NCBI GenBank assembly: GCA_014871385.1
Contig: CM026426.1
Location: 108,460,565 to 108,524,564 of the forward strand
Source: Ceratodon purpureus
Taxonomy: Eukaryota; Streptophyta; Bryopsida; Pseudoditrichales; Ditrichaceae
DNA length: 64,000 nucleotides
Direction: 5' to 3'
A model generated the notes under the pieces. It was not told the origin of the DNA and did no database searches. It was given only the letters and a program-made list of their open reading frames with translations. Positions 1 through 64,000 of the stretch are shown piece by piece. The position numbers and the translations under genes were made by a program. Each line of letters begins with the position of its first letter. Within the stretch, counting starts at the first letter, position 1.

Positions 1-339
1 CTCACTACCAATCTTGGAATGCTTAACTCTGGCCTTCTCTTTCTCTGACTATTTTATATTTGGGACGAGAATTTTCGTAAATTTTCGGCCTTACTATAAT
101 ATTTATTCCCCGTTTATTATTATGCTGATCTTCCAATGATCAGAGTTTATTTATGTTTTATAAGGACGGAGCTATTCCGTACGTCCCCCGTAGTTTGATA
201 TCTCCTTTCTGTTTCGGAAATATCCATCCAGTGCAGTTTCTAAGCACACATGCATCTTCCAACCTCTTATCTAATTGCCAATGCATTGCGTCGATAACGG
301 AGATCCTCTGTGTTTAACCGAATACTATTTACTTCTGAA
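1..339. other. AT-rich non-coding stretch
   Basis: No convincing reading frame or RNA gene is visible. It lies downstream of the minus-strand gene that ends at 340 and may hold its 3' UTR. Confidence 0.4.
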
Positions 340-798
340 CTAGCTAGATTTCCTAGCTTGTTCGATGTCATTCTTTAGTTTCAGGTACTTGGATGGCCAA
401 ATCGCCTCCAGTTCCTTGACGTTAGTCTTAGGCTTTGAAGTTTCGGTCTCTACGGATGCGGCTGGCCTCCCCCGCGTGTTCCTTCGTATCGGACCTATCG
501 CGGTCGTAGCAGCGGTGGAATGCTTCCTTCCCTGTGCTGGGGATGACCTCCCATTACTACTTCCTCCGCGCTTCCCGTACTCATTGTTGTCCTTCCACTT
601 GCATCCCTCGTTAGCTGGAATGCATAGACCTCCCCCCAATACTTGTACCTTGTCTACGCCGATGTCGTTGTCTCCACTGCCCGCTCCTGGAGCAGTTTCC
701 TTATCACTGTCCCCAACGACTTCGTTCCTCTCGGGATTCCAAGAGAGCAAGAACTCTAATACCTCATCCTCTAGACTAGTGATGTCACAAGGATCCAT
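340..798 (-). CDS. small acidic-to-basic protein of unit B, unknown function
   Basis: A 152-residue open frame without stops. The first 20 residues are acidic and hydrophobic (MDPCDITSLEDEVLEFLLSW). A low-complexity Gly/Asp/Asn middle follows, then a basic patch with IRRNTRGRPAAS, which resembles an AT-hook-like or nuclear localisation segment. The C-terminus (NVKELEAIWPSKYLKLKNDI) is predicted helical. I recognise no family. A TATAAA-type box lies 80 bp upstream on the same strand, and the TCCG-rich array beyond it is shared with the divergent hAT gene at 1934. That layout suggests a divergent gene pair of one mobile unit. A DNA-binding accessory protein is possible but is inference. Confidence 0.55.
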   Translation of the reverse strand: MDPCDITSLEDEVLEFLLSWNPERNEVVGDSDKETAPGAGSGDNDIGVDKVQVLGGGLCIPANEGCKWKDNNEYGKRGGSSNGRSSPAQGRKHSTAATTAIGPIRRNTRGRPAASVETETSKPKTNVKELEAIWPSKYLKLKNDIEQARKSS

Positions 799-877
799 CT
801 TGAAACTGGGGAGGACTCGTCTACAATAACTTGCGGACTAACTGCATTAAAAGGGACCCGTGTTATCGCACTTCCCG

Positions 878-885
878 TTTATATA
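878..885 (-). promoter_or_regulatory. TATA box of the 340-798 gene
   Basis: Minus-strand TATATAAA, about 80 bp upstream of the start codon at 798 and directly next to the TCCG-rich array. Confidence 0.55.
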
Positions 886-904
886 TCATCGCATACCTCG
901 CGCA

Positions 905-1800
905 CTATAGTCCGCCATTCGCCCTTTGTCGGACGACGCTGCCTCGGATTGAATCCGAACGTACGATGCCTGCTGCCCCTATCCGACCGTACCGGATCAC
1001 CATCCGCGCGAGACCGGACCGGCACAATTTCCTGCCAAAGGCCGGATGTGCGAGGTTCGTATTATCCGGCGCCGTTTTCACTGTCCAGACACAATCCGTG
1101 TGTCCGAAGTCGGATTACGTTTCGCAAAGTTCCGACCCCTGTCCTGTGCTCTAGAAGAACGACGGGATATTGTTTGATCGTCCATGTAATCAACTATGTC
1201 CGCCTTCGCCGCAGTCCTGCCCGGAGGTCGCGTCCGACCGATTCCAGAACGCGCACGTTCCGATCGGCGGACCACGTCCGAGCCTCTAATTCGTCGGGGT
1301 ACCTCGTCCATGTCCGATTGCGGAGTGACCACATTCCGCAAATCGATCGGATTTGAGGTAGTCCGCCCGTCCGTGGTTGATCCATCTCCGTACATGGGCC
1401 AATCTCACGGAGTGCGAACCACCTCCGCGATGTCAGCACACAAGTGCCATATATATGCAGATCATGACCATCTTTTTCCTACAACGCGGACCAAAATTGA
1501 AACTGGTTACTGGACCGCCATCGATCCCGCCCTCGTCCGACCTCCTCCGCAACACCCGGAACAACGTCGCAACACCCGGAACAACTCCGCCATGTTCCGC
1601 TTCCTGGTCCCGGACACGCTCGGGGAGTGCCATAAAAGATGCGACTCACGACGATCTGTTCTCCCTTTCTTTGCATTGCGTGTCTCAGGACTTTGGGGTC
1701 TCGTCTGAGGTTCCTCTGCATGAGACCCAAGTGTGCTCGAGGGGTCAAGCATAGCCCACTGGAACGGACCGTCCGAACTCCATCGGAGATCTGGAACATA
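905..1800. promoter_or_regulatory. TCCG-type array, divergent promoter region of unit B
   Basis: Tens of irregularly spaced TCCGAC, GTCCGC, TCCGCC and CGGAC words on both strands lie between a minus-strand gene (start 798) and a plus-strand hAT gene (start 1934). The same word recurs before the genes at 23705, 26036 and 30166. A CATAAAAG box at 1631-1638 could serve the plus-strand gene. Long open frames inside the array are products of the repeat composition. The likely role, as promoter elements or transposase subterminal sites, is inference. Confidence 0.55.
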
Positions 1801-1933
1801 ATCAAGGCAAGTCCATCCCTCCACCCTCATTCAACGACGCTAGAAGTGCGTTGTCGGGTGCAATTTCTGTAATAGGTCCATCTCGCCTTAAATAGTGCGT
1901 TCACCCTCTAGATTCTTGCTTTCTGTCGCAGGC

Positions 1934-4900
1934 ATGCCGCGAAGAGTAGAGGCGTGGGATCTGTGGTGGCAAGACTTGGGCGTGGTGGGTGCGAGGCCTC
2001 AGAGACAGGTTAGGTGTAGAATTTGTAATGTGACTATTGTGTACCGTCGGGATAGAATGTTCGTCCACATTGGATACAGACCTTTAGGTGGTCCAGGTAA
2101 CTACGGTATACAAATTTGCAGATTACTGAGTGCGCGGGTGAAGAGGTTGTTCATAGACTGCGGAGGTGAAGTTCCTACAAGAGAACCCGATGATGTTCAT
2201 GACATTGGCTTGGGAGGTGACGGGGTCCCAGATCCGGTAATACCTCAAGCTCCCGATAACGAGGGGGCGCACGCGAATGATGGGCCAGCTATGCAGGAGC
2301 CCGATATGGCACCCCAGGGTTCTCCACCCAGGGAAATGCGTCAATTGAATATTGTGCAAGGATTCAATGCTTCCACGAAGCTCCGGTTAGATAAAGTGTG
2401 GGCAACGGCATTCTACGAAGCCAATATCCCATTCAACGTTGTTAAGCATTCTGCCTTCATTAACGCCGTTCGGGAAACAGTGCGATCCCGCTTCCCGGCA
2501 TACCTGCCGCCATCGATAATGCTATTCGCACAAAATTGTTGACCGCGAGAAAGGCGGAAATGGTGAGACAAGTAAAGGAACTCACGGGCAATTCCACAAA
2601 GAAATACGGTGTTACGATATGTTCAGACGGTTGGGACAACGTCCAGAGTCGTCCTCTTCTGAATGTTATCCAGAGTGGGACCAGGGGCGACGTTTTCCTT
2701 GAAACCACAGACACAACGGGACATTACAAAGATAGCGATTATATCGCTTCTCAGATCCGTCCGTTTGTGGATCAGGTCGGACTGCAACATGTTGTCCAAG
2801 TTTGCACTGACAATGCTCCGAACATGCTTGGATCCAGTCGGATGCTCGAGACAGGATATCCTCACATTTATGTTCAAGGGTGTGCCGCACACTGCTTGGA
2901 TCTGTTACTCGAAGATTGGGGGAAGGAGGATTGGGTGAAGCACATAGTCAGAAAGGCGAGACTTATTTGTCTATGGGTTAAAAATCACCATTCATCAATG
3001 GCTTTGTTTCGCAGGATGTGTCCCAATCTGACTATCTGTTTGCCCGTTGAGACGCGGTTCGCGACCAATTTCATTATGATCGAGCGTCTTGTGGAACTTT
3101 GGAATGCATTTGAGAGAATGGTCATCGATCCGGCGTTTGCAGGTATTTTAGCAACCTATCCTGATGTGAACAGCTGAGCGGGGAAGAAGGTCCGCCTGAT
3201 GCGGAAGTATGTGCGTGCGGACGGTTTCTGGAACACGTGCCATAACTTCTTATACATGGTCATCCCAGTGGTGAAGGCATTACGCCTTTTTGATGGGAAG
3301 GCACCTGCAATGGGCCTAGCTTGGAGGGCGATGTACGATTTGAAGAACCACGTCCGCAGTTTTTCCTCCCATCCGTTTAGATTGAACGCGGACCTGGCAG
3401 CAGACGCCATGCTCGCATTCGACCACAGATGGGCTATGATGTTGACAGATCTTCATTGGGCAGGTGCGATGCTCAACCCGACCCTACGTGGATGGGCGCC
3501 ACTTCATAACCACGAGGAGTCGAGGATCATTTTAAACCGGGTTCTTCGCAAGTTATCGTCTAACGAGGAGAATTACGTCCAGATCCTAGTCCAGTATCAG
3601 GATTTCCTCGAGAATTGGGGGGCATTTGCTGATTCAACCGATCCCCAGGCGCACGGCACTGCTATCCACGAATGGTGGGACGCAATGGGAGGTGGAGCCC
3701 GGGCTCTCCAAACAATAGCTAGACGTATACTTGGACAGGTATGCACCGTGTCTGCGTGTGAGCGCAACTGGAGCATGTACTCCTACGTGCAGAGCAAGGT
3801 GCGCAATAGGCTGAAACATGTATGAGCTGAGGACCTCGTGTATATCTACACGAACAGTAGACTTGTTCGTCACCGCCGGGCCCCGCGTCCGGCAGAGTGG
3901 TATGGCTTAGAGGAGGTTCATTCCAACAATGACCTCGATGGCGAGGATCCGGACGAGGACGACGAGGAGGAAGACGTCGGACAGGGAAGAGACCATGTAG
4001 CGGACGATGTGGCGGACGATGCCCGCATGGATGGTGTCGGACAGGGCGGATTGGGCATGGGGGGTGTCGGACTTGCAGACGACGATCCACCCGAGGGCGA
4101 CTTTGAGGAATCCGGATCGAACGACGCAGGGTCTGACGGTGACGACGGTGACGATGTCCGGATTGCCGAGCTCTTCCACAATATGTTCAACGAAGGACAC
4201 CGCCGGGATGCGGTTGAAGATATCCTTCGCCAGGATAGTCGCGTCGGACGGCAGGCGTATGCTGGAGGTGAGCGTGGAGCTCAGAGTCCGATCAACGCAG
4301 CAAAAATACAGTCGGACAGAGGAGATGGTAGTCCGGCCCGGAGGATACCTATCGTCGACACGGACTTCTCGCAGCCTTGGAGTGATTCTTTGTCATTCGG
4401 CCAAAGGGATTTTGACGAGAACCTGGCAAACATGGAGGGAGAGATTCGCACAGTTTTTTAGGAGGATTTACCACCTATCAATCGCCAGAGATGAAATAAC
4501 GGAGGAAGATTTGAGGAGGATGGCCGATCAGGAAGTTCAGACCCCGTCTGAGGAAATACGCCGTCCCATAACTCGAAGCCTTGCTAGTACGTCCGGAAGT
4601 ATGGCTGTAAACCAGCAACAGTTAGCTTCTGCCCTGCTCTCCACCCCCGTTGGTAGGGGTCACATCCTTCCGCAGCAGACCTCCGGCCGGGGACGCAGAC
4701 GCCGAGCAGTAGGATTTGCTGTAACCAACGGTAGCCAGTCCGTTGTTCTGACCGCGTCTTCTTCACGCAGCCGGCCCGTGCGGAGAGGGGTTCCATCTAC
4801 GTCGATCCGAGACGTTGCGGCACGTGCATCTAGTTGTACGACTGGGGAAAGAGTGTCCAGTGGTCCTGCAAGGGGAAGTGATATCCAACAAACAACAAGA

Positions 4901-4939
4901 GGTGTAAAGCGAGCGTCGCTGCGGGCGCGATCCAGTTGA
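1934..4939 (+). pseudogene. hAT-superfamily transposase of unit B (hAT1), broken
   Basis: The start codon follows a splice-acceptor-like CTTTCTGTCGCAG, so a 5'-UTR intron is likely. The N-terminus (about residues 8-55) has a BED-type finger with CRIC and a later C. A DUF659/RNase-H-like core follows, with ICSDGWDN, VCTDNAPNML and GCAAHCLDLLLEDWGK. The C-terminal hAT dimerisation region contains HEWWDAMGGGA and SACERNWSMYSYVQSKVRNR. A long acidic tail, then a basic Ser/Arg tail, end the frame. Relative to its homologue at 8404-11844 it carries a frameshift near 2520, TGA codons near 3175 and 3825, and another frameshift near 4460. The TCCG-type array upstream puts it in unit B. Confidence 0.85.
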
Positions 4940-5055
4940 CGGTCGCGAGCACACTTATCGGGCGCGGTCATGTGGGCGCGAGCCTGGATCGGGCGCGTGC
5001 GTTCGGGCGAGTGCGCTGTATCGGGCGCCGGCGGTCGGGCGCGAGCTCTGCAGGT
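4915..5055. repeat. GGGCGCGAGC-type array at the left edge of unit A
   Basis: Dense words such as GTCGCGAGC, GGGCGCGAGC and GGGCGCGTGC. They abut the 3' end of hAT1 and mark the switch from TCCG words to GCGCGAGC words. The array does not precede a gene, so it may be a subterminal repeat of the inserted unit A. I could not define the exact terminus or a target-site duplication. Confidence 0.5.
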
Positions 5056-5239
5056 TAGTAGGGAAAGAGCGACATTGGACAAAATGACAAGAGAGGGCAT
5101 GTATTTCAGAAGAGGGCAATTGGGAAGTGCAATGTTTATTGAAAAGTATTGCAAAATTGTGGCAGTAAACCACTTACAAAATATGTCCCCTCTTATGGAG
5201 AACTGAGAATATCACATTGTTGTTACTACTTGCCTACTT

Positions 5240-6808
5240 CTAAATATGTTTGCGATAACAACACTCTAGGATCTGGAAATTGTAAGGAGGGGCTGTTAGA
5301 GTAGCGTGGACCAACTGCAAGGTGGAGCGGTTCTTGGGATCGGGATTTGTGAGCTCCTTCAACGCCACCGCAAATCTAGCCTTCCCCGCTGTATCCTTGA
5401 AAAGGTCGAAGTCGTCCTCGTTATCCCAAATCTTATTTGCTACCACTCCAACCGAGTACGCATCGGCAGCCTGCGTATATAGATGTCTCCTCCTTAGAGT
5501 TTCATATGAGGTCTCCGAATTTGGCTTACCATAAGTGTACCACATCTCCGGAGCCACAAAAGTACCACGTTCCTTGAAGGCAGCCGTACGCGCCTCAGCA
5601 GTTGGATAACCGTACCTTGAAGGAGTTGTCTCACACACCCGACTTGCAAGGCCCCAATCGCATACTCCAATGTAAACTTCGCTCACTTTATCCTCTGGGA
5701 AGTGAAGCAAGACATTTCCCGGGGAGATGTCATTATGCTGCAAATACCTCTTATGGACCCGGTCCATAATACAGATCAGTGCCCAAGCTAGCTTGGCCCT
5801 ATGGGTGCGGAAGGCCTTAACACGGTCACGTGTTTCCATGGGCATATCGGTTTGCTTGTGGATGTTACGGTTCTGAGTACCCTCACCAATATTTGAATTG
5901 AACTTGTTCAGAAAATTTTGCAGGCAATCCCCATTCCACCAAAGCGTGTAGGCTTCCATCGTCCAGTCATTGACCGCAAAAAACTTAATAACGCCGGGAT
6001 GGTCAATCCTGCAAACCATGGCTTCTATTGATGTCTTGTACCGCTTCTGGGTCTCGTCACAAGCCTTGGACATCTTCCCCGCAAAGACACAAGTCTCAGG
6101 TATGGTTTGCATGCCAACAATACGTAATTTTCGGACTTTACCATAACCGCCTTCCTTTGTGCCTGATAGCGGAACCAACTTGACCCCTCTTGGAACTCCA
6201 ACCACTGCTCCCCACAAGTACTTCTCCATTGCGCTTTTCAGTCCAGCTTCAAGCCATGGCCTCACCCTCGTCCTATTACTCGAGAATCTCGCGCACGAAT
6301 CCTGGACATATTTGAGCTTCTCTATCTCCTCCTTCTGCGCCTACGAGTAGCCCTCCTTCGGCTTCTTGTTGACACACTCAAAGACATGCACAATGTTCGT
6401 AGTGTTTGTTGTTATTTGTTGCTCCATCCACTTAGGGAAATGAAAGTAATGAATACAATCATTATATCTCTCGGAAAGGTCCAGCTTCTTCCACAAATAC
6501 TCTTCCAACTGGGTCTTCAAGTCCTTAATTCCGGTCTCCCCCTTCTCAACGTATGTACGGGTAATCATCTCCCGTTTCCGACATCCGTACCACTCCAATG
6601 CTAGCTCTCCAACGAAATCCTGGTAGCGAGGAGGTGGGTAGTCCGGGTCCCTCTCACTCGCTGACTTCCGGTTCTTCTTTCCCGATGAGCTCGATGACAG
6701 GTTTGAGCCTGTATGAGATGGTGCTGTGGAGGTTGCCACCACCTCATCTACAGGAGCATCAAGATCTACGTAGGCGGGGCATTTCCCGGATCCACGAGAG
6801 ACCGACAT
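5240..6808 (-). pseudogene. unit A protein kinase with DWG in place of DFG
   Basis: One frame of about 522 residues interrupted by a single in-frame TAG near 6341. The start at 6808 lies just after an acceptor-like GTGTGCCCAG, and the encoded N-terminus begins MSVSRGSGK. The first 150 residues are a non-kinase region homologous to the other copy at 30166-32100. The kinase domain shows a glycine-loop-like GGYGKVRKL, Lys in FAGKMSK, HPGVIKFF, catalytic loop HNDISPGNVLLHF, CDWGLAS where most kinases have DFG, VAPEM as the APE motif and ADAYSVGVV. The catalytic Asp and Asn are present, so the fold could have been active. It is a divergent eukaryotic-type Ser/Thr kinase. Substrate is unknown. Confidence 0.75.
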
Positions 6809-6965
6809 AGTTGGAATAATGAACTGGGCACACAATAAAAAAAAAAACAAAAGATCCCCCCCACCCAATCTGGTTGCTCCCACTTCCTGCAGTTCCAAGC
6901 AGAGCTAGGACAAGGAGCCACCTGGAAGAGGAGACTTTGAAAAGTAGAAAATAAGGGTTAAGGGG

Positions 6966-7335
6966 CGCCTTTTATGCTCCCCTCGGCTGATCGCGCCCTA
7001 AAGCGCGTACACGCGCGCGCACAGGGCCTTCACACGCGCCCGTCCGCATGCGCCCGTCCGCACGCGCCCATCCACCGCGTTCGCACGGGGGACTGCCCGC
7101 GCCCGTGCCCACGTGCGCGCCCGTCAACCCACATCGGGCGGGCCCGACGCCGCAGGCGCCCGTGCCCGCGTGCTCGCGCCCGTAACCCTGCGCGCGCCGG
7201 CTATCTGTACGCGCGAGCACGCTTCACACGCTTGTGATTGTGCACGCGCCCGTCCCCGCGCACGCGCCCGACTCCTTGCACACGCCAACCTTCCTGTACG
7301 CGCCCGTCTCCGTGCACGCGCCCGAATATGCAGCG
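6966..7335 (-). promoter_or_regulatory. unit A promoter block upstream of the kinase
   Basis: Read on the minus strand: an array of GGGCGCG-type words (6990-7335), then a CATAAAAG box at 6969-6976, then a leader with TGGCTCCTTG and a G-rich run. The leader resembles that of the hAT gene starting at 11844. The GC-rich array also gives spurious open frames in several phases. Confidence 0.55.
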
Positions 7336-7550
7336 TTACATACACTGTACAGGTTCGGTTACGATATACTCGTATATTGAACAGAATACAAAAAAAAATC
7401 ACTGGGAAATTACTCAATGGAGATATATTAACCGCATTTAGCGCTGAAAAAATAATACAGAGCACAACCATACAATTCCTTCAAGTGTGAGATAATGAAG
7501 TAGGTTGACTCTAAGTAACAATATAAGTCTACGTAATAAGAAGGTGCTAG

Positions 7551-8286
7551 GGGGGAAGCACAATAAAGTGGACCACAAAAGTGCTTAGCTCATTGCCAAT
7601 TTCAGCCTGTTGTGTAAACACGCTAGAAAGTGGCATCTAAAACTTCTTGATTGGAAATTAAGTTTAGGATACGGAAAGTAGACTTGATGTACTACAACTT
7701 CCGAAATTTGCGTTCGTAGTTATTGAGTTGAGACACCTCTATGAACACGACAAAGTTGAACAAAGTGAATGCAGTCATTTGGAAAAGTGACCGTATTACA
7801 TTGTAGTTTTGACAGAAATCACTTTTGACTTTGTGGGGCCCTTCGTTTGTACATTACCCTTGTAGAAATGATCCGGGTGGCCGTGTTTGTAATCCTAGAT
7901 TGGCGAAAAGTATCCCCGGGAAGTTTTTAAAACACTGCTTTCGGTGAAACTTTTTGTGAGGTTTTTCTCACCGAAAATTGTTTTTTAAAATGGAAAAAAC
8001 ATCCTCTAAATACAATAGAGGACCCCAAATGAAGAAATCAAGACTTTGGAAAAGTTCATTTTCATGATTTAGAACTAGGGGTCAAATTAATTTTCAATTG
8101 AAGATGTTATTTTCATGGAGATGTGTGTAAGATACCTTATGACACCTTAGAAAGTGACTAAAATGCTCAAAAACTACACCAAAATGCTCAAAATCAGCTT
8201 TGAGCTATAAAAAACAGCACACTTCATATTCACTTCCTAGATATCACATATTGCACTTGGTGGTTCACTTTATTGTGCTTCCCCCC
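7551..8286. mobile_element. MITE-like non-autonomous DNA transposon (736 bp)
   Basis: The ends form a terminal inverted repeat of about 28 bp. The left begins GGGGGGAAGCACAATAAAGT and the right end is its reverse complement with one or two changes. The 4-bp word GCTA flanks both ends and is the likely target-site duplication. The inside is AT-rich and has no coding frame. I cannot place it firmly in a superfamily from the ends alone. Confidence 0.7.
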
Positions 8287-8403
8287 GCTACCAAGAAAAA
8301 AAAAAAACATTAAGAATAACATTGTATTTTTTTTGGGTTTTTAGCCAGTAGATTTTATGGTTAGATTTACTGCTACTTCATGCGCTAAAAAGGTGATCAC
8401 AGT

Positions 8404-11400
8404 CTAGACTCTCCTTGCTTTGCGGGGCTTCTTCTTGCGTGAAGATTGTCTTTTCCGAGCCACAGTGGGCCCCAATTCATGCCGGATTATCACATCTTCG
8501 TCATCTGGCGCCTCATCGCAATCCGGGTCTTCCTCCTCTGAGTGCTCGTTGTCACCTTCATCCTCAGGAGCTCCGACCACTGGAGCTTGTACCTCTCCTT
8601 CCACCTCCGATGTAATATTGCGCACTTGCATGGAAACTTCACCCGTATTGCCATCTCTGGCACTTACTAGGCGCTTCATAGGCCTCTCCTTTCCGGAATT
8701 ACCGATGGCTGTGATGCCATCCTCACTGATTATGCGTGTGCGAACAACCCCAGTTCCAGAAGAAGGCCCCCCTTCAGTGTACCCTGTATAGAATGGAAGG
8801 GGATCAGGTCCGGTTCTTTTGCTTGACTTTCGTGTTCCTCCGCGGGGTTCTTGTGATGGTGGTTTCCTAACAACCTTGTCTATAGACTTCTTCGCACCAC
8901 GTTGTGCCACATTCTGTACGGCGTCGTCTATATCTGGCGCCACGGGGACTAGCTTGGCGGTGGAGGCACCACGTCGACTACCCCCAGCTCGATTGAGTGG
9001 AGGCCTCGCCGCTGCAGATGATCTAAGGAGTCGGGCTATTTTTGCGCCCATTGAACTTATGGGCCTCCGAGCCAGGCCTCCATCCACGATTGTATATGGT
9101 TCGATACCCCTCGTACTAGTGGGTTGCGATGGAGGCACAGTCTGTGCGGGGATTGCGTGAACGGTCCTTCTCTCGTGAGCAGGAGGAATCTCTTGAAGCA
9201 AGCTTGAGTCTCCTTGTGCCGGAACGGTTCCCCAGTTGCCCTCCCCACTAACGAGGCCGGTCCAATGAGGTCCATCTACAGCCCGTCCATGACTTCCATC
9301 ACCCCCTTCGTCACTGTCCTCGTCATCATCGCCAGCATGGATATCGTTGCCAAGATGGTCCTCGCTGGATGAATCATCTGCAACCCCGTCATTGTTCTTG
9401 GGATTGATTTGGACTGGAATAGCATCTCCTTCGTCACGTGCGTCTCTTGGTTCTGCATTAGCCGCTTCATCAAATACCGGGAGTGTGGGTAATTCGTCTC
9501 CGTAGATGTTTATGTCCGGGTTTCTTTGGTTATATTCTGGTTCATTGTTGAAGTCGTACGCATCACCGTTATCATCGTGGTTGTTGCGGACACAAGGATT
9601 ATTGCGGTTAGCGTCATCTCCCCCGTTGCCATTACCGTCGTTGTGCCCATTCGTGTTAACGTCGTCGTTATCATGTCCCCAGACATCATCATCCCCACCG
9701 TCTGCGTGGTCAACTGGTATGTAATGATTGTCGTCATCTCCGTCCTCTTTGCTTGGATCTCTCTCCGGATCTGACTCCTCTGACCATGCATTGTTCTCGT
9801 ACCATTTGAGGGGGTTGGGCTTTGGGCGTTCACAGAGGAGTCTGTTGTTCGTATAAATGTACACCAAGGCCTCAGACTTCTTCAACCCCAGGCGGTTGCG
9901 TACCTTGTTGTGGACAAACGAATACAAGCTCCAATTCCGTTCACACGATGAGGCGGAGCAGACGTGAGATAAAATGTGCTTCGCAATGATTGCAAAGGGC
10001 CCCCCTCCAATCCTCTGCCACCATTGATGGGGTTCCAGATTCAAACCTTTGATATGGATGGTCACTTCGGGGCTGTAAGGGCCACGTCCCTCGTTGAACT
10101 CGATCATCTCTTTCATAAGAACGGCAAATGGAATTCCCATTTGACCACCCACCTGATGAAACACCCGATTGAGAGCCGCCTTCGCTTCTCCTATGGCTTG
10201 TAAGCCCTTATGCGTTCTAACCCAAGGGTTCAAGAGCGCCGCGGCATAATGAAGATCGGTGTGCATCATGTCCCATCTACGGTCGAACCGCATCTCCATC
10301 CTTGTTGCCATGTCGGGTGGGAAAAACGATCCTCGGGGACTGTACACGTGATCCTTTAGGTTGCTCATTGTAATCCATGACTTGCCCATTGCCGGCTGGT
10401 TTCCATCGAAGGTTCTGAGAGCTACCAGGGCTGGTTTCACTAGGTGCGTGAAGTTGTCACACTGATGCCAGAACCCATCATCACGAATTGTTTGACGCAC
10501 TACACTTGCGCGTGCATGATTACGCACCCCCTCGGTTTGGTTGAATAAACCGTCGACATAATCGAACCACTCCGCTGCCATGACCACTTGCTCCAAAGCA
10601 AATCTAACCTCCATAAGGCGCTCTATCATCAGATAGTTACAAGCGAATCTGGTTTCAGCAGGAACCACCAAGGACAACTTCGGTTCAAATTTGCGGAAAA
10701 GGGCCATAGGGACATGATGTCTCCGAATGTAATGACACACGTGTTTAGCTTTGGCGACCAAATCCTTCACAAAGCGTTCCTTGCCCTAGTCCTCCATAAG
10801 AAGATCTAGAATATGGGCACAACAACCCTGCTTGTACATGTGAGGATACTCCTCTAGGATATTATCCATGGCGCCAAGCATGTTGTTTGCATTGTCCGTA
10901 CAAACCTAGACAACATTCTGAGGGCCAATTTCTCGAATATACTTCTTCATCTCCCCCGCAATGTATCCCATTGACTTCTTCTCGCCAGTCGTATCAACAG
11001 ACCCAAGAAATACATCGCCTGCCGGACATACTAGCATGACATTCATCAACGGTCGGCGATTCACATTATCCCAACCATCGGAGCAAATGGTAGCCCCGTA
11101 TAACTCGGTTGTCGTTTTCGTACATTCATCAATCTTTGCCTTGATTTGCTTCTTTTTTTCCTTGATGTGCGTTGTTCACATCGCGTTATAGGAAGGGGGA
11201 TTGCAGTCAAATCTGGCAGCCGACGTTGTGCTCACTGCCTTTATAAATGTTGGGTGCTTGGCCACGTTGAATGCGACGTTGGCTTCGTAAAAGAAGGATG
11301 ACCACAACATGTCCAGCTCCTTTCGCTTGGAGATCTGGAGTGCTTCACTCATATCCTGTTGCCGCAAGCTCCTAGTGGTATTCGAACCGGCCCTACTAGG

Positions 11401-11844
11401 TGCAGCACTGGAGACATTTCGGTCCTCTTCGGTATCATTGTACAAGGGTTCGGATCCATCGTACACAGTGCCCTGTGTGGAAGCACTGGAACACGGACGT
11501 TGAACTGACGCGGGGTATGTTGGCCTCATACCATCCATCTCCTCCTGTGTCAAAGGGCCGGGAATCTTTCCACCGCAAAACTGAAACTTCCTCTTCACTA
11601 CGGTAGGTGCCTTTTGGCAAACCCTCAAGATATTGGACTGGTCCCAACCATAATGCTGAAAGCACCTAGACTTCACGTACGAAAACTTGGTCCTGCAATA
11701 CACACATTGGGCTACCTTATGTGACAGTGACCCTTCTTGGAGCTTGACCGTAAACCATGGTGCCCACTCTCTCGTACCGAGTCTTGGAATGGCTCTAGCA
11801 AGAGCAACCACTTCAACAGGTTCAACCGCTTCAACCGGTTCCAT
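8404..11844 (-). pseudogene. hAT-superfamily transposase of unit A (hAT2), nearly whole
   Basis: Starts MEPVEAVEPVEVVALARAIP at 11844. A BED-type finger holds CVYCRTKF plus a later H. The core contains ICSDGWDN, VCTDNANNMLGAMDN and QGCCAHILDLLMED. The last 788 codons (from 10770) are open and hold PAETRFACNYLMIERL, then the dimerisation region QWWQRIGGGPF and CERNWSLYSFVHNKVRNRLG, then a very acidic Asp/Asn tail and a basic tail ending KKKPRKARRV. Three in-frame stops lie between 11170 and 10790. Aligned with hAT1 and reading-frame context they look like Arg, Gln and Trp codons changed by single C-to-T or G-to-A steps. A GGGCGCGAGC array and TATA box precede it. Confidence 0.87.
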
Positions 11845-12087
11845 AGTGAATGATTAGGGAAGTATCGGGACTAATAGGACCAGTAGTACCAAAAGATTAT
11901 TATCTGAATAACTTAGTGTGTCTGAAAAGTGCTTGACACATTGATTTATGGAGAGAAGAATTTTTACATTCCCCCCACTCAAACCAAGTGTCTCCCCAAG
12001 CTAACAGTTTCAAGCAAGGAGCCCTCAAGGAGACCCAGGACATGAAGCACGCAAGGAGGTAAGGTGGATGTCAAATCAAAGGGGCAG

Positions 12088-12400
12088 TTTATATACTGCC
12101 GCCCTCGACCAGGCAAGTACTGACCGGGCGGGCGCGATCCAACGGGCGCGCGCGCACCACGAGATCGGGCGCGCTCCGACACGAACGGGCAGGCGCAGGT
12201 GGGCGCGCGCAATTCCAGACCGCGTGGCGGATAGCGCGCACGGGGGAAGACGGGCGGGGGCGGGCGCATGCGGGCGCGAGCGCTAGATCGCGAAGCGGGC
12301 GGGCGTGGGCGGAGAACGGCGGGCGAATGCAGGCGCGGGCGCGCACGGGCGGTTGGGTGCGGGCGCAATCGAACGGCCGAGATCGATTTGGCCACCTCAA
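12088..12400 (-). promoter_or_regulatory. unit A promoter block upstream of hAT2
   Basis: Minus-strand TATATAAA at 12088-12095 lies immediately downstream of a GGGCGCGAGC/GGGCGCGCGC array (12120-12400). The leader towards the start codon at 11844 includes GGGCTCCTTG, GAAACTGTTAGCTTGGGG and a G run, matching the kinase leader. Confidence 0.6.
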
Positions 12401-12659
12401 TTCACTGAGGAGAAGTAACAACGAGAGGGAAGAATGAATAAAATTTAAATAAATTAAAGTGTGTGAACAACAAAAACGTGCACATCTACATAAAAAGAAA
12501 CCCTACTTTAGTAAAAAAATTGAGAAAGATGACAGTGCGAAAGGACAAACCACTCCATTCACACATGTCTAAGAACTAGTGGAAGGTAAGTCGTTTTAAG
12601 CTAACCGCAGGCAGTGTTAACTTAAAATATGGGATAAATTTTACTAGTTACTGCGTTAA

Positions 12660-12965
12660 TCCAGTTGAAAACACGAGCGCGTGCGCACGCGGCGTAGTTG
12701 GGGAGGGGCGCGAGCAGGCGCGCGCGGACGGGTGGGCGCGAGCAGGGCGCGCGCGGACGGGTGGGCGCGAGCAGGGCGCGCGCAGTTCGGCGAGGTCGCG
12801 ACCGCGCGTGGAAAAAGCGGGCGCGCGCGCGTACTTGCGGGCGCGGGCGCGCGTATGCGCGCGCGCACGTGGGCAGGTTTAATGGGTCGACTGCGGACGC
12901 GATCGCGCGGGCGCCTGCAGGCGGAGACGGACGCAGGCGATCCAACAGGCGCGTGCATTGAAGTT
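12660..12965. repeat. second GCGCGAGC-type array
   Basis: Dense GGGCGCGAGC, GCGCGCGGAC and GGGCGCGTGC words, including a tandem unit of about 30 bp near 12717-12780. It flanks the AT-rich satellite insert on its left, and a third array lies on the right (14270-14875). The insert may therefore have landed inside one long array. Confidence 0.6.
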
Positions 12966-12981
12966 GAAAAGTCGTAAGTTC

Positions 12982-13100
12982 AAAAAAAAAAAAAAAAAAA
13001 AAAAAAAATGAAGGGAGAGAATGGACTACAATGAAATACCATACATTAGTATGGGAGATTGGAGTACCCAAAAGAAAATAAAATAAAATAAAATAAACGA
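12982..13100. repeat. poly(A) tract and AAAAT microsatellite
   Basis: A run of 27 A at 12982-13008, then about 60 bp of ordinary sequence and a run of AAAAT units near 13075-13098. The poly(A) could mark an old retroposed end or simple slippage. Confidence 0.6.
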
Positions 13101-13135
13101 ATAGGCATTCGAATTAATAAAATAAACACCTTTAC

Positions 13136-13305
13136 CTTAGTTGCGTGTCTCTGCCGTACCATTTACAACGAACGTCTTCTCCACCGATGGCCATATCTTC
13201 TGCTACATTTGAAACAATGGATATTAACGAATCATCTGCTGAACTCAAGCGCTTAGAGGATCTTCAGGTGACTCTTGGTCGACCTGAAGATTTACTAGCT
13301 TTAGT
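13136..13305 (+). repeat. duplicated exon-like block, copy 1
   Basis: About 165 bp nearly the same as 21199-21393. It contains ATGGCCATATCTTCTGCTAC and encodes MAISSATFETMDINESSAEL followed by about 20 more residues ending DLLALVY. This copy lacks about 20 bp found in the other copy just upstream. Both copies keep the frame open. It may be a captured first exon of a gene elsewhere. The protein is not recognised. Confidence 0.6.
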
Positions 13306-14255
13306 ATATTATAAAAATGAACGGACGAAATGAGAGAAGGAATTAAATGAAAGTGTAGTGTTCAAAGAAGGGGGAAATATAAAAAAAAACAAATTAAAAA
13401 GTGTGGGAATATTAAATAAAAACAAGGGGAAAGGATGGGAGAGTGGTGGAATTATAAAAATGAACGGACGAAATGAGAGAAGGAATTAAATGAAAGCGTA
13501 GTGTTCAAAGAAGGGGGAAAAAAAAAAAAACAAATTAAAGGGTAGTTATAATTTGGTTTGATTTGGTGAAATCTTTGTTGAATTATAAAGAATCTTCAAA
13601 GAATGTCTCTAACAACTCCCAAATGCGACCACGTCCCCTTCCACCCAACCCCCACTAGTACCACAATCATGCCAGACCCGCAGTGTTCAAAGAATTAAAT
13701 GAATGCGTAGTGTTCAAAGAAGAGGGAAAAAAAAAAAAAAAAAAAAACAAATTAAAGAGTGTGGGAATATTAAATAAAAACAAGGGGATAGGATGGGAGA
13801 GTGGTGGAATTATAAAAATGAACGGACGAAATGAGAGAAGGAATTAAATGAAAGCGTAGTGTTCAAAGAAGGGGGAAAAAAAAAAAAAAAACAAATTAAA
13901 GGGTGTGGGAATATTAAACAAAAACAAGGGGATAGGATGGGAGAGTGGTGGAATCATAATAATGAACAGACGAAATGAGAGAAGGAATTAAATGAAAGCG
14001 TAGTGTTCAAAGAAGAGGGAAAAAAAAAAAAAAACAAATTAAAGAGTGTGGGAATATTAAATAAAAACAAGGGGATAGGATGGGAGAGTGGTGGAATTAT
14101 AAAAATGAACAGACGAAATGAGAGAAGGAATTAAATGAAAGCGTAGTGTTCAAAGAAGGGGGAAAAAAAAAAAAAAACAAATAAAAGGGTGTGGGAATAT
14201 TAAACAAAAACAAGGGGATAGGATGGGAGAGTGGTGGGATTATAAAATTTATTTG
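13306..14255. repeat. 143-bp satellite, about six units
   Basis: Units start near 13309, 13453, 13809, 13952 and 14095, which gives a period close to 143 bp. Each contains GAACGGACGAAATGAGAG, GCGTAGTGTTCAAAGAAG, an A-rich run of variable length and AAGGGGATAGGATGGGAGAG. A non-repeat stretch at about 13540-13680 interrupts the array. Differences are mostly in the A run. Confidence 0.75.
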
Positions 14256-14269
14256 AGTGATGTTGTTGG

Positions 14270-14875
14270 AGTGCTCGGGCGCGTGCAAAACGGGCGCGAG
14301 CACTGATGGGCGCGAGCGCGTGCGGGCGCGTGCAAATGGAACGAGGGAGTTCGGGGGATAAATTAGTTCCATGATATGGTTGCAGTGCTCGCGCGCGAGT
14401 ATTGACGGGCGCGAGCTGTCGGGCGCGTGCAAGATCGGGCGCGAGCGGAATGCGGTAGGCATTGTGGGGAGAGAAAGAGTTTCAGAATTACGCGACCGTG
14501 CGCGCGCGGATGGTTTGACGGGCGCGCTCAGGACGCGCGCGCAGGTACGGGCGCGTGCAAATGGAAAAGAGAGTTTAGGGAGAAAAATTAGTTCCTCAAC
14601 AAGGTTGCAGTGCTCGCGCGCGTGCAATGACGGGCGCGAGCACTCGGGCGCGTGCGAAATCGGGCGCGAGCGGAACGACAGAGACACCGTCGGGTGTTCC
14701 ACATTTCGGTATCCGTTCACGCGCTGTTGGTGCGACGGGCGCGAGCAGTTCGCGCGCGCGCATACGAGCGCAATCCTGGGTTTACTCTCGCTGGGGGCAG
14801 GTTTGCGGGCGCGCGGGTACGCACACTACGGGCGCGCGCAAACGCGCGCGTGCATGCGGGCGGGTTCAGAGTTCA
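14270..14875. repeat. third GCGCGAGC-type array of unit A
   Basis: Two longer duplicated segments around 14370-14450 and 14605-14690 share GTTGCAGTGCTCGCGCGCG and GGGCGCGAGCGGAA. The array lies 3' of the RING gene and 5' of hAT2 on the minus strand. Overlapping open frames here are composition artefacts. Confidence 0.6.
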
Positions 14876-15281
14876 AATCCACGTAACATAAAATTCAGTC
14901 CATAAGTTAAATACACTTACAATAACTTAAGTTCTCTTACCGTGACTTAAATCCACTGACCATATTAAACATTTTGGTGTACAACAGAGATATTTATACA
15001 CTTATCATACGATGGAAGGAGATGAGACAACGGGCGGAATGAATAACATGATTGGCAATCAAAAAAAGGGGGGCCAATGTGTTATGTAGGGAGAATAAAA
15101 GCGTCTTGAGAACCACGACAATGATTTACAAAAGAAAATTATCATCCATTGTTTGAGTTTAACAAACATTAAACATGTGAATGTAATCCTAAACCTATCC
15201 ATACCCCTATGCCTTCTACATGTATTTATATTCTGATATCTTTTTATAGAACGTGGTCTTCACTCATGGATCTCCACGACG
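14876..15281. other. no gene seen
   Basis: AT-rich stretch downstream of the minus-strand RING gene. I see no further motif in it. Confidence 0.4.
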
Positions 15282-17878
15282 TCACGTGCTCGGTGCAGAG
15301 GAACTCGATCCACCCTCATTGTGTCGAGTTCGAGAGCTACCGGCTGCACTACTTTCTGCCCCATCGTTGGCGATGAGTTTCCGCTTTGCAAAATGGGTTC
15401 TCTTCGCTATGCCATCTCCTCCAAGCATTGCTTCCATGAAGTTGTTGTTGCGCATCCGACGGAGCACTCTTACGGTCCCCGGAGTATGTTGCGCACATAG
15501 GAAATCCACGGCTTGAGTCTTGAACAATATATCCCATTCAGATTCCGCGGTTTGTACATCCTGAGCGATCTGGAGATCCTCTTCAGTCATGTCGTGCAAC
15601 TCCTTGATCTGATCCGCAACCAAGTTCCCTTTGGAATTCCACTTAAATCCAAGAAGATGGGGGCCGTACTGGAATGTACGAGTTTGAATATCCCAGTGCC
15701 CATGTAGCACTTGGTAGAAGAAATTCCTCCTTCCCTCGAGTTCGTCCTCCGTCCGGCCCTTGATGAGTTCGTAGCAGATCCTTACAATCTCCGCAGGATC
15801 CTGGTCCCACCTCCACTGATCGCTCATTTGTTTAACATAGGACTGGTGCATTCCCATAAGCCAATTCCAGATCAATCCTCACCCCACTTGTCCGAAAAGT
15901 CAGGAGAATTTTCCTTATTTTGCTCCCAATGCGGTGGCATCCAATTCACTAGGCCGAATTGCTCATAAAAACGCTTGTGTAAGGGGGCCTTACATATTGC
16001 ACACCGCCGACGTATCAAGGCATGGGAAATCAAGCATTGTGGATGATACATGCAGTGACAGGATCCCAATGACCAGCCCCCCTCTGGCCCAAATAGATTG
16101 GTACAAATTGGACACTTGGTTCCATCCAACACATACTTCGCTGGATTGGGCCAGAGCAATCTTGGCTTTGTAATCCATGATTGCCGTTGTCAGATCGTCT
16201 GCACATTGACACAGGCAGCATGTTAATTTCTACTTCTCATTAGAATTGGCGGTCTTGTACTCCCACTCCAAGTGCGTCCAATCTATTTGCTTACCAATCA
16301 TCGGTATGTTGTCAGGAAACATTTCATCTGGATCTGCCCACGAGGTAAGACCGGAATCTCTCTTGGAGTTAAGCTGGAGGTAGTCGCGGTCAATCCTCTT
16401 GAACTCATCGTGCATCTGTCTGTGACGGTTGACGTTCATGATGCATGCAATCTTCCATTGGTAGTACTGTCTGCTCATCTGGATCAGATACTTTCTGAGC
16501 ATCGTGTTGGTAGCTTGCAATTCGGTGACAGTGGGTACCGATGGCTGTTGAAATCCCAAAGAGTCCTCCGTCTCTTGAGAATCCACGAACATGATTTGCC
16601 GCTGGGGGGGGGTGCATCACTTGACTTGATGACGCGAATGGGATGATTCGCTTACGGGGAACTCGGACCGGGGTATCTTCCAGGAGACCGTGCGTGGCCG
16701 ATTCAATGATGACATTCACGTCTTCCTCGTTTATTCCAGGGCTACCAGGGATTGGAGCTTGGCTTGCCTCGGGTACGTAAGTCAGAGTCCTCGCAGATTG
16801 AAGTTGCGAAATCTCTTCATTCTGCTTCCGTATAATCTCATTCATCCTATCAGCTTCTTCGTACAAGTTCAAGATCGTCTTCTCCATCTCAGAAATTATT
16901 GCATTTTTTCCTTCCAGCTCTTTCTGCAATGCATCGGCCCCGAGCATCAGCGGCGGCTATTGTAGCCTCCAACTCATCTGCAAACCCAGTGTCATCATCT
17001 TCCATTACATCACTCGGGCCCGCAATCTGTGGATTCAATACATGAGGAGCTACATCAACATTGCTCGGGCCCGCATTCTGTGGAAGTAATATAGGAGGAG
17101 CAACATTAACATTGCTCGGGCCCCCGACGATTGCTAGAGGAGCCTGATGAGGAATACCCGGTCCAGTAGGATTTGCAGGCGGTGCACGATTCCTCGTCGA
17201 CAAACAGGCAGCTAGCTCAGGATCCTTCTTTTTTAACCGTGTGATTCTAGCACTAGCCGCTGCTCGTGTTTGTGACTGGGGTGCACGGTCTACCGTACTA
17301 TCTGAATCATTATCCGCTTCTGAATCACTCTAATCAACAGGCGCATGATCCTCAGGATCATCCAAGTATGCCCAGTCCACACCTGGAAATCTTAGGACCC
17401 CTGTAGGTATCGCCATCTCCTGTGGACGGCGCTGGACGCTAGGAGTCAACCGTTTGGTCCTCCAATCCACCTGCCTATGAAGCACTACCTCGGCATATAC
17501 CATTCTACAAATAAAGAGCGGAACCTCGTTTCTATCGTTCATCGCCTGGTTGTATAGAACCTGCCACACCTCCAAACACCGCCTCCCGAACTGACGGTTC
17601 TTGCAAAATTTCATGTTCGCCTTGTTTGAAGTACGATTTTTATTATGGCGGTGCAACGGGAATAACTTCCCAATGTGGCACCATTCAATGAATTGTTCAC
17701 ACGTTGCTAGACTCCATAGTTGCGGTGCAGCTTCCCACCCTCTGAATGCCAGCTTTGCTGGATTCAATAAGACGTGAACCCTCTTATGTTGGAGGTTTCC
17801 ATGCCTGACCCGTTCCGCATCCTTTTGCTTTTTCCTCTGCTCTGCCGCCGTGGGCTGATCTGGTCCTCGCCGTTCCAT
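15282..17878 (-). pseudogene. unit A coiled-coil RING-type protein, broken
   Basis: The N-terminal domain (frame from 17878) contains FRGWEAAPQLW and VYAEVVLHRQVDWRTK, which match FVVFPHFNRL-region sequence and LMYAEHVLKKKVDW in the gene at 26036. After a Pro/Asn-rich linker comes a coiled coil (LQKELEGKNAIISEMEKTIL). The RING-like finger (about 16000-16115) shows CPICTNLFGPEGG, CHCMYHPQCL and CAICKAPLH. The C-terminal part (WNWLMGMHQSYVKQ) aligns with WVWQLHMSQLEMW of the other copy. Several frame changes are present, including one in a C9 run near 16610 and one near 16940, and a TAG near 17330. An E3 ligase role would fit a RING but is inference. Confidence 0.75.
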
Positions 17879-18078
17879 AGGTGCTCGAGGTAGACCGTTC
17901 TTCGAAGTCTTCCGAAAGTGCAAAATTAAAAGCCTACGACTTCCCCAAAACCTCAATCACATTTACAAATTATAAACATTTACAAAATTCTCAAATGTAC
18001 CACACAAACACCATAGAGTTCAAGAGAACAAAAACAAAGACACGTGTCAGAGTGTTGGGACCCACCTGAGTACCACGC

Positions 18079-18460
18079 AATTAGCTACCCGGGGGCTGTT
18101 GAAGGCAAGGTGCTCAAAGGGGGGGGGAGTGCAAAATGAGGGGGCAAATCGCCCTTTTATACTCACGGGCGCCAGGGAACGGGCGCGAACATCCTGCTAC
18201 GGGCGCGAGCGGAAACCCCACGGGCGCGCGCGGGCACCGACGGCAGGGTTTCGGCCGTGTATACCTCCGCGCCCGCGCGGGTATCAACGGGCGCGAGCGG
18301 TTCCGTGGCGGGTATATGACGGGCGCGAGCGGGTAGCGACCCGGTCTTCGTCGGGCACGCGCGGGCGTCGTCCGGGTACCAAAGGGGCGCGCGCGCGGAC
18401 GTCGATGCGGGCGTGCGGATATTAGTCGGGCGCGAATGCTCGATGGACTGGCGCGAGCAC
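18079..18460 (-). promoter_or_regulatory. unit A promoter block upstream of the RING gene
   Basis: Minus strand: GGGCGCGAGC array (18165-18460), TATAAAAG at 18154-18161, a C-rich leader, and TTGCCTTCAACAGCCC next to GGGTAGCT. The leader is nearly the same as the one upstream of the small gene at 18998. CTCAGGTGGGT at the end of the shared part could be a splice donor of a 5'-UTR intron. Confidence 0.65.
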
Positions 18461-18593
18461 TAGTCCAGGACCGGCGCCACCACAAACTAGAAAACTGTTA
18501 AAAATCAGAGTAACCAAAGAGAACTTGCAAATTCAGAGTTAAAAAGAAATACTTTATTTATTTTGAAAATGTATCACTTCATTGTAATGTCGA

Positions 18594-18998
18594 TTACAGT
18601 GCCATGCACTCTAGGTACCGGTCCTCTAGGTCTTTCAAGTGCGTCTCGAAATGGTTCGTTTGAGCACTAGAGACAATATTGGGGACACAAAGTATTGCCA
18701 TCTCCTTCTTCAGTTCTTTGATGAGATCGCCAATCTCACAGTCAAGTTCTTCGACAGTCGCTTGGGTTGCCAACTGCTCTTCAGTGGTTGGAGGCAGAGG
18801 GCGTCCATCCTCTGCGTAGGCCACCAATTTGTCACGGCGAGAGATCCAATCCTCGAAGAACTCAATCAGTTGACGGAGTCGCTCCAGCATTGACCAAATA
18901 ACTAAATCCGTTCGCTGTGCAGTGCCCGGTGGGGTGGCACCATTTGTTACACTCATGTACGACTTGATTTGTTGGCAATTGCAGGCGTTGGAATTCAT
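18594..18998 (-). CDS. small coiled-coil protein of unit A
   Basis: A 134-residue open frame beginning MNSNACNCQQIK. It is helical and charged, with heptad-like stretches ERLRQLIEFFEDWI, VEELDCEIGDLIKELKKEM and ETHLKDLEDRYLE. No known domain is seen. It is the first gene of the unit A minus-strand series and has its own promoter block almost identical to that of the next gene. The start at 18998 was chosen because the shared leader lies just upstream of it. A structural or adaptor role is possible but not shown. Confidence 0.6.
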   Translation of the reverse strand: MNSNACNCQQIKSYMSVTNGATPPGTAQRTDLVIWSMLERLRQLIEFFEDWISRRDKLVAYAEDGRPLPPTTEEQLATQATVEELDCEIGDLIKELKKEMAILCVPNIVSSAQTNHFETHLKDLEDRYLECMAL

Positions 18999-19044
18999 GT
19001 TGGACGGTCCAGCGATTGTTGAGAAACCCACCGTAACACTAAGC

Positions 19045-19370
19045 AATCAGCTACCCTTGGGCTGTTGAAGGCAAAATGCACAAAGTGGGGGGGGGGGGGG
19101 TGCAAATCAGTGGAGGAGGGTGGCAATTTATACTCACGGGGCCGACAGTGTGGGCGCGAGCAGGTTGGGCGCGCGCAGGCTGGTACGGGCGCGAGCACGT
19201 TCATCCTAAGCTACGGGCGCCCGCGACCTTGATCGGGCAAGGGAAATCGGGCGCGATCACTGTGCGCGCGCGAGACAGACGACGGGCGCGATTAACCACA
19301 TATGACAGGCGCGAGCAGGCGCAAAGACGCGCGCGGACACAACGACGGGCGCCACCCATGGTAAACAGTA
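19045..19370 (-). promoter_or_regulatory. unit A promoter block upstream of the small coiled-coil gene
   Basis: Minus strand: GGGCGCGAGC array (19135-19370), TATAAAT at 19126-19132 preceded by CCCGTGAG as in the RING promoter, a C-rich run, then TTGCCTTCAACAGCCC and GGGTAGCTGATTGC. Confidence 0.65.
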
Positions 19371-19394
19371 GTAAACTGTGGGGACAGTAATTTT

Positions 19395-20050
19395 GCTTGC
19401 GGTCGGGAGCCCGTCTGATAAGCGTCCCTCCGATAACCAGCCGTCACGTTCGTCACGTGACTACACGACAATTATTTGGCCCGTCCGTCCATTATGACAA
19501 CCATGTTCGGATCCGAGAGTGAACGCTCGCCTAGTCTTCATACTACGATATGAGGAGACCTCCATTCCGTACTTATCCGAGCCGTGTCCGACAACCTCGT
19601 GACCCGTCCGCGCATGAATCGGTCTGCTCCGCGACAGATGTGCGACCTCCCTCCGCCCACGATTAATATCCCCGTTTGGTGGCTCTCCGACCTCGTCCGC
19701 CATGGATCCTTTAGTGTTCTGTGTCTTGCCCCTCCCGTCCCGCGGCCCTGGAAACTTCTCCCACCCCCACTCCCCTTCCTCGCACTCCCCTCGCGCCATC
19801 CTCAGTTCTGTGTCGGACATGCACTCTTGGCTTCCCTGGATATGGCACTGTCCGACTCATTGTCCGGCGCCTAGACGGATTGGATGATCTCGGAGGCTAC
19901 TTGTCCGATCCCGATGCCGGATGTCTGCTGCAGGTCGGACGGGGTGCATTGTAATCTTCGTCCCCGTTTGCGTACAGTTCAGTTCCCTTTGGTGCGTATT
20001 AGATTGCACCCTCCGCGGTCCGTCCCCCAATTTTGTCTATTTTATCCTGT
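19395..20050. repeat. TCCG-type array without an adjacent gene
   Basis: GTCCGAC, TCCGCC and CGTCCG words resume here directly after the last GGGCGCGAGC words, marking the return to unit B sequence. No gene follows within 1 kb on either strand. It may be a promoter or subterminal region separated from its gene by later insertions. Confidence 0.5.
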
Positions 20051-20454
20051 TCCGAATAATAAAAATATCATTATTTCGTAGAGCATGCATCGTGGGAAGT
20101 CCCATTTGGTATAGTATTCCACATCTGGATGTAATTGTACGTGATTTAAAAACAAAGTGAGAATCTATATTATAAAAAACAAATGGAATAAGGAAAACAT
20201 TGGAATTTTTTGGCATCCGTTTTAAAAAAGCACAAATAACAAGTTATTAAAGCGTGTGTCAATCATTTACTAATTTCAGCATTTACATTCCAAGATTCCT
20301 ATAAAATCTCTAATCTTTGGAGATATATTTTTAAATAATTTTTTAAATGTTTGTTTATGCAACCAACACATGAGTATAGTAATTACATTCATATAACAAA
20401 CATGTGCATATAACAAACATGTGCATACGTGCTCTCTAAACCCAAATCCCATTA

Positions 20455-22080
20455 TCCTCATTGTTACTGTGTCTTGTCATCTCCATTATTGTATCAGTTT
20501 ACTTTCACTCGTATGCCATACCATCGATCATATCCACCATTTTATTTTATTTTTACTATTATTTCGATTCTGCTATGAATAACCATTTTTTTAGTTATTC
20601 ATCATATCTTATTTGCCTGTTTGTGTTATTTTATGTGCTATCACTTATTTCTTTTATCTTTCAAGAGTATTTATCTATATAATCTTGAAAATACTATTAT
20701 TTAAAATAAAACTTCTTTAAAACAAATCTATATCAACATCTGTTTATCTTTAAATGAATAATAAACACATCAAAGTAAAGAAAAACGTATAATAAACACA
20801 TCAGATTTAACATTGCTAAATAACTTAATTTGTTAAAAGTCATATGTTGTTTGTGAATCATTCTTTGAATACACAAAATATTTAATCGTCGAAAAAGAAC
20901 AATAATGACGCTAAAAACTTGTAACTTTAGCAAGGGGGAGTGGGGAGTTGGGGAGTGGGGATTTACGTATGATTACATTCACACTCATGGTGATATGGAG
21001 CGATGATGAGTTTGGGTGGTGGGGTCACCATGATGGGGTGTTCACATCCTTCTGAGGTGATATGTTGGGTTTTGGCGCACGGGCAGGATGTGGGGGTTAA
21101 CGGGCAGGTTGGGGAGGGGGGGCAGTGCTACCTCACAATGCACATGCAGTCGTCTCTCTCCTTCATTTCTTCATGTTCTCCGTGTGCACAGAGCTCCGCT
21201 TAGTTGCGAGGTTCGGCGAAGGGAATTTGTCTCTGCCGTACCATTTACAACGAACGTCTTCTCCAACGATGGCCATGTCTTCTGCTACGTTTGAAACAAT
21301 GGATATTGACGAATCATCAGCTAAACTCAAGCGCTTAGATGATCTTCAGGTTACTCAGGGTCGACCTGAAGATTTACTGGCTTTAGTATATTAGCTTTAG
21401 TATGACATAGCCAATTGCAAGCCCTGCTGGTTCCTCTGTTAAACACATCAAAGTTTAACATAAAGTTTAACAAAAGATATATGTATTTGGTCAAATATGA
21501 ATTAAAAAGGTAAAGAAAAACGTATAATAAACACATCAAATTTAACATTGCTAAATAACTCAATTTGTTAAAAGTCATATGTTGTTTGTGAATCATTCTT
21601 TGAATACACAAAATATTTAACCGTCATCCAAGAACAATAATGACGCTAAAAACTTGTAACTTTAGCAAATCATCATAGTATAGAGAGGTTGGGCTTTTTT
21701 ACTACCATTAGTTTGGACGTTGTCGTACCACTATACTCGTCAAGCAATGTGGCAACTTACTGTTTAAAGCAATGTAACGTTGCGGTAAGTTGCGGTTAAG
21801 ATTTAATTGAAACGCCTATCATATCCATAACTTTTGGCCTACATATGTTAAACCTTTTGCATACACGCCAACCAACTTTGTCATACATAGTTAAATCGTA
21901 GTATAATTTATACGGTCGTTATATTTTTTAAGGAAATTTAATTGTCCTCATTGTTATTGTAGTTGGACTTCTATATTATTTTTTAGTCTACTTTCGCTCT
22001 TATGCCATCTAATTGATCATTGCCACCAATTAATTTTATTTTTAATATCGTTCCAATACTCCCGTTAGTAATCACTCTGT
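20455..22080. repeat. AT-rich region with direct repeats
   Basis: A block of about 159 bp at 20776-20934 recurs at 21511-21668 in the same orientation with few changes, starting TAAAGAAAAACGTATAATAA. A second, more diverged pair is 20455-20590 and 21945-22075 (shared TCCTCATTGTTA and CCATTTTATTTT-like words). Two 17-bp tandem copies of an ATAACAAACATGTGCAT unit lie near 20393-20427. The order X-Y-Y-X suggests rearranged copies of one longer repeat. Confidence 0.6.
21199..21393 (+). repeat. duplicated exon-like block, copy 2
   Basis: Partner of 13136-13305. Encodes MAMSSATFETMDIDESSAKL and about 20 further residues ending DLLALVY, then a stop. The upstream stretch 20940-21190 is G-rich and carries no recognisable gene. 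Confidence 0.6.
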
Positions 22081-22095
22081 ATTTATCCTTTTTAA

Positions 22096-22946
22096 CCCCT
22101 AAAGGACAATCTGCCACATTTGGGCTTTTTTTGAATTTGGGCATGTACGTATGTATGCAATTTATATCAGGATTTACTGAAATTTTTATTCTAGGTGGTC
22201 CATTTGGAGATCTTCGTGTGAGTTTTTTTATTTTTCAATTCCGACATTGGGATCAAAAGTTATGAAGGTTTAAGTGTCAAACGCTGCTCGTTGGACAGCT
22301 GCTGAATGTTTCGAAGCCACTGTGAATGCAGCAAATTCTGCCCAAAACTGCCCAAAACTGCCAAAATTTGCCCAAAGACGAAACTTTGTAATTCCACCAA
22401 AAATTGAGGTTTTGATATTTTTCAAAAATAATAACTTCTATGCATAGAGAAGACAGTAGAGCATGTTTCAACTATTCCGATTTCCAATCCAGGAATTTTC
22501 CGTATGCTATTTTTATTGTCCAAAAACGGCCTTTGTTTGTGAATTTCAGAATACCCCCTAGCGGAAAATGATTTTTTTGGCAACGTTTCACAACTTTTTT
22601 GAATATAAAATTCTCAATACAATTAGCTAACTCAGTCTTCTTTGACGTCCATCAAAACCCCCAAATTCCATAATGCAGAATAATGGTTTTTTGGGCCTTC
22701 AAGACTCTGATGTCCCCTTTATTCGCAGGGAATAAAAACTTGTTTTTCTACTTTGAACGTTATGATCTTGCAATTGCTGAAGAATGAGTGTGTGAGATTT
22801 GGTGTACATGTAGACATAGAAGTTAGCTACAAGATCTTACGGTTAGATGTTAAAAAAAAAACCCCAAGTTTGCAGAATCCACCTTGCTTGGAAGAGGAGC
22901 TGTTTTCAGGCAGTTTTGATGAAAAATACCCTCAGAACTTTAGGGG
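22096..22946. mobile_element. non-autonomous piggyBac-type element (851 bp)
   Basis: The ends are CCCCTAAAG and its exact complement CTTTAGGGG, flanked on both sides by TTAA (22092-22095 and 22947-22950). TTAA target sites and CCC-starting ends are typical of piggyBac. There is no transposase frame inside. The interior has CTGCCCAAAA tandem words near 22335. Confidence 0.75.
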
Positions 22947-23189
22947 TTAATATATTATTTAGCTCTCAGAATTCTCTTTTGTACTCGCACCTCATTCCTT
23001 TATCATTCACGAATTTGTTTCTATATCATTCTTATTTAAACATTATTTGATAATTTCTCTATAACTTTCCCTTAATTTTTTTTTCTTATTAAACGCCTAT
23101 TCATCCTTCTTCATTCATAGCGTTTTCTTTTCTCCATGAATTTCGTATTTTTGTTTATTCTTGGCTGCGTGGTCCGTGACAATCGCTGT

Positions 23190-23380
23190 GATCGGAGAAT
23201 CGGAGCGATTGAGCCATCGGAATCTGCGTTCAACACTGGGAATTACGCGGTCAGTGGGTCGGACAGGTCGGGAGCGTGCTCTCGTTGGATCCAAATGCAC
23301 TCGGGTTCAAGTGGACGGGATGCGGAGAGCGCGGATACGAAGGTCGGATGACGGATGGCAATGTCGGATTTGAGTGAACG
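23190..23380 (+). promoter_or_regulatory. TCCG/CGGA-type array upstream of the 23705 gene
   Basis: GTCGGACAGG, CGGAGAATCGGAG, GGTCGGATGACGGATGG and related words. About 325 bp separate the array from the start codon, leaving space for a 5'-UTR exon and intron. A clear TATA box was not seen. Confidence 0.45.
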
Positions 23381-23704
23381 TTCTTCTTTAAGTCATGCAC
23401 TAATATGTCTCCACTCCCACCAAAACATCAGTACTTATGATTAACATGCTTGATCTAATCATTGTCACTCTTTCCCTGCTCTCGGATATCATGTCAAATG
23501 CATTGTTGAGTCATTATTCACTCATTCTTCTACAACGGCAGTCTACTGTCTACACGGTAGATTACCTATGCTCTTCCACGATATGGGTATAGTATTTTTG
23601 GTTATTCTTGAGACTCTCATTTTAGAATGAACAGGGTGCGTATTTTTGAGACTGTCATTTGAGACTCCCACTTGACTCCCTTGATTTCCGCATTGTCTCG
23701 TAGC

Positions 23705-24319
23705 ATGGCCGGGAGCTCGTCGGTTAGAATGCCTAGTCCGACAGAGTCCTCCCCCCCCCCTGAGACCGCCACGGATGTTTTGCAGTGGCTGCTTGTAACC
23801 CGCGTGATGCACGAGATTAGAGATTTCCGGTATTTACCAGATCACCAGGATATTGTGAGGTCTTTGTTGAATACTTCTCGTGATTTCCAGTGGACGCCCA
23901 TTATGCAGGAGCAGTTCACCAACGTCAGCAATGTGTTGAACTACACTTGGGTGCGACGGAGTTTACTCGCAGCCAGAGCTGCAAACTCGGGAGATCAAAC
24001 TGCACACGTCTTGGCTCACGCGCAGAGCGGAACTCCCACGAACTCGCAGACCGGATCACCCACAAGCGCGCATCGCGAGACGGACATCCCCGCTCCAATC
24101 CAACCGGGCATATCTACACAGACCCTCGCCGAAGGTGGCCGAGTCGCACGGCATCGCAGAAGTCGGGAACGGCGGCTTAGTCGCGATTACGAAGGTATCC
24201 CTCTTCCATTTCTTGCTTTTCGCGGATCCACGATGCCCCGGCGCGTCACTCGCGACCAGGGAACGCAGACCAATTTCGTGGATCTTCTGTCGGAGCCGGA
24301 TTGTACGTGTAACTATTAA
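23705..24319 (+). CDS. small Ser/Thr/Arg-rich protein of unit B
   Basis: The frame from ATG at 23705 gives about 204 residues, starting MAGSSSVRMPSPTES. Residues 20-90 are likely helical (DVLQWLLVTRVMHEIRDFRY, FTNVSNVLNYTWVRR). The second half is low complexity with a basic RHRRSRERRLSRDY patch, then RGSTMPRRVTRDQGTQTNF and a Cys-containing end. No family is recognised. It precedes the RING gene, as the small coiled-coil gene does in unit A, but I see no clear sequence similarity between the two small proteins. A C9 run at 23752-23760 lies inside the frame and is prone to length change. Confidence 0.55.
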   Translation: MAGSSSVRMPSPTESSPPPETATDVLQWLLVTRVMHEIRDFRYLPDHQDIVRSLLNTSRDFQWTPIMQEQFTNVSNVLNYTWVRRSLLAARAANSGDQTAHVLAHAQSGTPTNSQTGSPTSAHRETDIPAPIQPGISTQTLAEGGRVARHRRSRERRLSRDYEGIPLPFLAFRGSTMPRRVTRDQGTQTNFVDLLSEPDCTCNY

Positions 24320-25425
24320 TCCATTTGTAAGTGGACACTACGGAGCCATATGAAGTGGAACAGTTAATGGGCTTATCAGAATGGAGCGGGTATCCGCGCA
24401 ATGGAAGGGGTGGACCTGCATTCGAACGAACAATTTTGTTGAAGTATGAATCCGCCTGCGATGCAATGCAACTTCCTTTGAATCCGCCTCTTTTGAGGGT
24501 CTGCTGGAGCTGCGGTGCATAATGAGCTTTGCAGTTTTTAAGCTTCATTTTGAGAACTTTTCTTCACTGTAACTTACGTCTCACAGATCCCTTTTTTGCA
24601 GTTCCTATTTTTGATTTACGGAAAGTGATCCTAGGTTGGATTACTCGGCTTTTCTAATCCTGCACGAACCTTTGCTAGACATGTTGTTACAATCGATTTA
24701 TGTCCCTTTTTACTATGTATAGAACAGTGCTCTGGCAACGTCCAATAAAGTCCCAATTTTGTAAGATTCTCGTCCAATGGAGTTGGCGGCGTGCATTAAA
24801 TCTCGGATCATTCATTGTCGTGATATGGACTCCGCGTTGCGTTATGGAATTCTGGCTCTGACGGCTGTCATGTGCCTGCCTTACCCCTAATTAGTTTTTG
24901 CGTATGTTGTGTATCCTCTCCATGTACGATACTGGTGTTCTAGCCAAGGCAATGCGTGAAAGACTCTTGCATGCGCGCTTGTAATCTATATTTTGCAATG
25001 GAATTCCTTTGCGTCAAAAAGTAGAAAAAACTCTTGCATGCAACCTCCACCTGTATGGTTCCTTCCTTTTTTTCTTGAACACGATTCTGAATGTGCAACT
25101 GTCCAGTAAGAACTCACTGTAGAGCTGATCATCACAGAGTACTTGTGTAACGATTAATCCAACACCCGGTCGGACACATCCTTGCAATTCGAACTCATCC
25201 TCATCGTGATCCGTAACTATAAACTTGAGGAATACCTCCGAACTGGTGATAGTTTTGTACATGTACAATGCTCCAGTATCCTATCTTCTATGTGAAAAGT
25301 CGTCCGGCGAGGACCTCCATCGGGTCTTTGAGATGAAGTTTTCTCTTTGGCACAAAAACATCCAAGAAAGATAATGAAAAAATAATAAGGAAAACTTTAA
25401 TCGAAAGAAAAACAAGCCGGACCAA
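24320..25425. other. intergenic stretch with one weak minus-strand frame
   Basis: Mostly without coding signal. An 84-codon minus-strand frame at 25014-25268 (contains VTDHDEDEFELQGCVRPGVG) sits divergently from the 26036 gene across the same TCCG array, mirroring the 798/1934 pair. It could be a small real gene, but support is thin. Confidence 0.3.
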
Positions 25426-25429
25426 CGCA

Positions 25430-25796
25430 GCGGAACCCTGTCCCGGATGGCGTGATCATTGGGGAGCACCAAAGCTTGGAAGGGCGATACGACGGACGAG
25501 GTCGGACGAGGTCATTCTAGAACGTTCGCGCATGTCCGCGATATAGCGGACTACAATCCGGATTGTAGCGCGGACTGCGGACTGCAAGCCGGACTGACAA
25601 TTCCTAATCGGAATGCGGATCAGTAGTCGGACTAGAAGTCAGATTCCTCGTCCGAACCGCCCTTGAACGGAAAGGGAACGTTGTGCACTTGACAGGGAGC
25701 GCGGGATGTGGAAGGGAGCGAGTAATGCGAAGGGGCAAGAGCAGGATGGGCATTGGGTCGGGCGGGTGCGGAACGGAGAGGCAGACTCGTATAAAT
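25430..25796 (+). promoter_or_regulatory. TCCG array and TATA box of the unit B RING gene
   Basis: Repeated GGACGAGGTCGGACGAGGTC, GCGGACTGCGGACTG and CCGGACTG words (25480-25640), then TATAAAT at 25790-25796. Downstream lies a probable 5'-UTR exon ending at the donor ATTCTGTAAGTAC (about 25925) with an acceptor GGAACCCAG near 26001. Confidence 0.6.
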
Positions 25797-26035
25797 GCAA
25801 GTTCGGACGCACATTCGTTCTCCACACTTCTCAACTTTTACGCCCAGACCGCTTGCCTCTCTCTGAGTGTGCGGGCGCGCGGGGTGCGGGGTGAGCGTGG
25901 GGTCCTTGTACGACCTTAATATTCTGTAAGTACTAAATTGACCCTATTCGTGTGCTCTGTCACATTATATACTTAATGTTAATTTTTTCCCCGGAACCCA
26001 GCATATGCGAAGTGTCCGTTTAGGGTTTAAGAGGA

Positions 26036-29000
26036 ATGGTATCAGGAGCTAACCAAGATACTGCGAGCAGGTCCGAAGTTCACAGCACGAGGATGTCCAC
26101 CGGCGGATCGGGCACTTTCTCTAGAAGGAGGACGAGCAGACCAGGCGGAGATGAGTCCGCCGGCGGATCGCAGTCCGCCAGTGGTTCCGGGAAGAGAGCC
26201 CGCAAAGAACTGGATTTGCAGCTGGACGTTTTCCACAATCGAGCGATACTGGCTGGTAATGGCTGGGAGGAAGTGCTTGAGCCTTGGGACGCTGCGACGG
26301 CTATGCATTTTGTCGTCTTTCCTCATTTCAATCGGCTTTGGCCAGATAGTTCACACGCACAACACTGTAAGTCGAAGAACGCGAAATATGCATCCTTGAC
26401 AGACGTGGACGTGAAGTGGAGATTCCTCTGCATTCTTCGGGCAATTTCCAATGAATTGAAGTGGCCCAAGAACGAGATCTCGAAGGCGATTCTTTCCTTG
26501 ATGTATGCCGAGCATGTGTTGAAGAAGAAGGTCGATTGGTCTACCTTAAAGACTCCAGGCTCCTCTTTCGGAGGTCTTGGAGAGAAATTGACAGCGAAGA
26601 AGCCGGCGCACATATCTTATATAGATGTGCCCGAATGATTCAAGCGCAATCCTTCCCTCGTTGAAGATCCAGGGGGTCCGATACCGACAGATAGGGAACC
26701 GTCGAAGGCCGGGAGACCACGGCAACGCACAATACAGAATGCGACGTACGAGGATCAGATGGCTGGCATGCTCGGATCCGATTGGCAGGGAAGTGGGTCG
26801 GACCCCATCATTGGCGGGAGTGCGGGAGAAGGGTCGGGCGCGGCGACTGCATCCCATGCGAGGGACGGGGGGAACGATCGGACGGGATCGGCATGGGGAC
26901 CATCCGAGGCAGGTGAGGAGAGTTCCAGGCCAGATGTGGCTATGGTCGGATTGGAAGAAGTCGTCAACGCGACAGTAGCCTCCTTTTCTGGAGGTGACAT
27001 AGACCTTGACATGGCACACGATGGGATCGGGAATGCGGACCCGGGTTTAGGTAGGTCGGACGAGGGTTTGGGTGCGTCGGACGAGGGTTTAGGTGGGTCG
27101 GACCACAGATTCGATGGGAGAATCGCTCCGACAACCTCACGGGATTGGCGGATGCCCGGCTCGGAACACGGGTTATTCGGATGAGGTGCGACAACTAGCA
27201 CTGCCCATCACGATCCTCCTCAGCCGAGAGGTGCAGCAAATGTTGTATTGGGAGCAGACCTGGTAATGCGGCGACTGCTAGAGGAAGTTTTTGCCAAACA
27301 CGACGGGGACGTTCGCGAGTTAAAAGCAACAATAGGTGGTTTGGAACTGAAGATAGAGGCTCTTCGCGTGTCCGACAACGGGGACCAGATCGCAGGAACG
27401 CCGGACACAGAGTTGATGCGAGAAAGGGAAGAGGCGTTGAGATCCGCTGAGAGAGCAGAGGCACGGGCTAATGCATGGGAAAAGGATATGAAAGCCTCTA
27501 TGTACGCAGCGAAATCGGCCGAGGACCTGACCACGCAGTTCAATGGCCAACACACGGATGCTGAGGAACGCATTCTGGCGTTGGAAAGGGAATCGAGGGA
27601 GATGAGCGTCCGACTCGAAGATGCGGAAAAGCGAGCAACAGCGGCGGAAGCCAGATCCACGGAGCGGGGTATCTGACTAGAGGAATCCAAGATACGTGCG
27701 AAGGCAATGGAAGACGAATGTCGGAGACTGTCTCGCCAACTGGAGGAGGAGAAGAAGAATTCATCGAAGCAAGGAGTGATCATCCTGTCAATGGAGTCCA
27801 AAATGGAAGATCATAAGAAGAAGGCTTCGGACGCAATAGCTTTGGCAAAGAAAACGCAGGAAGAACTAAACGAGCTCCGGGAAGCCGCTACGACGAGCGA
27901 CAACTTGATACGTGCGGAGGCAGAGGCGGAGAAAGAAGCAAACAATGCCAAGGTGGTGGAATTGGAGACAGAGAACCTGCGACTACTAGAGGAGGTAACA
28001 CGGCTTGGGAAGGCCACTAGCGCTGTGAATGAAGGTGGTGCCAACGATGATCCAATCAAGGGCTGGTCCGAGTCATTAATTCAGGAGCAGAAGGCATTAC
28101 TCCTGGGTGTGCTCCAAAAAACGGAGGATATGTACATGATCGCTATCCTTGCATTAGCGGGGCGACTTCAGTACGAGAAAGAATTCGAGGCAATTCAGAA
28201 AGAGTGGACGGAGAATGGACGATTGCGACACTTGCTCCTCACCTCTTATCCGCCTTTACAGACGATGTACCCTCCGGATTGGGAGGAAAGTCCGGGGATG
28301 CGGTCCGGCACGGGCATCATTCAGTGGGAGAATGTTGCTGAGGTGGATCATCAATGGAAGCGGGATCAGCAATGGGGGATGGGCAAGACCAAAGAGCAGC
28401 TGGAGGCGCTGACTTGGCCCGTCCCGCACGAAATGACAAGTGACGGATCCAATTGCATCGTGTGCTTTAATCCTTTTGGCCCGGAGGAATGCTATCAACT
28501 GGGGACGTGCAAACATGGATATCACCCATATTGTTTAATCCCGATGATGATAAGAAGACGTGCGTGTCCAATCTGCTCAGCCCCTGTCCATCCTCGCCTG
28601 TATTTGACATTCGGATTGAGGGATTTCATGCCCAGGGGCTGGGCATACGATCCAAGAGAGTTCGACAAGGACTTCAACCTCGGCGATTTCAAGGATAAAC
28701 CAATGGAGTGGGTCTGGCAACTACACATGTCGCAACTCGAGATGTGGCACCAATTTCAGCCTACGGACTTGCTAAAGAGGCCGAAGACCATTATGCAAGC
28801 GGCCGATTTGTTGTATCCAGGGATGCCTGTCGATGATGGAATCATGCAATACTTTTACCAGATGTGTAAACACTACTACGACCGTGCAAAGGGCCAGTTG
28901 GTCCTACGGGACAATCCAAATCCAGTGAATTCACAAGGATTGCCTGCGACACCTTCCGACGTATTGGCAGGATTTCGGAACTGGAATAGGGATGCTTACA

Positions 29001-29395
29001 GTACGGAGGAGATGGTTTACGAACAGGGTTACCACACGATGCGGCTAGAGATTCTCGCTTTAGAAGAAATGTTATGCAAAATTCTCCCCGCTACCAAGAA
29101 GTGGCTGGATAAGAAAGGACCAAGGCCCAAGCCAACGGTTCCCGTATGTCGTCAACGGGTGTTATCGAGTGGTGCTTTGACTTCAGGAACTTCAGGGGCC
29201 ACACCAAGGAGCGCGACACCGCCGGGGAATTCCAGGAGGAACGCGTCACGAACCCGTTTGAACCCAAGCCAATCGGCACCTCCCTCCTGCGTCCCGACAC
29301 CGTCAATTCCGCCGTCCCAGGGCCCAACGCAACCTGGCCATGGTAGTGCAGCGTCCGGATCAGGTGATACATTGCAATTAGACGATTCGGAGTGA
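26036..29395 (+). pseudogene. unit B coiled-coil RING-type protein, one frame with three TGA codons
   Basis: A single frame of 1,119 codons. Residues about 60-195 form an N-terminal domain with GNGWEEVLEPWDAAT and LMYAEHVLKKKVDW, shared with the unit A copy. A low-complexity Gly/Ser/Asp stretch follows (GLGRSDEGLGASDEGLGGSD repeats). A long coiled coil spans about 405-680. The RING-like finger (about 806-855) shows CIVCFNPFGPEE, CKHGYHPYCL and CPICSAPVH, followed by YLTFGLRDFM. The tail is Pro/Ser/Thr-rich. The frame is broken only by TGA at about 26636, 27182 and 27674, each of which fits a CGA Arg codon changed to TGA. The rest reads through without frameshift, so decay is recent or mutation is methylation-driven. 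Ubiquitin ligase activity is possible. Confidence 0.8.
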
Positions 29396-29564
29396 GATAA
29401 ACTCCTAGAACTGTATAGAGTGATAACCATGAACAATGTTTTATTTTGTTTCATAAGTATAGTAACCATTGCATAAAGATAACTTCATTCGGCTTTTTCC
29501 TTTCCCGAAGACTCACCTAGAGTCACGAACGTGTAGGACTGGATATATGCCATCTGAGCAGTAT

Positions 29565-29935
29565 CATCCCTTCAGTCCGCGCATGCGTCCGAGTCCGAGT
29601 CCGCGCATGCGTCCGAGTCTGAGTCCGCCCATGCGTCCGAGTTTGAGTCCGCCCATGCGTCCAAGTACGCGTGGTGCAATCACCGATCGACCCGTCCGCT
29701 CGCATCATAAGATCGTGAGCCCACGCGGACATAGCAATCCCCCCATCCGACGACCCGCCTCGTCCGCATTCACAGTCCGCCAAGTCCGACTGTGCGATCC
29801 GACCAACCCGCTAACCCTAATTAGCTCACAGGCCTAGATCCTACGTCTGCCACCCGACCGATCCCTTCCAACGGTGATCGCCAAGCAATCAGTTATCGTC
29901 CCAAATCAATGATCTTCCTCGTCTCCTATATAAAG
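29565..29935 (+). promoter_or_regulatory. TCCG array and TATA box of the unit B kinase gene
   Basis: A tandem array of CATGCGTCCGAGT-type units of 18-24 bp (29575-29665), scattered TCCGCC/TCCGAC words to 29815, then TATATAAAG at 29927-29935. The probable first exon follows, with an acceptor CTTTTCCAG ending at 30159. Confidence 0.65.
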
Positions 29936-30165
29936 GTGTCTCTTTATTTTCCGCTCACTTTTCCATCCTCTCTAGGCCTCTCGTTGGGATCCGAGACTCT
30001 GTTGCGTCCGTCGGGACAGCGGCACTACGCGGGTCCGGAGAGTCAGTAGAGCACGGGACTGATTTCAGAGACGAACTCTTGCTCTTTTATATCAGGCTTC
30101 TGAACTGACTCGCTTACCCAAGAACCAATTGCTGATTTTTGTGTTTTCTTCTTTTCCAGGGTACC

Positions 30166-32100
30166 ATGGCAAACAAAAGTGGACGCATACACCAAGAATG
30201 GCGCTCCGACGGGAGCCCCACCGGAGCACTCGAGGTGGGCGGGGGGCGTGGCGGAGAGAGAACCAAGTTTAATTAGGAATTCACCCCGATGGAAAACCTC
30301 GGAGGAGGCCACTTGCAGAGAGCGCGGGGAACGCGGGGTGGCCATGGTTCCCAGAGTCACGGCTCTCGTGCAACCCATGGATCTGGGGGGCGACACGGGG
30401 CGATAGGGAGCCATGCGGCGGAAAACATCGGCAGCCAGGGCACTAGGTCTGGTCCAGCGAGCTCGAGAAGTTCTAGCGGAGTACAAGCACCCGCCATGGA
30501 AATCGTCCCGCCACCTAAACCACTACCTAGGGTATTGTGGACATCGACACCGTCCGACCTGTGTCCGCCGTCTACTGAAGAGCGTAGGGGAACTAAGCGG
30601 GCAGGAGGGTCGCAAGGAACGAAGTCTAGATGGACCGCGTCCGGTTCTGAGGTTAGGAAGCACAAGCATCGGATGAAGGTAGCCGCGTGTGACCAACATT
30701 CCACGGAGGCTAGGCTTTGCTGTAGAAAGATAATCCTGGAATGGTTTGCAAGCCAGGTTATGCCATACTTGGAGAGTACATTCTTGAATGATGGTCCGGC
30801 GGGACTCGAGAAAGGTTCAAATGCTCTGAGGCTACTACTGCAGGAGGGCATGGCGGGGGATGAGTTCCAGGAGGATAGAGGGAAGAGCAATTGGGGACAG
30901 TGGATCGAGGAAAAGGTGCAGGAGGCATTGTTCAATTCAACAGTGCCATTTAACATGTTGTATGGACCTGGTTTGGGATGTAGTGGGGGAAACTCCGAGC
31001 TCCTACAGAAGCTGGAGAATTGGAAAAGAGGCGCTATCCTCGCAAAGGGGAAGAGAAGGACTACACTGTCGAAGTTTGTCGGGAGAGCTCTGGCCAACGA
31101 CATCGCTTCTCGGGACAGAAACGGTCTGAAGTGGCTACCGAAGGGTTCTTACGCCATCCCCGTAGACAAAAATAGTTTTCAGGGTTCGTTTGGAATCGTG
31201 CGAAGGGTTCGAATTGCAGAGGCATGTTTCATCCCGGAGTGGCTTCATTTTGCAAAGAAGACCATGAAGGTGACTGACTTCAAGACAAGTCGCGATCAAC
31301 GCTCTATCGAGGCAATGTCATGTCCAGTTGATCACCCTGGTGTGATTAAGCTGCAATACCTAAACCGGAAGACGCTAGAGTCGTACTCACTATGGTGGAA
31401 CGGAGGCTCGTTGAAGAACATGCGTGCGTTCGATTTGAAATTTGGGGAAACCCATGAAATGGAACTCCTCAAAGACTCAGGTATGGACTTCGAGGCCCGG
31501 AAGAAGCTGGTCGTTTACCGAAAAAATCGAGCACACTTGGCCTGGGCTCTCATGTGCATTGTGGATGTGGTACACGGCAAGGAAGTGCTACACTGCGACC
31601 TACACCCTAACAATGTCATGCTCCACTTTCCAACAGACCGCGACGGAGCTATTTTCATAGGTATATGTGACTGGGGAATGGCTTCTTTTATGCTCGAATC
31701 GGCCCCTTCGTGCTACAGAGTACAGAGCGAAGACGCGATAAAGAAGCACATGGAAATGTACAGTTGTGCCGCTCCGGAGTTGTTCCATGTGCATGGCTCT
31801 AGAGGCTCATCCCAATCCCCACGTCGCATGGCAAAGCAACACCCTCACACGTACAAATCAGAGTCCTATAGCATTGGAGTACTCGCAAGGCAGATTTACA
31901 ACTCCGACTCAACATCGGTTCTATTTCAGCAGAACCGCGATCCTAACGGGGTTAAGATGCGCTTTGAGCAGGGTTTAGACGAAATGACCCAGATCAACCC
32001 GGCTGCTAGACAAACCGTCACACACGTCGTGAGGACGTTGAAGTTACCACCTTACAATCTGCAAACACCGAATATGTGTTTCCGGGACACCCATTCATAA
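30166..32100 (+). pseudogene. unit B protein kinase with DWG in place of DFG
   Basis: The frame from ATG 30166 (MANKSGRIHQEW) runs 644 codons with one TAG near 30275. An internal ATG at 30289 opens a stop-free 603-residue frame, so a shorter protein may still be made. The N-terminal 330 residues are unique to this family (LCCRKIILEWFASQVMPYLE). The kinase domain has GSFGIVRRVRI (about 339), FAKKTMK, HPGVIKLQYL, HCDLHPNNVMLHF (about 476), ICDWGMAS (about 500), CAAPELF and SESYSIGVLAR. Catalytic Asp and Asn are kept. It is homologous to the 5240-6808 gene over its whole length. It lies downstream of the RING gene, the same relative order as in unit A. Confidence 0.8.
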
Positions 32101-32364
32101 ATTACATGTGAGTATGCAAAACTCCTTAGAAACATTTTGTCCAACGCGCAGGTACCGCTTCTTAGTGGTCTGACAATTTGAATATAACTATATCATTCTG
32201 AACACCAGGGTCCGACTTTGCATTCGTCCAGGTTAGGCGCATAGGAGGTCATGTACCGACTCTGAAGAGATCAATTTGTAAATAGAGTTTGTTTGTCACA
32301 TTCCTGACCCCGAAGCCATGATAGAGTGATTGTAATTCCACAATATTGTGACCAGAGCCCTAAA
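32101..32364. other. no gene seen
   Basis: 3' flank of the kinase gene. No coding signal. Confidence 0.35.
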
Positions 32365-32730
32365 CACCCAACGTTTATTCCACGCCGGACCCTCTCAAAA
32401 TGGTCCGGCAACGCGGACCACCCCCTTGCCCACTGCACCCGCAGATGGTGCCCGTTCACCTCGAATCCGTGCGATCCGACACCCTCCCGCAGTGACCAGT
32501 GTCCGACATCTAGTCCGCCCACTCCGCGTACTCATTGTGCTCGCTTTCCATTCCGTCTTACTTGCGTCCGAATCATGCCCGCTTACCTATCCGCCCCAGC
32601 CGCGTCCGCATATCATTGCCATCCGACTCTAAACCCCGATCCGCATCCGCCTGTCCGGCCTCAATCGTCCGCTACATTAAACCACATCCATCTTCAAACC
32701 TGGCGACGAAGAATGTCGGAAAGACTGGAG
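32365..32730. repeat. TCCG-type array
   Basis: GTCCGGC, GCGGACC, GTCCGAC, TCCGCCC words. It lies between the kinase and the gene at 33274 and could be the promoter region of the latter, although no TATA box is obvious and the distance is about 540 bp. Confidence 0.45.
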
Positions 32731-33273
32731 GACTGGCCGAGAAATACGGTTAGTGTCCCGTGCTTAGGCAGAGACAATGTCACAAATCCTCTTCAACAAC
32801 GTGAAATTCAAACTGTGACCAACTCATGAACGAAAATTCCCAATAGAACTTACGAACACGAGAGTTGATCGGTGTGACACTTCAGTAGAATTACAAGGTG
32901 CATAGATTTTTTTGAATGCAATGAATTTCGTGTTGATCCATCTATTAAACCATCTATTACCACACAGCCTACAGGACATTTGAAACACCATATTCATGTT
33001 GCAATGATGGAGCCTACTTGGATACAGTGAGTGTAGAAGGAGGAGTACGAAGATATGAAGTCCTGAAGGATATGTTGTCAAGTCACAGTCGCCAATCCGA
33101 ACTCAACCCCTCAAATCACCATAATGAGATGACCACCTTGGCATTAAATATGGCGGCTGCCTGTAGGGGTAGCCATGGCCAAGGCAGTTTCATTCAATCC
33201 ACGCCATCGCTGAGAGTTTTGATTGGAGTCGCCATTGCATTCTGGTTCCAATTTGTAGTTCGCTGGTCTGAGG

Positions 33274-34511
33274 TTGCAAGGGTCCGATCGAAGAGGAGGG
33301 ATATACCTCTTGCGAGTGAGAGGGGTCAGAATGGGAGAAGTTGGGAAGGAGAATTACTTTCACGTGAAGGTTGGGTTGCCAAATGCAGGTTTGGACCCCG
33401 CCTTCGACTGCAACCATGTCAGCAATGAGGAGCTAAGGTCCATATTCGGAGAGAGGGTTCCTGGGAAGGGATATCTCTTCGACGGAGCGAAATCAGGAAA
33501 GGTCAAGGCGAGAGTGTTGGAGCTGTACCCAGCGATCTCTCAAATTCCCGAGCTTCCTGCTGGTTTGTTCCTCCCGGAGAGCTTCGCGAGAGCGATCTTT
33601 TCGGAGGTTTTCCATCGCTACCCAATGAACTGGGCAAAGTATGCGGAGGATCGCTGGAGGGGTAAGAAAATCAAGAGCGGAGACGAACTCAAAGTCCTGT
33701 TTCGCACCCCTGACCGGAATGCCACCTATATTGAAATCTTCTCCAGGGGCCTGGAAGCCGTAATTGCGGACGCTAAGAAGGACTTCGAGACGGCCGTGGC
33801 AGCCCATAGTGTTGCACACGAACGGGCTGCGCTTCAGAGGCAGACGGCCAAGCCACTGCTCACGGATATGGACAGGTACAAGCTTCAGATCAAGCTGAGG
33901 TGCATTGAGGAGACTATAGACTCTTCGGAGGCGAAACTGCAGAAGTGGGGGGCGATGAAGTCCGTCGTCGAAGGCTCTGCTGATGAAACATTCCTGAGGT
34001 TCTTCGAGGACAAAATCCACGGCGAAGAGCAGAGAATCTTGGAGGCTGGGGAGGAAGTGCAACGTATGAAGGAGGATTTAACTGAAACGTTGGAGAGGGA
34101 TCTCGCGGTGGCCATCGAGGATGAGAAACGCCTGTCTTCTGCAAAGCAGGATGCAAAGGACAAGGTGAAGGGCTTGAAAGAAAATCTCCGCTTGCTTCAG
34201 ATATGGTCGTCTACATCAATGTTCCGTGCCCCCAGTCCTCAAATCGCAGCGCTCACTCAGAACATCGACTCAATTACCCTTACAGTGCAAGGTTGCTCCC
34301 TTTGAAACCAAGGGTTTCCGGCAATGGACTCGTGACTGCGTCGTGCGCTTGCCCATACCACCCGTGGTGCGCTGCAGTGCAGACTTCGCTTGGTCAGAAC
34401 TGCGCAAGATGCGGGGAGCATTTCGCAGAGAACTGGTTGAACAGCTTCGGCTTTTTCAAGTGCGAAGGTACGTCAATGTCGCACATGTGCATTGATTCCC
34501 AGTATTGCTGA
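33274..34511 (+). pseudogene. unit B third protein: coiled coil plus truncated RING-like finger
   Basis: A 343-codon frame from 33274; the first likely Met is MGEVGKENYFHVKVGLP. It contains LPAGLFLPESFARAIFSEVF, MNWAKYAEDRWRGKK and a long charged coiled coil (QRILEAGEEVQRMKEDLTET). In another frame (34290-34460) the sequence gives SCACPYHPWCAAV, CARCGEHF and WLNSFGFF. These line up with CKHGYHPYCLIPM, CPICSAPVH and YLTFGLRDF of the RING protein at 26036. A frame change near 34250-34300, or an unseen intron, separates the two parts. It is either a diverged third RING paralogue or an independent gene that shares the half-finger. Confidence 0.5.
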
Positions 34512-35319
34512 ATCCGTTATGGAACCGAATATAACATACTTCCGACTTATGCGTCTGTATCTTGCATCTGATAAGCAATTTTTTATTGAAATTCGTTTTT
34601 GACATGATACTGTGCATTAGAGTGTCCAGTGCGCTGGTCCGGAACTGATATCTCAGTTTTGCTACAACAGCGCGAGTGGGGATTGGCAGTGCGCCGGATA
34701 CCGGAGAGGGAGAAAAGAGGCGCAAGCATTTGAACTCGGACATTGGAGGGTGGAATTATGCGCGCAAGGACAAGTGGACCTCTACATGCCGCCGGAAATC
34801 AAAATAGTGTTTTACACCTCCGATTTCTTGGAAGACTGCGACTGTATCTCAGCGACGGAATGGATTGCATTGTGACTATGCAGTGAATTTTTGTACAATA
34901 GCTTAGACAATTTACCTTTTTTAAACTCCCAGCTGTGTACCTGAACCAGGAAAATTTTGATCACAGACTATTTGTAAGGAATTTTCGGACCTATACTCGT
35001 TTGATAACTAAGCTACTATCACGAAATTCCTGTTTTTTATAAGGAACTTTTTATAAGGAACTTTTATAAGCTATACTCTTTCACTGACTAAATTTCTACT
35101 AAGGCAGCCATGTTTTAATGGATACAGGTCGATTACAATATATAATCTGATGGAATTCAATGTCGGTTTGAGAAGTAGTTGGTCAGTGTGTCACTTCAGT
35201 AGTGTCGGATGGTTTGAATTTCATATTTGCTCGTTAACCAGTTGAACTGTGTGAAAATTGAAGCCAATATGTTCCCAATACCCCACTGCATCGCAGACCA
35301 CCCTGTATGTGTTCGTTCA
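34512..35319. other. no gene seen
   Basis: AT-rich. It contains small local repeats such as TTTTTATAAGGAACTTTTTATAAGG near 35034-35060 but no coding signal. Confidence 0.4.
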
Positions 35320-35625
35320 CATCACTTCCGCCCGGTCTGACAACCTCCGTCCGCAATACGATCGGCATCAAGTCCGCCCACCCGGATACGCATTATGCCC
35401 GCCTACAGTCCCATCCGAGCCATGTCCGCCTACCAGTCCGGCCCACTCGCGGACTTCCCCGGCATCCAACGGTTGTGTTCCTCCTCAATTGTCCGCCACG
35501 AGAAAACACGTCCGCCCCTAAATCCTAAATCGGTTGCCCGTCTGTGTCCGCTCGACTCCGTCGTCGGAACTCCTCCGCACATCCACGTCACCGTCCGGGG
35601 CCACCGCATTTCCAAGTAGGACGCC
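35320..35625. repeat. TCCG-type array at the right edge of unit B
   Basis: GTCCGCC, TCCGAC, GTCCGCAATACGATCGG and related words end near 35620. The sequence then changes to piggyBac coding at about 35757. Like the left array of unit A it precedes no unit gene, so it may be subterminal. Confidence 0.5.
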
Positions 35626-35756
35626 ACGTAACGGGGCCGAGTAACTATTTTACCCACGCTACTCGCAGGACCTAAAGGACCCTACGCTGACCCCTATTGT
35701 GACGTTGGAGGACCCCCGTCACGACCCATTCGGATGTCGCGACGGGATAGTCACGA

Positions 35757-36753
35757 CCCAACGGCATAGAAAACCCTGGTGATCCCCTACAAGGGGCAAT
35801 ACTGCTTTATTTGGCAATTCATGAACGACAAACCTGTGAGGTTTGAAATCAAGTGCTGGGTCCTGGCTAGTTCGAAGTCCAGGTTTGTTTCTAACATCGA
35901 AGTCTATTTCGGAGAGGGCACGGGTATGGGGTGGCATGGGCTGGGATACCATGTTGTGATGCGGCTGGTGGCAGGTCTTGAGCGACGCTGGCATTGCCTG
36001 GTTGTCGACAACTTGTTTGCTTCGGTCAACCTTTTCCATGAGCTCATGTGTCTGGACTGCTGGGCTACTGGAACAGTTAGGCGAGCAAGCAATAACTTGC
36101 CCACTGGCTTGTACCGAGAGGCCAAGGACCTGGAGAGGGGCTCCATGGTGATCCGCACACACAACCATAGGCAGATGGGGGTTGTCTCGTGGCAGGACAA
36201 GTGTCTTGTGACACTCTTGAGCACCGCTGCGAGCCCGTGGGAACCAGGACTGAGTGTGCTTCGTAGAGTTCCTGGCATGCGAGTTCCTGCCTCCCTTATT
36301 CTCCTCCACTACCAAGAATATATGAGAGGAGTCGACGTTGGTGATCAGATCCGGGCCAACTACTCATCACAGCTAAGAAGCCACAAGTGGTGGCACAAAT
36401 TGTTTTTCTTCATTGTTGATCAGAGCGTAGTGAATTCCTACGTGGTGTACAGTTCAGCTATGGAGACTCTCGGTCTCAAAGTGCCGACTCACATGCAGTT
36501 CAACATTGCGCTCGGGAAGCAACTGGTGGCTCAGTGGCTTACGGAGCGACCTCGCACTGCTGCTTGCCCCCCTCCCCGGCAGAGGCGACCTGCGAAAGCC
36601 GTTCATTCCCATTGGAAGTCTGCTCTGAGGCGGAAGTGTGTAGAATGTGGACAGCGGGGATGTTGATATTGTCCTGGATGTGGCAATCAGTGGATGTGCC
36701 GTCAAAGTTGTTATCACGTCATTCATGAGCGACTAAGTCGCCTTCCATGCTAA
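35757..36753 (+). pseudogene. piggyBac transposase, 5'-truncated
   Basis: About 330 codons of a family that usually has 550-600. It starts at the IPYKG region just after the place of the first catalytic Asp, which is absent. The second and third catalytic Asp lie in VVDNLFASV and RGVDVGDQIR. Other family motifs are IKCWVLASSKS, GTVRRASNNLP and RSHKWWHKLFFF. The C-terminal cysteine-rich finger (CVECGQRGC, then YCPGCGNQW, MCRQSCYHVIHE) is split by one TGA at 36664. The break at its 5' side coincides with the right edge of unit B, which suggests that unit B inserted into or deleted the first half. Confidence 0.85.
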
Positions 36754-37462
36754 CCCCGTGTTTTTTTAACTGCTGTATGGCTTCGGGGCAGGTACAGGGC
36801 AGAGCGGGGGCAAGAGCCGCAAGGGTGTTGGAGGCTGTACTTGATTGCAGGACTCCTCCGTGGCGTGGCTGTATCGCTGTGAAGACACCAACTGCTAGGC
36901 ACACCTGCTGAGACTTCATGGCTCCGTGTCTGAGTGGGAGGGCTCTCCTTTTTTTTTTTTTCTTTTTTCAATTCGCCCCCTGTCCTGTTCTCCGAGAGGA
37001 GCCGAATTTGAATCTACATGTGGTCCTTCAATCGCAACAAACATGCACCAGTTGGAGTGGCGATGATAGACTTGCGGCAGAGGCTAACGTAGCACTGTAT
37101 GTTATTCAGGTCCTCGCAGATGCGGTAGCAGTTGGGACCTCAGACTTCTAAACCGCGTAATTTTTTCATGTATATTCGGCATTAATGACAACCGGCTCAC
37201 ATTTTTCTGTTGCATCACTATGTTCTTACCTCTCTTGCGGACGATTGTTTCTCGGGAATTAGCTCAACCCAGCCAGTTCTAGCGTATTTTTAATTGTCAG
37301 TTGCTCTTTAGTTGATCAATCGATTTGTTCGGAGATGGGGTTTGGTTATCAGCTGGTTCCGGAAACTCTGCGCTCGGTGTATGCATTATAGTATTTCAGG
37401 TTGCTCAATTGACTCTGTGTGGGAGAGGTTATCCTGGTTATCTGAGGGAGAGGATAAGCGGG
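36754..37462. other. no gene seen
   Basis: Contains a T-rich run at 36951-36968. It may hold the piggyBac 3' end and the promoter of the next gene, but no precise terminus was found. Confidence 0.35.
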
Positions 37463-39338
37463 ATGGCGTTGCGTGCGAGATCTCGTGCGCCGCAGGACGA
37501 GAATGTTGCTATTCTTCCGCATCTTTCAGGTGTGTTCTTCGTCAGAATGAGAGGAATGTGTATTTGCCTATTTGTTTTCGGATTTGATGCCGTTCTGCAT
37601 ACTTGTTGATGTGTGAAATCTTTCTGGCTGCTGGAGAAGATTGCGTAATATATTGCGAAAACTGCAAAATGCATCATAGTTGCAGAGTTGAATTGTCTCC
37701 TTCCAATTGAGGACGAGAGACGAGTCTCCTGTTTGAGAGTGTGGAGGCTATGAGCAATTTTCATGTCGTATATGGATAGTTTCTTATGGTCCTCATGGGG
37801 ATTGTTATGATTGGCAAGTTTTCCCAGAAGCTATACTTGTCTCTCTTCCGGAGTTTCCCTGCTTTATGGTTAGGGTACAGTTTACTGTATTTTACCCCGT
37901 GATCCTTTTAATTGACTTTCATCTACTGCGCGAACTGCAGGGAAGATGCAGCTTCAAAACAATTCTAGCATGTCTATGATGGGGAAGGGCATTGGTCTGC
38001 AGCAGCACGCTGGTAATTCGGAGAGGAAGACGCTTTCCAACATCACCAACACGATGAAACCTACTAGGGCCGCCATGACGCCCTCATTAAACCTTTCGGA
38101 CGCTGTAAACTCATCGGCCAAATCGCTATAGTCGACTATGAAGAAAGCGCTGTGAGCGAGGGTGTCCCCCTCCGGAACATCACGAACGAGAATGCCGTTG
38201 TTAATCCGTCACCCGGAAACGCTACTGCCAAAGATCTGAAGCAGGTATGAATATCTTGCTCGGGATTTCAGCTTACTCAACAGTTAAGTGAAACAACGCT
38301 ACTGATGGTTCTTATTTCTGAATGTACCTAGGGATAAACACATCTGCACATAAGACTCCCTTTTGTTGGAAGGCCCCATAAGATAACTGTGTTGATTTCT
38401 CTTTTCACGTTGAATATGGATAAAGCATGTCGATAAGTAACTGAAGTTTTACTATGTCCATTCATGCTTAGACTACATTTTACATTTAGAGATTTTCCTA
38501 GCCTCTTGTAGATGCATATTAAACCGAAGGCTGTGCCTCCAAAAATGGAGGCATCGAAGTCTGAGCAGCAGAAACCGTGGTCGAAGTACAACAAGCCTCT
38601 TCCAGATCCGGAGCTGGAGAAGTTGGTGCAAGAGTGGGCTGAAGAAGGGATTGAATTTCCTGCTGGGAAGAGCGGTGACGATTTGGAAGTCTTGCGTAGA
38701 GAGCAAGCAGACAGAGGTGCGCACCTAGTTCCCCATGTATGCTGATGTGGTTTTATGGTACATTCTGTGATTATGTCTACATTCGAGACAATTTTGTCTG
38801 TAGTGAACCGAGATTATTTGAACCGAGATTACTGTTATGCGTGAAAGTTCCTTGCATTCGGAAAGAGACTTTACTGCCTGCTTGGTTTTATCTTTGCCTT
38901 TATAAGCCACTGCTGAACATGTGATCCAGGAAACAAATCGCTGTGTATTCAAACGGCAACGTAGTTGATCTCGGCATGACATATATTGACATCTTTTTCA
39001 TTTCAGAGATTGAGGAGCGAGTGGCTGCCATAAGGAACTCCTGTATGCCGCTTCCAACTTTTGTGAGGCATAATGATGATGTCAGGCGTCTTCCCTTCTC
39101 ATTTTGTTCATTTATTCTTGCAAAGCACTTGTCGATTTCATGAAAAATCAATTGCAAATGACGGTCTAAGACTTTCAATGACTCCATGTGTGAATTGCCG
39201 CACCGTTGTTGCTCGCAGGAGTACATGGCTGGTTCGGAGGAATTGGCAGCGCTTCAAGAATTTGGAGTCCGTTGCCTCCCGGCGAAATCCTCTGTTTTGT
39301 GGGTGGGTGACGACTCCCCACTCCCCAGCCCCCAGTGA
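37463..39338 (+). CDS. split gene with destruction-box motifs, possible securin/PATRONUS-like protein
   Basis: Six exons fit GT-AG rules: 37463-37529, 37941-38244, 38512-38716, 39007-39062, 39219-39338. (The second may be two pieces.) The N-terminus is MALRARSRAPQDENVAILPH. Next come ERKTLSNITNTMKP and, in the shifted part, PLRNITNENA, both of the D-box form RxxLxxI. The later part has KPLPDPELEKLVQEWAEEGI and EIEERVAAIRNSCMPLP. Phases agree at every junction, but within 37941-38244 the frame must change once near 38130, so the gene is broken there or misread. The DEN plus D-box layout recalls plant securins, which is a weak resemblance only. Confidence 0.45.
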
Positions 39339-39410
39339 TTCCCCAGTCCCCAGCCCCCAGCGATTCCCTAGTCCCCAGCCCCTAGTGATTCCCCAGTCCC
39401 TAGCTCTGCA
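39312..39410 (+). repeat. CCCCAGTGATTCCCCAGTCC minisatellite
   Basis: Four or so imperfect copies of a C-rich 24-bp unit (CCCAGCCCCCAGTGATTCCC). It supplies the stop codon of the preceding gene, so the protein's end may have been replaced by the repeat. Confidence 0.7.
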
Positions 39411-39697
39411 TTTCTGCCACCCGTAATTGGGTGTTTTCGGCGCCATCAATCCTTGCGAGACGGCCATGGCCGTGGGCGCACGCCGGCGTGCATTGATGCG
39501 CCCTCCTCCAGGTTTGTGGGTTCTACCTATCCCGGCGTTTCCTTCACCTCAGCTCCCCATTCGATTCGCTGCTCCTTCACTCCGCCAACTGCCCGCGCTC
39601 CTAAACCCTGAACCCCCTCCTCTCGCGTCTGTTTCTTCCGCCTCAGTTTCTCTTGAACCTCCATTGTCGTTGATCCCTCATTGTTGTCTCTCACGCC

Positions 39698-40774
39698 ATG
39701 GCCGCTGATAATCCGGGGGAGGTTCTCGATGATCTCTTGGGCGAGGCGCTCCGTGAGCTGGATTCAGTCTGAGCCTTCTACTTCTCTGTGGCGGTGAAAA
39801 CACCGGGCGATCTGCTGGAGCTGGTGAGTTCCCGGAACCCTCTGCCCCTAACCCGATTGCTGCTTGTTAAATTCTTGCATACGTCCTCCGAATTCGACTA
39901 ACCCACCATCCCTATTTTGTGTATCACTGCAGAAGGTGCCGAAGTCTTTCACAGCGCACTGCGGTTTCCCGACCTCTCACAAATGCACTCTCATCACCTC
40001 AAACACGAACAAGGAGGAGTGGCCCGTAAACCTCCAGCGTCTCGATGGAAGACAATGGGTCCACTCTGCTCAGTCAATCGGCTGGGGCTGAGGAAAATTC
40101 GTCGCAGACTTCGGCGTAGTTTTGGGTGACCTCCTCATCTTTGAGTGGGCTGGGGAAGACTGCTTGGCGGTGAAGAGAATCCCCCGCAGCCCAGAGAAGA
40201 AGCCAGAAGTTGCCACGACCCCGGCCACACCAAACAACCCCGCCATGGCCCCCTCAGTCGTTGCGTCCTTTAGCGATGCCCCAGCCACCCCTCTTGAGTC
40301 CCCACGCTTTCAGAAGACCCTCCGCATGTTGCACCTGAAACCAAACCGAACCGCTAGACTGGTAAGTGGCCTCCCCTGCCTTGTACCATTCCGAATTTCT
40401 TTTCAACTTCTTACCCTCTACACTCACAGGCATGTCAATTGCACTCTGAATTCCAAGTGAATGTCTCCTGTTATCAATTTACTGTTTATACCTTCCGAAG
40501 TTGTGGCTTGTTTATGTCGTTGCAGGACATCCCCACCCCCTACTGGAGGGCTCACGGCCAAGAACAATTTGATGGCCACCTGTTCACACTGACCGGGCCA
40601 TTGTGGTGGGGAATCGCCATGTCCGCACTACAGATCATCGACAGGCAGACGCAATGCTTCTTCACACAGGGCTGGTACAAGTTCCATGTGCTCAATAAAT
40701 TCAAGCTCCATGACACTCTCCTCTTTGTGAAGACTGGACCTACAGAATTCAAATTAACAGTGCTACCAGCCTAG
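39698..40774 (+). pseudogene. B3-domain transcription factor (two B3 domains) with two in-frame TGA codons
   Basis: Three exons: 39698-39823, 39933-40361, 40526-40774, all GT-AG and phase 0. The first B3 domain reads FYFSVAVKTPGDLLEL across the first intron, KVPKSFTAHCGFP, then KFVADFGVVLGDLLIFEWAG. The second has DGHLFTLTGPLWWGI, FFTQGWYKFHVLNKFKLHD and TLLFVKTGPTEFKL. The pair resembles the REM group of plant DNA-binding proteins. TGA codons fall at about 39770 and 40090; the second sits where a Trp or other residue is expected between IGWG and GKFV. Intron retention shows it is not a retrocopy. It is either a decayed host gene or has two base changes. Confidence 0.75.
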
Positions 40775-40966
40775 CCTTGTCGATAGGAAGTTCCCTCCCT
40801 TGTTGTTGTCGGTTTTTCAGACTTCTCCCCCATCAGACCTCTGGAGCTGTGACTACGGTATTTGTGACTCATCACACCCTACCTCCATGGTGATGGGAAG
40901 TCGCCTCCCCTTCTTTCTTGTATATGCAGACTTGTCCCGGGGGCGAGCTCTGGAGCTGTCGCTACG
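40775..40966. repeat. short tandem duplication 3' of the B3 gene
   Basis: Two related units of about 110 bp (40788-40860 and 40898-40966) share GGAAGT..CCTCCC, CAGACTT.TCCC and CTCTGGAGCTGT. Confidence 0.5.
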
Positions 40967-40976
40967 GTGTGGGGAA
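40967..40976 (+). repeat. left 10-bp target-site duplication of the giant MULE
   Basis: GTGTGGGGAA, repeated in the same orientation at 55866-55875, exactly where the inverted repeats begin. Confidence 0.7.
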
Positions 40977-41190
40977 GAGGGTAGCTTGTACGTGAGCGCA
41001 GAGCGCAGAGCGGAGAGCGGTGAGCGCAGATTTGGAGAGCGGAGAGCACAGAATGGGGGACAGAACCTAAAAATAGCACTTTTTTTACTAAAAATAAATC
41101 ATAAAATTAGAAGATTCGAATATTCTTAATTTATTTTTGGAAATTTACTAATTTTAGTAATTTAATTGACCCTATAACCGTGGACTAATT
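40977..41190 (+). repeat. left terminal inverted repeat of the giant MULE
   Basis: GAGCG-type minisatellite (GAGCGCAGAGCGCAGAGCGG) followed by AT-rich sequence and GACCCTATAACCGTGGA. It is about 90 bp longer than the right copy because of AT-rich sequence between the two shared blocks. Confidence 0.7.
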
Positions 41191-41958
41191 ACAGTATTTT
41201 CATTGAATTTGTAGTTCGTTTTCTCTTTTCTTGGTGATTAATTTTTTAACGTGCACCAATTACTATGCTCCAGCTCCTTCTTACTAGTTCAGGCATACAG
41301 TAATTCCCCTTATCTCCTTAAATTTATATGCAAATTACTACTTAAAATGTATTGGTATTGAACCTCTGAACAGGGATCAAGTAACATTTAATTTCGTAAC
41401 ATTTTCTTAACATTGGTAGAATTCATCCACCATAGTCTACACGCCTTTTTCCTTTTTTTTATTTTATTTTAATTTTTTTGAAATTTGTCTTGTATTTTTT
41501 ATAAAATTTTCTTTATTCTATCTATCTTGTTAGAGGGGTCAAAAGCCTCCTTTCATTTAATTCTCTCCTTCATTTTATTTTCACAATCATTTTATTTTCA
41601 CATTCAATTTGTTAATCTTCTTCATATTATTTTCAACCTTCATTTTAAATATTGCTATTCTTTTCTTTAATCTTTTTAATTTCAATTTATATAATTTTTT
41701 ATTTTTTTTTATTTTTTTTTATTATTTTTTCATTCTTTAATTTAAAAAAAAAAAATTAAATGCTAAATGACCTCTGCTAAACCTTCATCTTTTTCCATTC
41801 GGTTTAAGAGGATGACAACTTCTCAATGAATGAATAGCCGATTTTCAAGGGCGCCAAGCATCTTCTTCAGGGATATTTAAGATAAGAGTAGGGAATGTCT
41901 CTGCCTCTTTTGTGTTGGTGTTATGTGAAGCTCTTTTCCGTAGTGCGGGACAGCAGCT
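41191..41958. other. AT-rich subterminal region
   Basis: Low-complexity T/A runs (41450-41760). GGGATATTTAAGATAAG near 41870 holds a TATTTAAG box for the following gene. Confidence 0.5.
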
Positions 41959-42411
41959 ATGGAAGACGTCAGAGATATTGTTGTTTCACTTGCTGACGAT
42001 GTTTGTCCATTTCAACCATATGTTGAGGTGGAGGACGAAGAAGAGGTGATGGCCAACAGCCAAGGGCGTCCTTCGACAACGGATGTTGACGTCCAACCGG
42101 ATGTAAGAGCTGACCCTCCACGTTCAGAAAATTCGGATGAAATCATAGTGCTAGAGAAGGACGCAGATGTGCCTTTGCAACCACATGCATACTCGAAGGT
42201 TGGAAAGATCCCAAGGGGAACCTATTCCAGGGAATCAGTTAATCGGAGGCGGGGAGGTGGGCCATTGCTGAAACGATCATACCAAGGACATTTGCCAAGT
42301 GTGGGAACGAAAGTGAATGCGAATGTAGTTTGTCCTGTAGTACAGTCAGCGGCTGGCAGTCCTGCTGATAGTGTAGTGGGCAACCCTAAACGTGTTAGGT
42401 TCGAAGATTGA
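41959..42411 (+). CDS. small acidic/basic protein of the giant MULE
   Basis: 150 residues, intact. The N-terminus is acidic (EVEDEEEVMANS). DEIIVLEKDADV resembles a SUMO-interacting motif. The C-terminal half is basic (GTYSRESVNRRRGGG) and ends PKRVRFED. No family is recognised. It is tail-to-tail with the transposase gene and its TATTTAAG box resembles that of the 46934 gene, so the two may be co-expressed accessory genes. Confidence 0.55.
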   Translation: MEDVRDIVVSLADDVCPFQPYVEVEDEEEVMANSQGRPSTTDVDVQPDVRADPPRSENSDEIIVLEKDADVPLQPHAYSKVGKIPRGTYSRESVNRRRGGGPLLKRSYQGHLPSVGTKVNANVVCPVVQSAAGSPADSVVGNPKRVRFED

Positions 42412-42665
42412 GACATCTAATAACAAGTATATGTTTGCTGTAATAAAAGATACATGTCAGGGGATACGAAGTATATAGTGCACTTGTTCAAGATAGATTG
42501 TATTGAAATAGAATGCAATTAATGTGAACGACAAAGCCCTTAATATAATGAAAAAGTCAATACAGCTTCTATATTGCTGACTTAGTACATGGGATATTAC
42601 TAAAATCATTCACTACGTGACAAATGGCCATTGTGGAAATGGCAGTTCTAAAGTAGGAGGGCTAC
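42412..42665. other. convergent 3' intergenic region
   Basis: Lies between the 3' ends of the 41959 gene and the transposase gene. AATAAA-like words are present on the plus strand (GTAATAAAAG near 42441), which may serve as polyadenylation signals. Confidence 0.4.
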
Positions 42666-45600
42666 CTACTTCTTCGCCAAGGGGTGACGCAAGATTCCAC
42701 TCTCTAGGAGAAGCTTGACCTCGTTGAAGCTAAAGGTAGGCGCATGGATGAAAAGCTCCGCTTCGGGATCACGGTTGCAGACCTTCAAGAGTATGTAGTA
42801 TAGGTGCTTACAATACGTGAACAGAGTCTTGCCACGGAACGTAGTCATCGTCTTCTTGAATGCTGGGCAAGTGCAACCAGGGTAAGAACTGATGGTAATC
42901 TGGTACCGTGTGATGTGTGGAGCGACGCCCGAATCCAGCCCAATGATGCAACCGTGGCCCGGCTCTGGTATCATGGTGACGGAACGGAGGCGCGCTTTAA
43001 GAGACTCGGAGGAGCCCATGGAGAGTCGCTGCGCTTGATTGGGACGAGTGGCAGTGCGCTTCACCATCTTGCCGTCTCTCTTCCCTGGGTAGCGGTCAGC
43101 GTCTGCAGGGACTGGCAGCGAGCTGAGATTTGCAGGGGGCGGGGCAGAGGAGAAGAGGCGTCTTGGGGAGACAGGTTTCTTCTGCGGAAGTTGAAAGCCC
43201 GCTGCTTCGAGGGCAAGAATCTCAGTAAGTTTTAGGTTAGTACCTAGTTTCACTGGCCACACCTCTGGAATGGAGGGGAATTCCTGGTCCTTTGAGTAGT
43301 GTGCTACCCACTTGCGCTTAGAGCCTTTCACGCAACGCTCGATATCGTCGGAGCAGAAGAAGAACTCAGTCTTCTCGACTAGGTTCCTGCGATAGTTAGT
43401 CCAGAGCCCAGTGTAGGTCGGTGCAGCTGTGCAATGGGGCCCCCTGACGATTCTCTCAGTGCACTTCTTCTTCGTTTCAGCTCTTTGGGCCCAGCAGCAC
43501 TTCGCAGAAAGTTTGTGAAGTCTCGAAATGTGCCACTCCTTCACGTCCACCTTGGTTTCTTCAACCGCGTTGACATGGCGAATGCCGCCCTTGTTCACAG
43601 GTGAAGGTAAAGGAGAATCAACTTCCTGGGCAGGAGGTTGGGTACATTGTACGTCGGTGTCGTGTTCGGAGTCGTCTTCCACAATGACGGGCATCTGCAT
43701 AGGGCGAGCCCTGACGGCACGTCTTGGGCCTCTTGGGCGTGAGAAGTTTGTCTTGTCCGGGCGATGAGACTCTTCGTCAGCTCCGATAAGGACGTCGGCT
43801 TTTCGCTTCTGTGAACCGAAGACTTCCGCTCCTGGCATGATAGGCTGACGGGTGCAGAACTCATCCGCGCCTGGCATATCGAGCATGGGCTTGTCGAGCA
43901 GTGTAGGATTTCCCCATTTCTTCGCGTTGCGTTCCGCCATCCGGAGCCGGAGTTCCTTCTTCGATGGTCCTGTTCCGCCGACGTCACCTTTGAGGAACTG
44001 GTAGAAGTTGACAACCTGTAGAAAAGCCCGAACGAAATCGTCCACGGTAGCAACGTACAGGTCGTTCCCGTTGTTTCCTGAAGCTTGGAGCCACTTGTTG
44101 TGAACTGTTTCGGCGAGGTTACACGTGGGCATCTCCGTGAGTTCTTCTTTCGTGAATTTCTGCAGATTTGACAGTAGATGCCGTTAGATTCACGGATTAG
44201 AGTTTTGTAGGTTAGGGCTAGGAAACCAGTATCAAAAACATCAAAACAGAGAGCAGAGATAATACCTCTGTCATGAATCCCCCCCACTGGCGGAAGCGGT
44301 GGTGCCAGAATGACAGCCACTGATCGAGTTTGATGAGCCCGCTCTCGCCAACGACCCCAGTGGATGCCCACCATGCTCGCAACGCGTGGTACAGAGTTTC
44401 CGCCTCTGCCATGCTGGTCGCATTCTTGTACTGAGTGCACATCTTCTTGTGCTGTTCCCAGAGTTCTTCGGGGAAGTGCTTCTGCGTATACGCCACCATG
44501 TTCTGAGTCCAGTGGAACAAGCACGACCTCTCCCGGTCCTCCATTGGGTCCTCTTTGTTGCCATTGCCGTAAAGGATTCGCACTGCATTCCAATTCGCCT
44601 GTGCGTTATCCGCCATGAACCCCTTCAAGTTCGGCGCTGCAACGCCATTGATCTCCATGACCATGTTCAGGTTTTTCCAGAAGACGAGCTGGGCCTCCGT
44701 GTCCTCGGACTGCATGTCGCAAGTGGCGATTGTCATCACGCGGCAGTAGGTGGCGTCGTACACATGGCACGCCATGGTCGACCAGTCTTTGACGCGTTTT
44801 ACATGGTCGAACATGATCCATGCGTTCTCCAAGTCGCCACCAGCTTGCATACGGCTGACCAAGTCGACGCCACTTCCCGGCCCGACCTCCGACATCTTGA
44901 AGACAAAGACTTTGTCACGCATAGATCCCTGACCGGGAAACCTATTCTCCTGGACATACGCCCAGAGACTGTTACCACGGAGCTTGGTGATACCGTCCAT
45001 GATTCCGTACCTTACGAATTTTTTGAAGGTGGCGACTTTGTTGCGGATGTTTGGTGACGCCATGTCTTTGCATCGATCCCGAACAGGAACCAGCTCCTCC
45101 ATCGTCAGCTTCCTCGGTGGTGCATCCTCGGGCTGTAGAAGGTAGCTCCCGATGAGGAGTTTGCTCGCCTCCAGGACAACGGCGCTCTTTGTAGCTTTGT
45201 TGTTCATCTCTACCTGCTCTTCTATTAAGCTACTAATCTCTGCTTTAGAGTCTCTGTAGTCTCCAACTTTCACTGGATGATCATGTGTTCCTATGTGAAT
45301 ACAAGCTCTAGTCTGATTCGGTTTGCCCACAACGTAATAAATCTTAGCCTCGCATGTAGCTACACATGATGGAGGTTCTTTACATACCTTGCACACTAGC
45401 GTGGAGTCAGATGGAGGAGGCTGGTCCATGACAAAAGCTTGCAGGGTACAGCCTTCGAACTCAGTCTCGTTAACCTCGAAGATCTTGGGAACACGCTTGA
45501 GGAAGTCACACTCCGTGTTGCTGCAGCGGAGCCATCCGACGCAGGTGGAACTTCGAAAAGAGATTCCGCAGTCGTTTTTGATGTTTGTTGTGATGGTCTT

Positions 45601-46344
45601 GGTCCACAAGTGTCCGTCGTATCGTTTGTCCATTCCCTGCATTGACTTGGCGGCGAGCTTAGAGGATCCTGCAGCAGGTGGGGGCAGCTCAAAAAGAACC
45701 GGACCATCAAACTTCGCAGGCAAGTACTCTACTCTCTCGTGTCTAATAGTGGAATAGTCTATCTTCTTCAAAATGTTTTTGGACCCACGCGTCTTCGCAA
45801 TCTCTTTAAGGAGCGGAACAATGCTAACTGTGACCTGGGACAATGGAGGAGACACATTGGAAGGAGGAGCATCTGCGTGGACCTTAGGCACCAACTTCAC
45901 GGGACTGACTTCGTCATCAGAAGAGAGAGATATGACGGTCGGAGGAGGTTTCTCTACATCTGAAGTCTCCGTTCCAGGCTCGAGTTTGACCTTGACATCA
46001 CGAGGTAAGGGAGTCTGAATTGTGCAAGTAGAAGAGCGACGGGGGGTGAGGATCTCAGTGGATGCAGCCATAAGAGAATCAGTAAGACCATAGACTCTGT
46101 ACGATCCAGGGAGGAGTCTCCACTGCAACATGTTGTTCTCATCTCTCACAGAAGGTTGCCCGAGGGTGTGGGTAACCTCGGCAGTAACGTCATCAAAGAT
46201 CTCCTCCTCTATACTGATGGAATCCTCACGGAAATGGAATCTGAGACTAAGGCGAAGAGAGGACACCGTAGCTAGACCATCGTCATCTACGCGGAACCTA
46301 AGAGGGATACCCATGCCTTGGGCGTACAGACAGACCATCCCCAT
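42666..46344 (-). CDS. MULE transposase with zinc-binding N-terminus and SWIM finger
   Basis: Two exons, 46344-44266 and 44159-42666, joined in phase 0 (GGFMTE to KFTKEELTEM) give about 1,190 residues. An upstream ATG at 46422 is also in frame. Residues about 145-160 hold VISLSSDDEVSP, a SUMO-interacting-like motif. A WRKY/FLYWCH-like finger (about 260-355) has CVGWLRCSNTECDF and HIGTHDHPV. The MULE core has VYDATYCRVMTIAT (about 529) and GFMADNAQANWNAV (about 577), the likely catalytic Asp residues, and LFHWTQNM. The C-terminal SWIM finger is CTCPAF then YCKHLYYIL (about 1119). The frame is intact, which supports an autonomous element. Confidence 0.75.
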
Positions 46345-46933
46345 GTTCGCAGGGAAATCAGAGGCACTACAGGAAGAAGGGAGAAGAGGGAGTGTACTAG
46401 CGAAGCAGTATCGCGAGAGCAAAGTGAGAGGAATGATGCATCGCTGTTGATCATTTTATTGAAGTTGGAATGTCCATGGTAACAGCTGCAGAATGATTCA
46501 TTCTGTTACTAAGCGAATGTATGATTAATGAGAGACGGCGCAGACTAAATTGAATGCAACTTTTTACAGGCCCCTACATAACAGGTAAGATATTTATAAC
46601 TGTACTTTTAAAATTTGAATCATGGTTCGGATTCGATTTGTTCTGACGAATTATAGGATTAGAATGAGCCGTCAATGAATAAAAAAAGGAGCATGCAATG
46701 AAGTGCTTCAATCAATTCTTTAACTTATTCCGTGTTTAAATATGTTCTATTTCTTTTAAGGATGATATTTTGGGATTTACTTTAATTCTAGAATGTGAAC
46801 AGTATTCTTAATATGAAGAGGGCAGAAAATGTGTCAGTGGTTAACATTGAATATCAACTTAGGGATGTTTGTTATGTGTATTTAAGCCGGGAGGAACTTC
46901 TCTAGAGAGCCTTTTCGTGAGAGAGTTCTTCGT
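46345..46933. other. divergent promoter region between transposase and the 46934 gene
   Basis: On the plus strand GTATTTAAGCC near 46878 is a probable TATA box. On the minus strand a TCAATAAAATG box lies near 46455. No reading frame is supported. Confidence 0.45.
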
Positions 46934-47413
46934 ATGGTTAGACACATGAAGCAGAGTGGAGGGCCATCTCCCTCAACTTATGTCACTCCTAAACCTAGAA
47001 GAAAACCCGGTGGTACAGATTTTACGGATAGAAGAGCGAGGAAGAGGAGAGAGTCACGTAAGAAAGTAGTATTTAAAGGCGACCATTTGAGTGCACCCGT
47101 GAAAAGAAGAGGAGCAGGTCTGCCCGTAGCTTTGAAGTTTTCTAGCATTCGAAAACTCATTCTCTCCTCTATAGTGGAGGAGGAGGAAGAGTTTTTAGAC
47201 AGCACCGTCACCGAGAGTCAGAAGCAGGAACCGGAACTACTTCTAAGCGGAGTGCAGCGTGAGGCCATGACGGAAGAATTAGTTTTTAATTGTAGTCAAA
47301 TAGAGTCACCGCAGCCGTCTATCAAATTCAATGACTCTTTAACGGGCGAGCCAGATTCTGTATCGGATCTACATTTTGACTCCAATGAGGTTTGTAATTT
47401 TAAACCATTTTGA
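46934..47413 (+). CDS. small basic-to-acidic protein of the giant MULE
   Basis: 159 residues, starting MVRHMKQSGGPSPS. A strongly basic first third (RRARKRRESRKKVVF) is followed by LKFSSIRKLILSSIVEEEEE and an acidic tail. The basic part could bind nucleic acid or act as a nuclear signal. The final GAG/GTTTGT at about 47390 could also be a splice donor, in which case this would be a 5' exon of the next gene. I favour a separate gene because the next frame has its own ATG. Confidence 0.5.
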   Translation: MVRHMKQSGGPSPSTYVTPKPRRKPGGTDFTDRRARKRRESRKKVVFKGDHLSAPVKRRGAGLPVALKFSSIRKLILSSIVEEEEEFLDSTVTESQKQEPELLLSGVQREAMTEELVFNCSQIESPQPSIKFNDSLTGEPDSVSDLHFDSNEVCNFKPF

Positions 47414-47573
47414 CTGCCATTGATCGTTTATATTAGTCCAGTACTATAATGAATAGATGCTTAATATTTACGATAGTGAACTAGTAATAGGCAAGTTTCA
47501 GGTGGATATATATCATCTCGATCTGAAATGACACATGTAATTTTATTGAATTTATGGATAGAGTAACGAAAGG

Positions 47574-50500
47574 ATGAGGGCATTCGATGAAGCAAGTAGA
47601 CCATCAGCTGCTCAGGAGGGGAGCGAATTCGAACACTTGCGGGTTGTTGGGAGGCGGGCGAGGAGTGAGATCATGAGAGCAGGGGAAGGGGGTGAGACCA
47701 TGGCTTTGAGATTGGAGCAGGGCAGGCGTGAGGAAGAAGATCAAGTCGGTGCCGAGGCCTTGGTGCAGGGTCCTGTCGGAATGGCCGCGGGAGAGCAAGG
47801 AGTTGGGGAGGATCAGGTCGGCGTTGATGGGTTTGCGAGCGAGGACCAGCAGAGGACGGACGGGGAGGACGGAGAGGAAGAGCGCGAAGATGGAGACGAG
47901 GTAAGCAGCTAGATAGATTCTCGGCTGCTTGAATATTGATGCCAGTGATTGGGGTTTGAATCTTGGCATTTGAACCGTAGGCTGTAATCGAATGTACGGC
48001 ATGGGTAATGATTGGTGTCCGTACAGATTCAGTTGTACAAGTTTGACATTGTGGTACTCATTGTTGATGTGGGTGTTGTGTCGGAATTTGCTGTGGGTTG
48101 GGGGTAGTTCGGTTGCGGAGTTTTGGTTTTGGCTTCGGGGTTTTTAATGAGAAGAGATTTCGGAGTTGGGTTTTGATCTTTTGCACGTGCCTGTGGCTTT
48201 GTGCTTAGCCTGGTCGCTTACTCTTTTGATATCCGAGTGTCTGCCTTAAAGCGGAAGTCGTGAAGCTTTTTTTTTCTGGATTTCTCTGTGTCCCAGTCGT
48301 ACCGATGCTGCTAACCCGGATGGCCTCATTCTGCCACTCGAGCAAGTTATGAACTTAAGCTGAAGGCAGGTCCTTCAGCTTCTACATGAACCCAGCTCTG
48401 GAATTTCTATTGAGATTTGTTTATGTTGATTGCTGCTTGTAGAGGGCCAGGGGCTGCTGTTTTTGGGAATTTATGTATTAATATTTAGAAGTTTTGTTGC
48501 ATTGTCTCGCCGGGAAGAGTTTATCTCAACATTTATTCTGCTCTTGCACGACCTGAAATTGCACAAAGATCGTGTGAGTAAATCCTAAGAAGTCACCACG
48601 CAATTAGGTCGGCACAAAAAACCTTAAGCAGCATGCACGAAATTTGAATTCACTTGCTACTGCTGAAGCTTCAGGCTGCTCTGCTTGGAGCTGAATGCGA
48701 AACGGTTGAGAGGTTCTCTGTGAGCTTTTGTTGCTTAGGGGTGCTCTGCTTGATAATACTTACTTTATTTTAAAAGAATATTTTTAAATTAAGAACCCTC
48801 CCAGCCTACTGTCTGTGACGACAGTAGGCTGGACATGCTTAAATTTTGATTTATACCGAGGCTCCCTCCTTCGAGGGGGAGCTTTGCTTGCATTTGCTCT
48901 GGAATTTCTATTGAGATTTGTTTATGTTGATTGCTGCTTGTAGAGGGCCAGGGGCTGCTGTTTTTGGGAATTTATGTATTAATTTTTAAAAGTTTTGTTG
49001 CATTGTCTCGCCGGGAAGAGTTTATCTCAACGTTTATTCTGCTTAGGGGTGCTTATGTATTGATAATGGTTTTTTTTTTTTTTAATATAATTTAAAATTA
49101 AAAACCCTCCCAGCCTACTGTCGTCTCAGACAGTAGGCTGGACATGTTTTAAATTTGACATGTTAGCATTGCTAACCTTTGCGGCTCTTACTCATTTTTG
49201 TGGCTTTTTTTTTTTTAAATATTTAAAATTAAGTGCCGTCCCAGCCTACTGTCTTCGAGGGGGAGGATTGGTTGCAAGGGCTTCTGTTGGTGACTTGGTC
49301 AAATTCTCGGCTGTTGTTGTTTGGGGCTCCATGAGAGTGAATGCGTGATGGTTTTTTATTTGTTTAATTTTACATTTCAATATTCTTTTAACTTAACAGT
49401 TACAAGAATGTTCTTCCATGTTTGATGTAACATCATAAACGTTCCTTGTGACTTAGGAATCCTCTGAGGACAACATGGAGAGCCAAGGTCAAGATCCGAC
49501 TCCCGCAGAAACCGAGGTACTTTTTTACTTTCTACTGAAAACCTATGATTCTTTTGATCCTAATAGTTTGTCCTCGACCTCTGCGTTGTTGTTTCTCTCA
49601 TTTTTGGATCTGCAGTTTAACCTTAAATTATTTTATGTACACTAGGTATATTCAGATGCTCCTGAGATGTCCGCCACATCCCCCATTTCAGTCATCAATG
49701 TTTCCGATCTCTCGGATTCATTTGATCAGCCTTATTGTACCTGTGATGTAGCCAACCCTGTAGGTGTGGAAAGTGGACCTCTCGAGGTCCACTCTCCTCA
49801 GTACATGCCTACCTCGCCAGTGTACATGCCTACCTCTCCAGTGTACATGCCTACATCCCCGGTGTATGAGCCAACCTCCCCGGGCTACATGCCCACCTCC
49901 CCTCCACAGGGTTCACCGCCGATGTCTCCACCCTCGCCTTCCTCGCCTATTAGAGTAAGAAGGCCAGCACATGTGGTCTTCGCGCTTCCGGCAATTCTGC
50001 CGTGCCCGGTTCAGCAGACCAGGCGGTTTTGGAGGAGGCGCCATCACTGGAACTGTAGACAATCCAAGGAGTACTATAGTCGAGCATCACGTAGATAGTT
50101 CCTTCCATCGCAGATGACGATTGACTTGTTACAAAAGAAATGACAGTATGAAGATATATTGTTACTTTCTTTTACATACTTGTCTTCTTTGCATGACTTC
50201 CTTTCATTGTGATTCCTCTCTTAATTCGAACACCTCTTCGCAGGTTACGCTAACACAAGATGTGTTGGCAAAACCCTCTTGCCCGATCGACTTGAAGACT
50301 GCTATGGAAGGGGAATTGCAGCATCGAATAACATACAAGTTGGACTCCAACGCCGTCATCAACAACTGCAGGATCAAACCGTCGCACAAGTCTCGAATGC
50401 TGGTGCCCTTATGCAGGATGATTCCAATGGCCAAGGTTAGACCAGTGGGTGAAATGGGGGTACAACACTTGGAGCGAGAGTTTGTTAAGGGATATAGAGA

Positions 50501-53500
50501 TGGGGACCGCGTCATGTACATCTCCATGTACAACACCGAAGAGGAAACGAAGAATGTGACGGCGGAGATCATGGCCACTTGGAGCCCTTTATGGAGGGCC
50601 GCAAGTGATCGCTTTGATGATGAGGTCTCTGGGGACGAGGAGTTGATGCAGTTCAAACACAAGATGTTTTATGTCTGGGAGGGTAATCATCGCCTCTCTG
50701 CTTGGCTCCGACACATCAACAAGCATCATGCGGACGACCCATCCTGGCACATCACTGTGCATTGCATTGTACTTGACGCTCGTGGCCATGTGGGTATTCT
50801 CCTGCACGCTATGCACGACATCAACTGGTACGTTCAAAAAACTTGAGTATTTGTTATCCACTTCGAATCATTTTCTATAATATTTCTTCAACTTATTTAC
50901 TAATTTGATATTCAGGTCGACCGAGAATGACCACGTGAAGAGTAATCTCCCAGCAAAATTGTTTCAAATCCGCTCATTCGGAATGATGAAGCTGGAGGAG
51001 TTCAAGGACCTTCCGAACTCTCAAGAATACGATGCTTGTTTGAAAAACAAGCCCTCGAACCCGTCATGGTTTCCCTTGACTACTCGAGTTTTCATCGCAT
51101 TTCTCTACCGAGTAAGTTTGACCTCCTCTCCGTCTTCGCTCGTTCTATCTTCTCTCATACTTTGAAAGATTAATTTCGTTCATTTATGAATTTTCTAAAA
51201 ATTGGTTATCCTTCTACAGCGGGAAATTGCTGTGGCCTCGGATGAAGCAGCTAATGCCTACATGGAGAAGACACCGGCGGATGAACAGACTGCGTCTGCG
51301 GTTTGGGAAATCATGAATGACGCGTCTGAGAAAATGGTGGAATCCATAAAGAATAAGGACTTCACCAAGTACTTGGCAATTGCAAACCCCAAAAACGGAG
51401 ACGACTTCCTGAATGAGGTAACAACTTCATTCAATATCATTTAAGAATTTGGATTTGATTCAAAGTTCTGAATACTATTTTCTAATACTTCTCTGCTCCT
51501 GGCAGATCAATCGGCATTACAGTCTAAACTCCAAACCTGAAATGTCCCTTGATAAGCTCCAGAAGATCTGTCCGGCGGCCGTTGAGCCCAAATACAAGGT
51601 TCGGTGGCTGCGGTGGTGGAACTCATCTCTGAGTTCCAGACTATCTTACAGATTTCCACCGCCAGGATTCAAGGATACTGATTTTGACCCTTGGTTGAAC
51701 AGGGCTTCATTCTGGGCTGGGGTATAGTTTCGAAATATGCCTTACCAATTACAACATGCTTTCTGAATTCTTTTCTCATTGGTACTTACTTCAATTCTGT
51801 ATTTCAGTTGGAGGAGGCCGTCGTCAACGAGGTCGAGGACATATTCAAGTCGGAGAACCTCGATATCGACTGGAGGGCATTTCCTGATGTCCAACAGCCG
51901 GGCGATTATGTCGAGAGTTCACGTATTATGTTGTGGGACAAGGCCTTCCCTACGTTCATTGGAAAGAGAACTAAGAAGCCCTTCGAGAAGAAGTCCGACT
52001 TCGCTAAATTCCCTGGAACCGCTGATGTTGTCAAGCGCGTTATTTACCGGTATATTGCGTTACTTTTTCTTATTTGCATATTCTAATTCGCTAGAGCTTT
52101 CTATGCTACTAACCTTCTAAATCTCTTCTCTTAGGTACTTCAAGCGAGAGCTTGTTTTGAAGGGGGTCATCACAGTCCAGCAGCTACCCAACTACTTCCG
52201 TTCTTGGACGCAGACAACCTCGGACCAGTGTATCTATTCTCCCCAGCAGCTGCAAAGGTACAAAGCTCCTCACGTGCTTGAGGGATGCTGGTACCTTGAT
52301 TGCTCTCGTGGTTTCACGATTGATTCAGAGGTCGAAGTCAAGACTCTACACGATGGGGGTGCGGTGGTGGTCGAGGACACAGAGGATGGTGCAGACGATT
52401 TTGGAAGCCCTGAAGATCAATCCTCTGCTCCTCCACCGAAGAAAGGGAGAGGAAGGCGATTGAAATCTCTACGTTCTCAGTCAGAGGCATCACAGCAAAC
52501 TGGTGCGGAGTCTTCCGCGCCAGCTGACAAGGCACCAGATCCGTCTCCGGGTGTTGTCGTTACCAACCCTTCTCCAGCTTCTTCGCCGGCTCCTTCATCG
52601 ATCAGTGCTTCGGAGATCACCAGAGGTCTCCTTCAGCAGAGGAAGGCCAAACTATATCCTCAAACAACTTCTTCGGCTGGAGCTTCGAACTCCACACATG
52701 TTTCCGTCTTCAACTCATCTGTGGATTCCCTGTTGCGGCGAAATAGGAGACAGGAGAGAAAAGGTGGCGACCCGGATTGGATCAAGACTCAAGACTTCAT
52801 TCGCAAGGTATGTTCCGATATTTTGACATTTAATGGATTCTGCCACCTCTACTCGCTATGTAGTTACTAACTCTCCTTTCTTGTTTCCTCAAGTTTGGAG
52901 CACGCCGCGAAAACGAAGTTCCGGACCGGTGCAAACAAGAGGACCATCTGGGAGTCGACTTGATCATTGCCGACATCCCTGAGAATCTTCCTGTCCCATC
53001 CGTTTCCGTTCCCCCCACGAGTATTCCGCCTTGGAACTCTCGCTACAAGGATTATTTGTATGACATCTTCCATTTTGCAGATGAATTTCTGCAGAAAGAT
53101 GGTGCCATCTGCCTCATCTACAACACTGATCAGAAGCTGGCTAAGGATATCGAGGAAGAAGCTGCTAGTGGTGGATACGTGCTGTTCAAGGACTGGTGGG
53201 GTGTCAATGTACTCGGCCTGACTTCTCCTACGAACCCCGAGAACTTGGTACTTTTCCTGAACATGCCCTTCTCTTCGCTTACTGATAACCCTTCCGCTTC
53301 ATTTTACTCACTTGTTTTGCTTGACTGCAGACTATGCGATTCTGGATTCGCGTCTACGTTCGTAGTGGCAGTACTTTCTCCTTCCAGACGAAGAAGGAAG
53401 AGCTGATACATGGGCTCCTCAACATTACCGAGAGTGATGCCATTTTCAACTTGACCGATGTGGATTCGCAGCTCATGAATGGGGAGGTGCCGTGGAGAGG

Positions 53501-54210
53501 CCCAAGGGAGAAATCCATCGAGATGATGCAGGGCATACTTGAGGAGCTGTCGAAGCCCGGCGACATAGTTGTTGATTGGAATGCAGGGACAGGTAACTAT
53601 TCATGCATATATTTCCTGAATTATTCTTCTCGTTTTTACCACAGTTTCTCATTTCTTTGTATCTCTCTGAGTTTCAGGAGCCTCCATCAAGGCTGCCCAG
53701 GCTATTGGTTGCCACATTCTCGCTTTTGAGGAGGACGAAGCCATATTCAACGCCCTTCTCAAACCATCCGCCATGGGTCCTCCTAAACATCCAAGGCCGG
53801 CAGCAGCAGGCGAAGCGCCTCCAAAGAGAGCAAGACCTGACAAGTGGTGTAAGTCTTCTATTCTTTCTTTATATTATCCAATCTTTACTGCTCTTTCTAG
53901 CTCTACGTACTCTATCTAACCACGGTCGGTTCTCTATTGCAGAGTAGTTTCAGCAATACCGCCACGTGGGCCAAGAGCAGTGTCCACTCCATCGTGGCGT
54001 CTTCATTCCAGCCCGATTCAGCCTTTCATACTTCCGGACTACGCAGAGGACTTAGCACAGGCGTTTCAATCTGGATCCCTTACATATGTTCCTAGTCGGC
54101 CAACTACTTTTGATCCCAGGGCCCTTCTATTCGTCGATGACGAGGCGGTAGAAGGAGAATCAGAGTCATCTAGTTCTGAGAGTGGAAGTAGCGATGGTAG
54201 CATGTTTTGA
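47574..54210 (+). CDS. 13-exon gene: CTD-like heptads, ParB-like domain, beta-class DNA methyltransferase-like domain
   Basis: Exons 47574-47900, 49457-49516, 49646-49954, 50244-50827, 50916-51111, 51220-51417, 51506-51721, 51808-52049, 52135-52807, 52894-53247, 53331-53592, 53678-53848, 53945-54210; all GT-AG with matching phases, 1,285 residues, no stop. Residues 1-130 are Glu/Gly-rich. Residues 181-217 hold five YMPTSPV-type heptads. Residues about 260-430 are ParB/sulfiredoxin-like (EGNHRLSAW at 379). A Ser/Pro/Lys linker follows. Residues about 935-1165 match N4/N6 methyltransferases of beta order: ADIPENLP where DPPY is expected, then PGDIVVDWNAGTG where DPFxGSG is expected, followed by AAQAIGCHILAFEED. 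The changed motifs suggest binding without catalysis, or altered chemistry. The tail is acidic and Ser-rich. Confidence 0.78.
48400..49260. repeat. tandem repeat with perfect hairpins in intron 1
   Basis: A segment of about 140 bp at 48399-48540 recurs at 48897-49040 (TCTATTGAGATTTGTTTATG onward). Each copy is followed by a 32-bp hairpin, stem CCAGCCTACTGTC, at 48801-48832 and 49110-49141. The stems are the same but the 6-base loops differ (TGTGAC, GTCTCA). A half stem at 49241-49253 is fused to TTCGAGGGGGAG, which is also found at 48873. Confidence 0.75.
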
Positions 54211-54724
54211 GTTTTAAGGAGGCTTCGGTCTTTCATTGTTTTCATTGGATTTGATTTGATTTAATTGGAGTTCATTGCGTAATCCTTCGTCTACTCTACT
54301 ACCCTGAATCTATACTTGTTACGATTCTCATTTCCAAATCGTCTCCTCCTATGAAGAGGATGAAATGTCACAACTGTAATGCTCAAAATATAATATGAAG
54401 AATGAAATGTTACAAAAGAAATGCTCAAAATTTTAATTGCGCTGTATTTTATATTTTAATCATTCAAAATCCCACATTTCCATAGCCATGTTACCTATTC
54501 TTGACTTGGTGTACATCTTGGTTTCTTCTACTCCATTATTCTACACGAACTCTGAAATATTCCACGAACTTTGAAGACCATCTCTTTTAGTTGGTTTCGA
54601 GTTCTCTTATTTCTAGAATCATCTATATTATCTAAAACCATCATGCTGGAATACTCGTATCTAGATCCAATACATGACCAAATCTTAAGGATTGTATTCG
54701 AACACCCCGCTAGACTTCACAGTA
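54211..54724. other. 3' flank, no gene seen
   Basis: AT-rich region between the convergent 3' ends of the methyltransferase-like gene and the 54725 gene. CACGAACTCTGAAATATTCC and a near copy (CACGAATTTTGAAATATTCC at about 55427) form a short direct repeat. Confidence 0.4.
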
Positions 54725-55096
54725 CTATTCCTTTGGAGGATATACAGTCCAACTCTTGTCCATATCAAACCAGCAAGTTTCGCCATCCGATATGATCACT
54801 TCGGGCAGCTGAACAACTGGATTGTCATCGACGTTCGAAAGCAAGGGATACGGGATTAGGGACAACTCTATAATACGGAGAAGCTCATTGGTACAAAGCA
54901 CTGTCCAACGCCATTCACCTTCACTAACATGGAGGCTTCCGATGTGCCTAAACGGTGGCAGGTCCATGCCTCGTTCTCTAACGCGCTCCACCTCCAACAG
55001 CCACGGCCGCAGCTCCTCATAACTCGCCGGTGCCTTTGGGGGCAAACCTACAGCCGTTCTCGTCCTCCTGGATCTCGCATTACACACCTTCGGCAT
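54725..55096 (-). CDS. small protein of the giant MULE, unknown family
   Basis: 123 residues from the ATG at 55096, starting MPKVCNARSRRTRTAVGLPP. The basic first 20 residues are followed by a compact, varied-composition region with YEELRPWLLEVERVRERGMD, EGEWRWTVLCTNELLRIIEL and VVQLPEVIISDGETCWFDMD. Composition and lack of bias support a real protein. No family is recognised. It lies convergent to the ParB-methyltransferase gene and within the inverted repeats, so it is probably element-encoded. Confidence 0.5.
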   Translation of the reverse strand: MPKVCNARSRRTRTAVGLPPKAPASYEELRPWLLEVERVRERGMDLPPFRHIGSLHVSEGEWRWTVLCTNELLRIIELSLIPYPLLSNVDDNPVVQLPEVIISDGETCWFDMDKSWTVYPPKE

Positions 55097-55734
55097 CGCG
55101 CAACACACTCAATTCTTGTAGTCTTCAAACGTTACAGTCAAGCTTGTAGATTGACATCCCCGAACTCCTACGCTACCTTCGCATACACCACAGAATGCCA
55201 AGGACTGTGTCACTATCCTAATACGCCACCTAGAAACAAGCTCAAGAAACCAAGAGTGACCTCCTCATCTGGAACCTAGCTTACCAAGTGCTGTTTTATG
55301 ATGAAAATCTCCTACTTGTATCACTCAAATGAAGATGCTTTGCTGCCTACGAAGAGAGAGTAATCTTCGATGAAGACAAGGACTCTAACAAGGTATATCT
55401 TGGTTTCAGCATTTCAGATATTATACACGAATTTTGAAATATTCCAGGAAGTTTTCAAACCTTGCCTCCTTTATGTTCTGTGAAATTTGTTTCTTTCCTT
55501 GTGCATTTACGGAACCTATGAAAGAATTAATTGTTTGATCTAGAACTTAACGCCTGATCATTATATCTTGCCTAAACCCATGAGAAATCTAACAAAATAT
55601 ATGCATGACGTCATCATGACATCAGCCCTAATTTGTATCTTAGAGAACAAACGTAATAAATTCTTACCAGAGATAACCCTGATTTCCACGGTAATATACT
55701 CTTTTCCTAAAAAAAGTGTCAAAATCAAGCCTTA
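55097..55734. other. upstream region of the 54725 gene, no other gene seen
   Basis: No further coding frame supported. ATATATGCATGACGTCATCATGACATCAG near 55600 contains overlapping ATGACGTCAT-type palindromes, a bZIP-like site in the possible promoter. Confidence 0.4.
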
Positions 55735-55865
55735 ATTTAGTAATTTTCCACGGTTATAGGGTCTACTTTGCTTTTGAAAATTTTGCTAACTGTCAATTTT
55801 GTGCTCTCCATTCTGTGCTCTCCGCTCTCCGCTCTACGCTCTCCGCTCACATACGAACTTTCCCC
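55735..55865 (-). repeat. right terminal inverted repeat of the giant MULE
   Basis: Reverse complement of the left end: GTATGTGAGCGGAGAGCG, further GAGCGGA words, GAGCACAGAATGG, and GACCCTATAACCGTGGA at 55747-55763. Confidence 0.7.
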
Positions 55866-55875
55866 GTGTGGGGAA
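55866..55875 (+). repeat. right 10-bp target-site duplication of the giant MULE
   Basis: GTGTGGGGAA, identical to 40967-40976. Confidence 0.7.
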
Positions 55876-56145
55876 TGGAGTGACTGTAGCTTGGGCATAG
55901 ATAGACCAATGCAGCAGTTTTGAATTTTCACACTTTCACATGCTCCGCCCAAAGACCCCTCCATTGTTTTCTGTTTGCACTGACAAGGTGGTTCATCACT
56001 AGACTTTGTATTGTTTTTCACAGACTTTGTGTTGCTTGTTTATGTGATGGCTGTGTTGTTTGATTATCACCGTGGCTGTGTTGTTTGATTATCTCTATTT
56101 ATGTCTTTGTGTTGTCTGTGGACCTCTGTTGTAAGAGACTTCTCT

Positions 56146-56164
56146 CCCCCCCCCCCCCCCCCCC
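56146..56164. repeat. poly(C) run of 19
   Basis: Uninterrupted homopolymer; its length may be imprecise in the assembly. Confidence 0.8.
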
Positions 56165-56703
56165 TCTTTCATCGGATTCCCTTCACATATGTTTACCGAA
56201 CTGTATGGGGGCAAGTTCAGGGCCACGGGACTCGTGGCAGTTGGAAGCCACAGTCTCGGGACTTTGTATCTCCTTTCACGCCCCTCCTCCGTGGCACCAC
56301 CTCACTCACAGCCGGTTCTGGCAACCACAACCACCTTTCACGGAACCGGTCGAACAGGTCATCCACTGCTGGATGAAACCTTCTACAAACAGTCATTCTA
56401 CATTCTAAAATCAGTTCACCTACTTTTACAGTCCTCTGTCACATACCCTTTATTCCCCTTCTCACATACGCATACTATTTCTCTACTGTTTCAGACCCCC
56501 TCTTACTTGCAATTTTCTCTAAAATTATGGACTAATTTAATTTAGAATCTAATTCGACAGCACTATTTCAGACTTCACAGAGAATGTGTATAAAAAATCA
56601 GACCTTCAAAAATGTCACTGTAGAGTAGCAAAATTGGCAGCTGTGTCCTAAATACGGTGCAGAATACACAAAATACAGATGCACCGTTTCTGGACACAAC
56701 ATG
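56165..56703. other. no gene supported
   Basis: Overlapping frames (for instance 56189-56545) exist, but none shows a recognisable motif. Possibly remnants of an old gene. Confidence 0.3.
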
Positions 56704-56716
56704 CTTTAGGGGTTAA
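56704..56716. mobile_element. solo piggyBac-type right end
   Basis: CTTTAGGGG followed by TTAA, the same as the right end of the element at 22096-22946. No matching left end was found nearby, so it is a remnant or a coincidence of 13 bases. Confidence 0.4.
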
Positions 56717-58460
56717 AAGAGCGAGGGAGCCTGAAGTCGCAGGAGCCACCCCTGGATAGGAGCTGGCTGGAGAAAATCAAGAGATCTCTCACTTAGAGTA
56801 GTGAACACTCAATTAGAGTAGTCGCAGAAAAAATTGGTAAAAAGAATTTTGCAATTTTGCCGAGCCTGCAAGCTCTTGGGTTTTTTTGTATTTTCCCTCA
56901 TTAATACATTAATTGTTTAAAAAAAATTAAAAATTTCATGCAGCCACACTATTTTACTCGTAGTCGCACTATTATACACACAGCCACACTATTTCGGAGT
57001 TCCACAAATTTCGGAGATCCAGAGATTTTGGGTCAAATTATCTATAATTAATCCAGATAAAAAGGTGACTTGGCAGTCGGTAAGAAAAAATTACGAAGGT
57101 GTAAACAATGACATGGCACTTACCTCCAAATTTTCAACTTGTTGTAAATGGTGAAACCACATGTGAAATCCTACGTGGCGATGACGAAAAGAAATGGTTA
57201 ATCCTATGTGGATAAATGTCATAATTGACAACAAAATGATAGAGTTTTGTCAACTAAGTGACCGAATCAAGGTGCCTTAATTGACACCTAAATTAACAGA
57301 ATTTTGTCATATTTTTTTCAAAAAAGACAACTAAATTCTTGTAGTGTCTAAATAGAGCTGAACTCGGATTGAAACCATTGCCCACCACTAAGACTTCCTT
57401 TAGAAAAAACTCAGCGTGCTCAAAAGATCAAAATCCCTTAAACCTTGCTCCTTTGAAGCCCGCAATCTGAGCCTTACACTCGGCCTAAGACAGATAGATC
57501 CCAAAACAAAACTCTCGACGCACAGCATAAAACTCTCGACGCATAGTATAAAACTCTCGACGCATAGCATAAAACTTTCCCTTATGACTACTACAAACCC
57601 TACCTCTCTCACTATCTGTCTCTCTCCCATTAGCTTCTCTCCGCAGGGAACCCACAAGCGCGATAAACCAGCCATCACCAACTCGCTTCACAATTAGCCA
57701 CAGCAGCCACATTGCGACGCACCATAGGTCCAACTGCGAATTGAGCACCCAACACCAAGATGTTTCTCAAAGGATTCCTCCGAGTCAATACCAACGGAAA
57801 CGATATCAAGACAACGGATCAACCACAAGTTATCCAATCAACAAGTTATGTAATTCGAGACCTATCTAAGCCGTGGTGTCTGCATGCTGCTCGAAGCATC
57901 TCCAAATTGCTGCTCTTCCTCGACTTTCAACACCTTGCTCTCCCCGCTTCTTCTCCACTATCGATACTGTAATTGTCTGTGGATGTGTTTACATTACCTG
58001 CCAGCAGGAGCAAGCACCCTGCGCCTGCTTGCGGCAGGCTGTGGATTTCGTTTCCACATTCTGCCAGCGGGTAGGTAAATGCACCCCCTTTGGTATTTTT
58101 TATTTACTTGAACAAGAATTCCAAAGAGTTTTCATTCATCCAATATTGTCCATTGACAATAGTGTGGGTTAGATTCTAAGTATGGCTACTAGAGCTTGGA
58201 GTGTGTTTGGATATTGTTGGAGCGTGGTTAGAACTTCGATGAACGTCATGATCCTTTTCAATTAGTTTTATTCCACCATAAAAAATTGTTTACAACGGAA
58301 ACTAATATGTTTTATTTTTTATTTTTTATTTACACTTCAAAATTCTAAATTAAAAAAGAAAAAGCAATAAAAGGTCTTTGCTATTGAATTGAAGTAAGAC
58401 ATATAGTACTAATTATAAGTTTAACTTTTAGTACTACTATGTAGATAAATAAACCCCTTT
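56717..58460. other. AT-rich region with a 22-bp tandem repeat
   Basis: No gene supported. At about 57508-57576 three to four copies of an AAAACTCTCGACGCATAGCA-type unit occur in tandem. An imperfect hairpin (CCTGCCAGCAGG, GCAAGC with GCTTGCGGCAGG) lies at 58000-58047. Confidence 0.5.
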
Positions 58461-58811
58461 TCACACATTTAAATCAATTCTAACATGTCTTGGAAAGGGT
58501 TTTAACATGTCTCTATCCAGACAAGACAAGTAATGTTTCCTCATTTCTTGTTCTTTATAATTGACTCCTGTAGGATCTATATCATAAGCAATATCAACAG
58601 CAAACGCAATAACATTTAGACCACAAGATGAACCATCCGGTTGTTGTAAATCAGCCCATTCCATGCTAGTTGCTCCTACATCAATGGCATTTACCAATAG
58701 CGCATCATGCTCTGAAGTTCCATGATGTAAGAGGCTCCTTGCTGAATCATATAACTTACACGAATGTAATATAAGATTTATATAAGCAAGAGCCCTATGA
58801 TTAACTCTCAA
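58461..58811 (-). pseudogene. Ulp1-type (C48) cysteine protease fragment
   Basis: 116 codons containing QQPDGSSCGLNVIAFAVDIA, which matches the catalytic Gln and Cys region of Ulp1/SENP proteases, followed by MRKHYLSCLDRDMLKPF. The His and Asp part that normally precedes it is not recognisable, so it is a C-terminal fragment. Such domains are often carried by plant DNA transposons. Its neighbours here are PIF/Harbinger genes. Confidence 0.65.
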
Positions 58812-59241
58812 ATATAATTGTTGTAAACCTTGAAGTCTGAGACTTTTATTATGCTCGGTAGAATAAAATCCACGTTAAAATACTTTCTGCTTCAATAAAG
58901 AGTACCACAACATGTCCATGGCTGCATTAATATGTTCATCTCCCAACTATGCACGTGGTTGCTTCAATTCCTCTCCATGGTGCCATAGCAGTTGATATTT
59001 CCGTTTCCAAAATTTTTTGTCACATTCATCTGGATCAATAGCCTCATCTCCACTAATGTCTTCATATTCTGGGTTTTTCCGCTTTTTATTTTCCACAATT
59101 CCACTATTGTCTTCATCTTCTAGTTTTTCCCCCTTCTATTTAGTTCCTACAATGGCAGCCACCAAAGCTTCCTGCAATTTTTGTCTTCCTCTTTCCAATT
59201 CCAGTCTATCCATTTCCAATTTACATAGGGGTCTAGCTTAT
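58812..59241. other. decayed coding remnant, no clear gene
   Basis: Between the Ulp1 fragment and the trihelix gene on the minus strand. Possibly more of the same transposon, but frames are short. Confidence 0.3.
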
Positions 59242-59910
59242 TTACCCGCGGTCTTTTTGATTTTGTTCCAAATAAGCTTTTTCAAAAAGTTTAAGCTTAC
59301 CTTCATTGGACTCTTTCTTGGATTTATTGATTTCTTGTCTAGTTACTCCATCTTCCTGTTTGACTTCTTTCTTCATTTCATTCACCAATTTGGGAGGATC
59401 TTTATTTAAATCTTGGCCCAATTTTGAAGCTTTCTTGCCTGCATCACGAGCTCCATCAAGACCCGCGGTCTTAGGGTTGCTCCCCAAAATCATGTCAAGT
59501 CGCTTCAAAGAATAGGGCCAATCAACAAAACCCGACCCACTCTTCTCCACTTTAAGCTTTTTATTCTTGTATTGATCTCGCAGTGTATCCATCTTGGTTT
59601 TGCATTGTTTAGCATCCTGGAGAAATGCATTCTTCGGCCTCCCAGGTCTATTATTCACCTCCTTTGCACGATACTCCCATTGCAATTTGCCATGTGTAGG
59701 TCTCTTCGATTCAACATAATTCTGTTCATATGCATCCAACAATGCTTCAACTTCACCTTTAGTCCACTTCTCTCTACAAGATGTAGTTATTCCAGAATTA
59801 TCTTCCGCGGTACCAGCTCCTGAACCACCTTTCCGTGACCGGCATCGAGCTCTCACCCAAATATTATGTAATTTATTACGTGTTACATTGTAAAAATAAC
59901 TACGCCCCAT
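59242..59910 (-). CDS. trihelix (Myb/SANT-like) DNA-binding protein of a PIF/Harbinger element
   Basis: 222 codons from MGRSYFYNV. Residues about 45-135 hold KWTKGEVEALLDAYEQNY, KLQWEYRAKEVNNR, QCKTKMDTLRDQYKNKKLK and FVDWPYSLKRLDMILG, the three-helix pattern of trihelix/Myb-SANT-like domains. The C-terminus is a charged Lys/Glu coil (EMKKEVKQEDGVTRQEINKS). PIF/Harbinger elements encode such a protein beside the transposase and need both for transposition. The transposase frame at 60590 is divergent from it, which fits that layout. A true start may lie in an upstream exon. Confidence 0.65.
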   Translation of the reverse strand: MGRSYFYNVTRNKLHNIWVRARCRSRKGGSGAGTAEDNSGITTSCREKWTKGEVEALLDAYEQNYVESKRPTHGKLQWEYRAKEVNNRPGRPKNAFLQDAKQCKTKMDTLRDQYKNKKLKVEKSGSGFVDWPYSLKRLDMILGSNPKTAGLDGARDAGKKASKLGQDLNKDPPKLVNEMKKEVKQEDGVTRQEINKSKKESNEGKLKLFEKAYLEQNQKDRG

Positions 59911-59970
59911 ATTGTAAAAATAAATAAAACTCCACTCAACAAGAAAAATAGTTGAAATGAAATATAACAC

Positions 59971-60589
59971 ATCAAGAAAAATACATGAGAAGACATGTCT
60001 GTATAGGTTTATATACTAAGTAGCCTTTTACTATACTTTTAAAAATGAAAGATGCATTTTAAATGTTAAATTTAAGTCAACTATTAATTCCATAAACAGT
60101 TCAATAAATAAAAGTAATTCCGTAAAGTAAAAGTGCTTTTAAAAAGTAAAAGTGCTTTTATAAAATAAAATGTGGTTTAATATAGAGTGTGATCTATTTT
60201 AGGAATAAAAATCAATGTTAAAGTAAAATGTTTGAGAATGTAACTGTTACTTCATGTAATATACTTTGATGCTCACAATTCAGTAAAATAAAAGTGTCAA
60301 TTTTAATTCATAGAGCCATTAGTCTGTATTACTTAATGTTTTAATATTCTCTGTTTGAATTTAAATATATTTATTTATTACCTATTCCTCTTGGTAAATA
60401 GTAATCATGGCAAGACAATTTAGAAATTCAATAGCGCGCAGAAACCTTTTAATGTTATTATTTATGTTGTTTGAAATTTCTTCTATGGAAAATACTTTCA
60501 AACTACATATGTTTCATCTCATATTTAGTATACCATTGGCTATGAGAAGTGTTTTTCCACCTTAACGATATTGGAACCCAAATTGAGTT
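59971..60589. other. AT-rich divergent spacer of the PIF/Harbinger pair
   Basis: AT-rich with AAAAGTGCTTTTAAAAAGTAAAAGTG words near 60130. No gene seen. Confidence 0.4.
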
Positions 60590-61702
60590 ATGTGGATGGA
60601 ATATCAATCACAAACACAATGGGATGAAGTTTATCAAGGTCGGTATCTAACCAACCAACCTGAGCTCCTTCAGAAACGTTACAAGCAAGATTTCAAGTTG
60701 TCACATTCCCAATTTATCCAATTATTGGAAATGTTGAAACCTTTTATTCAAAAAAAGGATATACGTTTTAGAAGTGCAATTCCAGTAGCAAAGCACTGGG
60801 GGTGGTACTCCATAGACTTGCTTTTGGTGGAGTTGTTAGAAGAACAAGATCATTTCTTGGAATTGGTGCGGCTACGACTTCTAAGTACACCCACATGATT
60901 TGTGAAGTATTAGTCGATAATTTTTATGATAAATATATTAAAATCCCCGAAGGACAAGAATTACAGACTATTATGGAGGGCTTTGAAGAAATAACAAATA
61001 TTCCATATACGTGGGGAGACAATTGACGGTTCTCATATTGTGTTGATTAAAAAACCAACACTTCAACAGGTTCCTGATGATTACTATAATCGGCACCAGT
61101 CCCATTCTGTACTTCTGCAAGGAGTTTGTGATCATCAATGACGGTTTTTAGATGTATGTGTGCGATTCCCTGGCGGTACTCGCGATGTGAGACATCTAAG
61201 GATGTCTTCCCTTTGGCAGAGGATGCATAATGACGAACTCCCTAACAAATTGTAATTTCAACTTGCAAATAAACAAAAAACAATTGTACATCCCTATTTA
61301 TTGGGTGACTCTACATATTCCATTTGAGTTGGATTATTGAAGTGTTACACGGCCAAAGGTACTAGCACTAAACAACGGAACACATTTGATTTGAGCTCGA
61401 GATCTCGGAGAGCGAGGATTGAAAACGCTTTTGGTATACTCAAAAACAATTGGTCAATTCTTAGAAATTTGAATTGTGATTTAAAATATGCTCCAACTAT
61501 CATCACAGCTTGTTGCATATTACACACTTTCTGTATTGGTACTGGGGACGTGGGAAGGGATGACGAAATTGATAATAAACCTAATAGTTTGAAACCAGAT
61601 AATGTTGTTCCAACACCTGCAGAGGAAGAGTCTAATAAGGTGGGTAAAAGAGAAAGGGAGGCATTATTTCAAGAGTGGTCAAGAAAACATGCATCCAAAT
61701 AA
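60590..61702 (+). pseudogene. PIF/Harbinger transposase, broken
   Basis: Pieces in different frames cover most of a DDE_4 transposase: FKLSHSQFIQLLEMLKPF, LHRLAFGGVVRRTRSFLG, VDNFYDKYIKIPEGQELQ, IDGSHIVLIKKP (first Asp, in the frame over 61020-61060), VCVRFPGGTRDVRHLR, YLLGDSTYSI (second Asp) and RIENAFGILKNNWSILRN (Glu). About five stops or frame changes are present (near 60795, 61025, 61140, 61253 and 61325). It is too broken to be autonomous. Confidence 0.85.
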
Positions 61703-62972
61703 TTGTGTTGTTAGATTGTTTGAGTCAACTTCAATTATTATTTTTTGAATATCAATTTGTGTTTTTCATTTTGAATCAATAAAATCATATATTGAACGTT
61801 CTTTTAAATTTTAAATCATATTTTTCATTAGGAAGTGTATCTGCTGAACATTTGGAATTCTGAGAGATGCGAACTGGGGAAATCCACTTACATGTTGAAA
61901 CTTGTTATTCACATGAGCACGGATTTAGCACTCAACTTAAGCACAAATTAAATACATTACAGTGACATGATCACTGATCATGATTCCATGTTTGCCCAGC
62001 CACCATCATGCCCAAAATTATTGACTGTGCTGCAAAAAGTTAATTCAGAGGTCATTTGTAATTTTTAATTCAGAGGTCATGTGTAATTTGTAAATTGAGA
62101 GTGTTGAGGCTAATCTGATTACTGGTGGATGGATCAGGCACTTTGAATGTGAAAAATAATAATGTATCTTGAATTGATCAAACAACAACATGTTAGACTT
62201 GCCGAACAACAGGTGCAACAAAACGTACTTCATCCAAGAGGATTTCACCTGAGATTACTGTCCTAGCTCTTCCAGCACATCACCCTAGGAAATCATAGGT
62301 CTCCTGCCTACGAAAGGCCACTCCCTGCCATAACAAGATGGCTATCAAGAAAGCCTGTCCTGCTTGTGCAAAGGGATCTGCGGGGCCAGATTTCATACTA
62401 TTTTTGACATTGCCTGCTCTTGCTGACAGGTAAGGTTGATTGCCCTAAAACCGTATACTTAAGCAATTTGGCCTATCTGTGGCAGTGCTAAATTCGGAAA
62501 AAAAATACCACCGCTTTTGAAATAGGAATTAATGAGTATTGAAAAAATTTGCAACATTTCATTCACATTTGTCAATTTTATAAAAAATTCCAAAGTGGAA
62601 GGTAACCTCTGACCAATACGTGACATACTAATTTTCTAAGTGCACACTCTATTGTTCCTAGATACTACTCATGAGCTGATCCACAACCGCCAACTACGCC
62701 ATAGAAAAACATAACCTGCCTGGTGCTAAAACCAACACCAATATGCCCCGCTAGTTTGTGTTAATAAGAATGTAGATGTGGGCTTGGTGGTACCCAAAAC
62801 CGCACTGGGCCTACCGAAAATCAAAGTGACGCGAACCCATGTGCGAGCCAGCGCATCCAATGCACCGTGCACCTGGTCTCTGTATGCTAGACACGGTAAC
62901 CTCGTTGAACGTCGGAATGAGACAGATGTCCCCGAGGCTGGACGGAGCAACGGCTCTTTGCTGCCCTCGACG
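61703..62972. other. no gene seen
   Basis: No coding signal or known repeat recognised, apart from a short direct repeat AATTCAGAGGTCAT near 62043 and 62071. Confidence 0.4.
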
Positions 62973-63920
62973 TCACTCCTCCGAATCCCTCCGTTGTGTT
63001 GCCGGAGCTCCTGGAATGCACCAAGCTTGCCCTGGGATGTGAGATACTTGGAACGGTACGGAGAATTGTGAGAGGGGCCGCGTAGATTGTGGATGGTTAT
63101 CGAAATGAGGTAGAAGAGGGAGGGACGATGAGGATGGGAAGAAGAAGTGAGGAGGGAGCTGTTGCGTGCTTGCTTGGGAGAATGAGGCGCTGTGAAGGCT
63201 CTCTGTTGGGGAAAAGGATGCGCCGTGAAGGTTGTCCGCTTGGGAGAAAGAAGCCCCACGAAGGCTATGCATATAGGCACCAAACTGTTCCATCCCCGAG
63301 TGGTAATGCCGCTGGATTCCGATGGAACCCTGCTCCACTGCCCTTGGAGCTCCACTGTTGCCCTCGACCCCGTCGCCTGGTCGATGTCCCTCCACGCTCT
63401 GCGTGGCCCCTGCTCCGCAACGAGGAGTTCTGCGACGCCCCCTCTCGGCGGCCTTTTCTGCCCTCGCCATGGCGACTTCGTAAGCGCGTGCAGCTTTCGC
63501 TGCTGCGGCTGCTTCTCTTTCCGCGGCCTTCTGTGCCATTGCGGTGGCCTTCTCCTGCGCCTGCTGCTGCTTCAAACAGAGGCTTTGCTCTTTTTCAGCA
63601 GCCTTTCTTGTGTTTGATTCTTCCCTTTCTTGAGCTTTCCGTTTCCTCGCTTCCTCCCTGTCTTGCTTCTGTTGCTCTTTTTGTTGAGCCGCAGCCTCTC
63701 TCGCTGTAATTACGCCTACTGCCGCTTCTTCATATGCATGGCTCGTTATAATAATAGACTTAGCGAAATCAACAATGGGGTCACGGCACCTCGAGTTGGC
63801 TCTTGGGGCAAATGTGGGGAGTTGCAGGAACTGCGTAATGGATTCCGGCTGTGAGACGTCCGGGTCGAGTCCAGCCACCTCCTCTGCCACAGCAGCTTCC
63901 TCCGATGGATCGACATGCAC
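62973..63920 (-). CDS. charged Ala/Lys/Glu-rich frame, possibly the C-terminal part of a larger protein
   Basis: 315 codons, and the frame stays coherent upstream (DFDRQPDEQTEHFFVHVDP), so the start probably lies in an earlier exon. IVDFAKSIIITSHAYEEA is followed by a strongly charged helix (EQQKQDREEARKRKAQEREE, KAAEREAAAAAKAARAYEVA) and then a Ser/Phe-rich part with three copies of an LxxASFS unit (LRGASFSQADNLHGASFSPT). The first motif plus charged helix resembles C-terminal regions seen in some pogo/CENP-B-like transposases, a weak similarity. Otherwise unrecognised. Confidence 0.35.
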   Translation of the reverse strand: MHVDPSEEAAVAEEVAGLDPDVSQPESITQFLQLPTFAPRANSRCRDPIVDFAKSIIITSHAYEEAAVGVITAREAAAQQKEQQKQDREEARKRKAQEREESNTRKAAEKEQSLCLKQQQAQEKATAMAQKAAEREAAAAAKAARAYEVAMARAEKAAERGRRRTPRCGAGATQSVEGHRPGDGVEGNSGAPRAVEQGSIGIQRHYHSGMEQFGAYMHSLRGASFSQADNLHGASFSPTESLHSASFSQASTQQLPPHFFFPSSSSLPLLPHFDNHPQSTRPLSQFSVPFQVSHIPGQAWCIPGAPATQRRDSEE

Positions 63921-64000
63921 AAAAAAGTGCTCTGTTTGCTCATCGGGCTGTCTGTCAAAGTCACCTGCGAGTACAAGATAGTTTTTATTTCCATTTCTAA

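Follow-up and report, generated by a model that had tools for sequence, protein, structure and literature searches.

Our analysis of the window, the whole 64-kb stretch of DNA, supports a single bounded element of 14.9 kb consisting of a 10-bp target-site duplication (TSD), ends like those of Mutator-like elements (MULEs), an intact transposase-like reading frame and an intact gene for a protein with a methyltransferase (MTase) fold (Table 1). Our tentative reading, to which we give somewhat less than even credence, is that of a Mutator-type cut-and-paste transposon with its own accessory MTase-fold protein, which might act against silencing and would carry out little or no classical methylation.

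Ends of the element

The ends of the element are genuine. Both are directly adjoined by the perfect direct repeat GTGTGGGGAA, which occurs only at these two places in the window, and inside it 16 of the 22 positions of the terminal repeats are identical when counted on the sequence. The terminal inverted repeats are imperfect and comprise, up to a 17-mer common to both, 208 bp on the left and 119 bp on the right, and inverted arms exist between the ends, one of 48 nt at 85%, the other of 32 nt at 88%. Alignment of one end against the other gives a score of 69, the maximum being 31 in 500 dinucleotide shuffles and equally 31 in 500 pairs of random places. At the left end, the GAGCG array covers 40994-41052 and the 17-mer, GACCCTATAACCGTGGA, 41168-41184; the latter is identical at both ends and has no further match in the window at up to 3 mismatches. 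A search with GTGAGCGNAGAGCG (up to 2 mismatches) finds 12 matches, nine of them at the two ends and three elsewhere, and at least 12 are reached in 0 of 100 shuffles. With regard to the 10-bp repeat, the approximate agreement of the inverted tips, the arrays at both ends and the alignment of these ends, the original prediction is thus borne out. TSDs of the MULE superfamily measure 8-11 bp according to PMC6446971, and the element has a perfect TSD of 10 bp together with terminal inverted repeats, imperfect as they are.

Table 1. Positions in the window of the features of the element.
Feature	Position	Strand	Remarks
TSD, left copy GTGTGGGGAA	40967..40976	.	only two occurrences in the window
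Left terminal inverted region	40977..41184	+	22-bp terminus, GAGCG array, AT-rich spacer, GACCCTATAACCGTGGA
150-aa ORF	41959..42411	+	length reached in 0/500 shuffles of the region
Transposase-like gene, 1,190 aa, 2 exons	46344-44266, 44159-42666 (span 42666..46344)	-
Possible 159-aa ORF, weak	46934..47413	+	length reached in 8/500 shuffles
Five exact CCAGCCTACTGTC copies	48801..49253	.	two inverted pairs and one single copy
MTase-fold gene, 12 exons, 1,167 aa (gene model)	49475..54210	+
123-aa ORF, weak, no family found	54725..55096	-	length reached in 15/500 shuffles
Right terminal inverted region	55747..55865	-	GAGCG array and 17-mer in common with the left end
TSD, right copy GTGTGGGGAA	55866..55875	.	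sequence inspection

Transposase-like gene, small reading frames and palindromes

The intact MULE transposase that had been predicted stands as far as the frame is concerned, which is unbroken with a single stop at its end, but membership in the MULE family is not borne out by profile: no match to the Pfam MULE domain PF10551 is listed at E<=10, and hhalign against bacterial PF10551 proteins gives 0.3-0.4%, inside the range of shuffled controls (maximum 0.7%). In consequence, the assignment to MULEs rests on the ends and on motifs. The latter include D530, D579, CxxH at residues 608-611 and NLAE with E710, as well as a Cys/His-rich stretch (residues 268-357) and a SWIM-like CxC..CxH at 1122-1145, for which the SWIM profile remains below its cut-off (E=0.11; 12.5 bits, cut-off 19.6). 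A SWIM-type zinc finger is common in MULE transposases, without being universal. The D-D-CxxH-N[LMQ]xE pattern, picked after sequence inspection, is present in the transposase-like protein; of 29 bacterial PF10551 proteins, 12 share it and 17 lack it. It matches 0 of 608 control ORFs and 31 of 2,000 shuffled transposases. Among viral contigs, none of 39 pattern matches was confirmed as a relative of the transposase, and exon 1 has no match in plasmids. An AlphaFold2 model of the transposase core as a single stretch is too poor for use (pLDDT 48.2).

Three small genes had been proposed in addition. The 150-aa ORF holds up by its length, and no Pfam match is listed for it at E<=10 and no family was found; the other two are weak (Table 1). 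All five CCAGCCTACTGTC half-sites lie between the two main genes, 222-674 bp upstream of the ATG of the MTase-fold gene. Four of them make up two inverted pairs around 6-nt centres (48801-48832 and 49110-49141), the fifth stands singly (49241-49253), and the rest of the 64 kb contains no other match at up to 1 mismatch and two at 2 mismatches. At the gathering threshold, Rfam yields 0 matches.

The MTase-fold gene

The MTase-fold gene is divergently oriented with respect to the transposase-like gene. Its predicted frame is intact with a single stop at the end, as had been claimed, whereas the 13 exons and 1,285 residues given for it are replaced in our model by 12 exons, 11 introns and 1,167 residues; splice sites are consistent in both large genes, with 1,190 and 1,167 codons open. 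The protein contains YxPTSP repeats (aa 67-100) and an N6/N4 MTase domain (about aa 841-1054), the region between them (aa 118-840) being without family assignment. A relation of the repeats to RNA polymerase II was considered and is taken as a low-complexity likeness (16.6 bits, below the cut-off of 20.3). For the ORF holding exon 3, no relatives were found in viral contigs and no sequence match in PDB, a comparison of exon 3 with phages gives 7 records with a best E of 4, and AlphaFold2 for this exon as a single stretch is too poor (pLDDT 37.5). For a plant mobile domain or the DUF of VANDAL (VANC-type) proteins no Pfam match is listed at E<=10, a threshold at which the HMMER filters drop most weak matches.

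The ParB label originally attached to this gene finds no support. There is no hmmsearch match, and hhalign gives 0.1% against 29 chromosomal ParB proteins and 0.8% against eight ParB-methylases, two of which reached 94.3 and 89.4% when compared with the chromosomal ParB set. These eight were retained from nine ORFs listed by a profile search, L127 being dropped for an MTase stretch that was not significant; a regex search for ParB-methylases found none with the MTase motif. The eight clear examples, from bacteria or phages, resemble the MTase-fold protein in carrying a C-terminal β-class MTase preceded by an N-terminal domain. In contrast to them, the N-terminal part of the MTase-fold protein shows no match to a ParB profile, and its supposed ParB stretch is about 500 aa away from the MTase.

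Sequence comparison identifies a β-class N6/N4 DNA-MTase fold near the C-terminus. Similarity to this class, with motif IV preceding motif I, extends over aa 841-1054, and matches are obtained with PF01555 (28.4 bits, cut-off 26.7), with a PHROG family (E 3e-10) and by hhalign (98.0%, E 2.2e-13); the Pfam, PHROG and NCBIfam matches span the motif-I half of the domain only. Those in NCBIfam are three weak ones far under the cut-offs (best E 0.00067), three weak ones are obtained in PDB by sequence search (best E 0.076, DpnA), and with the stretch as single query in viral contigs 0 of 2 matches were confirmed. A motif-I-like DWNAGTG is kept. The catalytic motif of β-class N6/N4 enzymes is (D/N/S)-P-P-(Y/F/W). 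At this place (aa 847-850) the protein reads DIPE, so that the aromatic residue is missing. With a search pattern that allows only Y, F, W or E at the aromatic place, 123 of 149 relatives have the aromatic residue, one has EPPE and in 25 no motif is found; DIPY occurs in 41 of the 149. Because of DIPE, catalysis by the MTase-fold protein appears doubtful, and an active MTase was set aside as default reading.

Possible role of the MTase-fold protein and known systems

In the mechanism that we propose, a single 14.9-kb Mutator-type DNA transposon would have integrated at this place, giving rise to a 10-bp duplication of its target. Judging from the anatomy, the large zinc-finger transposase encoded on the minus strand would bind the repeat-rich ends and move the element. 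The MTase-fold protein would most likely be an accessory factor that binds DNA and perhaps SAM, with the CCAGCCTACTGTC palindromes as candidate site, and it might change how the element's own DNA is silenced or modified. Because motif IV is DIPE, it would methylate in the classical way little or not at all. A precedent suggesting such an accessory factor by analogy is VANC, as these proteins bind repeats of short motifs in non-coding regions of the MULEs that encode them and bring about a loss of methylation at these places (PMC5735166).

Capture of host sequences is frequent in MULEs (PMC6431247, PMC13317346), and the MTase-fold gene, with 11 introns compared to one in the transposase-like gene, could be a whole host gene taken up as a passenger with no role in transposition. 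We consider this rather unlikely, given that the gene retains a complete open frame, that PMC6431247 describes the capture of full-length host genes as exceptionally rare, and that, according to the available part of this paper, no Pack-MULE in the set of Jiang et al. (2004) was longer than the 7-kb full-length element. An active N6-adenine or N4-cytosine MTase that marks the DNA of the element, either to tag it as self or to steer host silencing, would agree with the retained fold and DWNAGTG and has a parallel in retrotransposons with 5mC DNMTs from dinoflagellates and a charophyte (PMC5890265), but is improbable with DIPE at a position where most relatives are aromatic.

The long intact gene and the modest match of the repeat tips might instead reflect domestication, the once-mobile element being fixed and the MTase-fold gene serving the host; that the transposase-like frame is open as well and the TSD perfect suggests a rather young insertion and leaves this a very improbable reading. 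Least credible is a chance assembly of two separate small insertions of opposite orientation around unrelated genes: as simple repeats, GAGCG arrays could have originated twice, yet the 10-bp repeat adjoins both ends exactly and the 17-mer common to them is non-repetitive. Beyond the accessory-factor reading of this one element, it is conceivable, though in our view unlikely, that it represents a lineage of large autonomous Mutator-type transposons with a prokaryote-type N6/N4 MTase fold as permanent constituent and a reworked catalytic motif, in which the protein and the palindromic sites between the two main genes together serve self-recognition and anti-silencing, as a system of an origin independent of VANC.

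A description of a Mutator-type element combined with a gene for an N6/N4 MTase fold was not found in the literature searched; epigenetic cargo is already known from Mutator elements, and DNMTs from retrotransposons. SET domains are protein methyltransferases and not a DNA-MTase fold. They are found in 14 members of MULE-Phytophthora_1 (PMC6446971, Table 1), a MULE group that differs also in its oomycete hosts. The view that MULEs carry fragments and not whole genes is too strong, as VANC is found in VANDAL elements and a gene with a Ulp1 domain in Kaonashi elements (PMC5735166, PMC13317346). Kaonashi (KIU) MULEs thus resemble the element in possessing an additional complete gene among their three coding genes (PMC13317346), but this encodes a Ulp1 protease-type domain, and they are non-TIR elements. 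The Arabidopsis VANDAL elements are similar in having a further protein beside the transposase and short repeated motifs in non-coding parts; the candidate motifs here are palindromic and five in number, and in the available parts of PMC5735166 and PMC13317346 no MTase fold is described for VANC. Retrotransposons of Symbiodinium and of the charophyte Klebsormidium likewise combine a mobile element with a gene of DNA-methyltransferase type (PMC5890265), their enzymes, however, being C5-cytosine DNMTs, in one case inside the Pol polyprotein, whereas here the gene is separate and of N6/N4 type. If the MTase-fold gene were a standing part of a family, a DNA transposon would have acquired a bacterial-type base-modification protein and Mutator-type elements would be able to remain intact at about 15 kb; mobile elements would then possess an additional route, besides VANC and the DNMTs of retrotransposons, for handling host silencing.

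Ends of the element

The 10-bp sequence GTGTGGGGAA has just two occurrences in the 64-kb window, one at 40967-40976 and the other at 55866-55875, and corresponds to the perfect direct repeat (target-site duplication, TSD) at both ends of the element in the original prediction. The termini just inside it, GAGGGTAGCTTGTACGTGAGCG and, on the opposite strand, GGGGAAAGTTCGTATGTGAGCG, match at 16 of 22 positions as counted on the sequence and lead into GAGCG arrays; the arms share 85% identity across 48 nt and 88% across 32 nt. A search with the array pattern (up to 2 mismatches) returned 12 matches, nine at the two element ends and three elsewhere. The 17-mer GACCCTATAACCGTGGA is present exactly at both ends, with no other match in the window at up to 3 mismatches; its distance from the tip is 191 bp on the left and 102 bp on the right, which makes the inner spacers unequal in length. 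Aligned locally, the two 300-bp ends score 69; 500 dinucleotide shuffles average 20.4 and do not exceed 31, which is also the highest score among 500 random pairs of places. The terminal agreement, the GAGCG arrays and the sequence shared by both ends, all noticed beforehand, are thus borne out by count and search, and the end-to-end alignment then proposed clearly exceeds its controls. Ends and TSD look like those of a single bounded insertion, with 14,889 bp for the element and the target duplication in addition.

Features of the element and of the surrounding window
Feature	Position	Strand	Remarks
hAT-type element	1892-4936	+	DUF659 and Dimer_Tnp_hAT matches; related by ORFs to the next
hAT-type element	8407-11853	-	DUF659 and Dimer_Tnp_hAT matches
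Transposase	35770-36663	+	PF13843 (piggyBac), E 2.5e-36
Small ORF, left	41959-42411		longer than any in 500 shuffles of its own region
Transposase-like gene	exons 46344-44266, 44159-42666	-	1,190 aa, sole stop at end; splice-aware model
Small ORF, middle	46934-47413		length attained in 8/500 shuffles
MTase-fold gene	49475-54210	+	12 exons, 1,167 aa, sole stop at end; splice-aware model
Small ORF, right	54725-55096		length attained in 15/500 shuffles

Transposase-like gene, small ORFs and intergenic region

Of the intact MULE transposase originally predicted, the long open frame stands, but the Pfam MULE profile does not match its product, and hhalign against bacterial PF10551 transposases gives 0.3-0.4%, shuffled queries reaching a maximum of 0.7%. 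This bacterial set stems from 111 genomes, 30 with a match and 24 above the cut-off, and 29 of the 30 loci had a usable ORF. The best hhalign stretch of the whole protein (576-662) begins beside D579, with a score within the shuffled range; a CxC...CxH stretch in the C-terminal region yields a weak SWIM match (E 0.11), and the single-sequence structure model is unusably poor (pLDDT 48.2). The protein contains D530, D579, C608-x-x-H611 and NLAE with E710, in the order of Mutator transposases. The D-D-CxxH-N[LMQ]xE pattern was built after seeing the sequence, and its leftmost match starts at D494, D530 being our choice; it matches this protein, 12 of 29 bacterial PF10551 transposases and 31 of 2,000 shuffles of the protein itself; among 608 other ORFs 300 aa or longer it has no match. 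We call the element Mutator-type from the 10-bp TSD, the ends and this residue arrangement, not from established homology.

Among the three small genes proposed, the left one stands out from its shuffles, whereas the lengths of the other two are attained in some of theirs; a Pfam search of all three listed no match at E<=10. A 69-nt direct repeat (75%; 54511-54579 and 55393-55461) flanks the right one and could mark the entry route of the piece holding it.

Between the two divergent genes, on the side of the MTase-fold gene, five exact copies of CCAGCCTACTGTC are located at 48801-49253, four of which form two inverted pairs with 6-nt centres; elsewhere in the 64-kb window it has no match within 1 mismatch. 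The same intergenic region contains a 148-nt duplication of 98% identity (48395-48542 and 48896-49043). By likeness to the VANC motifs, which are binding sites in VANDAL elements according to the part of the source available (PMC5735166), the CCAGCCTACTGTC copies could be candidate binding sites; alternatively, the inverted pairs could form RNA hairpins.

The MTase-fold gene

The exons of this predicted model were placed by hand, with frame and GT-AG sites verified; the last acceptor has a possible alternative 9 bases upstream, judged by eye. An open multi-exon gene is thus retained, but not the 13 exons and 1,285 residues first proposed. Five YxPTSP repeats (aa 67-100; window 49801-49902) resemble the RNA polymerase II tail, with a weak Pfam match.

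Near the C-terminus, the MTase stretch aligns across the entire beta-class N6/N4 fold, the motif IV region preceding motif I; four phage proteins share 24, 19, 23 and 26% identity with it. PF01555 gives 28.4 bits for the domain alone (cut-off 26.7) and 24.2, below cut-off, for the whole protein; this match and that to PHROG (E 3e-10) span the motif-I half only. Relatives were the best ORFs of 149 of 151 loci, comprising four phage records, at least 67 viral-contig loci and at least 80 genome-contig loci. Against an alignment of 124 relatives, hhalign covers aa 841-1054, at 98.0% (E 2.2e-13) when the whole protein is the query and 98.4% (E 5.4e-15) when it is the C-terminal part, shuffles reaching at most 0.5%; these E-values are somewhat generous, since relatives were chosen for likeness to the domain. 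With the comparison restricted to eight ParB-methylases, the value is 76.2% for the motif-I half but only 1.1% for the motif-IV half.

In the motif-I-like DWNAGTG, the D and the glycines are kept. Motif IV is DIPE (aa 847-850), within ADIPEN, compared with ADIPYN in one phage relative. Among the 149 relatives, DPPY (59), DIPY (41), DVPY (11), DPPF (10), NIPF, SPPY and EPPE (1 each) were found with a pattern whose final position was limited to Y, F, W or E, 25 being without a match. The aromatic residue of motif IV stacks on the target base. With glutamate in its place, we would expect from the sequence that the protein binds SAM and DNA rather than performing normal catalysis.

The label ParB-methyltransferase was less fortunate. 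MIPMAKVRP (aa 176-184) and YVWEGNHRLSAWL (aa 260-272) seem ParB-like by eye, but hhalign gives 0.1% against 29 chromosomal ParB and 0.8% against the N-terminal parts of the eight ParB-methylases, and hmmsearch found no ParB match in the protein, while two of those eight, as controls, reach 94.3 and 89.4% when compared with the chromosomal ParB. On these profiles, the ParB label should be given up, barring new support from a deeper alignment. The eight fusions themselves (L034, L035, L051, L027, L031, L010, L220 and L226, from viral and bacterial loci) are ORFs of 421-488 aa with ParB parts at E 2.9e-5 to 1.8e-13. A bacterial ParB-methylase whose ParB part has nicking activity is described in the portion of a report available (PMC5512222).

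Surroundings and comparison with known elements

A weak B3 DNA-binding domain (40358-40771, plus strand; E 0.0064, below cut-off) lies about 200 bp from the insertion site, and the element may adjoin a host B3 gene. Elsewhere in the window, an ORF carries a Myb/SANT-like domain (E 1.7e-11). Together with the hAT-type and PF13843 matches, these domains could suit a genome of the green lineage. Two related ORFs, 5243-6340 (minus) and 30277-32097 (plus; protein-kinase match PF00069, E 1.3e-9), share 38.75% identity over 320 aa, about 24 kb apart among transposons, and are possibly cargo of another element family. A second related pair, without known family, is situated at 17333-17956 (minus) and 26024-26635 (plus; 30% over 109 aa), the latter preceding an ORF (27677-29392, plus) whose RING-finger matches are weak. 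An array at 13308-14248 has a 143-bp unit, with 3.8 copies at 13692-14247 and more related copies upstream.

The element is real, large and structurally complete; its mechanism we infer. In the sources as far as available, MULE TSDs measure 8-11 bp and accessory features include FAR1, SET, an ovarian-tumour gene and PMD, among others (PMC6446971); the examined parts of Table 1 of that source contain no DNA methyltransferase, and its main text as available no "methyl-" word. Kaonashi with Ulp1, and VANC genes, are described in a text whose available part does not contain "methyltransferase" (PMC13317346). No MULE with an N6/N4-type MTase appeared among the 10-15 best-ranked papers of each literature search, with few subscription papers in their scope. 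As for size, the available parts of the reports give up to 7 kb for Pack-MULEs in one study and 16-20 kb for CACTA elements of a red alga (PMC6431247), and 1.4-10.0 kb for arthropod MULEs (PMC13359780). DNMTs occur in retrotransposons of Symbiodinium and Klebsormidium, according to the part of the source at hand (PMC5890265). The combination of parts is apparently new, with precedent of a known kind.
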